A DNA stretch of 64,000 bases from assembly GCA_021464245.1 (NCBI GenBank), contig JADCRB010000043.1:4582794-4646793 (forward strand), in the 5' to 3' direction. The notes below the pieces were generated by a model. The model did not search any database and had not been told where the DNA came from. It was given only the letters and a program-made list of their open reading frames with translations. Positions 1 through 64,000 of the stretch are shown here, piece after piece. How positions within the stretch are numbered: position 1 is the stretch's first letter; each line of letters opens with the position of its first letter. The position numbers and the translations under genes are program-made. Source of the stretch: Carallia brachiata (Eukaryota; Streptophyta; Magnoliopsida; Malpighiales; Rhizophoraceae).

Positions 1-1164
1 TTCGTATAGATAAATAATTAATTACATTAATTATACTGTACGATTAGCAGATCCATGATAATAAGTCATTATCTAACCAAATCTTATTATGTATAATTGT
101 ATATAGGAAATTAATTCTTGTTTTAACAATTTATACTAAATATAAATAATAATATGCCATAAAATTTGCCATTAAAAAAATCTATTATACCGTCCTTCAA
201 GCTTGGTCCTTCAAACACGCTTAAATTAAGCATAATTAGTGAAACACGAAAAAAGAAAAGCATTCAAGTGTCACGAAAGTAAGTAAATAAGATAAATTGT
301 TAAGGCAATGACTACATCGATTCATTTGAATGAGTAAATTCTTTCGCTCAAATTCTACTATCTTCTCATAGTAATTATACTATCAGGTTGGATTCTGCTC
401 ATTGAGTGTCATGGTACACCCCAGCCAGCCACCACGAAGACAATCCTTTTGCCCATCTCTTTCAGCCAACTCACCGAGGGAGTCCATTACTTGACACATT
501 CCCCATTCGCCTTTCAATTTCAATTTTAATGTTAATCCGATGACGTGGATCGACGGTTACTTTAACTTTTTTATAGAAACAATCACAGCTAAGAATGATA
601 CCATTCTTTCAGCTAAGGATAATAATATAAAGAGATAAAATTTATATGACATCATAAGAAAAATTACCGATTGTATATTGGGATTCTAGGGATGAGGTTT
701 CTAATTCGGTAATTCCTAAATTTTCCACTTTAGCATCTAATCACTATGAAAATATTAAAAAAAAACATTTCTTTAATAGGGAAAGCAAAGTAGGAGGCCC
801 CAAAATTCAACACCCCAAGTGAAGTGAGCAGTCTGATTGTGCACGGAGTAAATATTTGTTTTCAGACAATTTTAATTATTTTATTTTAATGTAAATACTA
901 TCACATTTGTTTTTAACGATCACAAATTATCAGTTGGTTATAACCTAAAAATGCACTCAAGTTATCAAAACTCTTTGTTATTTTTATTTTGTCAATGACA
1001 TTACAAACCTCATAAATTAAGCAATTTTGATTCATGCACATAACTAAGTTTGATTTCTAAGTAATTTTGATATCTCATAAATTTTTTAAATGATGTTACT
1101 TTCTCGCATTATATCATTAATTCATTAGTTGATGCTATTTAATTTCTTATTAAATTTCATATTA
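1..1164. other. AT-rich intergenic DNA, no gene seen
   Basis: No open frame of convincing length or composition, and no recognisable domain on either strand. The stretch is mostly A/T runs. A slightly more mixed patch lies at about 380-560 but gives no coding signal. Confidence 0.6.
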
Positions 1165-1440
1165 GACTCTCTTTGATTTTAGTATCCACATATTCTAATG
1201 AGAATTTATCTAATTACTCTGAACACATTAGTTTAAATATAATTTTTTATTGCAAACATCCGTTGATATTTCAATCTAAAAAATGTAAACATACGAATTT
1301 TTATATTGGGCTCTACTTGATTTTAGCATCCACATATTCTAATGAGATTTTATATTAAATAATTTTGAACACATTAGTTTAAATATGTCTTAAGTATCTC
1401 GATTTTAGTAATCACCTGTTGATATGTTTAATTTTCAATG
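1165..1440. repeat. Diverged tandem repeat, ~145-base period
   Basis: The text around 1,170-1,250 (a block with TATCCACATATTCTAATGAG, then a shared GAACACATTAGTTTAAATAT) recurs at about 1,315-1,385 with a few substitutions. This makes about two direct units. No coding content is seen. Confidence 0.6.
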
Positions 1441-2314
1441 ACAGAGATCAAAGAGGAGAACAGAGTAGAGGAGAGCATCGGAAGATTGTTAGGAGGGTGT
1501 GACGACTATGGACTCAAGCTACGCCTCCACGACGTTGAATCGTGAAAGGGTCACGTTCCTCTTCACATATTTCTTGGCCAACATACCTAGCATCGAGACT
1601 GTAGACACTTCTTTGTGAAAAAAAAAAAAACCTGCACAAAATGACGAAGAAACGAAAGATAGTACTCCCATAAGACAAATGATGTATTGGTAATTATTGA
1701 TGGCAAATTGAAAGAGTCAATCACTTTTTTTCATTTACGAAAAGAAACAGTTAGGCATCACAATCTGTTTTCCAACTATGTCCAAAAAGAAAAGCTTAGA
1801 ATGGGGGTTTTGTAATTTAAAAATTTGTAGCTAAATAATTAATGAATTTTATATTTTGTGATTTTTTTTATTTTTCCAGGCTAATAAAATGAATGGGGTT
1901 TGTAAATCAGTTCACAATGAATGGGGGGTTTTTGCATGTCATATTATTGACATAATAATTGTGTCACCATATATAATTATATAATTAATGCAGTAAATTT
2001 TTCAGTTACTATATATTATGATTGCCTTTGTTAGAGCAATTAATTTAGTAACAAATTTCTTGTTTTTCCACAAAAAACGCTTCCCCACTTACTAATTCCG
2101 CTACATATTCCTTTTTATTTCCCGGTAAAATACGACCTCCCTCCAATTTAAGTGCTCTTTTTTAACAAAAATCTTAATTTAAATTTGTTTCTATTCTTTA
2201 ATTTAAGTGCTCTTAAATTTAATAATTGGTATAAAGAGAAAGATTAGAAAAAACTTCTCCTCAATTCAACCTGTCAGGTGTCATAAATTTTCTATTTTCC
2301 TTCTGACTCTTTAA
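1441..2314. other. Intergenic, no gene seen
   Basis: AT-rich sequence without supported genes. Near 2,130-2,220 the phrase CCTCCAATTTAAGTGCTC and a second AATTTAAGTGCTCTT occur, which resembles the edge of a Stowaway-like MITE. No opposite terminus could be paired with it. Confidence 0.5.
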
Positions 2315-2466
2315 TATTTACAAAATTATTTTAATCACCTAGATCCCAATTTTCCTCTTTTTTTCCATTAGCATATTGGTTTTAAAAAGGTATTTACAAA
2401 ATTATTTTAATCACCTAGATCCCAATTTTCCTCTTTTTTTCCATTAGCATATTGGTTTTAAAAAGG
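2315..2466. repeat. Perfect 76-base tandem duplication
   Basis: Positions 2,315-2,390 and 2,391-2,466 read identically base for base, head to tail. The perfect match in a region where other repeats have diverged points to a recent slippage or unequal-exchange event. Confidence 0.93.
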
Positions 2467-3054
2467 TAATTACTTATAGTTAAGTCAATCACAGATAATT
2501 AAACAAATAATTAACTACCAATTATATGCACTATGTCGATTGTGGTATTGTTTTTGAAACGAATTCGAAAACATAAAGGCATAATATGGCAAGTTTTCCA
2601 AGGTTTAATATTTTTCTTAATTTTTCATTAACGACTAATTTAATAAAAAGATATTGTGCGTTAGTATTCCATTACAAATTCACCATAAAAAGGGTATTGA
2701 AGGAAAGAAGAGATCGCAGGCAAAGAGGAGATGGAGAAAGTGGAAAGGCAAACTTGGAGATGTAGAGGAGTTACGGGTTTAGAATGAACGTAAATGACTA
2801 CTAATTAATCCTAATTATTAAAAATTTATGGTTTTCAAATTTTTTTAACACAAAGAATTCTGGAGGAATACATCAATTTTTTTGGTTACTATACAAATCT
2901 CATCAAGTTTTATTTAGTGCCATAATTAATTCATTTTAACTATAAAATAATTAGTTACTATAATGTTTGTTCTCTCTCATAATAAGCAATTAAAATAAGG
3001 CCACAAATAAGGAAAATCTTTCTCTAGCCTTCTCCTTAATATTATTGTGATATG
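2467..3054. other. Intergenic, no gene seen
   Basis: AT-rich, with a purine-rich patch (about 2,700-2,770). No supported gene, RNA or repeat terminus. Confidence 0.5.
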
Positions 3055-3480
3055 ATTTTTTTAAAAAAAATTTTTTATTTGAGAAATAATAAATTTAATT
3101 ACAATAATTAGTTTTGAAAAATTTTCAAAAGCTATATCTGTATTTTTTAGACTTAGTATATAGCGAAGGTTCACAAAAAAGCTTCCATGTAATTTGAGCA
3201 GGCACAACGTGGGAACTCTTTTTTTTCTTTTTCTGTTAATTCCTTAATGATTTGTAAATTGAATACTTACCTAAATAACCATTTCAACTCAAAAAAAAAA
3301 AAAAAAAAAAAAAAGGCATTGAATTCATTACATTTAAAATTGTGGCGTAATTTTTGTTCTTCAGTTGTGGTACTGGATGTAGTCATTAGTTGCCCTTTTT
3401 GTTTGTTGCCAAGAAAATCGATTACTATTGATTTCGTATTATTTCCTTTACTAATATGTCTTATTTCTTAATATTTACTT
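3055..3480 (+). repeat. Third partial copy of the foldback arm
   Basis: This segment repeats, in direct orientation, the outer part of the left foldback arm at about 3,885-4,250. Shared phrases include AATAATAAATTTAATTACA, a GGTTCACAAAAA...GCTTC stretch and TGTAATTTGAGCAG. It is more diverged and lacks the inner arm and loop. It looks like a relic of an earlier insertion of the same repeat or a local duplication of its end. Confidence 0.7.
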
Positions 3481-4494
3481 AGATTCACCACCATTACTAT
3501 TTATCATTATTCAAGACGTCAATTGTCCATATTCTGGTGTATACTGATTTTCTGAAGTATTTACCTTACATGATGTTATTTTTTGAAAAAAAAATTGTGA
3601 GATTGTAACGTCATAGCAAATTATGATTAAGCCCTAATTTTCAAATTATAACTAATTTTCAAAACTGATTTCGTAACCTGAAATTATGACTAATTACTAT
3701 GAATGTTTTTTTAAAATTTCCTAACATTTATTGACAATCATTATTAATTTTATCATTATTGGCATTAATGATTTTAATACTTTTCTAACAATTAAGACCA
3801 TATAAACATATTGCCATAAATTTAGATTTTTAACCTGTACATCAATACACTACTATACTTTTAATACTTACTTTTTCCAAAAAAAAGAAAATTCATTATT
3901 TGTGAAATAATAAATTTAATTACAGTAATTAGGTTGGAAAAGTTTCAAAAGCTGTATCTGTAATTTTTATATACTTAGTATATTGAGGAGGTTCACAAAA
4001 AGCTTCTATGTAATTTGAGCAGCTATATGGTGAAAAATCTTTTTTTTCTCCGTTAATTCGTAAATGACATACCTACCTAAATAACCACACACAAAAAAAA
4101 AAAAATGAATTCATTAAAATTTAAATTGTAGTGTAATACTTGTTCTTCAATAATAAATTCTGGCATGATTGTTCCCAATTAAAATTGATTGCTACTAATT
4201 TTGTATTATTTATTTCATTAAAATGTGTTAGTTCCCAATATTCACTATTTATTTAAAATATTTCGTACTCAAACTAAATATGGCTTCTAATTGTTAGTAA
4301 TATACTCCCAGTGTAAAGAGGTTTAAAATCGCAATTAATTATTTCTCGTGGGAATCTGTAACTGACAAATATGTGAAAGTAAAAATTATATTAAAACTGC
4401 GGACCACTAAAAGGGTTTTTCCAAAAAAGAATTAAAATCGACATAATAAGAGATAGCAAAATGAAACAAATTGATAATAAGTAGGAAGCAAATG

Positions 4495-4695
4495 CTAATG
4501 TGGATTGTTTTCTCCGGTGGGTTCTTTATCTTCATATTGGAGCTTTCTCTTCAGTGATCTCTTGAATGTCTCTCTCCTGCTTCCTACATTTTTGATGTCT
4601 TCTTTTTTTATTTCTTCTTTCATTGTAGGGTCTTGTAATTCACTTCTGGCATTTCCATTATTGTTCTCCTTGGTGCTTGGTGGCAATCCGTTCAA
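4495..4695 (-). pseudogene. Coding-like relic in left foldback arm
   Basis: An open minus-strand stretch of about 66 codons encodes a very hydrophilic, charged peptide with core RSELQDPTMKEEIKKED and a following KRKLQYEDKEP. The same peptide with conservative changes appears on the plus strand in the opposite arm (about 5,905-6,059), as expected from the inverted repeat. Retention of a similar peptide in both arms hints at a once-coding sequence. The family is not recognised. It may be a captured exon or part of a lost transposon protein. Confidence 0.35.
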
Positions 4696-5822
4696 GTTTA
4701 GGCAGTGTAGCTGATAGGTGGATATACATATTTAGTTCATTCAAATGATTTCAAATATATATAATTTGATTCGTTTCTGATTGAATTAGATACAATTGCG
4801 TTGCTACCTCTTTGTTTGAGTTTACATTTGCCAATTGTGAATTCTCTTGCGTTTGAATTTCTTCGCTAGCCACATTCTGTACACAGTTAATGATATCTTA
4901 ATTTGCTCATATTAAAAGCGCAGTAATATGGTCTACGTAGAGTGGTGATCATTTTTAAATAATTTAGGAAGTTTATTACGTGTCAATAATTTGCAGATGA
5001 TATAGTAAACCAGGGTAATTTGAGCATGTTAAGCATACCTCAATTTTTGTTGGGAAAGATTTTTTAATCACTGTATGAGGATCAAACCCTTTTGTAAGAC
5101 TGTCTCTGTCTATTTTGATACGGAAGCAGAGTTTTCGATTGAGCATATTGGTCATCAAATTGGATACAGTGTACGTATCTCCTTGTTTAATGAGTAATGT
5201 TGTAGTTGTAGTAAGCAAAAGTTTCTCTGCCTCTGCATTAAATATAGTTGAGATGTCTGATGCCGTAGGGGCACTAGAGCTGGTATTATTTAATGCAGAG
5301 GCAAAGAAACTTTTGAGTACTACAGCTGCAACATTGCTTGCTAAACAAGAAGGAGATATGTATACTGTACCTAATTTTGATGACCAGCATATTCAATCGA
5401 AAACTTTGCTTCCATATCAAAATAGAGAAAGACAATTTTACAAAATGGTTTGATTCTCATACAGTGATTAAAACTTCTTTCCCGACAAAAATTGAATTAT
5501 GCTTAAATTACCCAGGATTACTATATGATCTTCACATTATTAACACATAATAAACTTCCTAAATTATTCTAAAATGATTACCACTCTATACAGACCATGT
5601 TACTGCACTTTTGATATGAGCAAATTAAGATATCATCAACTGTGTACAGAATGTGGTTGCTGAAGAAATTCAAACACAAGAGAGCTCCAAAAATAAAAAA
5701 TAAAAAATTCAAACACAAGAGATTTCTCAGTTGGCAAATGTGAACTCAAACAATGAGGTAGCAACGCAATTGCATCTAATTCAATCGGAAACGAATAAAA
5801 CGATATATATATATGAAATCAT

Positions 5823-6059
5823 TTGAATGAAATAAATATGTATATCCACCTATCACCTATAGAGCCTATACTTGAACGGATTGCTACCAAGCATCGAGGA
5901 GATGACAGAAGTGAATTACAAGACCCTACAATAAAAGAAGAAATAAAAAAAGAAGACATCGAAAATGAAGAAAGCAAGAGAGAGACGTTCAGGAGACCAC
6001 TGAAGAGAAAGCTCCAATATGAAGATGAAGAACCCATCAAGAAAAACGATCCACATTAG
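5823..6059 (+). pseudogene. Coding-like relic in right foldback arm
   Basis: Plus-strand counterpart of the relic at 4,495-4,695. It shares RSELQDPTIKEEIKKEDIE and KRKLQYEDEEP, is rich in Lys and Glu, and ends in a stop at 6,057-6,059. There is no domain I can name. The frame opens with TTG rather than ATG in this stretch, so a true start is not shown. Confidence 0.35.
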
Positions 6060-6829
6060 AATTTGCTTTCCACTTATTATCAATTTGCTTCATTTTGTTA
6101 TCTCTTATTATGCCGATTTTAGTTTTTTTATTTTTATTTTTGGGAAAACCCTTTTAATCGTCAGTAGTTATAATATAATTTTTTACTTTCACATATTCGT
6201 CATTTACAGATTCCCATTGGAAACAATTAAGTGATTTTTAACCTCTTTCCATTGTGAGCATATTACTAACAGTTAGAAACAATATTTAGTTTGAGAATGT
6301 AATGTTTTAAATAGTGAATATTAGGAAATAATACATCAATAGCAATCAATTTTAATTGGCAACAATCAAGCCAGAATTTATTATTGAAGAACAAGTATGA
6401 CGCCACAGTTTGAAATTTAATGTATTCAATTCTTTTTTTCTTTTTTTGGGTTTGCGTGGTTATTTAGGTAAGTATGCAATTTAGGAATCATTTACAAATT
6501 ATTGGAAAAAAAAAATGATTTTCCACTATGTTGCTGCTCAAATTACATAGCAACTTTTTGTGAATCTCCTCAATATACTAAGTATAAAAAATACAAATAT
6601 AACTTTTTAAAATTTTTCAAACCTAATTACTGTAATTAAATTTATTATTTCACAAATAATCAATTTTTTTTTTGAAAAAAAGGTAAGTGTTAGATGTACT
6701 TAAAAATCCAAAGTTATGGCAATATGTTTATATGTTCTTAATTGTTAGAAAAGTATTAAAATCATTAATTCCATTAATAATATTATAATTTAAAACAATT
6801 TTAAAAAATAAATAATTTAGAAGAACAAA

Positions 6830-7450
6830 TTTGGGTGAAAGAGAGATACAAAAATAGATAAATTACTGCCTCTATTTTGTCTCTTTTATGCTATAAGTGA
6901 AAGAGATATTACTTAAAATATTTGGGCTTGGCAATGTGGAATAGATTGAGGATGGAGAGGGATACATCTGTTGAAAAATTAAAATTTTTTATTAATTTTA
7001 ATTAATAATTAATTAAAGAATCCAAGAGAGATTCTAAAGAGAATGAAAGGGGAAAAGTAATAGAAGAGATACTTGTCAAGGAACTAAGTATGAAAAATAA
7101 TGAGAATAAAGCAATACATTTTTACTATTAAATTAGAAAAAATGGGAGACATTAACTATAATTATATATAGTGATAGAGTATTACATATTGTAATGGAAT
7201 CATTAAAAAATACATTAACACATAATTTTTTTAAGAATACTATTAAAATTTTAACTTGGATTAAGAGGAAGCTTTTCTAAGGTCCCCCCTCATAATACTG
7301 TTATTAGATTAGATTAGATTAGATAAATAGATTCTTGTATTCTTGTGATGTTGTTATTCTGAGCTATTGGTTCGTACATTGTATTTAATTATGTACAATG
7401 CATATTAAATTATTTTCATTTTTTGTGTATGTGTATTTTTTTTTCTCCAA
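6830..7450. other. Intergenic between foldback and element A
   Basis: AT-rich with no gene. The last ~70 bases resemble the left flank of the uninterrupted paralogous site near 48,335-48,360, so the duplicated module into which element A inserted begins here. Confidence 0.5.
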
Positions 7451-7454
7451 TCGG

Positions 7455-7459
7455 AAAAG
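7455..7459. repeat. Target-site duplication of element A, left copy
   Basis: AAAAG directly precedes the left LTR. The same five bases follow the right LTR at 23,898-23,902. Five bases is the usual duplication for Ty3/gypsy integrases. Confidence 0.9.
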
Positions 7460-7832
7460 TGATGTAGGACGAATAGGAAGAACAACTTAAGTCAGGAATC
7501 CACCCGACAACTAATTACTCGGGAATCCACCCGAAAAGAAACGAGAACCCACTCGAGAGAAAATTGCCTGTAATTAATATTCAATTGCATAAAGTTTGAA
7601 AAATAATAAAGGTTCAAGCTCTATTTATAGAACTCAACAGATAAATTCTAAACAAAAATAAATAACCACTAACAGATAATTACGAAAATAACTGAAAAAT
7701 AAACACGTAGTTAGTACGTACTAAACAAGATAGAATCTAATAACTGAATAACAAATTCTATCCTGCGTGGACCGAAACTTTCAGAATTTCTTCCGGGAGA
7801 AGAAATCCCTATCAGCAACTGCAACTGCATCA
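7460..7832 (-). repeat. Element A 3' LTR
   Basis: 373 bases, aligned end to end with 23,528-23,897. The outer ends form an almost perfect short inverted repeat (TGATGTAG/CTGCATCA). A TATTTATA block at 7,622-7,629, TATAAATA on the sense strand, matches the TATA box of the other LTR. Confidence 0.93.
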
Positions 7833-7841
7833 TTCCCCTCC
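7833..7841 (-). other. Element A polypurine tract
   Basis: GGAGGGGAA on the minus strand lies directly upstream of the 3' LTR, where plus-strand DNA synthesis is primed in LTR retrotransposons. Confidence 0.75.
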
Positions 7842-8399
7842 GGTTGAAAAGAACTCGACTCCGTCGAGGGAGACGCCAAGTAAGCATTAAGCAACTCAGG
7901 ATCCATCAATCGAATATCATCCTCAGGAACCCAAGTAGCATTAGAGGCTAGACGACTTTTCCACTGAATAAGAAAACGTTGAAATCTTCAATGAGAAGAA
8001 GCAACGTATTCATCATCCAGGATAGTCTCAATATCCTCAGCACGTGTAGCAAAAGTAGGCGCCTTTTGTATAGCTATACCTGCAGAGAGACTAAAAGGCA
8101 GTGAAGGAGGCTCGAAAGTGCCTCGGTGAGGTGTCAAATCCTCCACATTGAAAATATGACTAATATTCAAGTCAGCTGGTAAATCAAGTAAATATGTATT
8201 AGGTCCAAGTTTTTCAATGATGGAGTATGGGCCAATGGCTCGAGCTTGCAACCTTTTGAGCTTATTTTTAGGGAATCGCTCAGGATGGATGCGAACCATG
8301 ACAAAATCACCAACATGAAATTGTTTATCTCGACGATGTACATCAGCAGCAAGCTTATAATCAACATTACTTAAAGCAATCTTGCGCTTAATCTCAGCA
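7842..8399 (-). pseudogene. Element A pol C-terminus: GPY/F and chromodomain
   Basis: In the shifted frame, VRIHPERFPKNKLKRLQ leads into a GPY/F module (IGPYSIIEKLGPNTYLLDLP), then VEDLTPHRG, then a chromodomain reading DEYVASS, FQRFLIQWKS and NATWVPEDD. A stop at about 7,988-7,990 interrupts the chromodomain, and the frame then continues almost to the 3' LTR. Chromodomains of this position direct chromoviruses to particular chromatin. The domain places element A in the chromovirus branch. Confidence 0.88.
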
Positions 8400-11394
8400 T
8401 TCAGGTTATGAATGTGTGTGGCAAAATTTTCAACAAGCTCAAGAGAACGAAGATCAGGAAGAAGGAGAACGAGATCAACAGGTGTGCGAGAGGTATAACC
8501 ATGTACAATCTCAAATGGATTGTTACCAGTAGAACGGTTAATAGAATTATTGTAAGCAAACTAGCTGTTGGTAAAATCAAGTCCCAATTACCTTGTTTTT
8601 CACCCACTAGACACCTAAGTAAGTCTCCCAAACATCAGTTAACTACCTCAGTTTGACCATCTGTTTGAGGATGAAATGCAGATGAAAATTTTAAACAAGT
8701 CACAAACAATTTCCAAAGTGTTTTCCAAAAATAACTCACAAATTTAACATCTCTATCAGATACAATGGAAATAGGCAAACCGTGCAATCTAACAACTTCT
8801 CTGAAAAATAATTTTGCAACATGAGATGCATCAGTGGACTTATTACATGTAATGAAATGAGCCATTTTAGAGAATCTATCTACAACCACAAAGATGCAAT
8901 CATTACCACGAACTGTACTAGGCAAGCCAAGCACAAAATCCATACTAACATCATGTCAAGGTGCATGTGGAACAGGAAGTGGTGTGTACAAACCAGTGTT
9001 ATGCTTTTTAACTTTAGCAACTTGACCAGTGCGACACTGTGACACAATTCTAGACACATCTCTCTTCAAAGAAGGCCAGTAAAACCTATCGTCAACAAAT
9101 GCAATGGTCTTATCCCTTCCTAAGTGACCAGCTAATCCACCAGCATGCATTTCCCAAACTAAAAAGTCACGGAGTGATGTACGTGGAATGCACAACTTAT
9201 TAGCTCTAAATAGAAATCTATCATGCACAACAAAATCAACATAGTCCCTACGATTGCCATCATAAACAGACTGAAATATAAGACCAAAATCAAGACAAGT
9301 AGGGTACTCATCATGCAATCTCTCAAAACCTACAACATGAGCATGCAACTCTTGAAGAACACACACAACTCTACTCAGAGCATCAACAGCTTTGTTTTCT
9401 ATACCAGAACAATGTTTAAGCACAAAATAATACTTATTAAGAAATTCAATCCATTTAGCATGCTTAGCATTTAATTTCTTCTGAAAATTCAAATAACGTA
9501 AAGCTTGATGGTCAGAAAACAAAACAAACTCCTTAGGAAGCAAATAGTACCTCCAATGACGCAAAGACTGAACAACAGTATAAAACTCCTTATCATATGT
9601 AGAGTACCTTTGCTTGGCTTCATTAAGTTTTTCGCTGAAAAAAGCGATGGGGTGTCCTTCCTGACTCAGGACTCCTCCAATGCCAACTCCCGAAGCATCA
9701 CAAGCAACTTCAAACACCCTATTGAAGTCGGGATGGCTCAGAATGGGAGATTCACTGATTTGCTTTTTGATATCTTTAAAAGCTATGGAAGATTTACTAG
9801 ACCACTGAAATTCTCTTCTTTTCAAGCAATCAGTAATAGGGGTCATAATGGTACTGAATCCCCTAATGAACCTCCGATAGAAGGAGGCTAAACCATGGAA
9901 GCTGCGAGTTTCAGTAACAGACTTAGGCTCAGTCCACTCTCGAATGACTCGAACCTTTTAAGGATCCGCAGCTATATCACAAGCAGAAACAATAAATTCT
10001 AAGAATAATACCTCAGACTGCAAGAATGTACACTTTTTAAGGTTAGCATGCAGTTTAGCTTCTCTAAGAGTAAGGAAAACTAACCGCAAGTGATCTAAGT
10101 GTTCTTTCTCGGACTTACTGTAGATAAGGATGTCATCAAAGTAGACCACTAGAAACCGATTTATGAATGACTTCAGAACATGAGTCATAACCCTCATAAA
10201 AGTACTAGGAGCATTTGATAACCCAAAAGACATGACTAGCCACTCATATAATCCATAATGCGTCTTAAACGCAGTCTTCCACTCATCCCTAGGCCGAATG
10301 CGTATCTGATGATACCCACCACGAAGGTCTATTTTAGAATGCCAACTAGAACCAGCTAGCCTATCCAACATATCCTCTAGCCTAGGAATGGGAAATCGAT
10401 ACTTGATGGTGATCTTGTTGATAGCTCGACTATCAACACACACCCTCCATGACCTATCTTTTTTTGGGGTCAACAAAATAGGAACAACACAAGGACTAAG
10501 GCTATGTCGTACAAAGCCCTTAGACAGCAATCCTTCCACTTGCCTATTTAACTCTTCACGTTCTTTTGGGTTCATCCTATAGTATGGAAGATTAGGTAAC
10601 TGTGAACCAGGAACTAAGTCAATGGCATGCTGTCTATCTCGCATGGGTGGGAGCTCCTTGGGAAGGTCATCTGGCATAATATCCACAAATTCCTTGAGTA
10701 ATTTATCAAAAGCAGAAGGAAGAACAGCTCGAGGTGTGCTCGAATGTGGAATAACCTTTTTGGAAACAACAACTATCAAATAGTCATTACTCCCTAACTC
10801 TCTTTCAAAGGCCTTATGATCCAAAATGTGAAGACCTTTATTAGCAAAAACAGGGGGAAGAGATTTGGGTTTCGGCCTCGTGTCCTTAACAGAGGGCTTA
10901 GCTGGGTTCAAGATGATATTCTTGCCTTCATACTTGAAGACATAAGTATTCTCCCGACCATGATTGCTCACATTAAGGCCATAGAGCCAAAGACGACCTA
11001 AGAGAATATGAGCCACATCCATGGGCAGAACATCACAATAAACCTTATCCTTATAGTCACCTAACTGGATGGGCACTAAACACCGTTCAGTGACTGGTAA
11101 GATGGTTTTATTTACCCAAGCTACACGGAATGGTTGCGGATGTGGTTCTGCCTTAAGGTTTAATCGTGAAAGAGCACATTTCACAACAACATTCATGATA
11201 CTCTCTCCATCAATAACCAACTTACAACTGCGATCTCCAGATAAAATGTAGGTGTGGAATATACTTGTTCGTTTCCACGTATCATTGTCCACAACAGTAG
11301 ATAAAACACACCTAACAACAGCACAATGCTGGTCATCATCCACAAAGTCCTCAATGAATTCATCATCTTCACCAGAGTACTCTAAGGGATCAAC
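8400..11394 (-). pseudogene. Element A pol: protease, RT, RNase H, integrase
   Basis: The protease has its catalytic Asp at about 11,209-11,211 in LVIDGESIMNV, a degenerate form of the usual triad. Reverse transcriptase has VYFDDIL, with catalytic YFDD at 10,132-10,143, and SFGLSNAPSTF. RNase H (about 9,450-9,780) keeps the ACDASG, Glu and SDHQ positions. Integrase has an HHCC end whose second Cys is missing (CRTGQ), then the D, D and E positions in [16 protein letters not shown] and QTDGQTEVV. In-frame stops lie at 9,958-9,960, near 8,956 and at 8,635-8,637. A one-base frameshift near 8,560 moves the rest into another frame. No active enzyme can come from this copy. Confidence 0.92.
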
Positions 11395-12526
11395 AACTTG
11401 ATCTTCGCTCCCTGAGAGATCATCAGACTCTTTATCCATAATGAGAGCACAATCGGGACAACGAGAGGCAATGTGACCCTTTTTATGGCAACGAAAACAC
11501 TCAATGGAAGTGTTGCTCGCACGAGATTCGGGAGCAGAGCATACCAGACGAGAAGTGGAAGGAGTAGAATGCAAAGAAGTGAAAAGATTGACAGGTTTGA
11601 CTTGAGAAATAGAACTAGAAGAAAAGGAGGTTTTGGTTGCACGCACTCCAACAGAGGGGGACGAACGCGTGAATGAAGAGGTCTTGATGTATTCCTCAAC
11701 CTCTAAAGCCTTGTGATAAGCTTCTTCCAAAGAATCTGGACCTAGTAAGAGAATCTCCTTTTGGATTTTAGGCTTGAGACCATTAACAAAACGGTTTAGA
11801 GTGAGCTAAGGATCTTCATAAAATTCACATATAAGCAGAAGCTCTTCGAATTTAGACATGTAAGTAGTAACGCTAGAAGTCATTTGCCTAAGATTTACAA
11901 GTTGAGAATAGAGTTGACTCCTATGATAGGAGGGAACATACATAGCTTTTAGCTTCATTTTCATGACTTCCCATAGGATGATAGGAGGCTCACCTAAATG
12001 TTCAGCTCTACGAAGCTCATTCTGCCAGAATTTTCTAACTGACCCTACCAATTTCATCTTTGCAAATTGAACACGCTCAAAATCATTCTTGTCATACCAT
12101 GCAAAATAATCCTCTAAACTATCAAGCCAGTTAAGAAACACTTCAGCATTCAATTCACCATTAAATTCAGGAGCATCTAACTTGATCTTCCTAGTGATGT
12201 CATTGTGACCTGGACGTGCATGCATGTGCTGTGGCCTATGATACCTATCATGAACTCGTGTATACACATCATCACGCAAATCATCACGTACATCATCATG
12301 CACTTCATGAATAGGATGCCTATGTGTACCCCTAGGGATATGACGTGTAGGAAATGCATCATGATAAAAATCCTCTTCATCAATATGTCCATGTAGATTT
12401 CCATCAGGGGGAAACCTAACAGTGGTTCTTAGGGTGACTAAATTCCTAGGATCCTGCGGGTGAGGCGTAGAAAAATGGGCATTGACAGAACCCTCAACAT
12501 GAGTTGCCCCAATTGGCTGTCCAACA
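11395..12526 (-). pseudogene. Element A gag, main piece with zinc knuckle
   Basis: Continues the N-terminal piece beyond element B. A retrotransposon gag domain lies at about 11,810-12,180, with KLDAPEFNGELNAEVFLNWL and a downstream KFWQNELRR typical of the fold. An in-frame stop lies at about 11,806-11,808. The same frame then reopens and reaches a CCHC zinc knuckle (C-x2-C-x4-H-x4-C, IECFRCHKKGHIASRC) at about 11,458-11,499, the RNA-binding end of gag. An Asp/Glu-rich spacer follows before the protease. Gag and pol share one frame in this element. Confidence 0.88.
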
Positions 12527-12531
12527 GATTC
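12527..12531. repeat. Target-site duplication of element B, left copy
   Basis: GATTC directly left of the 3' LTR remnant, identical to 22,286-22,290. It lies inside the gag frame of element A. Confidence 0.92.
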
Positions 12532-13024
12532 TGTAACAGGTAAATTTCGAGCCTAAAACAATTAGACTCGAAAATACAAAAATAAATTACAAATAAAAAT
12601 TTAAAATAAAAGAAAATTTACGTGGAGTCGATCTCTGTAGATCCTCCGATTAGTGTTCCTTTTTTGACTCCGTCAAGGGCTACACGAGCTTGATCTTGAC
12701 AGAAATAATTTCCACAGCTTTATTTTGAATTGGGTAGACTGAAACTGTATCTGATTTGGACGTTTTGACTACGGTTAAGAACCGTAGAGACCTGATCTGA
12801 GCCGATCTGGCTTAATTTCACCGAGGGTCGAAGGGACTTGTTCTCGGATGAGCTGCATGGATTTTGCTGAGGGCCGTATGAGACTTAATCCCAGCCGGAT
12901 TTGTAGTAATTTGATATTTTTAGATCTATATTCTTATAAATTCAGATTTAGAGCGATTCGAGAATATAAACTTAAAAATAATTTTAGAAATGGAAACAGC
13001 AAATTTTTTGGGGTTTACCCCTGA
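12532..13024 (-). repeat. Element B 3' LTR, truncated
   Basis: Starts TGTAAC and aligns with 21,533 onward, but stops after the TTTACCCCTGAA phrase at about 13,024. Compared with element C, about 560 bases are missing: the remaining LTR (U3 with TATA box and hairpin), the purine tract and part of the 3' region. The junction shows a few bases of shared sequence, consistent with end-joining. Confidence 0.88.
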
Positions 13025-13332
13025 AAGTTCTTTAAAGTTCCAAAGCTCTGGTGAGGATGATCCGGTAGGCAAAGAACTTGAACCTCCCCAAGAGGAAGGC
13101 CAGTACTTTGGAACTTCAAAACCGGCACACAGAGAGACTGACTGTAGTGATGATTCCCAAGTCTGCTTCGACGTAAGGAGAGTAGTTGGAACTCCATGAC
13201 ACTGATGGCGTAGGAGACTGAGTTTCGAGGGCTTTTGGGGATCCCTCGAGGAAGACTACTCCTTTTCTTAGCTTGTGCGCATCCAACTTCTTGATCAAAG
13301 AACTTCTTGGGACAAGTGCAGAGATTAGCCAT
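13015..13332 (-). CDS. Small ORF of unknown function, element B
   Basis: 105 codons from an ATG in strong plant context (AAGAAAATGGC). It begins MANLCTCPKKFFDQEVG, then a basic patch (AKKRSSLPRGIPKSP) and VMEFQLLSL. It has no signal peptide, membrane segment or family I recognise, and no CLE-type C-terminus. The first ~55 residues are conserved in element C (50,281), which supports real coding. The C-terminal part is scrambled: the deletion that removed the LTR end also fused this frame to LTR sequence, so the stop at 13,015 is not original. It may be a second captured host gene fragment or an element-specific accessory gene. Confidence 0.45.
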   Translation of the reverse strand: MANLCTCPKKFFDQEVGCAQAKKRSSLPRGIPKSPRNSVSYAISVMEFQLLSLRRSRLGNHHYSQSLCVPVLKFQSTGLPLGEVQVLCLPDHPHQSFGTLKNFQG

Positions 13333-13389
13333 TTTCTTTTGAGAAGAAGAAGAACTGAGGGGTGAGTATTATGACTCGGACATGCAGGA

Positions 13390-13397
13390 TATATATA
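13390..13397 (-). promoter_or_regulatory. TATA box of the small-ORF cassette, element B
   Basis: TATATATA on the minus strand, about 58 bases upstream of the ATG at 13,332. A CT-rich leader follows. Element C conserves the same box, leader and start. Confidence 0.55.
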
Positions 13398-13523
13398 CAT
13401 AACATAAAGAGTTTTTTTTTTTTGAAAAGTCAAAAGGAGGTACGCAGAATCTAGTAGAGTCCTCCACGTCCCTTTCTCCCATAAGAGACAAAAGAGGCAG
13501 CGGCTGATGCGAGTTACGAAAGT

Positions 13524-13567
13524 CGTTACCGTATGCTGCAGAGGTCGTTGCCGTGTGCTGCAGAAGT
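13524..13567. repeat. 22-base minisatellite, two units (element B)
   Basis: Two 22-base units (13,524-13,545 and 13,546-13,567) of the type CGTTGCCGTGTGCTGCAGAA plus GT. They lie between the WOX stop codon and the next TATA box. Element C has four units at the same place. Confidence 0.85.
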
Positions 13568-13584
13568 CGTTGCACCTTATCTTG

Positions 13585-14205
13585 TCAGCCATCCTGGCGG
13601 GGCCCAAGGCGCAGCTCCAAGTCAAGCTCGACCTCTTCTGGTGGGCCGATGATGTTGACGTCGCTTTCCGGCTGGTTGATGCTGCCGGAATATTTTGGAA
13701 AGAGAGGCAAAGTTTCGCCAGAATGACTCCTTTCTGTTAGAAAAAGTCCTCCTAGACTTAAGTACCTAGGAGGGATGAACCTTTGACTGACTCCATAAGA
13801 CCACCAGGACCAGTACGCATGCTCCCACAGGCTACTGCTTTGATCGTTGTAGCCTGAAGAGACCATTACAATGGTAGAACTCGGACCTGCTTCATTTGAG
13901 GGCGAAGTTGTACCGGGGGGATCTACCATCGGAACGACTGACTGTTCCTTAGAAAAAGCAGCTCTCAGTCCTGGTTTCTTTCTGCTTCTCCGATTCTGGA
14001 ACCAATAAAACACATTTTTTCCTTTGATTGACCTGAGCGGACGCAATCGTGAGACAAGTTGGTAAATCTGAGATGCATTAGGCATAATACCTCCATTGTT
14101 GTGGAAGACTTCCTCCAAAATTTACAGTTGTACTATGGTTGGTTGCCATCTTGTGCGGGGTGACTTTTCTTCTCCCTTGTCTTGAGGTTCTGCAACTGGT
14201 TCCAT
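13585..14205 (-). pseudogene. WUSCHEL-clade homeobox gene in element B
   Basis: One frame of 206 codons plus stop, from ATG at 14,205, broken only by a TAA at 14,122-14,124 (codon 28). Residues ~17-85 form a WOX-type homeodomain: TRWQPT at its start, ILEEVFHNNGG in helix 1, and the diagnostic GKNVFYWFQNRRSRKK in helix 3 (NVFYWFQNRR at 13,987-14,016). A canonical WUS box, TLPLFP, lies at 13,696-13,713. An EAR-like repression motif, LDLELRL, ends the protein (13,606-13,626). WUS-clade proteins are nuclear repressors that keep stem-cell niches. The domain order and length (~180-300 residues is usual) fit WUS/WOX5-type genes, although the homeodomain is diverged. No intron interrupts the frame, although WOX genes usually have one or two. 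It lies in sense orientation between integrase and 3' LTR. Confidence 0.9.
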
Positions 14206-14292
14206 CTTTCTTGTGGCAGAGGAGCAAAGTTCTGGTGTGTGGTGAAGATCGGTTGAGACTGATGCTAAGTTTCAGACTCAAACCTTCCGTCG

Positions 14293-14300
14293 CTTTTATA
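14293..14300 (-). promoter_or_regulatory. TATA box of the element B WOX gene
   Basis: TATAAAAG on the minus strand, 88 bases before the ATG at 14,205, with GGCCCA just upstream. The spacing suits a plant core promoter with a ~55-60 base 5' UTR. The same box lies at 51,291-51,298 in element C. Confidence 0.6.
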
Positions 14301-14389
14301 TTTTTGGGCCATTCACAGTTTATACTCATGCGGGTCAGGAGTTGGATTGGATTTTTAACTTGGGTTCTCGACTATGTCTGAAACTTAGA

Positions 14390-14639
14390 ATTTTTGGGTT
14401 TTGGGTTTTGGATTGGATTTGGGTCGAGTGTTTGGGCTTCTAGACTTGGATTTTTGGATTTGGGTCGAGTGTTTGGGTTTTGGACTTGGACTTTTGGATT
14501 TGGGTTGAGTGTTTGGGTTTTAAGTCTGGACTTAGTTTTCAGGCTTTTGAGTTAGGCTTGAGTTTTCTGATTTGGGCTCAAGTGTTTGGGCTTGGATTTT
14601 CGGGTTTGGATTTTCGCTTGTACTTTCAGATCGAGACTT
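14390..14639. repeat. ~43-base tandem repeat upstream of WOX gene
   Basis: The core GGATTTGGGTCGAGTGTTTG recurs at about 14,415, 14,457 and 14,501 (third copy with one change), with decayed units to about 14,620. Many TGGGCT/TGGGCC words, a site II-like promoter motif in plants, occur here. The same array lies at 51,345-51,640 in element C. It may act as an upstream promoter region for the homeobox gene. Confidence 0.75.
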
Positions 14640-14762
14640 CTGAACTTTTTTTTTTTTTGATTTTTTTGGTTTTTTTTCTTTTTTTTTGATTTTTTTGATT
14701 TTTTTTTTTTTTCTTTTTTTTTTTTGATTTTTTTCTTCTTTTTTTTTTTTTTTTAAACATAT
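14640..14762 (-). repeat. A-rich tract between integrase and WOX gene
   Basis: On the sense strand, about 110 bases of A with scattered G and TC (poly-T on the plus strand). It separates the retroviral genes from the captured gene. Element C has the matching tract at 51,645-51,730. Confidence 0.85.
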
Positions 14763-15880
14763 TTACACATAATACTGTTTCAGAAATTTACCATTGATTG
14801 GGCCGATTCGGACGCCTTCTTGGTCTGACAGCATGTAAGCGTTGTGAGTGTAGGCCTCCTGCACTAGGTATGGCCCGTCCCATTTGGAAGTAAGCTTGTC
14901 ACCAGGCCGATGCTTCATGTTGATGGGCCGTCGCACTGCAAGAACAAGGTCTCCAACTTGAAAAGATCGAGGGCGGACCCTGCGGTTGAACGTGTTGGTG
15001 AGCCGGGCTTGGTAGCACTCAAGTTGCTGTTGTGCTTTGAGTCTCCTTTCATCGAGAGCTTCTAACTCATCCAGACGTAGGCGAGCATTCTCCTCCTGTG
15101 TGAGTCCTTCAAGAACAGCCATGCGTAGGGATAGAATCTGTGTTTCCAACGGCAGTATTGCTTCGACACCGTAGACAAGTGAGTATGGCGTCGCCTGTGT
15201 TGGAGTCCGGTAAGTTGTACGATACGCCCATAATGCCTCCGGAATTCTGTCATGCCAATCTCTTTTGGATTTAGAGACTACCTTCCGCAATAGGTTGCAT
15301 AAGGTATTGTTGAATGCTTCGTCCAAGCCGTTAGCTGGGGCATTGTACTGGAATGACTTGTACTGCTTGAACTTGAATGACTTGTACTGCTTGAACTTGA
15401 ATTTATCGCAGAGCTTGTCAATCAAGCTGTTGTAGAACTGCTTACCATTATCAGTGATGATGAATCGAGGGACTCCATAGCGATAGATCAGCTGAGTCCG
15501 GATGAAATTGGCAACATGCTCCTTCTTTACCTCTCTAAGTGGAATGGCTTCAGCCCATTTTGAGAAGTAGTCGGTTGCTGCGAGGATGTACAGGTGACCC
15601 AGGGATGACTTTGGCAAGGGCCCCACTAAGTCGAGACCCCAAGCTTCAAAGGGCCAGGATGAGACAGTTGGATGCAGTGGCTCCGGTGGTTGATGTATGT
15701 AATTCGCATGAAATTGACAAGCTTGACAAGTTTTAGCAAACTCAATTGAATCACGTACCATGGTTGGCCAGTAGTATCCCATCCTTCTGAGTTGGAAGTG
15801 CAACTTAGGCCCGATTGATGTCCGCCACAAACAAGAATGTGCTTCAGTGAGAGCTGTTTTGCCTCTTCATTGCTAGGCAG
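14763..15880 (-). pseudogene. Element B integrase
   Basis: HHCC zinc end (C-x2-C in TCQACQFH, with its His part frameshifted upstream), then the catalytic core with Asp in LDLVGPLP, Asp in ITDNGKQF and Glu in GLDEAFNN. C-terminal RPRSFQVGDLVL and KWDGPYLV form the GPY-like tail. No chromodomain follows, and the stop is at 14,763-14,765. A perfect 24-base direct repeat at 15,351-15,398 duplicates eight residues (FKFKQYKS) just before the catalytic Glu region. Element C has one copy. Confidence 0.9.
15351..15398. repeat. Perfect 24-base tandem duplication in integrase
   Basis: 15,351-15,374 and 15,375-15,398 are identical. It is in frame, so it adds eight residues. It is absent from element C near 52,316-52,345. 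Confidence 0.93.
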
Positions 15881-16074
15881 CGAAGTAAAACTCCATCAAA
15901 AGACCTTCGATACAGAGCATCCTTGAGATATATGAAGCGGGGAGCTCGTCGTTGAATTTCTGTCTTATGACGACGATCTTCGGACAGCTTCCCGTACTAT
16001 AGGTAGTCAATGATTGGTTAGCGACAATCCTCGTCCTGCTTGAGATGTACAGATACAACGTTGACTGCTGTAGT
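15880..16074 (-). other. Element B linker between aRH and integrase
   Basis: The region equivalent to an open, unnamed linker in element C (RFNDELPASYISRMLCIE-type text). Here it is broken by small indels. No separate gene is present. Confidence 0.5.
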
Positions 16075-16951
16075 TTATTCATCATCCTTCTGCGGCACGA
16101 TCCATTTCTGGCATACAACAACAACTGTAGCCTGGATTTCTGACTTTGCAAGAGAAGTGGCTAAGTTAACCAACGCGTCTGCCTGAGTGTTTTCTCGTCG
16201 AGGCACATGCTCTAAAGTGATGCTTTCAAATTCATCCATTAGCTGTCGAGCACGTTGATGGTAAGGCGCAAGGTCCTCTTTCTTCACGTCATACAATCCT
16301 GTAAGTTGGTTGATGACGAGCTGGGAATCTCCATGGACTTCTATAGTTGGAATCTTCATATCGACAGCCATTTGAAGACCAATGATCAAAGCCTGGTATT
16401 CAGCAACATTATTTGAACATAACTCACCGAGAATGATAGCATATGGTAGTATTTGTCGTTGAGGAGTGACAAACACTATGCCGGCACCAGCACCATCACG
16501 CCTTGCTGCACCATCAAAGAACATCGTCCATGGTGGTAGTCTCAATGTAAAAGACCTCTTCATCTGGAAGATCATCTGTGAACTCCCAATCGACGGAATA
16601 GGGTGATCTGCAAGGAAGTCTGCTAGAGCTTGTCCTTTGACTGCTTTTTGAGGCACGTAGACAATGTCGTAGCTTTGTAGGATTACTGCCCACTTGGCAA
16701 GTCGTCCTGACAAGATTGGTCTATAAGATATATTTGACAGGATCAGCTCTGGCAATGAGACGTACCGTGTGAGCTTGCATGTAGTGCCTCAGCTTGTCAA
16801 TGGCAAAGAACAGTGCTAGACATGTCTTTTCAATGGGCGAATAACTCAGCTCCGGACCGTTTAGTGTTCTGCTCAAGTTACAGGGCAACTTCCTTTCCCT
16901 GCTCGTTTTCCTGTGCAAGCAAGGCTCCCAAAGATCTTTCCTGCGCTGCAA
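16075..16951 (-). pseudogene. Element B dual RNase H (RH plus aRH)
   Basis: The RT-linked RNase H (about 16,640-16,950) reads SYSPIEKTCLALFFAI and lacks the usual first catalytic Asp (ILYIAAQE), typical of a degenerate connector. A second, archaeal-type RNase H follows, with all four acidic positions: FFDGAAR near 16,513, NVAEYQAL, VHGDSQLV and TQADAL near 16,170. Two RNase H domains in tandem define the Tat branch. Small indels disturb the first part in this copy; element C keeps both in one frame (53,929-53,036). Confidence 0.9.
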
Positions 16952-17870
16952 TGTAGAGAATCAACGACTTTCCTTGAATTGGAGCTAGGACCGGTGGATT
17001 GGAAAGGTACTTCTTTATGCTCTCAAAGGCTTTGCTGCAAGCTTCGTCCCACTCGAAGTTGACATCCTTCTTCATCAACCGATGGAAAGGTTGACATCTC
17101 CCAGCTAAATTGGAGATGAAACGGCGAATGTAGGCCAGCTTTCCTTGTAGACTTCGCAGCTCGTGCAGGTTTTTAGGTTCAGGCATCTTTTGAATTGCCT
17201 CAACCTTTGACTGATCAACTTCGATTCCACGATGGCGCACCACGAACCCAAGAAACTTTCCTGATGTGACACCGAATGCGCACTTGAGAGGGTTCATTTT
17301 GAGCTGATGCCTCCGAAGTCTTTCGAACACTGTCTTGAGATCCTCGAGGTGGTCTTTGCGCTTCTTAGTCTTTACAACTAAGTCATCAACATAACATTCT
17401 ACAATCTTGTGCAGCATGTCATCAAAAATTTTTTGCATAGCACGTTGATAAGTGGCGCCAGCATTTTTTAATCCAAACGGCATAACTTTGTAGCAGTATA
17501 TACCTTTTGGGGTGCGGAATGCTGTCAACTCCTCGTCTTCTGGTGCCATTCTGATTTGGTTATAGCCTGAAGAACCATCCATGAAAGACAATGCTTCGTG
17601 ACCCGTTGTTGCATCGACTGTGATCTCCGTTATGGGCAACGGAAAGTCATCTTTCGGGCAGGCCTTGTTAAGATCTCGAAAATCAACACATACCCTCAAC
17701 TGTCCATTCTTCTTTCTTACCGGGACAATGTTGGCAATCCACGTTGGGTAGGTGACCTCTCGGATGAAGCCGCATTGATCAGCTTGTTCACCTCCTCCTC
17801 GATTTGTGGAATGAGTTCCGGGCGGAACCGTCGTTGTGGCTGCTTGACAGAACGACACCCTTCTTTACTG
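16950..17870 (-). pseudogene. Element B reverse transcriptase
   Basis: Blocks in order: IANIVPVRKKNGQLRVCVDF, DLNKACPKDDFPLP, MDGSSGYNQI, PFGLKNAGATYQR, the catalytic YVDD at 17,382-17,393 and the connection domain GRCQPFHRLMKKD. It copies the element's RNA into DNA. The domain is open over most of its length. The linker 17,870-18,500 between protease and RT is frameshifted and carries an acidic patch (SEEADSDSSDGEVKE). Confidence 0.92.
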
Positions 17871-18586
17871 CTAGACGATGCACCGCAATTTTTGGGTCAA
17901 GTCCAGGCATTTCTTTGTAACTCCATGCGAACACGTCCCTGTATTGACTTAATACCTGAACATATTCTTGCTCTTCTTCTGCAGTAAGTAAAGCACTTAC
18001 AAATGTAGGTCGAGGATCTTCCGGAGAGCCAAGATTGACCTCCTTGAGTTCATCAACAGTTGCTTGGCCACCATCTTCAAGTTCCGGGGGAGCCTCCTTC
18101 ACTTCACCATCTGATGAGTCGGAATCAGCCTCCTCGCTAATTGTGACATGAAATGCAGAACCTCTGACTTCACCTTCTTTGTTTGACTGGATAAGCCTGT
18201 CTTGTTTGGTGGTGGTGGTGATGGCACGTGCATCAGCTGCTCGGCTTCGGCTCTTTAGCGTGATCCGCACAGGTGACTTCTCCTGATAGCCTAAGCCAGG
18301 TCGGGACTGTGATGTTTGAGAAGCGCGCCATGTGTGGACGGCAGCGTACCCATTGTGCTCGGGTTTGAGAAGTCATAGCCCCTTTGCCAAAGCTTGTATG
18401 CATTAGGATCAAATCCTTCATGTGTTCTCTTTCTGGAAGTGAGCCGCCTTCGACTGCCCCCGTGTGTGGTTTGACGAAACCTTTTAATGGTTTTGAAGAC
18501 AAAACCGGCTCAATCTTTGGTATCGGCAGAGTGTAAGTCTCCTTCAGGTTGTGCAGTTCCTTTGCTTTCAGTTGGCTATGTCCTTG

Positions 18587-19336
18587 CTACTGTTTAGTAT
18601 CAATACAATAAGAGAAAGGGGGTTGACCTTCTGAGCGTCGTGACTTCGGCACATAGCGTAGGACTGGAGTGGAGCTTGAAGATGCAACATCCTTCAGACG
18701 AAGTTCAGCAGGCTGTGGCAGCTTTTCATTTGTTGGAGCCTGGGGTTGGGCATTGGCAGGTTCTTCGACAGCTTTTCCCTTTTTGTGGATGCCACCAGTC
18801 CAAGTAACTTTTGATGGAATGATCTCTGGATTGTCTGTGTCGGTGTAGAAGACTGCATCCGCCAAATGTGATTCAGCATCATCAAACGGCTTTAAATCAG
18901 CATTGACCTTTTGAACGCCACCATTGTAGTACTTGAAGCACTGATGTAGACTTGAGAGTACAACTCCATTTCCATGAATCCACGGTCGTCCTAACAACAT
19001 CTTATATGTGGTACGTGCATTGATCACATGAAATAAAGTGCTAGAAGTGAGATTACCGATAGTTAACTCCAAGCGAATCATCCCAATTGCTTTCTGTCCT
19101 CCTTGATTAAAGCCACGAATTATCAAGCGGCTGTCTGATAATTCATCAACACCGATGCCGAGCTCCTTTATGGTGGATTTTGGGATAATATTGACTGTCG
19201 AACCATCGTCGATCAGAATACGTCGGACCTTTTGTTCTCTCACATAGCCTGATACATACAGCGGCCGATTGTGGGGTTTTTGACCCCAGCAGGAGATCCT
19301 CATCTGAAAATGAGATAGCAAAGTAAAATCCGACAT
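18587..19336 (-). pseudogene. Element B protease region
   Basis: Open for 249 codons. The aspartic protease core is RRILIDDGSTVNIIP near 19,200, followed by SRLIIRGFNQGGQKAIG and the flap-end motif TYKMLLGRPWIHG, the standard layout of retroelement proteases that cleave gag-pol. A variable, Pro-rich linker follows. Gag, protease and RT lie in different frames in this copy because of indels. Confidence 0.85.
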
Positions 19337-19339
19337 GAT

Positions 19340-21256
19340 TTTGGTCCGCCTATTGCTCCGTCGAGTTGGAATTACTTGATGGCAGAGGTTCAGCTGAGGT
19401 ATGGAGAGTGCTGCTGACTTGATTTTGCCACACTTCTGTTGATTGCAAAGCTATAAACAGCTGAGGGTTAGCGAGCAGGGTTTGGAGAGCTTCATATACC
19501 TTCTCCGTTGTCGATTTTGTTGTCGAGAGCTCCTCCTTACGGTGTGTCACTCTTCTGATGGTTTTGAAGTGATGGTGGTTTGGTTTGCCGATGTTACGCC
19601 TTCCTGGTCCAGAATGATTTTATTCTGGCTTTTGAGCTTCATGATTAGCTCCTTCATGACGAAACACTTCTCGGTTGGATGACTTACTATCTTGGTGATA
19701 TTTGCAGAATCTCGAATCGCTGACTCGATCCTTTTCATTCGGCTGCTTGCACTTTGAGAGTTCGATTAGCTTCGCCTCCAAGAGTTGTTCAAGAATGTCG
19801 GGGACGTCTGAGTCAGGGAATGGATACTGCTTTTGCTCTAACTTTCGCAATGTTACCTTTCGCCTTTCCTGTTGTTTTGGCTGAGTTATTTGGGTCGGAG
19901 GATTTACCTTAGCTTTGGCGCCCACTTTTATTAGTGCGGCTTCAACAGTCATTGCTTCTTTTCCTTTTCCGAAACTGTTGGGTTTCTTAATCTCTCTTCT
20001 GCCCCCTTGCTGGTCCAACTGAATGGGAACCATGCCTCTGGAAGTCTGGATGCTTATCTCCATATCATGTGCGCGGGTCGCAAATTCTTCGAAAGTTCGG
20101 GGTTTAACACCCTGCAGGATGTATAACAGCTCCCAATGCATTCCCTGGATGCACATCTCCACGGCAGAAGTCTCCGTCAGACGATCTTTGCAGTCCAAGC
20201 TGAGAGCACGCCATCTGTTGATGTATTCGACAACGGGCTCTCCTTTTCTTTGTTTGGTGCTGGCAAGCTCCATTATACTTACCGTCCTTCGAGTGCTAAA
20301 AAATCTGTTGAGGAACTCTCGTTGTAGTTGTTCCCAACTGTTGATCGATTCTGGTTCAAGATTTATGAACCAGGTGAAAGCGGTCTCTCTGAGTGAACGA
20401 ACAAACTGCTTTACCAAGAGATCTCCATAAGTCCCTGCGTTGTTGCAGGTTTCAACGAAGTGGGCGATGTGCTGTTTGGGATCGCCTCGTCCGTCGAATT
20501 GTTGAAATTTGGGCGGTTGGTAGCCCAAGGGCATGTTGAGACTTTCGATCCGTCTGGTGTACGGTTTGACGTACATCTGTGATCCTTGGAAGGATGTAGC
20601 TTGTTGCAGTCGGATCGTATTGGCTATCATTTCCTGCAATTGTTGAACAGATAGCGAAGCTACAGAATTTGAGGGTGGCAGCTGTGTAGAACTACCTGGT
20701 CGCTTTTCTGCAGTGAAGACGTCGGCTGGTGTGGCTTCTGGAGTGAAACCAGGTGAATATGGTTGCTCCTTGCGGATTTCGAGATCAATTTGGATCGGGG
20801 CATTTCCTTTGAGAGCGGCGATCTGATGATCTTTTCCCTCCACGACTATGATTAACTGCAAAATTTTGTTCTCCAATTCTGAAATCCTTTCTTCTGTACT
20901 GGTTGTGTTGGTCATCATGATGGCAGCAGATGAGGCTCCGCGAAAGATTGGGGGAGAGAACTCTTCTGATTCTTCTGTGTGTGTTGGATTTTGTTGAGCA
21001 GGCTTCGTCGTGTTGCCCCCGACTTTGATCGGGTGGGTGATCGACTCCTCCATGCGGCAAGAGAGTCAGGGGAGAGTTCCTATTGTTGTGCAAGTTGTGG
21101 ACTCTCCGTTTCAATATTTTGTCGGATTTAGACGGCAAGAAATTGTGTCCGTCCCCGGGTTTCTGGACCTGCGTACCCAGGTAGGGTAGTTGATGAAGGC
21201 AATGGAGCCGTTGCCTTCTTGTTGGTACCAGCAGCTGGACTTCTTTTTAGTGTCAT
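19340..21256 (-). pseudogene. Element B gag
   Basis: An ATG at 21,254-21,256 is in frame with the start of this gag, whereas element C has TTG there. Two early stops fall near 21,130 and 21,080, after which the frame is open from 21,053 to 19,620. Features in order: a coiled-coil segment (ERISELENKILQL) near 20,880, a gag domain from about 20,530 (MPLGYQPPKFQQFDGRGDPK, then RSLRETAFTWF and REFLNRFF) to about 20,200, and a C-terminal CKYH...SHPTEKC metal-binding-like motif split by a frameshift near 19,690. It would build the virus-like particle. Confidence 0.88.
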
Positions 21257-21509
21257 TTAATGTGTTGAACACCTGTAAAAATTTTTTTTTACTTTTTTTT
21301 TTACTTTTTACTTTTTTTTTCTTTTTTACCTTTTTCGTCTTTTTCTCTATTTTCTCTTTTTCTCTTTTTCTTTTTTCTTTTTTTTCTTTTTCCTTTTCTT
21401 CTTTTCTCGGCTCTTTTCTTTTTTCCTTTTTTCTTTTCTCTGCTGCTTCCTTTTGGTTTTTTTTTGTTTTGTTTTTTTTTTAAGGAACAAGAGATGGGAG
21501 ATGAAGAGG
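21257..21509 (-). other. Element B leader with A/G-rich tract
   Basis: Between primer site and gag start, the sense strand is a ~200-base purine tract (AAAAAGAAAAG-type words; pyrimidine on the plus strand at about 21,277-21,480). Element C has the same tract at 58,198-58,372. No gene is present. Confidence 0.7.
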
Positions 21510-21526
21510 TCCCACCGAGCGTGCCA
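21510..21526 (-). other. Element B primer binding site
   Basis: On the minus strand, a few bases inside the 5' LTR, TGGCACGCTCGGTGGGA begins with the TGG expected for a tRNA 3'-end complement. The identical site is found in element C. I cannot name the tRNA from the sequence alone. Confidence 0.7.
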
Positions 21527-22192
21527 AAAATTTGTAACTGGTAAATTTTGAGACTAAAACAATTAGACTCGAAAATACAAAAATAAATTACAAATAAAAG
21601 TTTAAAATAAAAAAAATTTTACGTGGGGTCGATCTCCATAGATCTTCCGATTAATGTTCCTTTTTTGACTCCGTCAAGGGCTACACGAGCTTGATCTTGA
21701 CATAAATAATTTCTACAGCTTTATCTTGAACTTGGTAGACTGAAACTGTATCTGATTTGGACGTTTTGACTACGGTTAAGAACCGCAGAGACCTGATCTG
21801 AGCCGATCTGGCTTTACTTCACCGAGGGTCGAAGGGACTTGTTCTCAGATGAGATGTCTGAATTTTACTGAGGGACGTATGAGACTTAATCCCAGCCGGA
21901 TTTGTAGTAATTTGATATTTTTAGATCTATATTCTTATAAATTCAGATCTAGAGCGATTCGAGAATATAAACCTAAAAATAATTTTAGAAATGGAAACAG
22001 CAAATTTTTTGGGGTTTACCCCTGAAATATCTCTCAAAAAGGAGTTAGGAGAGTATACTGTAGAGTAAAAGCACATAGAAAAAGGATAAATTTTCTTGAG
22101 AGATTTTCAAAATTTTCTTTTTCTCTCAAATTCTCTGGATTTTTCTGTTTACAGATTTGCTGAATGATAGATAGAACTGGGGTGGGAGGGCC

Positions 22193-22200
22193 TATTTATA
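22193..22200 (-). promoter_or_regulatory. TATA box of element B 5' LTR
   Basis: TATAAATA on the minus strand, centred in the palindrome GAGGGCCTATTTATAGGCCC. The same block occurs in both LTRs of element C, so it is likely the genomic-RNA promoter of this family. Confidence 0.65.
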
Positions 22201-22222
22201 GGCCCTCCAAAGAACTGTGCTA

Positions 22223-22244
22223 CCAACCTTGATTTCAAGGTTGG
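22223..22244. other. LTR hairpin, 10-bp stem
   Basis: CCAACCTTGA, a TT loop, then TCAAGGTTGG: a perfect 10-base stem near the U3 end of the LTR. Element C has a hairpin at the same place with a different sequence. Confidence 0.75.
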
Positions 22245-22285
22245 CGGCTGCCAACCATTATTGATTTTTTTTTTTTTCGTTTACA

Positions 22286-22290
22286 GATTC
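22286..22290. repeat. Target-site duplication of element B, right copy
   Basis: GATTC directly right of the 5' LTR terminus GTTTACA, identical to 12,527-12,531. Confidence 0.92.
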
Positions 22291-22479
22291 GTCTATTGGT
22301 TGTTTGTCCAAACGTTTTAAAATAACATTCAGTTGGGTGGACAAATTAGCAAAGTCGTTTCTAAGGCTGTTCATGTCGGATTGATAGGCAGATTGTGCGG
22401 CGTGAACTTCAGCTCGAAGCTCATCTATTTCAGACGCGGGCTTGGTAGCAGATTTGACTGTTTCCCGAGTATTAACCAT
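22286..22479 (-). pseudogene. Element A gag, N-terminal piece
   Basis: The ATG at 22,477-22,479 opens a peptide starting MVNTRETVKSATKPASEIDE, followed by a helical, coiled-coil-like stretch. The frame is cut at the GATTC target duplication of element B. If B and one duplication copy are ignored, the frame continues without shift into the gag piece ending at 12,526. This is strong evidence that both pieces are one gene. The protein would form the particle shell of the retrotransposon. Confidence 0.85.
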
Positions 22480-23511
22480 GTTTTGTGAAATAATTATGCT
22501 GAGATCAACACTAATTACAAAAAGTAATAAAAATTGTAAACTACTATGATGAACAAAATCAAAATAAAATATGGTGAATGAATGATAATGTCACGGGACA
22601 ACAAAAATATGAGCAATAAAGTAAAATATGGTAAAGTTAGAGGTAGTGAAAAAGTGGACGATATAAAATATGACAGTGATGTTAAAAGAACAGTAAATAT
22701 GAGGTAATAAAATAGAAGGCAGAATTTTTTATTTTGTTTTATTTTTTATTTTTGGACCAAACACAAATTTACTAAAAATTTTAAACTGACTTAAAAATTA
22801 ATCAAAATTTCAATAAAGGAGAAAATTACCTCAAACTTAATTAACTTCTTAGTGTCACAGTGATGCAGGTTCTTTTCTAGCGACGGTGGAACAACTCCGG
22901 CGGTCAGCAGCAGACTCCGGCGACGTCAGCGAACTCCGGGGACGGTGAAGAATGGTTCCGGCGAGAGCAGGGAACCACGGGAAGGCCGAATGGACGTCTG
23001 GGTAGCGCCGGCGAAGGGTGCAATGGGCTACTCGCGGCGGAACAGAGGTGGCGCTCTGAAACTGATGATCACATGGCGTCAAGGACGACCGATCAACCCG
23101 TGACAGTGACGCAAAAGGTTAGATCGGACGATGAGGAGCTTTTTCGAACCAGGTTCAAGAGTTGGCGGGGAAAGATCAGGCGATGGGGAGCGGCGGCGTG
23201 AAGAGGAAAAGCATAAGAGTCGGGCGGCCGTTCCCGGGCGTTTCGATGGTATCCCGGCACGTGGATGCAGGGGGTGGGCAGATCGGGCTTTTGTGGGTCA
23301 GAGAAGAAGGTGGGTTGCGGGTGTTGCCGATGGCAGTTGGCGGCGCGTACGGCAGTGGGCAGCTGGGCAGAAATCAGAAGTTGATTTTGGGATTTGTGTG
23401 ATTTTTTTTAATGGTTTTCTGTGATATTCAAGGTTAGGGATAATGAAAAACAAGTGTAGGAATGTATTTGATGTGTGATTTAAGATCAAAACGGATTGGG
23501 ATTGAGGTTTT
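22480..23511 (-). other. Element A untranslated leader with GC-rich block
   Basis: The stretch between primer site and gag start. Its inner half (about 22,860-23,400) is strikingly GC-rich (many CCGGCG/CGGCGG words) inside very AT-rich DNA. Open frames exist on both strands here but are low-complexity and match no family I know, so I treat them as by-products of composition. The block could be a structured packaging or regulatory leader, or captured host sequence. Confidence 0.6.
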
Positions 23512-23524
23512 GGCTCTGATACCA
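23512..23524 (-). other. Element A primer binding site (iMet type)
   Basis: On the minus strand, just inside the 5' LTR, the sequence reads TGGTATCAGAGCC. This is the classic plant primer site complementary to the 3' end of initiator methionine tRNA. Confidence 0.88.
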
Positions 23525-23527
23525 AAC

Positions 23528-23897
23528 TGATGCAGGACGAATAGGAAGAACAACCTAAATTAGGAATTCACCCGACAACTAATCACTCGAGAATCCACTC
23601 AAAAAGAAACGAAAATGCACTCGAGAGAAAATTGTCTGTAATTAATATTCAATTGCATAAAGTCTGAAAAATAATAAAGATTCAAACTCTATTTATAGAG
23701 TTCAACAGATAAATCCTAAATAAAAATAAATAATTGCTAACAGATAATTACAGAAATAACTGAAAAATAAACATGTAGTTAGCACGTTCTAAACAAGATA
23801 GAATCTAATAACTGAATAACAAATCCTATTCTACGTGGACCGAAACTTTAAATTTCTTCTGGGAGAAAAATCCTTATCAACAACTGCAACTGCATCA
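23528..23897 (-). repeat. Element A 5' LTR
   Basis: 370 bases with perfect terminal inverted octamers TGATGCAG and CTGCATCA. It is the upstream LTR because the coding strand is minus and the primer site abuts its left edge. Confidence 0.93.
23690..23697 (-). promoter_or_regulatory. TATA box in element A 5' LTR
   Basis: TATAAATA on the minus strand, inside the small palindrome CTCTATTTATAGAG. It is the likely core of the element's promoter, by position within the LTR. Confidence 0.6.
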
Positions 23898-23902
23898 AAA
23901 AG
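23898..23902. repeat. Target-site duplication of element A, right copy
   Basis: AAAAG directly follows the right LTR and matches 7,455-7,459. The joined flanks correspond to the uninterrupted paralogous site near 48,350, which has a single AAAAG. Confidence 0.9.
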
Positions 23903-24059
23903 TTGGTTAGGATTCGTTTACAACTACCATACGTCTTCGCTTTGGCATCTGGGACAAAACAGCTACAAAACTTGCATCATCATGACATATCCTCAAGGAG
24001 GAGCATGTATGAGATTCACTCGTCATTCACAAAATTATTGCTGCAAGACGGATTAAATC

Positions 24060-25020
24060 CAGACTATTGTAAATTAAGAGGTCTTGTTTGCTGATGCTTG
24101 TGATCTAATAAGATAATAATGGAATAAATTTTGAGTTTAAAATTTCTATTTTCTCATCTAAAACTATAAAGCTTCAAAATAACGTAATCAATATAGAAAG
24201 CATACTAAAGAATAAAAATAAAAAAACAGAATTTTTATAGTTTTTTTTTTCCATTCAGTAAACAATTTAGATATTTTTTTGATTAATTTTCTTGCGATTT
24301 TTCTTATAATGGTGATATTACAGTATTATATTATAAAAATAATGATAATACTTGATAAAAAAAAAGGCCAAATTCACAGGCACCAAATCTGTGAAATGGT
24401 TTGATCTTATACTGCTGTTGATTAAAAGGAATTTAAGCTGTTCACTAATATGAAATTAGAGGAACAACAATAGATGTAATGGTAAGAGGAGTAGTTTCCA
24501 ACCACGAGACTAAGATTCGAAACCTAGTCTTACCCTTCACTATCCCTCTTCCCAACTCATTAGTTACCAACTCTAATGGGAAAAAAAAAGAAAAAAGAAA
24601 TGAAGTCATGATGTTGGGGATAATAATTGCTAGTAATTTTTTAGGATAAGGTGTGGTAAGTTAGTCAAGCTTATCTCTATTTTCCTATCATTCAGTTCCA
24701 TTATTTTGCTTCACTCCATTCATAATGCAAATACAAGATGGGATTTGCTATTTCACAATTCTTTGTCAAAAATGAATTTAGATATTTTCTTGCCACATTT
24801 ATAGAAGGTTCATTCAAATTAATTACCAAATTTACTAGGTTTAGACTCGACCACCAGCCTGCCTTCGGTCTGATTCACAAAAATCGGAACTAAACTGAAT
24901 CGCCTAATTGGTTCTAGTTCCAAACCATAATGGAGGGCGGATTCATTACAATTCAAGCTTTTAGAATTATTAGTTAACTGTTGGCTCCAAATAGGGGCTC
25001 GACTACAAAAATTAAGAATT
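24060..25020. repeat. Duplicated module copy 1 (right of element A)
   Basis: Continues from the AAAAG at 23,898. Matching blocks occur at 30,655-31,200, 37,835-38,995 and 59,506-60,000 (for example GTTTGCTGATGCTTGTGATC, ATGGTGATATTACAGTATTA, AGGTTTAGACTCGACCACCA). No coding frame is retained. A convincing gene is not seen, although the block TTTGGCATCTGGGACAAAA is well kept among copies. Confidence 0.7.
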
Positions 25021-27070
25021 AAAAACAAAAACAATGGCTAAATGACCATGAAAAGGATACATTAATTGAGTTCAAACTTTGTATTTATTTAATTTTTTTC
25101 TTTAATCTAATAAAAATTAAAAAAATTTGAAACTTCAAACAAAAAAAAAAAAAAGCTGAATTGGATCAAATTAGATTAGAACTAGAATATTGGATCGGAG
25201 CTAGATTGAAACTAAACCAAAATCAACAGTTAACCGCAATTGTAATTAGTTGAACTGTAATTGAACCATCCTTAGACAGTTCAGTTACAGTTCAACTTCT
25301 ACAATCAAGACTGTCAACCATATCGGTCTGCGGTCAGGTCTGAGGAACGGGTTCTTTCGTGGATGGGCGTGCATTGCACTTGTTAGAATATATTTATGTA
25401 CTTTTTTTTCTAAAATTTGCAATTATAATAAGATATTATAATTTATTATACGATATTATTATAATTTGTTTTATTTGGAAAGCCACTGGGTAGACCACGA
25501 TAGTTTTCTTCATTTCTTTTGAAAAGGGAGCTCCTTCCATATTAAGGAACCGCGCCCATTGTTGTTTATTTGACTAAACAAGTGGTCATTTTTAGCTATC
25601 AATTTCACCATGGATGCCCCCAAATTACACAATTGGGTATATTAACTCACCATTATTCGTTAACATTAATGCATGGCTGAAATTAATTGAGTCCCATGAA
25701 TGGTGTGGAAGCTAAATCATGACGGCTAAACGAGTTCCCCAGTCTACTGATGCTGCACTTATTTTCTTTTATCGACAATTACAATGGTCAGCAACAGTTG
25801 TTAAAAATTATAACAAAAACCTATTACCGCCATCCATGCCAAGTCAGAAAGGTTTTCGTTTGCTTAAATGCAAGCTCATCATACTTTTGAGAATTTTACC
25901 TACACTATTTCCTATTCATTTAGGAATAATTGGACAACTAATTAAACAATGCGATTAGTGCTCTGTACAGTTCTCAGTATTACCATCAAATAGTTTATAT
26001 TGTAACTAGAAACAGAAATATAAGATATTTCTAAATTTTCTTTTCTCTCTCTTTTTTTTTCCGCATAATTCACCCATCATCTTATATAATATAATAGGTG
26101 CCCTATTTAAAATAAAAATTGATAAAATAAATTCATATGGTATAAAATTATTTTTGAGTTATACTCAAAAAAATAATTTATAAAAATATCAAGTACTTGT
26201 GATCCCTTTTCTAATAAATGAGAATTCTTTCAAGTTTAAGCAATGTAGTGTTGAACCCAAAAAATAGAAAGACAATTAGTGTTGTTCCGGATACTTTCAC
26301 AATCTTGGTTTATTTTTTGAATTGCTCTCACTCACGAGGATCACAAGAGAAGCATCAAACATAATAATAGTAATAGAGCACAAATCATATGGGATATATA
26401 TTAATTATGACCATTGAGGTTAATATGTAATCAACATTGTTTGAATGTTTGAGATAAGATAAAGGGAAGCAAATTTTAAAAAATTATGGTGGTAAATTTG
26501 AGTGTGGTTGTACATCCAATTTGAAAAAGTTCTGCAACTGTTTTCAAAAGATTTCACTATTTAGGTACCACTAAAATAGTTGCGTAATTTATTAAAAAAC
26601 ATTTAATAGCACAGTTTATTTTAAAATATCTAATAATTTATTTGTTATATTTTTTTTAATTTAATTATCTAACAACTTACATCATTTAAATACTAATTTA
26701 TTGCCACGTAAAAGGTACTACCTAATATTTCCCTTTTCAAATATGCTTTGGTGAACCATTTTAGCCATCACAAAGAGCATTAATTAATGCCCTTTAAATG
26801 GAAAAGAACAAATGGTGGCCTATGTTTGAATTCTCGCTCCCCGATCAAATAATTACAACATTATTTTTACTTCATATAATAATAACAACACAAATCTGTT
26901 CAAAATAATAATAATAATAATAATAATAACAACGCAAGAAACAAACCAGAAAGTTTCTTTAATTAAAATTAAGTTGGGCTAAATGAATTTAATAAGAACG
27001 TGGATGTCAATAATAATAATATATAAAAAGAGCTTTCAAAATTCAAAGTAGCCTACTTACTAGTTACAAT
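25021..27070. other. Intergenic, no gene seen
   Basis: AT-rich. It holds one (AAT)n microsatellite at about 26,903-26,929 and a purine/pyrimidine mosaic at 25,150-25,360. The open frame at 25,719-25,958 has no recognisable domain and poor coding character, so I do not call it a gene. Confidence 0.5.
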
Positions 27071-27393
27071 AATAATTGGGTCCTTCTAGTCCCTACTAAT
27101 GGTTGTTGACCAGGAGAGACTAAGAGTTGGTTTTGATGCAAACGAATCTGATGTCGACACTGTTACTGTCAAATGATCTGTTGCTCTGGTGGTTTTGATT
27201 TTTCTTGATTTGGCTTTCGAACGACATCCTAAAATACTAGGTCTTTGGGTAGGCCTATAATACTGGATCCTCCTGTCTTTTAGGAACAATATACCAGATC
27301 TCCTGAAAAACAGAAGAGCTCCCACATGTAATACAAACTCATAGGTATAGAGGAGATGACAATTATCAAGGTAGATACACCAGCGCAAACACA

Positions 27394-28040
27394 TCAGTCC
27401 CCAGCCACTAACAGCATCTCCTGATACCGGCATTCACGGCTGCAACAGGCCTTCTCACCTCTGAAAAAGATTTTAATCGTTAATAAACACCGAAAGATTC
27501 GAAACATTTAGCTAATCAAGGCATGAAAGAAACTGCAGTATGGGCATATTTTAAAAAGTTTGGTTCAAAGCAAATTTATGTTTCCAGTGTGCAAGTAATT
27601 AAAAATTCCAAGATTTCACATAAATCACATGAAAAAGATTTATAAAGCTGCAAGAAGGGCAAATTTGAACAAACCTGTACATGTAGATGTCTTTTCCAGG
27701 CCCAAGATTCTTCTTACAAGAGTAACAGAAGCTCAAAAAGCTCTCGGATGGATAACTAGAACCATCACCAAAAAATCCATTATTCTCTTTCATTGAATCA
27801 GAGAACCCAACATTATTACCACACCAGCTTCCAACAATACAGTTATTACTTCAGTACCTATGAGTTTGAGTTCATTGATATCTCAGAAAGACTTTTCGAT
27901 GAAGAGTTTTTTGAAGATAACTGTCTTACTTTTACTCCCGTCCAAATATGCCCATGCACCCATTCCCTCTTAATGATTGCAATAGAGAGAGAGAGAGAGC
28001 TCCTCGTGATTGCAATTGCATCTTCTCTCACAAGCTAGTC
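27394..28040 (-). pseudogene. FLZ (FCS-like) zinc-finger gene remnant
   Basis: The minus-strand exon ending at 27,675 encodes SESFLSFCYSCKKNLGPGKD then IYMYR. A GT donor (27,673-27,674) and a pyrimidine-rich AG acceptor (just right of 27,460) remove a 214-base intron and join exactly to GEKACCSRECRYQEMLL, giving a complete C-x2-C...C-x3-C FLZ zinc finger. The FLZ family acts as plant-specific adaptors of the SnRK1 kinase. Upstream, NCIVGSWCGNNVGF is also family-like, but a stop just before it (near 27,847) and a frameshifted upstream exon break the gene. The stop after the finger is at 27,394-27,396. Confidence 0.8.
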
Positions 28041-28984
28041 CACAAGAATGAAAAGGCAAGAAGAAAGCCTTCAGAATTAGTAGACTACTTAGAGGTATCT
28101 ATATGCGTTTGTTTTTTTTTTTTTAATTTGTGCTGTTGTGTTTTTTGATAGACTTTTCTTTATTGTTGACCAGATTTAATAAATATTACAGAAAAAAAAT
28201 GGGCCTTTGCTGTATGGAAAAAAAAAAATGATTAATATTTGTGTTTAATCTGGACTCTTTTCATTGTTAGTTCTCTTAGGATCACTATAAGAGGGCTTGC
28301 CGTTATGATTTCACCTTTTTCTTTTTTTGGGACAGCTGTTGACTAGTCGGTTCCACCAATAAAATTAGAAATCAGTGTGGTTTTTGATCTGTTTTTTTTT
28401 TTTTAGTGTGGTTTTTGATCTGGTTTTTGTCTAGTGTGGTTTCTGATCTAGTTTTTTCTCATAAACTGGCTATAGTCAGATCCATCAAGAACTAGAGAAT
28501 TGGCCGCTTGAAACATTTCGGTTCAGCCTTGAACTAGCTTTGAGGACATAGCAGTCGTTGGAAGCACCACATGGTGCTTGAGGCATTGCAATGGGTTATT
28601 GTGCATAACTAATCTCTAAGTGTTTTTATATCTTTTGGGAAATTCTATATGATTAGGATTGAGCTGGCAAATAATATATTTTCTTAATGTAAAATAAGCA
28701 TTAACATTTAATAAGCTGTTCGGAATTAATAAATTTTTCACAACTGATTATTGTGGATAACCAATTTTAATGTTATTATTTTTATTTTGTAGTGCAGTTG
28801 TTAGATTTTGGAAATCTTGATGGTGTCTTAAGTATAATTGCTCAATACCAGGGTTCCAACGATCCCAATGCTATTGATTTATTAGTGGGAATGAGAGACT
28901 ATAAGTATATGAGTACATGCCAATCGTCTTTTTAATAGAAGATACAGTCTTATGTGGCAACAAAGGATGATAATTGCCTTGGAC

Positions 28985-29172
28985 GTTACAAGGGGATTCA
29001 GTATTTGCACAGTTTAGGACGGGACTATTTCATACATAGAGATTTGAAACCAGAGAACATCCTCTTAAGGGAGGATATGAGGGCCAAGGTTGCAGACTTT
29101 TTGCCTCGTTAAGGACGCACCTGCTGGGACATCGTCTTCAGTAGCCACCAGAGTCATGGGCACGATAGCCTA
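28985..29172 (+). pseudogene. Receptor-like kinase fragment (TMK-like)
   Basis: Encodes GIQYLHSL, then [13 protein letters not shown] and [10 protein letters not shown]: the catalytic loop (HRDLKPEN) and the approach to the DFG motif of a protein kinase. Directly afterwards, in another frame, [20 protein letters not shown] matches the activation segment, ending in a stop. The wording resembles plant receptor-like kinases of the TMK type. Only about 60 residues remain, the Gly of DFG is lost and the frame shifts, so it is a dead fragment. It ends at the breakpoint of a segmental duplication (about 29,175). Confidence 0.78.
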
Positions 29173-30654
29173 AAGAGCATTTCTCCGATTTAAAGCATCC
29201 TCAGTTACAATCACAACCTTTAAGCCATTCTCATGTTGCCTGAGGTCTAATTATGCAGCAATGTAGCTCTTGGGCGTATAAGCCCTAAGTAATAAAGTTT
29301 TGATATTTGGATTATAGTCTCTAGAAATGGGGCAATGTGTTATCCTTGTTGAAGAAGCGTGGAGACTTATTTAATTTTGGACTAGGAGTAAACAATTAAT
29401 TTGCCTCTAGAGTTGTTCTATTTCTTTGTATAAAAGTGTTGATTTAGTTGCAATTTGTAACTCGTGAAATAGTGGAACTCTTTATAAAACATGTAATTTC
29501 TGTATTTATTTTTGTAATGTTTGGTTGCTAATAATCCTACCCAGAAGTGAGACAGGTATATAATTATGTTGTTATATATATGACATATTACCCACTAATT
29601 GATTGAGTTAGTGAGCTTATCTTAACTTTTTTAAAGTATTATTGACAAGTTAATTTGTCATATAAAATAATGTTACATTTTAGTAAATTTCATACTTAGC
29701 TATATAATAATTGATATATATATACAAACCGAATACTTATGCATGCTCACATATATTTCTTTGTACTTTTTTACAATTATGTATAGACACGTTGCTTTGT
29801 GAGCGAAAATATTCTGAACAATATATTCAATCAAATGTGTTTTCTTTTATAAAAAAATGATGAATTTATACAACATTTATGCAGGTTTACACTGTATAGA
29901 TGACATTTTATACTATATATGAAATGCAAGTTTGTAGCCAAAAATCTTAGAGTAAAGATTATATTTCATTTTAAATTCATTTTATTATAGTACATGTTTG
30001 TATTTTAAAAATTTTAGAACCCATTTAATTGTTAAATTAACATTCATACAATCTTCTCATAAATATCATGGCAGTTTTTTAGCGAGTTGTTTATTCATCT
30101 ATAATTAGAGGCAAGTATCATTATTAGAAATTAAGTTAAATATTTTTAATTTATAGTTTAATTTTGATTGACATATTCTCATAACATTTAAATATAATCG
30201 CAAAATATAAAGTTTTTAAGTATCTTTTAAAATATACTTAAAATTTGATTGAACCATAACTAATAACTATCAAAAAATTTTATATACTAAAAACATGAAA
30301 CGCTTAAGTGAATATTTATACAGATAGTGAGATCAAATGGAAAACCAAAAAAATCTTCTTTAATTAAAAACAAAAAAGTGCTCTTTCTATTTTGTTTTTC
30401 TTTTTTTTTTTTCACTTTCCAAATGTTGGTTTGTGTGTTTTATTAATTATGTAATATATGCATTATTGCATATGAAATTATTATTCTTTTTTATTTTTAG
30501 AACAGAGGCCTAAAAGTCAGGAAATAAAAAGAAAGTTAATAAAATTCAAATAGAAGGCTAAAATATTTAAACAAAGTGTCACTAACAATTGAACTAAAAA
30601 CACATAGAGCTACCAATCATTATAACTTTTTTTTTTTTTTTTGTGTGTATGAAA

Positions 30655-31200
30655 ATTTGATTAGGATATGTTTACAACTACCATACATCCGCGCTTTGGC
30701 ATCTGGGACAAAATTGCTATGAAACTTGCATCACTATTGAGATATCCTAAAGGAGAAGCATGTATGGGACTCACTTGCCACTCACTAAATTGTTGCTCCA
30801 AGAGGGATTGAATCGAGATCTGTTGTAGATGAAGAGGTCTTGTTTGTTGATGCTTGTGATCAATTAAGACCATAATGGAATAATTTGTGCTTGAATCTCA
30901 AACTTTAATCTTCAAGATGACGTAATCATTATAGAAAATATACTAAGAAAAATAAAAACCGGAATTTTTAGTTTTCTCATTAGTAAACAATTTAGAGATT
31001 CTTTGATTAATTATCCTGCGACTTATCTTATGGCATTATATTCTGCAAATAATGATGACATCTGATAAAGAAGAAGACGTATTCACAGGAACGAAATCCC
31101 TGTTTGATCTTATACGTACTTGTATTAATTGATAAGAATTTAAGTATGTGAGAATATGAAATCAAGTTATGATGTTAACTCTCCTATAGTCGTTCCTTAA
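30655..31200. repeat. Duplicated module copy 2
   Basis: Includes TTTGGCATCTGGGACAAAA, GAGATATCCTAAAGGAG and GAATCGAGATCTGTTGTAGA, shared with copies near 23,930, 37,850, 48,380 and 59,520. A minus-strand open frame of 70 codons spans it, but other copies do not keep it open, so coding is not supported. Confidence 0.65.
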
Positions 31201-31239
31201 TAAAAAAAAACCATTGAAACTATTGGATCATTGTTAAGG

Positions 31240-31276
<37 letters not shown>
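31240..31276. repeat. (ATT)n microsatellite
   Basis: About eleven ATT units in a row. The matching place in copy II (near 60,030) lacks the array. Confidence 0.9.
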
Positions 31277-32869
31277 AGGGAGGCTGCAGGCTCAAAAAAA
31301 GAAGATAAAAACACTAATACTTAAACACTTGATTAAGAGATTTCAACATAATGTCCTAATCAACATCATTAGAAGCACGAGATATAGGAGAATATTAAAC
31401 CCTTAGTAAAATAGAAATATTTGAAACTATTTATTTTTCAAATAATTAACCGTTCATCATTTGTCAACTAAATTGTTGCTGCAACAGGAAGTAAATGGAG
31501 ATCAGCGGTAAATTAATTAGGTCCAGGTTTTGTTTCCTCTTGTTTGCCAAGTAATAAGACCATAATGGAATAATTTCATATTTATTGGAAATCACGTTTT
31601 ACAACATAATATTTAGTGAAAAGCTAACCAGACTTCTAAAGGTATGAAATAAGAAAAGACATGTTCAAGGCTCGACTGTCTTGGGACTTATGCCCTATTT
31701 TTAATTAGGTTCAATCCTTATTTGAACCTCCAACCAAGGCCCTTTTTTTTTTTTTTTTGGAAATAAATAGGTTGTTTCTTTAATTTAAATTAGAATGTTG
31801 GCCAAAACAGGTTAATAGAACGCAAAACTTAGGCAGACTTTCCTGCCGGCTTTTTAAGCTTATGCATGTCTAACTAACCCATTGGGAGGACATTGAGCCC
31901 AATAATTGACATTTATTCGGTCATCAAGTCTTTTTTTTTGTTTTTTTTTTGAGAAAGGTCATCAAGTCATTCTAATTGTTTCTCACGTTTTATTAATGCA
32001 TATTTACCTTGAAGGTAATTACATTCTAATTGTTTGTCACGCTTTATTGACGCATATTTTTGTGAAGCTAATTAAGTTACAAATTGGTTAGCTACTTATG
32101 AAATGTTTCTGCAGTCTGGGCTACGTCATCTATCACAAGCACCTGCAAGAGTAAAAACTTTGCTACAACAAGATGTTGTGGGAATTCGGTGCCGCACAAG
32201 CTTCAAGTTAATTAGTTTCTTTTCTTTTGGATGGGCTTTTGACTTCCTCAAAAAAATCGAAAAAAAAAAAAAGCAGCCAAATATGCCCTAACTTAATGGT
32301 ACTAAAATTATTTTTTGGTATTTATAATTTTTACTCATTTTTTAAATATAATTCACTAATAATTTTATATTAAATAAATTTAATTTTTTATTTTTTTATT
32401 TTAAATAAATCTTACTCATTATAAATATAAGATAATGAATAAATTATATTATAATTTAGTGAGTGAAATTAGAAATCTCTTTATGGTTATCTCACTTGAA
32501 AACTGAAGTTACGAGTAAGTTAACAAAAAAAAAAAAAAAAAAAACAAAGGGAGAGGCCAAGTCAGAGAAGGAGCCAGGAGGTGGAAGCTTTGGCCAAGTC
32601 ATACGCTTGGCAAGTCAGTTTGGCGATAGAAATGGGCTCAAATGCAGGATAGTTATCTACAGATATTAATTTTAGGAGATGGCCGATTCTTCTAACAGAA
32701 TAAGTAAAAACCAAAATAAAAATCTCTCTAGAATTCTCATTCAACCAACAACCCATTCTAATACTATACATATACACTCCGGTGGTCTCACTGTCACTCA
32801 AAAACAACAACGACAACAACAGCAGCAGCAACAGCAGGCTTCACTCTCTCTCATTAGTCATCATTATTC

Positions 32870-35006
32870 ATGGAAACCGATAGCAAAAATGCTGAGACTC
32901 AAGTTCAGCCTTCCGCTGCCTCCCCCGGCACTTCTATTCCTCCAGTTCCAGCGGCTCAAGTTCAGCCTTCTGCTGCATACCCTCTTGCCACCCAAGAGAA
33001 CCCCTCTTTTCCTTATTTGAGCCAACAAATATTGCTTTTTTTTTTTTTTTGTTTTGTTTTAATGAAAAAAATTACAGTAGTTCCTTCTGCTTTCGTTTGT
33101 CAATGCAACGTACTCGCCACTCTCGGACTGAGAGAGTCCAAGTCTGACCACCCTGTTCTTTTTTGTTCATTCTTATGATTTTTTTTTTTTCCGGTTGTCT
33201 TTGCTTTTTTGTTTTTCTTCAACCTCCAGATTGTTTTCCCATGGTGGGAATGGGATTGTTGGTTCCAAATTTCAATTCCGAATTTTCGTGAGGTTTTAAT
33301 TTGCTGACTTTCTTTGTCTTTATTATAAAAAAAGGAAAATAAGTATAGCTATATGAGTTACGAAAATTGTGACATGCGTGTTAGCATAATATAAAATAAT
33401 TTATAAATTGTTTACTCTCGTGACGACAAAAAAAAAAAAAAAAAAAAAACTCTTAGCTCTAAAAAATTGGGGTTTGATTAGCAGCTTGGTGTTTAGAAAA
33501 TGGTATTCGCGATTAATATTTGCGTTCAATCTGAACTCTTTTGATTGCTAGCTCTCATGGGGCCACCATGCAGGGCCTTGCATTTGGCCTCAAGTTAGAA
33601 CAATGATGGTACAATTTCACCATTTTGTTCATGCCATTTTGGTCTGTATATGTCAAAGAGGAGAGAATGATTCAGGCGGCTAAAGAGTTTCCCACTTTTT
33701 TTTGATGATTATTGTCGTTCCCCTCTCTAAATGGAAACGAACAATTGTAACATCTAATGGCCATTGTAAATCTGGTCATATTTTCTTTTTAGTCTTTTGT
33801 TTAATTATCAGCACAAATGTCTCCCCTTTTACGCTTGCATTGTTAATTTCTGTGAAAAGCATAAAAAAAAATTTTCAAACTTTTGCAATATGTACTACTC
33901 GATCCATTCTTTTTGTATCGACTTGACCTATTAATGAGTTGTGCAGCGGAGCAAGATGTGCAGATCTCACAAAATGCTATGCTACAAGGGTATCCGTTAA
34001 TTAATGAGGTTTGTTCTTATTTTGTTTCACTTTTTGAAATAAATTTTGCCATTTTGCTTATTAGTATGTTCTTTTACCAAAGCTAACTCTCTGTGTTGTA
34101 GGATAAGTTTGTTTAATTTGGAGTTCATATTCACCAATTTGACTATTGGCAGTTTAAACACTGATTTTTACTTTACAAGTAAAAAAAAGTGCCTAGGCAA
34201 GATGTGTGCATGAAAAACTAGGATTCCATGGAATGTTTGGTGCACCTTATATCAAAATTTGCGTTACAAATTTGAACTCCGAAGAATGAATAAAAGAATA
34301 ATTAATAGTTACGTAGAAGTCAATTATTGTTCACATTTTCATCCTCTACATTAGTTTGGTATAAATTTCTTGATTCTATTTTATTTATTCTCCCTTTAAA
34401 ATATATTTTAAGGACACTCTGAATTGAAAATCCATCTTGAGTGAATTCGCTGCCAAAATGAAGAAGTCTCATCCTACTTACGATGCCTTTCAGTTTTATG
34501 TTTCCACCGTAAATTTTAATGGTAAGACTTACTGTGGTGTAAGTTCTAAAAGGAAAATAGATGCGGAGCAGAAAGCAGCACGTACTATGATGAAATTGCT
34601 TCAAGGTATCTTAAATTTTGTGGTAACTAGGGTTACACTTTTAAGTATTGTTTTTTTTATTTGTTTTGAGGTTGATCGTTGAAGCTTTATTCAAGATGAG
34701 TCTGCAACTCTTTCGAGAATCATCAAACCCCTTGGAGGATCAGAGAAGTCGAAGAACTAGGACAATCTGTGGATGATGGTTCCAGTTCAAAAAAACAAAG
34801 AACGAGCTAGACAACAGCCTTAAAAAGAAATCATGTAATGGCTAACCCAATAGCAGATTCCAGGGCTGCCACCGTTGGAACCAATGAAGCAAATGATTGA
34901 CCCATCATATCGTCGCAAGAAACGGAATATACCAAAAAGTTCAAATTCACCAGCTAAAGGTAAAAGAAAGTGGCGCCTTAGAACTGTCAGCAATTTGAAG
35001 TTCTAG
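32870..35006 (+). pseudogene. dsRNA-binding-domain gene, copy I (possibly broken)
   Basis: An ATG at 32,870 follows a leader with CAA/CAG repeats and opens METDSKNAETQVQPSAASPG, with a repeated AQVQPSAA-Y motif. Further exon-like pieces follow: AEQDVQISQNAMLQGYPLIN at about 33,948-34,011 before a GT donor, then a double-stranded RNA-binding domain at about 34,440-34,606 (FAAKMKKSHPTYD, VNFNGKTYCGVSSKRK, DAEQKAARTMMKLLQ) before another GT. A C-terminal basic piece ends with a stop at 35,004-35,006. The layout resembles plant DRB-type proteins, which help Dicer-like enzymes. Exon phases do not join cleanly and in-frame stops occur, so a pseudogene is likelier than a working gene. Confidence 0.65.
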
Positions 35007-37830
35007 TTGAGCAATTGGATTATTTTGTATGGACGCAAATCATAACGGGATTACACTTGTTTGGTCTCTTGAATCCCTTTTAAGTGCTGTGGAACACTGG
35101 ATTTATTTTAGTTTGTTTAGTTTGGAACTTACTTCAGTTCAGTATGGCAACATGAAGTCAGTTTATTGTTTGGCAGTCTAGAACTTTGGATTCAGTGACA
35201 TCTTTGCCTATAATTGCACGACTATGATCCGATCACTTTCTTTAAAGGATCTGACTAGTTATACCAAGTTTGGTGCACTGAGTTAGATACCGAATAATAT
35301 TTTATTATTTTTTTAAAAAAATTTAAAACTTAGATATAGAAGGTGTTATTTTAAACGTAAAATGTAGACAAATGTGTAAGAGTCGCTGCAAAAAAAATTT
35401 CTGTCCGAATTCTTTTTTAAACAACACAAAAAAAGAATAGCACACACTCAGTTAACGTAACATTTCCCTTCTTTAAAACAAGCCGTCAAACATGTGAGGT
35501 GCTATGGGCTAATTCGTTTGCAGTTACTCTCTCTCGTCTGTAACGACCTGTGAGGTTTTTTTTTCTTGTTTTTTCTTATGTGATAAAAAAAAAAAAAAAA
35601 AAAAAAACAAGCCTTCAAAAGTAACTCCACAATCACAAACAAGTTATAGGGTTGTTACCCTCGGTAAGTGACAAAAGCCTAGGGTAAAAAGCCTCGTCAA
35701 CTTGTACAAGCCCCTGTCCTCGAGATGGTTTGTTTGCCAGCGAGTACCCAATAGGAGTAGATGCATTTTCAAAAAAAAAAAAATGTAAGTATTCCAGGTG
35801 ATTTTGTTCCGGTCAGGACCCGATTGAAATTACGATTGATATTTTTAAAATTAAAATTAATATTTTTAAAATATTTATTATTTTTATATTTAAAAAATTA
35901 TTAATTTAAGTTAAAATTATCAGTCATAATTTCAATTAAAATACTATTCAAAATAAAAATACTCGAGAGATATAGAAGCTTGCACTTTTCAAAAACAGTC
36001 CTCACACTGTATAGGCTTACAGGAGCGTATATAAAAGGGCATGAAAAGCCGCAAAACCGTCCATGACCTTCATGTAGGGACAGGAGCACCGACACATACC
36101 CTAGATTTGTCCTTACCTAGAATTGCATCCTTTTTTAACAAATTCATAATTTGTTTATTAAAATTCAAATCAGAATAGTCACATAAAGGTGATAAAATGG
36201 AAAAAAGTTAAGATTCAAGCTTTAGTCCTATCAAAGACTCCTCTTTATAATTGGTAATTTTTCACCTAAAAATTGACAGATTCTTTTTTTTTTTTAATAA
36301 GAATTTCTTATAGAGAAATTAATTTTAAAAGATTGAATCTTAAATCATTCGTCTAATTTGCACCATTTCAAGTTCATTTTTATCTTGAGGAAGATGCATA
36401 TTGTAAACCAACAAGTCTCTTACGACTTTAATTTCATTTTAACTTCTTAAGCTTAGTACAAATTCAACATTATATAGAAAAGATTTTCTTGTTGCTGATC
36501 AAAATGAGAAAGTAGGGGTGGTTGTCTTATAAATCCTCTTAAGGAGGATTGTGTTGAGGCATCATATAGTGAGTTAGGCTGCGCCTCTACACTAAATCTG
36601 TAGAAGAGTATATTCTTAGGTATTCAATAAATGTCACTAGTCAGTTCTAAAATTGTGTGCAATTAGACGTATATTTAGTCCCACTTTGCTCTCCCAAATG
36701 CTTGAACTTTGGTTGAATGATAGCGCCGACAAGTAGCTTTATCACTTGAATTACACGCTCAGTGGTAGAAAAGATTTTATTATCAACTCATATGAAGAAA
36801 AAACAAAGAAAAGTAAAATACCAACTAGGTGGCATTCCATTCTCTCGAAGCCCAATTCTTGCGTTTTGTATTCTTGTTTTTCTGGAATTAAATAATCGGT
36901 TGTTGATTAGGCTTCTCTGTCCAATTTAGGTTCAACGAATTGAAGAATCTTTGACACATGTTTACAGACCAACAATGCTCTCTACTTCGGCCATTTATAG
37001 AGTTGGGTTGGGTTGTGAGTTTCGATTTTGGGTTTCTGTTTTCTGAAAGTGAAAGTGGTTGTGAGTTGTAGAAGGTTAAGGGGCCATTTAAATTACTTAT
37101 TGTTGTAGGCAAGAAACTTACAATCATATAGCTTAGTCGAGTGTTACTTGGCCCAATTGTTCCCCCTCAACTTCTTCATGTCCCAGGCTTGAGTTTAAAG
37201 ACTCTTTTCGTTTTTAATTTTTATTTTATATATACACACAAAAACACACACATTTCTAAATACACGCACCCACGCACACACATTCTAAGTGTCCCTTCTC
37301 GATACTAAAAATTATTTTTCCTTTTCTTTTTTTATTATTTTTTGACTTCTCATTTCCTCTTTGTTTACTAATTTTTTTTCATTTATTTTTAAAATTACAA
37401 TAAATTTTCTTATATTTATATTAGTATTATTTTAACAATGTTTCATCTTTTAATAAAACAAATTATTAGCAGTAGATATTATTAAAAAAGAAAAAAATAT
37501 ATTTAGAAACATGTTGTATGTTTAAATATGTATTTGTTTACAAAATTGACTTCAATTTTACGAATTATAACAGTTATAATAAATAATTTTAATTTTCACA
37601 ATTTTCTATTGCACAATCATATAAGATATAAATGATTCTTTGTATATAAAAAAATGCATTCGATTGTATGAAAAGTAAAAAAATTTAAAACATTCGAATT
37701 CACATGATAATTATAATATTTATTATACGGAATAACTAATATAATTTTTTCATTTCCATCATATGTATTAGTTTTGTTACTATATCTATGTATACATATA
37801 AAGTTTGCCCTCTAAAATTTTTTCTAAGTC
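35007..37830. other. Intergenic, no gene seen
   Basis: AT-rich, with long A runs (for example 35,587-35,607) and a short palindrome AATCCTC TTAA GAGGATT near 36,530. No supported coding region or RNA gene. Confidence 0.5.
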
Positions 37831-37834
37831 TGCC

Positions 37835-38716
37835 ACTGATTGTTGTAAGAGGAATTGAATCGGAAATCTGTTGTAGATTAAGAGGTCTTGTTGTTGATGC
37901 TTGCGATCTAATAAGACAATTAATAAATATTTATGCACATACGAAAAGTTAACCAGACAGTATTCATTGCAATAATTAGTGTATTTTGTACAACTGGAAT
38001 AATAAAATATGAAATGAAAAAATATCACTATTTTTCTAGTTCACATTTTCTCATTACAGTTTCACAAAATATACTAATTGTTACAATATAAATATAATAT
38101 GGATAAATTTTTATATGCCCTTGTAACTAAGCTCTAAGACAGTAATGGAATAATTTTGTGCGTAATTTCTCATCTCAAACTTTAATCTTTCAGATGACAT
38201 AATCGTTATAGAAAGCATACTCATTAAGAAAAATAAAAACCAGAATTTTTAGTTTTTTTGTTTAATAAACAATTTAGAATTTTTTTGATTCATTATCTTG
38301 TGATTGTTCTTCTAATGGTGATACTACAGTATTATATTATGCAAATAATGATGACACCTAATAAAGAAGAAGCCATATTCACAGGAATGAAATCAGGGAA
38401 ATTGTTTGATCATATACTTGTATTAATTAATAGGAATTTAGGCAAAGTAACGATATGAAATCAAGTCATAATGTTGGGGACTAATTACAATACTGGATCA
38501 CAAGTAATTTTCTTCGAATAAGTTTGCTCAAAAACCAAAAAATATAAAACAAAAAGAAAAAGAAAAAAAAAAAGGATAAGGTGCGGTAACTGGTAAGTTA
38601 TTAGTCACACTATCTTTATTTCCTATTTCCTATCACACAATGCTCACTATTTTGCATCACTCTATTCATAGTGCATGTACAGGAAGATGGAACTTGCCAT
38701 TTCATTACATTTCTTT

Positions 38717-38766
<50 letters not shown>

Positions 38767-38995
38767 GCCACATTTATAAAATGTTTATTCTTCATATTAC
38801 CAAATCTATTAGGTTTAGACTCGACCACCAAAGCCAGTTTTGGTCCGATTCAAAAAAATTGGAACTAATCTAAATTGTTTGGTTGGTTCCATTTCCAAAC
38901 CATAATTGATCAGGTGAACAAACTCTTCGTTGTTTAAGCTTTTAGAACTACAGGCTAATTGTCAGTTTCAACTGGGGCTCGGCAACAAAAATAAC
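37835..38995. repeat. Duplicated module copy 3
   Basis: Aligns with 24,050-25,020 and, for its first half, with 30,790-31,200 and 59,570-60,000. It contains a (TA)15 run at 38,721-38,750 followed by poly-T, where copy 1 has none. No gene is seen in it. Confidence 0.7.
38721..38766. repeat. (TA)n microsatellite plus poly-T
   Basis: Fifteen AT units, then about 16 T. It produces spurious Tyr/Ile-rich frames on both strands. Confidence 0.92.
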
Positions 38996-39049
38996 AAAAA
39001 AAGAAGAAAAGAAAAGAAAAGATTATTTGTCCCAAGACCTTTTTTTTTT

Positions 39050-42000
39050 AATCTATTCAGTTGCTCCCTTACCGTTTTCATTAATATGTTATCATGTGAT
39101 TAATGAATGGATTTTTTTTTTTTGAACCAAATTAGTGGATGGAGTAGCAACCAATTCTTTATGTATCATCAACAGCGGATCCAAAAAAAAATCTCAGAGG
39201 GGCCAAACTTCATATATATAAATACAACAAAAAATAATATATTAATTATTATAAATAATAAATATTATAATTATATTATGTGAGTAGTAATGTTTTAATT
39301 TTTTTATTTTTTATACGATTAAATACATTTTTTATATAAATAATTATTTAATTGTTTAATCATTTATCTCTCATTTGATTATAAAATTTTTTATAGTATT
39401 CCTTGAAAAAAATTATTTAGTATAATTATTGTAACTGTTAAAATTGAGTCAATTTTATAAACGAATATATGTTTAAATATACATTGTGTTTTTAAATATT
39501 TTTTCCTTTTTAATAACAATCATTATTAATAATTTGTTTTATTAAAAGAAGCTATTTAAAAAAAGTGCTAATATTAATATATATCAAAAATATTATTGAA
39601 ATAATATTAAAAGTAAATGGAAATAATTTTAGTAAATACATTGGAAATAGTTTACCAAAAAAACAAGAAAAAAAACAAAAATGTAAATAGAAAAAAGAAA
39701 CCATTTCTTAAAACAAAGAAAAAAATAGAAAAGCAAATTGGCCAAAAAAAAGGGAAAACAAAAAACCAGTAGGAGTGTGGAAGAGAAGGATTGTACCTTA
39801 GACCTTTACAAATGGAGGGGCAGCAACGGAAAAACCGAGGGCGGGTAAGATGTGCATTCCACTGATGCTAGCGTCAAGTTCTGAGAAATTTAGCCTATAA
39901 TTATATATGGTTTAAAACATGAGGGTGGGCAGTTCCCACCACCTGAACGTGGATCTGTTAGTGTGTATCGTTGACCAAACAACTAAAGTGTTATCCTTTG
40001 TTTGGAAAAAAAGAAAAAAAGAATGTGAGAAAAAAGAATATAAAAAAAATATTGAAAAGAATAAATGTGTATCATTATTTTTATATTTGAGAGAGTATAA
40101 TATGAGAGAATAAAGTTAAAAATATTTTATTTAAAAATTAATAAAAAATTAAGAGAATAATATATATATTTAATACCAATTTTTTCTTTAAAAATTAATA
40201 ATAAAAAAAAAAAGAAAATCAGGACACAAAAGTAATTAACTTAAAAAACAAAAAAAAAGATAAAAAAAAAAAAAGGGGAGGACGGCTGCACCTTCTTTCC
40301 TGTGTGATTAGAGATGTCAAAAAGTGACCCGACCCGATAACCTGTTTGAAATCATCCGAAAAAATTGGGTCAGGAACCCGATTTTTCAACACGAATTCAA
40401 AAGTGACTCAATCCGAAAATGACCCAAAAATTTTAGGTTGGATCCGGGTTACTCGTTGTGTTAAGAAAAAGACAAAATAGTGAAAATTTTTTTGACTTTT
40501 ACCTTTGACTTATCTTTTTTAAATATTAATTAGTACAATTTTAGTAAAATATAAATATATATGACGCAAAATTAAATTTAAACGTTTAGTTCATTATAGA
40601 AATAAATTTTAAATTTAATTGAAATGTTTTATTTTAGTGAAAAATGACTTAAAAAAATAATTGTTCAGTGCGAATTCGACCCAAATTCGATATGAATCTA
40701 ACCTGAATCGGAAACGACCCAACCCGAACCTGAACCGAATGTAACGTAATATAAAAGTAACCCAACTAAAAATGACACGGACCCAAAACGACAAAATCCA
40801 AACCCAACCCAACCCGACTTTTTGACACCATTAGGTGTGATAGACTTGGTTCCTCCCAACCAAGGTGGGGTCCAGGAAAAAAAATTGCACTCCATTTTTT
40901 CGTTTGATTTGTTTTCTTGTTTCCCCAACAATACCACTCTTCCGTTTTTACTCTCATTCCTTCTTTTTTGTGGATTTTCTCTTTATTGAACTAAACACAT
41001 CATATAACAATTGTGAGAAGTATATGCTTAAAATCTCTCAATTAATATATTCATCAATTACACTATAAATTAAGATTTCAACTCCTTATATACTATATTC
41101 TAACAACTTCTACTTCAACTTCAATTTCTACCACATTAAATAATTGATCAGTCATAATTTTTTCCATCCAAAAATTCCAAACAAGCTGTAAGCTTCAATG
41201 TGATATTTAAAAAGTTTATTGTCCCATTTGGCTTAGAGCGTTGCCTATTTACTGTTGAAATATTTCGATTAGTTTCATAGAAAAAAAAAATCCAACTATT
41301 AACCCTCCTCTCACCAACCAAATTAGAATAAGAACATACTGCTTTATTCTTTTTCGATCATAAATTATATACACACTCCCTATTTGGGATATATAACCTA
41401 TGTTCTATTTGCGGAGTGGAATAGCAAAACACTTGCTTGCATATTGGGATGTTGGTATGTATATGTTAAAATTTTAAGTTCATAACATAAATGACTTGAT
41501 GTGTAAGTGACCGGTTCAAATGTGTAAAAAATAGCACTTTGATTGTTTAACAAGTTTTCAAAAAATTTTATTTATTTATTTATAAAAAGAAAATTCAGCC
41601 TGGATTTGTCTCTTTGACCGAGTAGCCAGCCCTTCCATCCTTCACCTTATCTAGTTTGTTATATTTAACCGTGGAAAAAAAGGTACTTAATCCAATATTT
41701 TATCCCCGCGTGTAGAGGATGCACTTAACTAAACTTCCGGATTAGATTAAGCTCGAAATCAATGTGATAGACTAGAATGATTCCTCAAAGAGTTAGCATC
41801 GGAGTAGGAGTAGGAGAAGAATAGAATGGTTCAAGTTGAACACTTCTTTCGGTCCTCATTTCTCTCAGCGCTCATTATAAGAAACCACAGAAGAGAGCGA
41901 AAATTTTGACAACAAGCCAGCCCACATTTCTGTTTCAATTTCACCCATCTCTAGTTACTTAAGGAAACCCTTAATTCCTCCATGATCTTTCTGTCAAATA

Positions 42001-42180
42001 CAATGTGGCAGCATCTAATCATCCTTGTTCAATTCTTAAGTCATCAATTCATTATAACTATCAAAACTAGCTCTCTGGTTGTTAAAAGGGTTCACAAAAG
42101 TTTTGTTAGGAGAGAACAATCTGGGTGAAATTCGGAAATCTTGACGATGTCCTAAGTAATGATGGTCCCTTTCGTACACA
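39050..42180. repeat. Second segmental duplication, copy I, with 2-kb insert
   Basis: 39,050-39,175 and 41,190-42,175 match 45,645-46,600 in order (GAAAATTCAGCCTGGATTTG, GCACTTAACTAAACTTCCGG and others). The segment 39,176-41,189 has no counterpart there, so it inserted into this copy or was lost from the other. Confidence 0.75.
40312..40842. mobile_element. Non-autonomous TIR element rich in GACCC words
   Basis: The left end GATGTCAAAAAGTGACCCG and right end CCCGACTTTTTGACACC are inverted. Between them lie dispersed GACCCG/AACCCGAACC motifs on both strands. This is the pattern of small plant hAT-like MITEs. GTGTGA occurs just outside both ends, but an exact 8-base duplication could not be aligned, so the superfamily is uncertain. 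It sits inside the 2-kb insert. Confidence 0.55.
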
Positions 42181-42319
42181 AAATGAACCCCTATGTCCAA
42201 GAAAAGCATCGTTGACACGAATAATTTCTGCCAATTATGGTTTTCGTGGACATAGCGGTAAGTTTTATATTTGAAAGTGAACCAGTAGAGATCATGTGCA
42301 GCATAACTGGGCAATTATC

Positions 42320-45110
42320 TAGAGTTAAAGGACGAAGCTCGAGACTGCGGTTCGTCAAGCTCTTGTATTTCTCATATCAGCTTCAATTTGTCTATTAAGT
42401 TTCTTGTCTGATGTACTAATTTATTCATTATAAAAATTAAATTCCAGCTTTTATGTTGTGGTGCCAAAATGCCAATGAGTAATGTTGTGTGTACATTAAA
42501 TATTTTTATTCTCACCACTCCGTCTCTCCAATTCTGTAGTTTCCTCTTCTTGTAGGTGGGTTTGATAGAAGCTTCAGTTGATAAAGTAAACCAACAACGT
42601 CAACTTTCTCCTCTGGTGAAACCACTACTACTTTTCGTACTTCGGACCTTTATTTTTTTCCTTGAGTGAAACCATTAATTGTGTTTGTGATTTGGCATTT
42701 TTTTTTTTTACCTATGAAGAAGTTTGTGATTTGGCATTGTTTTGAAACTGGAGCTAAGTATTGAGATATTGCCTTCTGATGAAAAATACCTTCGTAAAAT
42801 GAATGAAGATCTTGATGTCAATTTTGCATTTTGAAGGCACATGATTTATAATTGGTATGCATTAATAATATAGTATTAATGATGTCCACAACACCGCCAT
42901 CCCCCAATTGGATCCCAACACAAATAAGGTCCTAGCACTGGCTTGGCAAAACCAAATACCAAGGGCAGAGGCTCAAGATTGAAACCACTTCATGAATTGG
43001 AAGACAATGATTGTTGTTACCAAAATTCTACTAGGGACAAAAAATTGAAATTGATATGAATTAGTACGATACAAGAGAGGTACTGACCCTTACAAAACAA
43101 AAACTGATTCGTACAATTACTTGCATATTGAAAACTGGAAAAAAAAAATTTGGCTGCAAATGCTGCGATCTTGATGGCACTTTTAAGATTTAAGTCTTAG
43201 CCTTGAGTGGAATCAATTGATTTCTGATCGAGAATCATGACCCGAATTTGAGGTCCATAGCTATTCCTATTTCGAATCTTAGCTTTTGTAGTTGGAGACT
43301 ACAACTTTCAATTACTTTAGCTATTACTAAAACTACTATTCCAATCTTTTTACAGTAAGATCATCGGTGTGTTTTTTTTTTTTTTTCCTTTTTAATCTCG
43401 ATTTTTTTAGTTCCTTTATCATATACCTCATTCCGACGGCTAATGGGTCGCATCAAAGACCGCACCTCAGTCATTTTGCCTAAATATAAAGGTTATTAAT
43501 TTTCAAATTATGAAGTTGGGAACGAAATAATTTACAACAAAATTATTACTTCATTCATAAATTGTAATTGAAGTTACAAATTTACTCCAATGTTTCAAAC
43601 AAGATTTTCTCATTAGTTGTTAATTACATCAATATCGCAGATCTATAAGTATTTTAAAAATTATATGAACCCAATTTGTTTTTTTATAATTGATTTGAAT
43701 ACTTATCTAAAAAATTCTCAAAAGGTATAAACTAAAAATTTAGATGAGTCAAAAGATATAGTTTAAAAATTACTTACTATTCGGAGAAATTTGGAGAAAT
43801 GAGTAAATGCTTCAACATTTGACTTTCCAAATTTAATTGCCGCTTCTGCATGAACGCATGGAATTAGTTCTAGGGAGAGATGTGTCAAGTGGTTCAGTGT
43901 TTTGGGAATCACATTATAGACTAGCAATGAAACCAATTTCAAGTTGGTTGCTGTGGATTACAAGGGTTTGAGTTAAATCCTCTTAATTGGTTTGAAATTA
44001 ATTAGGGATAGATGTAAGGAGAAGCTCCATGATGCATGCTTGATGGGTTCTATACTCCTGCGCCCATTCAACAACTAGCGGCTGGCGCTGCCACTCAAAG
44101 TGGTTTCATTCACCACCCATATTCTCCATACAATACACGATTTAATGTTATTAAAAAGGAACGAGAAAGTGAAAAAAAAGTCATAGATTTGCTTCAGGGT
44201 TATATCATTTTATTTTTCTGAGTATTCTTCTTATTATATTCTGTTAATTAATTAACGTTCCACATCACAAATCGTGGTGTTTGTTATAGATGACAAGGTT
44301 GAATTTTGAATTCGAGGTAATTTTTCCTAAAAATGACTTAAGTAGCATCGAGATAAAATTTATTGCTGGCATTTTAGCCAGCGATAACACGGTAGCTCTG
44401 CAAATCAATGCTTCAAGCAAGGGATCAATGTCTTTATGTTGTAGAAGTGTCTTGTGTGATCTCTCTCATCATTTTTAGTTATTGCTCAGATGTTGTGAGC
44501 TGAGTAATGGATAATAATAGCTAAGAAATAAGATCTTTTAATGAGTTGGATGGTGAAAGTTGAAGGAAATGACATCTTTATTTGTCTAACTAAATAAATC
44601 CCTCGTAAATAAAATATAACTGAATGGTACATTTTGTTGAATTAAATAAAATTGCTTAAGATTAAGGTGAAGTAAATGAGCTCTTTATGAAGTGATGCTT
44701 GCTTGTCATTGTCTAGGCATAACTCAGCGTCACAGAAGTTTCAGTTCAAGTGAGGCAAGGGTAAAAAGGCATTTGTGTAGCCAACGAATGTGATGTGAAA
44801 GTGAAATATAAACATCATGCTATGAAGTCAAATCTGATGTGGAATATGCCTATAATTGTTGACGAACAAACCATTTACATACGTATATAATATTTTGGAA
44901 TTGAGCCATTTTAGGTCCGGTGAAATCGATATTTTTGAGCCCAGAATTCTTAAGCTCATTTCTCTTGACCACAATTTCACATATGTGTTGGCAACCTAGA
45001 TATCGTTCTGCCTTATTGTGGATCTATCTGGGCTTTCATTTTAAGTCCAAATGCATTAACCAAACTAGGTTTATAATAATAGCAGGGTCTCATGTTCCTA
45101 GCTCTGTCTT
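42320..45110. other. Intergenic, no recognised gene
   Basis: Short open frames at 44,036-44,221 and 44,290-44,478 have mixed codon composition but no family resemblance and no clear exon signals. I do not call them genes. A poly-T at 45,111-45,126 followed by unique sequence may mark another retroposed tail, without enough evidence to classify it. Confidence 0.4.
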
Positions 45111-45644
45111 CATTTTTTTTTTTTTTGATAAGTCAAGTATTGGAGGATTTTATTAAATAAAGAAAATTACATGTGAAAAAATCCACCCAAATAAAAGTAG
45201 TCTTAGTTGGGCAACAAAAAGTTACCGAGCAATGACACCCCAACTTATTTCAGTATACCTCAGCTAAATGGGAAGAGCAAAATCATTTGGAAAAATGAAT
45301 CACTAAAACTATATTGTCTGATAAAGATACTGAGATGACCTGATGCCGATTAATGTCATGTCCATGCAATGCATCTGTAAATAAGAGGAGAGATGGAACT
45401 TAGAAAGGAAAGTCTAAAGTTGATGCCTTTAGCTAAGAATAAGCATGAGGAAAATCTTTAATACTTAGAGTTTAAAATTTTATTTTAAAAATTTTGAGTT
45501 TAATCTCAAGAGGAAAAATTAAGAGATTTATAAAAAAAGAGAGTTATTATGTTGACCGTTGTGCAGTTTATAATACAATAAATAATAAAAAAAATGCTAA
45601 TTATAAATATTGTTTGTTCCGAGACTTTTTCTTTTTTTTTTTTT

Positions 45645-46600
45645 TTATCTATTCAGTTGCTTCCTTACAGTTTTCATTCAAATGTTATCATGTGATTAAT
45701 AATGATTTTTTTTTTTAGCCAAATTTATGGATGGTATAGGAACCAATTCGTTATGTATCGTCGACAAAACAGCCAGTGAGCCTAAATTTCAATGTGATCA
45801 TCACGTTGTGATATCCAAAAAGTCTATTGCCCCTTTTGCTCACAAGTTGCGTTGCCATTTTTCTGTTGACATATTTCCATTAATTTCAATAAAAAAAAAA
45901 AAACATTTGAAGCGGTGATATAAATAGTAAGTAATTTTTAATTGGAAAATTTATTTATTTATTTATTTTTGAAAAAAGAAAATTCAGCCTGGATTTGTTG
46001 ATTTGACCGAGTAGCGTGCCTTTCCATCTTTCACCTTAGCTAGTTTGTTATGTTTAACACTAGATAAGAAGGCACTTAATCTTTGAACCAAAAAAAAAAA
46101 AGGTAATTAATCCAATATTCTATGGTCTTTGAGAATGCACTTAACTAAACTTCCGGACTAGATCAATCTCGAAATTAATGGGATAGACTAGAATGGTTCC
46201 TTTATAAGGCTAATAGTTAGCATCGGAGTAGAAGAAGAATAGAATGGTTCAAGTTGGACACTTCTCTCGCTCCTTATAGGTCTCAACGCTCATTATAAAA
46301 TAGCACAAAAGAGAGGGAAAATTTTGCCACCAAGCCAGCCCCACCTTTCTGTTTCAATTTCATAGGCCATCTCCATTTTTTTAAGCAAAATCTCCATTCT
46401 TCCATGATCTTACTGCCAAGTACAATGTGACAGTATCTAATCTTACTTCTTCAATTCTTGAGTCATCAATATATTCTTGCTATCAAAACTAGCGCTTTGG
46501 TTGTTGAAAGTGTTCGCAAAAGTTTTAAGTTTTGTTAGGAGAGAACTATACCGAGTGATATTCGGAGATCTTAATAATGTCCTAAGTTTTGTAAGTATTA
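45645..46600. repeat. Second segmental duplication, copy II
   Basis: Counterpart of 39,050-42,180 without the 2-kb insert. A minus-strand frame open in copy I (42,036-42,314) is not kept here, so no gene is supported. Confidence 0.7.
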
Positions 46601-46689
46601 TTCATAACATCCTTAAAAATACAAGGATACCCGTCTAAAAAAAACAAGATCCGTTATAGTTACACACGATCTCTCCTCCATTCTTTGCC

Positions 46690-48453
46690 ACAGAAGAGCA
46701 TTTCCCCAATCCAAGCATCCTCAGTTACAATCACAACCTTCAAGCCTTTTCCACGTCGACTGAGGTCTAATTATGCAGTAATGCAGCTCTTGGGCTTATA
46801 AGCCCTCACTAATAAAGTTTTGATATTTGGATTATAGTCTCTAGAAATTGGGCAATGAGTTATCCTTGCTGAAGGAGTATGGAGCCCTAGTTGTTTTTTT
46901 TTTTTTTTTTTTTTATACATTGAGAGCAGAAAAAATGGAGCAAAGAAAAATTACAAGAAGATAACTTAAGCAAATACTAGCCTCCCAAAGTATGGAAGCT
47001 TTGATCCAATCCTGCAAACTTGGAGGAGGAGAATTACACAATTGAAACTAGCTGAAAGATGAGGCAACCATGTCTGCAAGAATTGTATTGGGAGTAAACT
47101 AGTAATTTGCCTCGAGAGTTGTTCACTCTCTTTGTATAAAAGGGTTGATTTGGCTGCAATTTGTAACTCATGAAATAGTAGAACTATTTCTAAAACATGT
47201 AATTTTTGTATTTGTTTTTGCAATATTTCGTTACTAACAATCCTACCTAGAATAATCGTGCCAGATATGTAATTATATTATTATATATGACAATTTAAGT
47301 CAATGAGTTCATCTTAACTTTATTTAAAGTCTTATTGACAAGTTAATTTGTGGTAGAAAATAGTATTATATTTTAGTAAATTCATACTTAGCTATATAAT
47401 AATTGATAGATATATACAAACGGAATACTTATGCTGACATATAGTTCTTTGTACTTTTTTACAATTATATATAGACAAGTCGTTTTGTGAGCAAAATTGT
47501 CGTAAACAATTTATGTCATCAAATGAGCTATCTTTTGTAAAAAATGATGAATTTATACAACATTTATGCAGGTTTACACTACATAGATGACATTTTATAC
47601 TATATATGAAATGCAAGTTTATGGTGAAAAGTGTTAAAGTAACGACTATATTTTATTTTAAATTCATTTTATTATAGCTTAATGTTTGTATTTTAAAAAT
47701 TTTAGAACTCATTTAATTGTTAAATTAACATTCATACAATCTTCTCATAAATATCATGGTAGGTTTTTAGTGAGATGTTTATTCATCTATAATTAGAGGT
47801 AATTATCATTTAAAAAATTAAGTTAAATATTCTTAATTCACAGTTTAATTTTGATTGACATGCTCTCATAACACTTAAATGTAATCATAAAATATATATT
47901 TTTTAAGCATTTTTAAAATATTCTTAACATTTGATTGAACCATAACTAATAACTATCAAAATTTTTATTAAAAAAAAAATGAAAGGCCTAAGGGAATATT
48001 TATACAGATAGCGAGGTCAAGTGGAAAATAAAAAATATCTCCTTTAATTAAAAGCAGAAAATTGCCGCTGCTCTTTCTATTTTGTTTTTCTTTTTCTTTT
48101 TCGGTTTCCAAATCTTGGTTTGTGTGCTTTTTTAATTATGTAATATATACATTATTGCATACAGAATTATTATTATTCTTTTTTATTTTCAGAACAGAGG
48201 CCGAAAAATTAGGAAATAAAAAATAAAATTAATAAAATTCAAGTAGAAGCCTAAAATATTTTAACAAAGTGTCACTCACAATTGAACTAAAAACACATAG
48301 AGCTACCAATCGTTATATCTTTTTTCTTTTTTTTATGTGTATAGTTTTCTCCAATCAGAAAAGTTGACTAGGATATGCTTACAACTACTACACGTCTGCG
48401 CTTTGGCATCTGGGACAAAACTGCTATAACACTTGCATCACTGTTGAGATATC
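46690..48453. repeat. Segmental duplication, copy II, left part
   Basis: Follows 29,175-30,750 in order and ends at GAGATATC where an insertion begins. It includes the uninterrupted form of the element A insertion site (TTCTCCAATCAGAAAAGTTG at about 48,348). Confidence 0.85.
46889..47090 (-). mobile_element. 5'-truncated L1-like LINE tail
   Basis: Absent from copy I at 29,370-29,400. The insert has a poly-A end (T22 at 46,889-46,912 on plus). Its minus strand reads NSPPPSLQDWI, the type of ending seen in RNase H-like C-termini of plant L1 elements, then a stop and a short 3' end. About 200 bases remain and target duplications are unclear. Confidence 0.6.
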
Positions 48454-48568
48454 TTCTGTAAAACACTAATATAGATATGTTGATATGAATACAGTACGAT
48501 ATAGATATAAAAATACACCAATCATAAAAAATTTAAGACACGGACATAACTTAAACACTTATGTATGC

Positions 48569-48604
<36 letters not shown>

Positions 48605-48814
48605 AATAAATTTTTTAACAATTTAAAGTATAATTTTCTTTTTTTTATCCCAAACAAAAAGGAAGAGATAAAAAAAATGCTTAGATCGGAAATTTCTTCT
48701 TCTTCCTTCTTAATTTTTTTGGGGTACTTTCTATCTATTTTTTTTTTCTTAATCTCTTATGCATACGAACCTTTTCTTTAACTTTTTCAGTTGGTACATC
48801 TACCGAAAAAAAAG

Positions 48815-49618
48815 TGTAACGGGTAAATTTCGAGTCTGAAACAGTTAGACTCAAAAATGTAAAAAATAAATTACAAATAAAAATTTAAAAATAAAAGAAA
48901 ATTTACGTGGGGTCGATCTCCGTAAATCCTCTGATTAGTGTTCCTTTTTTTTTTTGACTCCGTCAAGGGCTGCACGAGTTTGATCTTGACATAAATAATT
49001 TCTACAGTTTTATCTTGAATTGGGTAGACTGAAACTGGATCTGAGGTAGATGTCTGAGTTACGTTTAAAAACCGCAGAGATCTGATCTGAACCAATCTGG
49101 TTTAATTTCACCGAGGGTCGAAGGGACTTGTTCTCGGATGAGCTGTCTGAACTTTGCTGATGGCCGTATGAGGCTTGATCCCAGCCGAATTTGTAATATT
49201 TTGATATTTTTTAGATCTATATTCTCATAATTTCAGATTTAAAGCGATTAGAGAATATAAATCTAAAAATAAATTTAGAAATGAAAACAGCAAATTTTTT
49301 GGGGTTTACCCCTGAAATATCTCTCAAAAAGGAGTTAGGACAGTATACTACAGAGTAAAAACACGTAAGAAAAAGAGAAATTTTCTTGAGAGATTTTCAA
49401 AATTTTCTTTTTCTGTCAAATACTCTGGATTTTTCTGTTTACAGATTTGCTGAATATGTTTTGAACTGGGGGGCGAGGGCCTATTTATAGGGCTCATTTC
49501 CCATACGAACATCACATGGGAAAGGAAGAAAATTTAAAACCGTGTCAGCGTTGCCAATTTTGAAATTGGCAACGCTGACATGACTGGACTTTTTTTTTTT
49601 TTGAAAAGAATGTTTACA
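48815..49618 (-). repeat. Element C 3' LTR
   Basis: 804 bases, TGTAAC to GTTTACA. It contains the TATA palindrome (CCTATTTATAGGG near 49,480-49,492) and, at 49,543-49,580, a perfect 18-base-pair hairpin with a two-base loop. Confidence 0.92.
49543..49580. other. LTR hairpin, 18-bp perfect stem
   Basis: Arms 49,543-49,560 and 49,563-49,580 (AAATTGGCAACGCTGACA) are perfectly complementary. It lies in U3, about 40 bases from the LTR edge, the same relative place as the unrelated-sequence hairpin of element B. Confidence 0.85.
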
Positions 49619-49640
49619 AATGCCCCTACTTCAAGGGTCG
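49619..49640 (-). other. Element C polypurine tract
   Basis: The sense strand reads AAGTAGGGGCATT immediately before the 3' LTR start TGTAAAC. This is the expected site of plus-strand priming. It is deleted in element B. Confidence 0.65.
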
Positions 49641-49667
49641 GTAAGGAAGAATTTTAGGGATGTGATC

Positions 49668-49951
49668 TTAACCGAGTCTTGAAGTCGAGTTTGAAATTTG
49701 AGACGTCCTGATGAATATTGAATGTTGAAGTCTTCTAACCCTGACTATACCTGCTATTGTTGGATCGCAATAGGAACCCGGTACGATCTTGAGAAAGTTA
49801 GCACCCCAGCCAATATAAAAATTAACATTCTGCCTCCAGGTGCGGTCGAGCTTCCATAGCTCATAAAAGCTGGCAAAGGTTCTTTGAAGTTCCAAAACTC
49901 TGGTGAGAATGATCTGGTAGGCAAAAAACTTGAACCTCCTCAAAAGGAAGG
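49668..49951 (-). other. Element C 3' region, open but unrecognised
   Basis: A ~95-codon open stretch (to 49,958) includes NFYIGWGANFLKIVPGSYCD. It matches no family I know. It overlaps the end of the small ORF and is mostly missing from element B, so coding cannot be tested by comparison. It is probably the element's 3' untranslated region. Confidence 0.35.
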
Positions 49952-50281
49952 TTAGCACTTTGGAACTTCAAGATCGGCACACAGAGAAACTGACTGTAGT
50001 GATGATTCCCAAGTCTGTTTCGACGTCAGGAGAGTAGTTGGAACTTCCCTGCACGTTGCCGCATCCAAAGGAAGATTAGGATGATTGCAGCTTCTCATCC
50101 CTCTGTGGTAGATGTGAATTAAGGAGAGTAGTTGGAACTCCATGACACCGATGCCGTTGAAGACTGAGTTTTGAGGGTTTTTAGGAATCCCTCGAGAAGG
50201 ACTACTTCTTCTTTTCTTAGCTCGTGCGCCTCCAACTTCTTGATCAAAGAACTTTCTGAGACAAGTGCAGAGGCTAGCCAT
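49952..50281 (-). CDS. Small ORF of unknown function, element C
   Basis: 109 codons from an ATG (50,279-50,281) in the same strong context as in element B (AAGAAAATGGC), with a TATA-like run at about 50,340-50,350 on the sense strand. It begins MASLCTCLRKFFDQEVGG, with a basic patch AKKRRSSPSRGIPKNPQNS, then VMEFQLLSL. An ~85-base segment after that, absent from element B, is flanked by two copies of GTTCCAACTACTCTCC, so B probably lost it by recombination between them. This is the longer and likely more original form. The function is unknown, and there is no signal peptide or membrane helix. Confidence 0.45.
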   Translation of the reverse strand: MASLCTCLRKFFDQEVGGARAKKRRSSPSRGIPKNPQNSVFNGIGVMEFQLLSLIHIYHRGMRSCNHPNLPLDAATCREVPTTLLTSKQTWESSLQSVSLCADLEVPKC

Positions 50282-50476
50282 TTTCTTCTTGAGAGAAAGA
50301 AGAGATGAGGGGTGAGTATGACAACTCGGGAATGCAAGATATATATATACATATGATAAAGAGTTTTTTTTTTTTGAAATGTCAAAAAGAAGGTACGCAG
50401 AATCTAGTAGGGTCATCCACGTCTCTTTCCTGCATAAAAGACAAAAGAGGCAGAGGCTGACGCGCGTCACGAAAGT

Positions 50477-50564
50477 CGTTACCGTGTGTTGCAGAAGTCG
50501 TTGCCGTATGCTGCAGAAGTCGTTGTCATATGCTGCAGAAGTCGTTGTCATATGCTGCAGAAGT
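50477..50564. repeat. 22-base minisatellite, four units (element C)
   Basis: Units at 50,477-50,498, 50,499-50,520, 50,521-50,542 and 50,543-50,564. The last two are identical. It lies between the WOX coding end and the small-ORF promoter. Element B has two units. Confidence 0.92.
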
Positions 50565-51206
50565 CGTTACAACTTATCTTGTCAGCCGCCCTGGCTGGCC
50601 CGAGGCGCAGCTCCAAGTCAAGCTCGGCCTCGTCTGGTGGGCCGATGATGTTGACGTCGCTGGAGCCTTCCGATTTGTTGATGCTGCTGGAATATTCTGG
50701 GAAGAGAGGTAAAGTTTCGCCGGAATGACTTCCTTCTGCTATAAAAATACCTCCTGAACTTAAGTACTTAGAAGGAATGAACCCTTGACTGACTCTATAA
50801 GACCACCAGGACCAGTACACATGCTCCCACAGGCTACAGCGTTGATCGTTATAGCCTGAAGAGACCATTGCAGTGGTAGAACTCGGACCTGCTTCATTTG
50901 AGGGCGAAGCTGTACTGGTGGGATCCATAATCGAAACGGCAGACTATGCTTTGGAAAAAGCAGTTTTCAGTGCTGGTTTCTTCCTGCTTCTCCGATTCTG
51001 AAGCCAATAAAACACATTTTTTCCTTCGATCGCCCCGAGCGGGCGCGGTCGTAAAACAAGTTGGTAAATCTAAGATGTATTAGGAATAATACCTCCATTA
51101 TTGTGGAAGACTTCCTCCAAAATTTGCAGTTGTGCCATGGTTGGTTGCCACCTTGTGCGGGGTGACCTTTCTTCTTCCTTGTCTCGAGGTCTGCAACTGG
51201 TTCCAT
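50548..51206 (-). pseudogene. WUSCHEL-clade homeobox gene in element C
   Basis: Second copy of the captured gene. The ATG at 51,206 (MEPVAD) is thrown out of frame by a one-base deletion within the first ~7 codons. The downstream frame holds TRWQPT, QLQILEEVFHNNGGIIPN, a TAG at 51,070-51,072, then GKNVFYWLQNRRSRKK (the invariant helix-3 Phe is now Leu), a second TAG at 50,944-50,946, the WUS box TLPLFP at 50,698-50,715 and the EAR-like LDLELRL at 50,602-50,622. The C-terminus runs on past the position of the stop in element B because of a small indel. The lesions differ from those in element B. Confidence 0.9.
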
Positions 51207-51290
51207 CTTTCTTGTGGCAGAGGAGCAAAGGTCTGGTATGTGAAGATCGATTGAGACTGATGCTGGGTTTCAGACTCAAACCCTCCGTCG

Positions 51291-51298
51291 CTTTTATA
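51291..51298 (-). promoter_or_regulatory. TATA box of the element C WOX gene
   Basis: TATAAAAG on the minus strand, 85 bases before the ATG, conserved with element B along with the GGCCCA word upstream. Confidence 0.6.
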
Positions 51299-51344
51299 TT
51301 TTTGGGCCGTTCACAGTTTATACTCATGCGGGCCAAGAGTTGGA

Positions 51345-51675
51345 TTGGATTTTGAACTTGGGTTCTAGACTTGTGTCTGGAACTTGGAATTTTTTGATTT
51401 AGGTTTTTGGATTGGATTTGGGTCGAATGTTTGGGCTTCCAAACTTGGATTTTTGGATTTGGGTCGAGTGTTTGGGTTTTGGACTTAGACTTTTGGATTT
51501 GGGTCAAGTGTTTGGGTTTTGGATCTGGACTTAGTTTTCAGGCTTTTGAGTTGGGTTTAAGTTTTCTGATTTGGGCTCAAGTGTTTGGGCTTGGATTTTC
51601 GGGTTGGATTTTCGCTTATATTTTCAGATCAGGACTTCCGAACTTTTCTTTTTTATGATTTTTTTTATTTTTTTG

Positions 51676-51722
<47 letters not shown>

Positions 51723-51735
51723 ATTTTTTTTGTAA
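51345..51735. repeat. Tandem repeat and A-rich tract upstream of WOX, element C
   Basis: 51,345-51,640 repeats GGATTTGGGTCGAGTGTTTG-type units as in element B. 51,645-51,730 is a poly-T on plus (one run exceeds 50 T), A-rich in the sense direction. No gene is present. The run length may be unreliable. Confidence 0.8.
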
Positions 51736-51740
51736 CATAT

Positions 51741-52821
51741 TTACACATAATACTGTTTCAGAAATTTACCATTGATCGGGCCAATTCGGACGCCTTCTTG
51801 GTCTGACAGCATGTAAGCGTTGTGAGTGTAGGCCTCCTGCACTAAGTATGGCCCGTCCCATTTGGAAGTAAGCTTGTCACCAGGCCGATTTCATGTTGAT
51901 GGGCCGTCGCACTGCAAGAACAAGGTCTCCAACTTGAAAAGATCGAGGCGGACCCTGCGGTTGAACGTGTTGGTGAGCCGGGCTTGGTAGCACTCAAGTT
52001 GCTGTTGTGCTTCGAGCCTCCTTTCATCGGGCTTCTAACTCATCCAGACGTAGGCGAGCATTCTCCTCCTGTGTGAGTCCTTCCAGAACAGCCATGCGCA
52101 GGATGGAATCTGTGTTTCCAACGGCAGTATTGCTTCGACACCGTAGACAAGTGAGTATGGCGTCGCCTGTGTTGGAGTCCGGTAAGTTGTACGATACGCC
52201 CATAATGCCTCTGTCATGCCAATCTCTTTTGGATTTAGAGACTACCTTCCGCAACAGGTTGCATAAGGTCTTGTTGAATGCTTCGGCCAAGCCATTTGCT
52301 GGGGCATTGTACATGGATGACTTGTACTGCTTGAACTTGAACTTCTCGCAGAGCTTGTCGATCAAGCTGTTGTAGAACTGCTTACCATTATCAGTGATGA
52401 TGAATCGAGGGACTCCATAGCGATAGATCAGCTGAGTCCGGATGAAATTGGCAACATGCTCCTTCTTTACCTCTCTAAGTGGAATGGCTTCAGCCCATTT
52501 TGAGAAGTAGTCGGTTGCTGCGAGGATGTACAGGTGACCCAGGGATGACTTTGGCAAGGGCCCCACTAAGTCGAGACCCCAAGCTTCAAAGGGCCAGGAT
52601 GAGACAGTTGGATGCAGTGGCTCCGGTGGTTGATGTATGTAATTCGCATGAAATTGACAAGCTTGAAGTTTTAGCAAACTCAATTGAATCACGTACCATG
52701 GTTGGCCAGTAGTATCCCATCCTTCTGAGCTGGAAGTGCAACTTAGGCCCGATTGATGTCCGCCACAAACACCAGAATGTGCTTCAGTGAGAGCCTGTTT
52801 TGCCTCTTCATTGCTAGGCAC
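51741..52821 (-). pseudogene. Element C integrase
   Basis: Same integrase as element B: HSGVCGGHQSG keeps the two His of the zinc end, then the core Asp in LDLVGPLP, ITDNGKQF and GLAEAFNK. The stop is at 51,741-51,743. Several one- or two-base gaps (near 52,670, 52,210, 52,085 and 51,890) break the frame. It has one copy of the 24-base unit that is doubled in element B. Confidence 0.88.
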
Positions 52822-53035
52822 GAAGTAAACTCCATCAAAAGACCTTCGATACAGAGCATCCTTGAGATATATGAAGCGGGGAGCTCGTCGTTGAATTTCT
52901 GTCTTATGACGACGATCTTCGGGCAGCTTCCCGTGCTGTAGGTAGTCAATGATTGGTTGGCGCCAATCTCGTCCTCCGCGAGACGTACAGATACAGCGTT
53001 GGCTGCTGTAGTTTCTTCATCATCCTTCTGTGGCA

Positions 53036-53929
53036 CTATCCATTTCTGGCATACGGCAACAACTGTAGCCTGGATTTCTGACTTTGCAAGAGAGTGGCCA
53101 GGTTAGCCAACGCGTCTGCCTGAGTGTTTTCTCGTCGAGGCACATGCTCCAAGGTGATGCTTTCAAATTCATCCATTAGCTGTCGAGCACGTTGATGGTA
53201 AGGCGCAAGGTCCTCTTTCTTCACATCATACAATCCTGTAAGTTGGTTGATGACGAGCTGGGAATCTCCATGGACTTCTATAGTTGGAATCTTCATATCG
53301 ACAGCCATTTGAAGACCAATGATCAAAGCCTGGTATTCAGCAACATTATTTGAACATAACTCACCGAGAATGATAGCATATGGTAGTATTTGTCGTTGAG
53401 GAGTGACAAACACTATGCCGGCACCAGCACCATCACGCCTTGCTGCACCATCAAAGAACATCGTCCATGGTGGCAGTGTCTCAATGTAAAAGACCTCTTC
53501 ATCTGGAAGATCATCTGTGAACTCCCAATCTGACGGAACAGGGTGATCTGCAAGGAAGTCTGCTAGAGCTTGTCCTTTGACTGCTTTTTGAGGCACGTAG
53601 ACAATGTCGTAGCTTTGTAGGATTACTGCCCACTTGGCAAGTCGTCCTGACAAGATTGGTCTAGATAAGATATATTTGACAGGATCAGCTCTGGCAATGA
53701 GACGTACCGTGTGAGCTTGCATGTAGTGCCTCAGCTTGTCAATGGCAAAGAACAGTGCTAGACATGTCTTTTCAATGGGCGAATAACTCAGCTCCGGACC
53801 GTTTAGTGTTCTGCTCAAGTAGTACAGGGCAACTTCCTTTCCCTGCTCTTTTCCTGTGCAAGCAAGGCTCCCAAAGATCTTTCCTGCGCTGCAATGTAGA
53901 GAATCAACGACTTTCCTTGAATTGAGCAC
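53036..53929 (-). pseudogene. Element C dual RNase H
   Basis: Both RNase H domains are open in one frame here: ALYYLSRTLNGPELSYSPIE of the degenerate first domain, the linker QALADFLADHP, then the archaeal-type domain with FFDGAARRDGAGAG, NVAEYQALI, VHGDSQLVINQL and NTQADALANLAT. This is the better-preserved version of the Tat hallmark. 52,822-53,035 is the linker to integrase. Confidence 0.92.
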
Positions 53930-54835
53930 CTAGGACCGGTGGATTGGAAAGGTACTTCTTTATGCTCTCAAAGGCTTTGCTGCAAGCTTCGTCCCACTCG
54001 AAGTTGACATCCTTCTTCATCAACCGATGGAAAGGTTGACATCTCCCAGCTAAATTGGAGATGAAACGGCGAATGTAGGCCAGCTTTCCTTGTAGACTTC
54101 GCAGCTCGTGCAGGTTTTTAGGTTCAGGCATCTTTTGAATTGCCTCAACCTTTGACTGATCAACTTCGATTCCACGATGGCGCACCACGAACCCAAGAAA
54201 CTTTCCTGATGTGACACCGAATGCGCACTTGAGAGGGTTCATTTTGAGCTGATGCCTCCGAAGTCTTTCGAACACTGTCTTGAGATCCTCGAGGTGGTCT
54301 TTGCGCTTCTTAGTCTTTACAACTAAGTCATCAACATAACATTCTACAATCTTGTGCAGCATGTCATCAAAATTTTTTGCATAGCACGTTGATAAGTGGC
54401 GCCAGCATTTTTAATCCAAACGGCATAACTTTGTAGCAGTATATACCTTTTGGGGTGCGGAATGCTGTCAACTCCTCGTCTTCTGGTGCCATTCTGATTT
54501 GGTTATAGCCTGAAGAACCATCCATGAAAGACAATGCTTCGTGACCCGTTGTTGCATCGACTGTGATCTCCGTTATGGGCAACGGAAAGTCATCTTTCGG
54601 GCAGGCCTGTTAAGATCTCGAAAATCAACACATACCCTCAACTGTCCATTCTTCTTTCTTACCGGGACAATGTTGGCAATCCACGTTGGGTAGGTGACCT
54701 CTCGGATGAAGCCAGCATTGATCAGCTTGTTCACCTCCTCCTCGATTTGTGGAATGAGTTCCGGGCGGAACCGTCGTTGTGCTTGCAGAAGAACACCCTT
54801 CTTTACTGCTAGACGATGCACCGCAATTTTGGGTC
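53904..54835 (-). pseudogene. Element C reverse transcriptase
   Basis: Same RT as element B, with catalytic YVDD at 54,327-54,338, cut into three frames by single-base gaps near 54,365, 54,575-54,610 and 54,790. Outside these gaps it is nearly base-identical to 16,950-17,870. Confidence 0.9.
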
Positions 54836-55849
54836 AAGTCCAGGCATTTCTTTGTAACTCCATGCGAACACGTCCCTGTATTGACTTAATACCTGAACAT
54901 ATTCTTGCTCTTCTTCTGCAGTAAGTAAAGCACTTACAAATGTAGGTCGGGATCTTCCGGAGAGCCAAGATTGACCTCCTTGAGTTCATCAACAGTTGCT
55001 TGGCCCATCTTCAAGTTCCGGGGGAGCCTCCTTACTTCACCGTCTGATGAGTCGGACTCAGCCTCCTCGCTAATTGTGACATGAAATGTAGACCTCTGAC
55101 TTCCTTCTTTGTTTGACTGGAAAGCCTGTCTTGTTTGGTGGTGGTGGTGATGGCACGTGCATCAGCTGCTCGGCTTCGGCTTTTAGCGTGATCCGCACAG
55201 GTGACTTCTCCTGAAGCCTAAGCCAGGTCGGGACGTGAGTTTGAGAAGGCGCCATTGTGATGGCAGTACCCATTGTGCTCGGGTTTGAGAAGTCAAGCCC
55301 GCCTTGCCAAAAGCTTGTATGCATTAGGATCAAATCCTTCATGTGTTCTTCTTTCTGGAAGTGAGCCGCCTTCGACTGCCCCTGTGTGGTTGACGAAGCC
55401 TTTTAATGGTTTTGAGACAAAACCGGCTCAATCTTTGGTATCGGCAGAGTGTAAGTCTCCTTCAGGTTGTGCAGCTTTTGTTTTGGGTTGGCTATGTCCT
55501 TGCTGCTGTTTAGGATCAATACAATAAAGAAAGGGGGTTGACCTTCTGGCGTCGTGACTTCGGCACATAGCGTAGGACTGGAGTGGAGCTTGAAGATGCA
55601 ACATCCTTCGGACGAAGTTCAGCAGGCTGTGGCAGCTTTTCATTTGTGGAGCTGGGGTTGGGCATTGGCAGGTTCTTCGACAGCTTTTCCCTTTTTGTGG
55701 ATGCCCCCAGTCCAAGTAGCTTTTGATGGAATGATCTCCGGATTGTTGTGTCGGTGTAGAAGACTGCATCGCCAAATGTGATTCAGCATCGAACGGCTTT
55801 AAGTCAGCATTGACCTTTTGAACGCACCATTGTAGTACTTGAAGCACTG

Positions 55850-56250
55850 ATGCAGGCTTGAGAGCACAACTCCATTTCCATGAATCCATGGTCGTCCTAG
55901 CAACATCTTATATTGGTACGTGCATCGATCATAAAATAAGTGCTAGAAGTGAGATTACGATAGTTAGCTCCAAGCGAATCATCCCAATTGCTTTCTGTCC
56001 TCCTTAATTAAAGCCATGAATCATCAAGCGGCTGTCTGATAATTCATCAATGCCAATGCCGAGCTCCTTTATGGTGGATTTTGGGATAATATTGACAGCC
56101 AAGCCATCGTCGATCAGAATACGTCGGACCTTCTGTTCTCTCACATAGCCTGATACATACAGCGGCCGATTGTGGGGTTTGGACCCCAGCAGGAGATCCT
56201 CATCTGAAAATGAGATAGCAGAGTAACATCCGACGTGATTTTGGGCTGCC
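55850..56250 (-). pseudogene. Element C protease region
   Basis: Protease core ILIDDG near 56,100-56,125, where the residue after DDG is no longer Ser, and RPWIHG-like text near 55,890. More diverged from element B than the RT and integrase are. The linker 54,836-55,849 is full of small deletions relative to element B. Confidence 0.75.
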
Positions 56251-56299
56251 TGATGCTCCGTCGAGTTGGAATTATTTGATGGCAGAGATCCAGCTGAGG

Positions 56300-58175
56300 T
56301 CTGAGCAGTATTGCTGACTTGATTTTACCACACTTCTGTTGATTGCAAAGCTGTAAACAACTGAGAGTTAGCGAGAAGGGTTTGGAGAGCTTCATATACC
56401 TTCTCCATTGTCGATTTTTTGTTGTCGAGCGGCTCTTCCTTACGATGTGTCACCTCTTCTGATGGTTTTGAAGTGATGGTGGTCTGGTTTGTCGAGGTTA
56501 CGCCTTCCTGGTCCAGAATGATTTTATTCTGACTCTTGAGCTTCATGATTAGCTCCTTTAAGACGAAACACTTCTCGGTTGGATGACTTACTATGCGGTG
56601 ATATTTGTAGAATCTTGGATCGTTGACTCGATCCTTTTCATTGGCCGTTTGCACTCTGAGAGTTCGATCAGTTTCACCTCCAAAAGTTGTTCAAGAATGT
56701 CGGAGACGTCTGAGTCAGGGAATGACTACTGCTTCTGCTCCAACTCTCGCAATGTCATCTTCCGCCTTTCCTGTTGTTTTGGCTGAGTTATTTGAGTCGG
56801 AGGATTTACCTTAGTTTTGGCTCTCACTTTTACTAGTGCGGCTTCAACAATCATCACTTCTTTTCCTTTTCCGGAACTGTTGGGTTTCTTAATCTCTATT
56901 CTGCCTCCTTACTGGTCTAACTGGATGGGAACCGTACCTCCGGAAGTGTGGATGCTTATCTCCATATCATGTGCCTGGGTCGCCAGTTCTTCGAAGGCTC
57001 GAGGTTTGATGCCCTGCAGGATGTATAACAGCTCTCAATGCATTCCCTGGATGCACATCTCTACGGCAGAAGTCTCCGTCAGGCGATCTTTGCAGTCTAA
57101 GCTGAGAGCACGCCATCTGTTGATGTATTCGACAACGGGTTCTCCTTTCCTTTGTTTGGTGCTGGTAAGCTCCATCATACTTACTGTCCTTCGAGTGCTG
57201 AAAAATCTGTTGAGAAACTCTCGTTGTAGCTGTTCCTAGCTGTCGATCGATTCTGGTTCAAGATTTATGAACCAGGTGAAAGCGGTCTCCCTGAGTGAAC
57301 GAATGAATTGCTTCACCAAGAGATCTCCGTAAGTCCCTGCGTTGTTGCAGGTTTCAACGAAGTGGGTTATGTGTTGTTTGGGATCACCTCGTCCGTCGAA
57401 TTGTTGAAATTTGGGCGGCTGGTAGCCCAAAGGCATGTTGAGATTTTCGATCCGTTTGGTGTACGGTTTGACGTACATCTGTGATCCTTGGAAGGATGTA
57501 GCTTGTTGCAGTCGGATCGTGTTAGCTATCATTTCCTGCAATTGTTGAACGGATAGCGAAATTACAGAATTTGAGGGTGGCAGCTGTGTAGAACTACCTG
57601 GTTGCTTTTCTGCAGTGAAGACGTCGGCTGGTGTGGCTTCTGGAGTGAAACCGGGTGTATATGGTTGCTCCTCGCGAATCTTCGGGATCAACTTGGATCG
57701 GGGCTTTTCCTTTGACAGCGGCGATCTGTTGATCTTTTTCTTCTACGACTCTGATCAGCTGCAAAATCTTGTTCTCCAATTCTGAAATCCTTTCTTCTGT
57801 ACTGGTTGTGTTGGTCATCATAACGACAATGGATGAGGCTCTGCGAAATACTGGGGGAGAGAACTCTTTTAATTCCTCTGTGTGGATCTTTACAGAATGA
57901 GTTGGATTCTGTTGAGCAGGCTTCGTCGCGTTGCCCCCGACTTCGATCGGGGTGGGTGATCGACTCCTCCATGCGGCAAGAGAGTCAGGGGAGAGATCCT
58001 GTTGCTGTGCAAGCAGTGGATTCTCTGTTTCGATATTTTGTCGGGTTTGGACGGCAAGAAATTGTGTCCGTCCGCGGGTTTCTAGACCTACATACTCAGG
58101 TAGGGTAGTTGATGTAGACAATAGAGCCGTTGCCTTCTTGTTGGTACCGGCAGCTGTATTTCTCTTTGGTGACAA
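56300..58175 (-). pseudogene. Element C gag
   Basis: The N-terminal frame 58,175-57,594 begins with TTG where element B has ATG, so this copy lost its start. It continues through SPDSLAAWRSRSPTPIEVGG and a coiled-coil segment. A frameshift near 57,680 moves to the frame with the gag domain (MPLGYQPPKFQQFDGRGDPK near 57,440, RSLRETAFTWF). Later stops follow near 57,236 and 56,900, and SHPTEKCFVLKELIMKL lies near 56,560. By eye it differs from element B gag at about one base in twenty. Confidence 0.85.
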
Positions 58176-58422
58176 TTGTTGTGCTGAACACTTGTAAAAT
58201 TTTTTTTTTTACTTTTTTTTACTTGTGTTACCTTTTTCTTCTTTTTCTCTATTTTGTCTTTTTTTCTTTTTTTTCTTTTTTCTTTTTTCTTTTTTCCTTC
58301 TCGGTTCTTCTTTTTTCCTTTTTTTCTTCTTTTTTCTTTTCTCTGCTGCTTCTTTTTGTTTTTTTTTTTTTTAAGAACAAGAGATGAGAGGTAAAGAGGT
58401 CCCACCGAGCGTGCCAAAAATT
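58176..58422 (-). other. Element C leader with purine tract and primer site
   Basis: A/G-rich on the sense strand (58,198-58,372), then the primer site (TGGCACGCTCGGTGGGA) at about 58,400-58,416, then the 5' LTR. No gene. Confidence 0.7.
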
Positions 58423-59236
58423 TGTAACAGGTAAATTTCGAATCTGAAACAGTTAGACTCAAAATAAAAAAAATAAATTACAAATAAAAATTCAAAAATA
58501 AAAAAAAATTTACGTGAGGTCGATCTCCGTAAATCCTCCGATTAGTATTTCTTTTTTTTTTTTACTCCGTCAAGTGCAGCACGAGCTTGATCTTGACAGA
58601 AATAATTTCCATAACTTTATCTTGAACTGAGTAGACTGAAACTGGATCTGAGGTAGATGTCTGAGTTACATTTAAAAACTGCAGAGATCTGATCTGAGCC
58701 AATCTGGCTTAATTTCACCGAGGGTCGAAGGAACTTGTTCTCGGATGGGCTGCCTGAACTTTGCTGATGGCCGTATGAGACTTGATCCCAGCCGGATTTG
58801 CAACATTTTGATATTTTTAGATCTATATTCTTATAATTTCAGATTTAAAGCGATCAGAAAATATAAATCCAAAAAATAAACTTAGAAATGGAAACAACAA
58901 ATTTTTTAGGGCTTACCCCTGAAATATCTCTTAAAAAGGAGTTAGGAGAGTATACTACAGAGTAAAAACACGTAAGAAAATGATAAATTTTCTTGAGAGA
59001 TTTTCGAGATTTTCAAAATTTTCTTTTTCTCTCAAATTTTCTGGATTTTTCTGTTTACAGATTTGCTGAATATGTTTTGAACTAGGGGGTGAGGGCCTAT
59101 TTATAAGGCTTCTTTCACATGTGAACATCACATGAGAAAGGAAGAAAATTTAAAACCGCGTCGGCGTTGCCAATTTTGAAATTGGCAACGTCGACATGAC
59201 TTGACTTTTTTTTTTGTTTTTAAAATGATGTTTGCA
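58423..59236 (-). repeat. Element C 5' LTR
   Basis: 814 bases, TGTAAC to TGTTTGCA (one change from the other terminus). The hairpin at 59,161-59,194 keeps a perfect 12-base inner stem. The primer site lies just left, at 58,400-58,416, identical to that of element B. Confidence 0.92.
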
Positions 59237-60463
59237 AAGAGGTGGGGAATGGAGGGGGGGAAAATTTTTGAACTTCTGAATTTTGTTTTAAAAATTAAAA
59301 AAAAAATCAAACGTATTTTAACCTTGTTAGATACTTCTAAATCCTGTATCTGCCATTCGTGTCCGATTTTTTTAAAAGAAAAAATTTGGCGAATACTTTT
59401 AAGCATATTTGATAAGTATCCAAAGAGTATTGAGCACGTGTGTCTATGTTAGACACGTGTTTAACACACCCTACTACTAAAAAATGCTGTGTCCGTGGTT
59501 CTTTGGATATCCTAGAGGAGGAGCATGTATGGGACTCACTTACCACTCACTAAATTATTGCTGCAAGAGGGATTGAATCAAGATCTGTTGTCGATTAAGA
59601 GGTCTTGTTTGCTGATGCTTGTGACCAAATAAGACTATAGTGGAATAATTCTGTGCTTGAATTTCTCATCTCAAACTTCAATCTTCAAGATGACATAATC
59701 ATTATAGAAAAGTTACTAAGTAAGAAAAATAAAAACTGGAATTTTTATTTTTCTCATTAGCAAACAATTTAGAATTTCTTTGATTTATTATCCTGTGATT
59801 TATCTTATAATGGTGATATTACAGTGTTATATTATGCAAATAATGATAAAACTTGATAAAGAAGAAGCCGCATTCACAGGTATGAAATCCGTGAAACTGT
59901 TTGATCTTATACTTGTATTAATTAATAGGAATTTGAAGCAATATCAGGATATGAAATCAAGTCATGATGTTAATTCTCCTATAATCGTTTCTTACAAAAA
60001 AAAAAAATTGAAACTATTAGATCGTTGGTAAAGATTTTTCTTTTAGTTATAAGGGAGGCTGCAAGCCTAAAAAAGAAAATAAAAAAATTAATACTTAAAC
60101 ACATGATTAAGAGGTTTTGTCATAATGTACTAATCAGTACCATTAGAAGCACGAAATATAGGAGAATCATAAACCCTTGGTAAAATAGAAATATTTCACA
60201 CTATTTCTTTTTTCAAATAATTAACCTTTCTTTAATTTTGTCAACTAAATTGTTGCTCCAACAGGGACTAAATCGAGATCTGCAGTAAATTAATGAGGCT
60301 CTGGTTTTGTTTGCTCTTGTTTGCCAGGTAATAAGACCATAATGGAATAATTTCGTGTTTATCGGAAACCACGTTTTACTACGTAATATCTAATGAAAAG
60401 CTAACCAGACCTCTGAAATAAGAAAAGTCATGTTCAAGGCCGGACCGTCTTGGGACTTATGCC

Positions 60464-60646
60464 TTATTCCTTTTTTTTTTTTTGTAAAAAAAAAAAAGAA
60501 AAAAACAATCTGTTTCCAACATTTCTTACCAATATGTGATAGAGCAATTTTAACTAGAGCATGCGCCGCTGAATTGATGCGTCTAAGGATGTGCTGAAGG
60601 CAGAAGCTCGTAAAACTGGAGGCCAAGGATCAAATGCAGTAGCAAT
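60464..60646 (-). mobile_element. 5'-truncated L1-like LINE tail
   Basis: Absent from copy I near 31,700. The poly-A end lies at the left (T run at 60,471-60,483). The minus strand reads FCLQHILRRINSAAHALVKI then AL, the C-terminal helix of the RNase H-like domain of plant L1 elements. An imperfect 12-base repeat (GGGACTTATGCC at 60,452-60,463, GGGACTAAGGCC at 60,647-60,658) may be its target duplication. Confidence 0.68.
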
Positions 60647-60983
60647 GGGACTAAGGCCAATCCTTATTTGAACCTCGGGTCTGGCCAAGACCTCTTTTTT
60701 TTTTTTTTTTAAATAAATGGGCTGTTTCTTTAATTAAAATTAAAATTTGGGCCAAAACAGTTTAACTGAACGCAAACTTATGTGGACTTTAATGCCGGCT
60801 TTTTAAGCTTATGCAAGTCTAAACTAACACGTTGGGAGGACATTAAGCCCAATTGTTGATATTTTTTCGATCATCGAGTCATTCTAATTGTTTGTCACGT
60901 TTTATTAAAGCACGTTTACCGTGATGCACAAAAAAGCATGTTTACCGTGAAGGTAATTACATTCTAATTATTTGTCACGCTTT

Positions 60984-61411
60984 ATTTATTTATTTATTTT
61001 GTTACTAGAATAAGAATAAAAAATAAAAGATAGTATAAAAATTAAAAATTAGCCACCGTTAGGGTGACTCACGTCAATTATATCAGCATATAGTATGGAA
61101 AGAATATTCTGAAGTAGGTCTTTCCAGAATGTGAGCGATGCTTGTCGAATACACCTTTGATTTGTTACCAAATTTACACAATAGTTCATTTCATGAAGTG
61201 TATGTTTAAATTCACAATGCCAAGGACGGTTGAGAAGTTGTCTACAATCACCAATGATAGATCTGTGATAATTTACATCTCAGTCCTGCTTTGCCAACTT
61301 CTGAAACACTAGCAAAGAGTCTATCTCTACTGTTATATTCCAGAGTCCTTTGTCCCATGCCATCTACAAAGCAGCAAATATTGCCTACAACTCTACATCC
61401 CAGTCCTTTTT
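60984..61411 (-). mobile_element. 5'-truncated L1-like LINE with 9-base target duplication
   Basis: Perfect TCACGCTTT repeats at 60,975-60,983 and 61,412-61,420 flank it. Copy I has one TCACGCTTT near 32,037. The tail is at the left, (AAAT)n on the minus strand. The minus-strand coding relics MAWDKGLWNI, EIDSL-like text and IIGDCRQLLNRPWHCEFKHT resemble the RNase H-like domain near the end of plant L1 ORF2. The frame is broken by shifts. Confidence 0.82.
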
Positions 61412-62852
61412 TCACGCTTTGCTGACGCATGTTTATTGTGAAAATAATCAAGTTACAAATTGGTTTGCTGCTTATTGAATGTTTATGGAACTTGGGCTAC
61501 ATCATCTATCACAAGCACCTGCAAGAGCAAAACCTTTGCTACAACAAGATGTGGGTATTCCATGCTTGCACTAGCTTCTAGTTAATTAGTTTCTTTTCTT
61601 TTGTATAGGCTTTGGCCTACCTCAAAATCAAATAAAAAAAAGTGGCCAAATAAATCTTAACTTAGTGATATTGGAATTATTTTTTGGTATTTATTATTTT
61701 TATCTACTCTTTTAAGTATAGTTTATTAATGATCTTATATTATATATATTTATTTTTTTTTATTTCAAGTGAATTTCACTTCTTGTATAGTGTAGGATTA
61801 CGAGTAAATGATTTACTAAAAAAAGAGTCAAATTAAAAATTCTCTTATCGGTATCTCATTTAAAATAAAAAAAAAGTCATGATACACGGTTACGGCCTTT
61901 TCAACTGTGAGAGTTAACACGGTCATTTCACTATTTTTTTTTTATTTTAGATTTTTATACATCAATTTTAAGTATGTTGAACACTAACTTTGTTCCTACA
62001 TAATGTGTATTACACATCAATTTGAGCATGTTACTCGTGACCTTAACGATTTTTTATTTTTATATATGTTACACAATTACACTTTGCACACATAAATTAT
62101 TTTTTAAAATAAAAAATTAAAAAAATTAGTCGTACATTATCTCTCGTCTCTCCCTTCCCCTGTTCGTCCGGCCTCCCCCAACCCTGTCCTTCCATCATTC
62201 TTGAAACAAAAATAATAATAATAAGAGGGAGAGGCCAAGTCAGGGAAGGGACCAGAAGGTGGAAGCTTTGGCCAAGTCATACGCTTGGTAAGTCAGTCAG
62301 GGGATAGAAATAGGCTCAAATATATGCATGATAGTTATCTACAGATATTAATTTTGGGAGATGGCCAATTCTAGTAACAAAACAAGTAAAATCAAAATAT
62401 CTACAGGGGTGATATATATATATACACACTATAAAAGTCAATGCTATATAGCACGAAAAAAAAAAGCACCAATCCCACAAAAATAGTTCTAATGGCAGTC
62501 CTTTTGTTTTTTTCAAAAATTAAAATTAAATTAATATTTAATTTTATTTTAAATATATTTAGTATTATTTTAAATTTTTATTTTTTAAAAAAATTTTACT
62601 TCAATTAAATATTAAATAATATTTAGTGTCACTTAAAATTTTTTTAAAAAATCCAAATTTTTAGTTTTTTAAATAAAACAAAAAGGAACAATTTGTTAAA
62701 AAAAAATTGGTGTCCTTTTCGCGAACTCTGATTCATGATGAAAAGCATTATCCTACCACAAATACACACTGCGGTTGGCTCATTGTCACTCAACAACAAT
62801 AGCAGCAGCAGCAGGCTTCACTCTCTCTCATTATCATTAGTCATCATTAGTC

Positions 62853-64000
62853 ATGGAAACGGATGGCAAAAAAGTTGAGGCTCAAGTTCAGCCTTCCACT
62901 GGCTCCACCAGTACTTCTACTCCTCCCGTTCCGGCGGCTCAAGTTCATCCTTCTGCTGCATACCCTCCTGCCACCCGTGAGAACCCCTCTTTTCCTTGTC
63001 TGAGCCAACAAATATTGCTTTTCCTTTCTGTTTTCTTTTAGAAAAAATGTTGCTCTTTGTTTTAATGGAAAAAAAATTACATTAGTTCCTTTTGCTGTCG
63101 ATTGTCAGTGCAACGTACTTGCCACTCTTGGACTGAGAAAGTCCAAGTCGGACCACCCTCTAGATTGTTTTCCCGTAGTGGGAATGGGATTGTTGGTTCC
63201 AAATTCCAATTCTAAATTTTCGTGAGGTTTTAATTGGCTGACTTTCTTTGTCTTTATTACGAAAAAAGGAAAATAAGTACAGCTATATGAGTTAGAAAAA
63301 TTGAGACAAGTGTGTTAGCATAATTTAAAATAATTTATAAATTTTTAACTCTCGTAACAAAAAAAAAAAAAAAAAAACTTCTTCCGCTCTCAAAAATTGG
63401 GGTTTGATTAGCAGCTTGGTGTTTAGAAATTGGTATTCGTGATTAATATTTGTGTTTAATCTGACTCTTTTGATTGTTAGCTCTCATGGGGCCGCCATGC
63501 AGGGCCTCGCATTTGGCTTCAATTTCGAACAATGGTGGTACAATTTCACCATTCGGTTCATGTCATTTTGGTTTGTATATGTGAAAGAGGAGAGAATGAT
63601 TCAGGCGGCAAAAGAGTTTCCCACTTTTTTTGATGTTTATTTCTGTTCCCCTCTTTAAATGGAAACCAACAATTGTAACATCTAATGGCCATTGTCAATC
63701 TGGTCATATTTTCTTTCTACACTTTCGTTTAATTATCAGCACAAACGTCTCCCCTTTTATGCTATAATTGTCAATTTTCTATCGAAAGCATGAAAAGAAT
63801 TCAAACTTTTCCAATGTGTACTACTCCAATCTTTTTGTGTCGACTTCACCTATTAATGAGTTGTGCAGCGGAGCAAGAGGGGCAAATCTCACAAAATGCT
63901 ATTCTACAAGGGTATCGGTTAATTGATGAGGTTTGTTTTTTTTTGTTTTTTTTCTTAACTTTTTGAAATAAATTTTGCTGGCACAATTGGTTGTTTTCAT
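62853..64000 (+). pseudogene. dsRNA-binding gene, copy II, 5' part
   Basis: ATG at 62,853, METDGKKVEAQVQPSTGSTS, then AQVHPSAAYPPATRENPSFP, closely matching copy I at 32,870. The upstream leader (about 62,225-62,400 and the CAG-rich run near 62,800) also matches. The exon-like AEQEGQISQNAILQGYRLID lies at about 63,866-63,929 before a GT donor. The window ends before the dsRNA-binding exon, so whether the gene is intact cannot be judged. The shared N-terminal frame across both copies supports genuine coding origin. Confidence 0.6.

Follow-up and report, generated by a model that had tools for sequence, protein, structure and literature searches.

The window, that is, the whole stretch of 64,000 nucleotides that was analysed, contains on its minus strand a Tat-type LTR retrotransposon, here called E1, which carries a homeobox frame of the WUSCHEL (WUS) type, hereafter the cargo. 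The parts of E1 are the following (positions in the window, with Pfam matches in brackets).

12532..22285, minus strand: whole element E1, a Tat-type LTR retrotransposon, from LTR alignment and target-site duplication
22286..22290, minus strand: 5' target-site duplication GAATC, a perfect match to the 3' one
21533..22285, minus strand: 5' LTR, about 753 nt, starting with TGTAAAC and ending with TTACA
21508..21526, minus strand: primer binding site, TGGCACGCTCGGTGGGACC
19620..21053, minus strand: gag (PF03732, 1.1e-14)
18587..19336, minus strand: aspartic protease (PF13975, 1.2e-4, below the Pfam cut-off)
16878..17858, minus strand: reverse transcriptase (PF00078, 6.4e-35)
16075..16755, minus strand: additional (Tat-type) RNase H, upstream of the integrase (PF13456, RVT_3, 9.9e-25)
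14763..15830, minus strand: integrase (PF00665, 7.1e-10)
13585..14205, minus strand: WUS-type homeobox frame (cargo), broken by a TAA at 14124-14122
13963..14160, minus strand: 66-residue homeodomain of the cargo
13696..13713, minus strand: WUS box TLPLFP of the cargo
13606..13626, minus strand: EAR-like motif LDLELRL of the cargo
12532..13026, minus strand: 3' LTR, the 5' part of which is absent from this copy
12527..12531, minus strand: 3' target-site duplication GAATC, a perfect match to the 5' one

The cargo had been described in a first-pass annotation, the coordinates and strand of which were reproduced, as was the order of homeodomain, TLPLFP and LDLELRL (MEPV...RTRWQPT...GKNVFYWFQN...TLPLFP...ELDLELRL). 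Its placement in sense to gag-pol, between the integrase and the 3' LTR, was borne out by the Pfam matches and the LTR alignment, with a gap of 558 nt separating the integrase frame from the start of the cargo, which precedes the 3' LTR. The uninterrupted frame of about 206 codons that had been reported stands only in so far as there is no intron. The in-frame TAA, overlooked earlier, interrupts helix 1 of the homeodomain, so that the frame is not open, and the terminator after ...LGPR that is common to most copies read is absent, which adds three residues. Other copies of the cargo are open across 203 to about 209 codons.

E1 has the LTR pair, primer binding site, polypurine tract (PPT) and 5-bp target-site duplication (TSD) of an LTR retrotransposon, a perfect TSD being present in E1 and in three of the ten copies fetched. 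In the family the LTRs have TGTAAAC at the start and TTACA at the end, and the PPT directly adjoins TGTAAAC. The Pfam domains of E1 come in the order gag, protease (below cut-off), reverse transcriptase, RVT_3 and integrase, and this order of gag, protease, reverse transcriptase, RNase H and integrase is the gypsy order, as in the Tat lineage of Ty3/gypsy elements.

E1 is itself inserted in an outer Ty3/gypsy element with LTRs at 7456-7832 and 23524-23897 (about 377 nt, 90% identical), a gag at 11806-12303, a reverse transcriptase at 9958-11730 and an RH/integrase zinc-finger region at 8956-9846. The interval 14413-14754, between the E1 integrase and the cargo, contains an array with a 40-nt repeat unit together with a stretch that is T-rich on the plus strand. 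Elsewhere in the window, a big nested palindrome at 3056-6782 comprises 13 pairs of inverted repeats (66-232 nt long and 80-93% complementary), several of which have their centre at about 5265, and may represent a fold-back element or else an inverted duplication; a 76-nt unit is exactly duplicated in tandem at 2315-2466.

The window holds a second element of the same family.

48815..59236, minus strand: second family element, E2, with LTRs at 59236-58424 and 49618-48815
50548..51190, minus strand: cargo of E2 (approximate ends), with two stops within the matched stretch and a shifted start

The TSD copies of E2 agree at four of five bases (CTCTT/CTTTT), and one of its frames contains RT_RNaseH followed by RVT_3, that is, the usual and the additional RNase H. 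Such a succession, which in angiosperm Tat elements lies ahead of the integrase, is described as a hallmark of Tat elements in the passages available from PMC6317226.

The cargo is not confined to the locus at which it had first been noticed: besides E2, a 33-base helix-3 pattern, allowing up to three mismatches, matched 827 sites (394 + 433) in the 337.5-Mb genome, which are sites and not intact genes, and the reversed-pattern control matched 0. When the genome was searched with the Pfam homeodomain profile, 150 of 1347 candidates being scored, there were at least 150 matches, and about half of those listed have a cargo-like score of 49.5-49.6 bits. With the cargo as query there were at least 151 matches (150 of 2136 candidates scored), and 32 copies among the matches listed have the same score and identity (316.9 bits, 85%). 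We read 48 distinct copies, a sample of best matches and hand-picked copies and not a random one, from which the repeat loci L009, L049 and L051 had been dropped. In nineteen of them the frame stays open for 198 or more of 203 codons, and the other 29 are broken or incomplete; the aligned ATG is kept in 16 of the open copies and absent in three.

Wide flanks were obtained for ten copies. An LTR lies downstream in all ten and in the upstream piece in eight; a sense integrase is found upstream in nine, its match ending 365-757 nt from the cargo, and the PPT likewise in nine. The TSD could be judged in six of the ten (L045, L047, L049 and L053 being excluded): it is perfect over 5 bp in L041 (GATAC), L055 (ATGGC) and L057 (ATCTG), agrees at four of five bases in L051, and was not found as a matching pair at L039 and L043. 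Carriage of the cargo through transposition, as originally proposed, is upheld by these copies lying between LTRs, some with perfect target-site duplications. The copy L049 (G000 C141:539773-545797) is chimeric, with the LTR that follows the cargo succeeded by a lead-in to a primer binding site, like head-to-tail elements sharing an LTR. Overall, the gene has sense orientation, follows the integrase and precedes the 3' LTR, occurs genome-wide with the element and is intronless, and we regard it as almost certain that it is a WUS-clade homeobox accessory gene of a Tat-lineage Ty3/gypsy element.

LTR divergence in the copies measured ranged from K2P 0.0026, for the partial LTR pair of L041/L042, to 0.140. 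At a substitution rate of 1.3e-8 per site and year, the lowest value corresponds to about 0.1 million years; the values of 0.088, for L043, and 0.140, for the more distant LTR of L045, are probably from LTRs of different insertions. A recent burst of amplification is plain, because of the 32 listed copies of equal score and the small LTR distance of L041/L042. Synonymous distances between L041 and L045 are 0.082 in the integrase and 0.007 in the cargo, and those between L041 and L055 are 0.083 and 0.242, as would be seen if elements recombined, leaving pol and cargo each with a history of its own.

The homeodomain of the open copy L010 matched the solved WUSCHEL homeodomain with an E-value of 3.6e-18 and the Pfam Homeodomain profile with 5e-12, and among solved structures WUSCHEL ranked first and STENOFOLIA second. 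A 175-residue piece of the E1 cargo gave a homeodomain match of 3.3e-6, and Pfam EAR reached only E 0.084 on L010, below the cut-off. In protein searches, which reach only proteins of similar length having short words in common with the query, WUSCHEL proteins were the best matches, with 31-53% identity over 32-77% of the query (best 120 of 435). This was also so in a search with nine cargo variants, among the matches of which (120 of 660 listed) were also some WOX3 proteins, with identity of up to 59% across 29% of the query. The assignment to WUS-clade WOX proteins made at first sight agrees with these searches, in which the best matches were WUSCHEL and not non-WOX proteins. The WUS box TLPLFP and the EAR-like tail are present, both varying between copies (TLPLLS in L057). 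The span from RW to WFQN measures 53 residues in the two host WUS and six cargo rows, and 52 in ten other host WOX.

A tree with the WOX proteins of the host, which had been suggested as a check, answered part of the question. Rooted on WOX9/13, it placed the cargo with WUS and WOX1-5 (split support 91/84, with a long-branch warning for cargo versus WOX9/13), on a homeodomain branch of about 1.3 changes per site. It did not single out one donor lineage: in an AU test of the sister of the cargo, over 66 columns and with this long branch, WUS was not rejected (p 0.23), nor was any of WOX1/2/3/4/5 (p 0.23-0.51 across all six groupings). Judged from its sequence, the cargo belongs to the WUS (modern) clade of WOX, and it likely, though unproven, descends from WUS itself, because the homeodomain length is common to both.

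Upstream of the cargo frame lies a further conserved feature.

14287..14327, minus strand: conserved block with a TATA box (TATAAAA at 14300-14294), 95 nt before the cargo ATG

Of 37 upstream regions, 35 have TATAAAA at a distance of about 95 nt from the ATG, an additional earlier box coming first in five. Among 12 copies, the p-distance is 0.020 in the 60-nt TATA block, 0.082 from the block to the ATG and 0.178 further upstream; for synonymous sites in the cargo it is 0.125. Genome-wide, 777 sites matched a 41-base pattern taken from the block, and 0 matched its control. The LTR carries a TATA box of its own. A scan for bacterial promoters and terminators, which is not designed for plants, found nothing. 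The block is probably an internal promoter of the cargo.

The host WOX set, with labels assigned from motifs, comprises two WUS (at G000 C90:2365828 and C65:260970), two WOX1, two WOX4, WOX2, WOX3, WOX5, two WOX13 and one WOX9. The two WUSCHEL loci and the paired WOX1, WOX4 and WOX13 genes fit an old genome duplication. Vigna was considered as the host and rejected: among the proteins searched, the HD-Zip gene L003 of the genome is closest to those of Erythroxylum novogranatense (405 bits) and Rhizophora mucronata (401 bits), legumes ranking lower, and a second HD-Zip gene, L008, shows 90% and 71% identity in its two main pieces to the Rhizophora protein, compared with 86% and 57% to that of Erythroxylum. 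Both point to a host within Malpighiales, near Rhizophoraceae. An intact donor of close sequence was not found in the host genome, both WUS twins being distant from the cargo; the size of this distance implies that the capture is old, that evolution was fast, or both. The comparison of intron positions proposed at the outset came out as expected of a donor, the coding sequence of host WUS being split into three separated pieces at L069 and at least two at L070, and the cargo having no intron. We infer that the cargo was captured from a host gene, and capture from spliced RNA is compatible with the data, if unproven. Genomic DNA might instead have been captured together with its promoter and have lost its introns afterwards, and the TATA block upstream of the cargo is something that an mRNA would not supply. 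This origin is unlikely, however, as two intron losses are extra steps and there is no convincing similarity to the upstream regions of host WUS, the matches listed being of just 14 and 16 bases, to L069, with the longer one in antisense.

Selection on the cargo was estimated from open copies, which were selected ahead of the dN/dS count, so that stops had been removed and missense changes had not. Over the 171 pairs of the 19 open copies, some of which are alike, dN/dS was 0.44 for all codons, 0.18 for the homeodomain and 0.53 for the tail. A tree-independent set was formed from seven pairs of open copies without a common branch in a tree of 16 copies. In this set the homeodomain showed 33 synonymous versus 28 nonsynonymous differences (dN/dS 0.26, P 1.8e-7), and the values were 0.61 (P 0.004) for the tail, 0.83 (P 0.40) for the first 15 residues and 0.52 (P 1.2e-6) for the whole cargo. 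The WUS box and EAR stretch alone showed no significant constraint in these seven pairs (dN/dS 0.63, P 0.22). In six copies, dN/dS was 0.45-1.06 for the integrase, a value possibly inflated by misaligned frames, and 0.30-0.63 for the whole cargo, the latter being lower in 15 of 15 pairs; single homeodomain pairs among them reached 0.59 (L051-L055). The homeodomain is the best-kept part of the cargo and was under purifying selection during diversification of the family, and the cargo is very likely selected as a gene of the element.

The explanation that we favour with fair assurance, reading the sequences as a whole, is that of a Tat-lineage Ty3/gypsy element with an accessory gene descended from a WUSCHEL-clade homeobox gene, which has a homeodomain kept by selection and would have its own promoter and encode a WUS-like repressor acting on host cells. 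The cargo would be transcribed from its own TATA promoter and not solely from the LTR, its protein would enter the nucleus, and its homeodomain would bind WUS-type sites. WUS recruits TOPLESS, and the WUS box and EAR-like tail of the cargo might repress host genes by the same recruitment. The likeliest gain for the element would be obtained in trans on the host cell, by promoting or holding a meristem-like, divisible state, or alternatively by damping the defences of meristem-like cells; through either, new insertions could enter the germ line. This stem-cell mechanism is the weakest step and is put forward tentatively, as a doubtful one.

The cargo has a DNA-binding domain, and its protein might instead act as an autoregulator, binding its own LTR or internal promoter and thereby tuning transcription of the element, a role that has been proposed for the DNA-binding antisense ORFs of Retand elements. 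WUS binds the motifs TGAATGA, TTAATGG, TTAATSS and TAAT. These motifs were counted in the LTRs only: in eight LTRs TGAATGA was seen once (1.9 expected), TTAATGG was not seen (1.3 expected), TTAATSS was seen eight times versus 5.4 expected, a count as high as this arising in 31 of 200 simulations, and TAAT 63 times versus 92. Direct control of the LTR through WUS motifs is unsupported by these counts, in which no motif was enriched, but helix 3 of the cargo differs from that of WUS and its motif may differ as well. Predicted DNA-binding accessory ORFs after pol are frequent in Retand elements according to the sections available from PMC11963269, a parallel that speaks for autoregulation; we nevertheless hold it to be improbable. 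A cargo without function, captured once and seemingly conserved through few recently amplified master elements, would agree with the recent burst, with the broken or incomplete state of 29 of the 48 copies read and with repression motifs lacking significant constraint, but it is more improbable still, given that subfamilies differ in the homeodomain with a skew towards synonymous sites (P 1.8e-7), that the noncoding TATA block is six times less variable than synonymous sites, and that the integrase of the same copies is less constrained.

Genes in plant LTR elements are mostly viewed as debris. The family described here retains, as a working part, the DNA-binding portion of a developmental master regulator, in hundreds of copies and apparently equipped with a promoter, and a selfish element may steer host cells. 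A selected WUS-type accessory gene acting on host cells would parallel retroviral oncogenes in plants, and manipulation of stem cells by a transposon in order to reach the germ line becomes testable. Genome annotation may mistake copies of the cargo for an expansion of the host WOX family.

The first-pass annotation knew of no described retrotransposon family with a WOX cargo, which is contradicted by the LTR-WOX genes of Vigna: many amplified WOX genes are reported in V. marina and V. riukiuensis, more than 1000 in the latter, most of them with identical LTRs and TSDs on either side (PMC10714607). The source is a single paragraph on a talk of K. Naito in a 2023 meeting report (PMC10714607), and a fuller account may exist. 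The Vigna genes resemble the family described here in their many WOX copies, mostly between identical LTRs with TSDs, and differ in belonging to another plant order; the comparison is by description only, the paragraph being silent on the lineage of the element, its promoter, the WOX subtype and tests of selection. It would be a long shot to propose one promoter-equipped Tat lineage with a WUS-type regulator, of which the elements of coastal Vigna and the Malpighiales family described here would be kin by horizontal transfer, its cargo acting as a stem-cell effector and giving the element access to the germ line. WOX proteins are among the expanded families of V. reflexo-pilosa, in a passage that makes no tie to transposons (PMC10357499), and this expansion may be related to the LTR-WOX amplification. 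In the parts available of PMC6482515 and PMC5501002, transposable elements were counted near WOX genes of Brassica and cotton, and not WOX genes inside elements. Apart from PMC10714607, no report of WOX inside LTR elements was found in the open-access literature searched, and words starting with 'homeo' or 'WUS' are absent from the main text of four surveys of extra ORFs or domains (PMC11963269, PMC7264820, PMC6317226, PMC9289625). That LTR elements can contain WOX genes is already known; the occurrence of one in an order other than that of Vigna, in the Tat lineage, with selection on the homeodomain and a conserved promoter block, was not found in print in that literature.

Among characterised elements, Retand and Ogre of the Tat clade are alike in the additional RNase H between RH and integrase, as far as the portions available of PMC11963269, PMC6317226 and PMC7264820 go, and Retand is also alike in its long stretch with extra ORFs between pol and the 3' LTR (PMC11963269). 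In the available part of the Retand survey, by contrast, the sense ORFs of this stretch are without known domain, and the extra ORFs annotated are antisense and mostly TRP28 (PMC11963269). The Phalaenopsis element Gypsy_Pa_2799, which carries an active AlkB-type RNA demethylase, is similarly a large Gypsy element with a fixed additional active domain, according to the excerpts available of a paper that also lists B3 among added domains (PMC9289625); there the addition is an RNA-modifying enzyme, whereas here it is a developmental transcription factor. WUSCHEL proper, as represented by the host copies, shares with the cargo the 66-residue homeodomain, the WUS box and the EAR-like tail, and differs from it in that the host genes have introns and the cargo, with its homeodomain on a long branch, has none.
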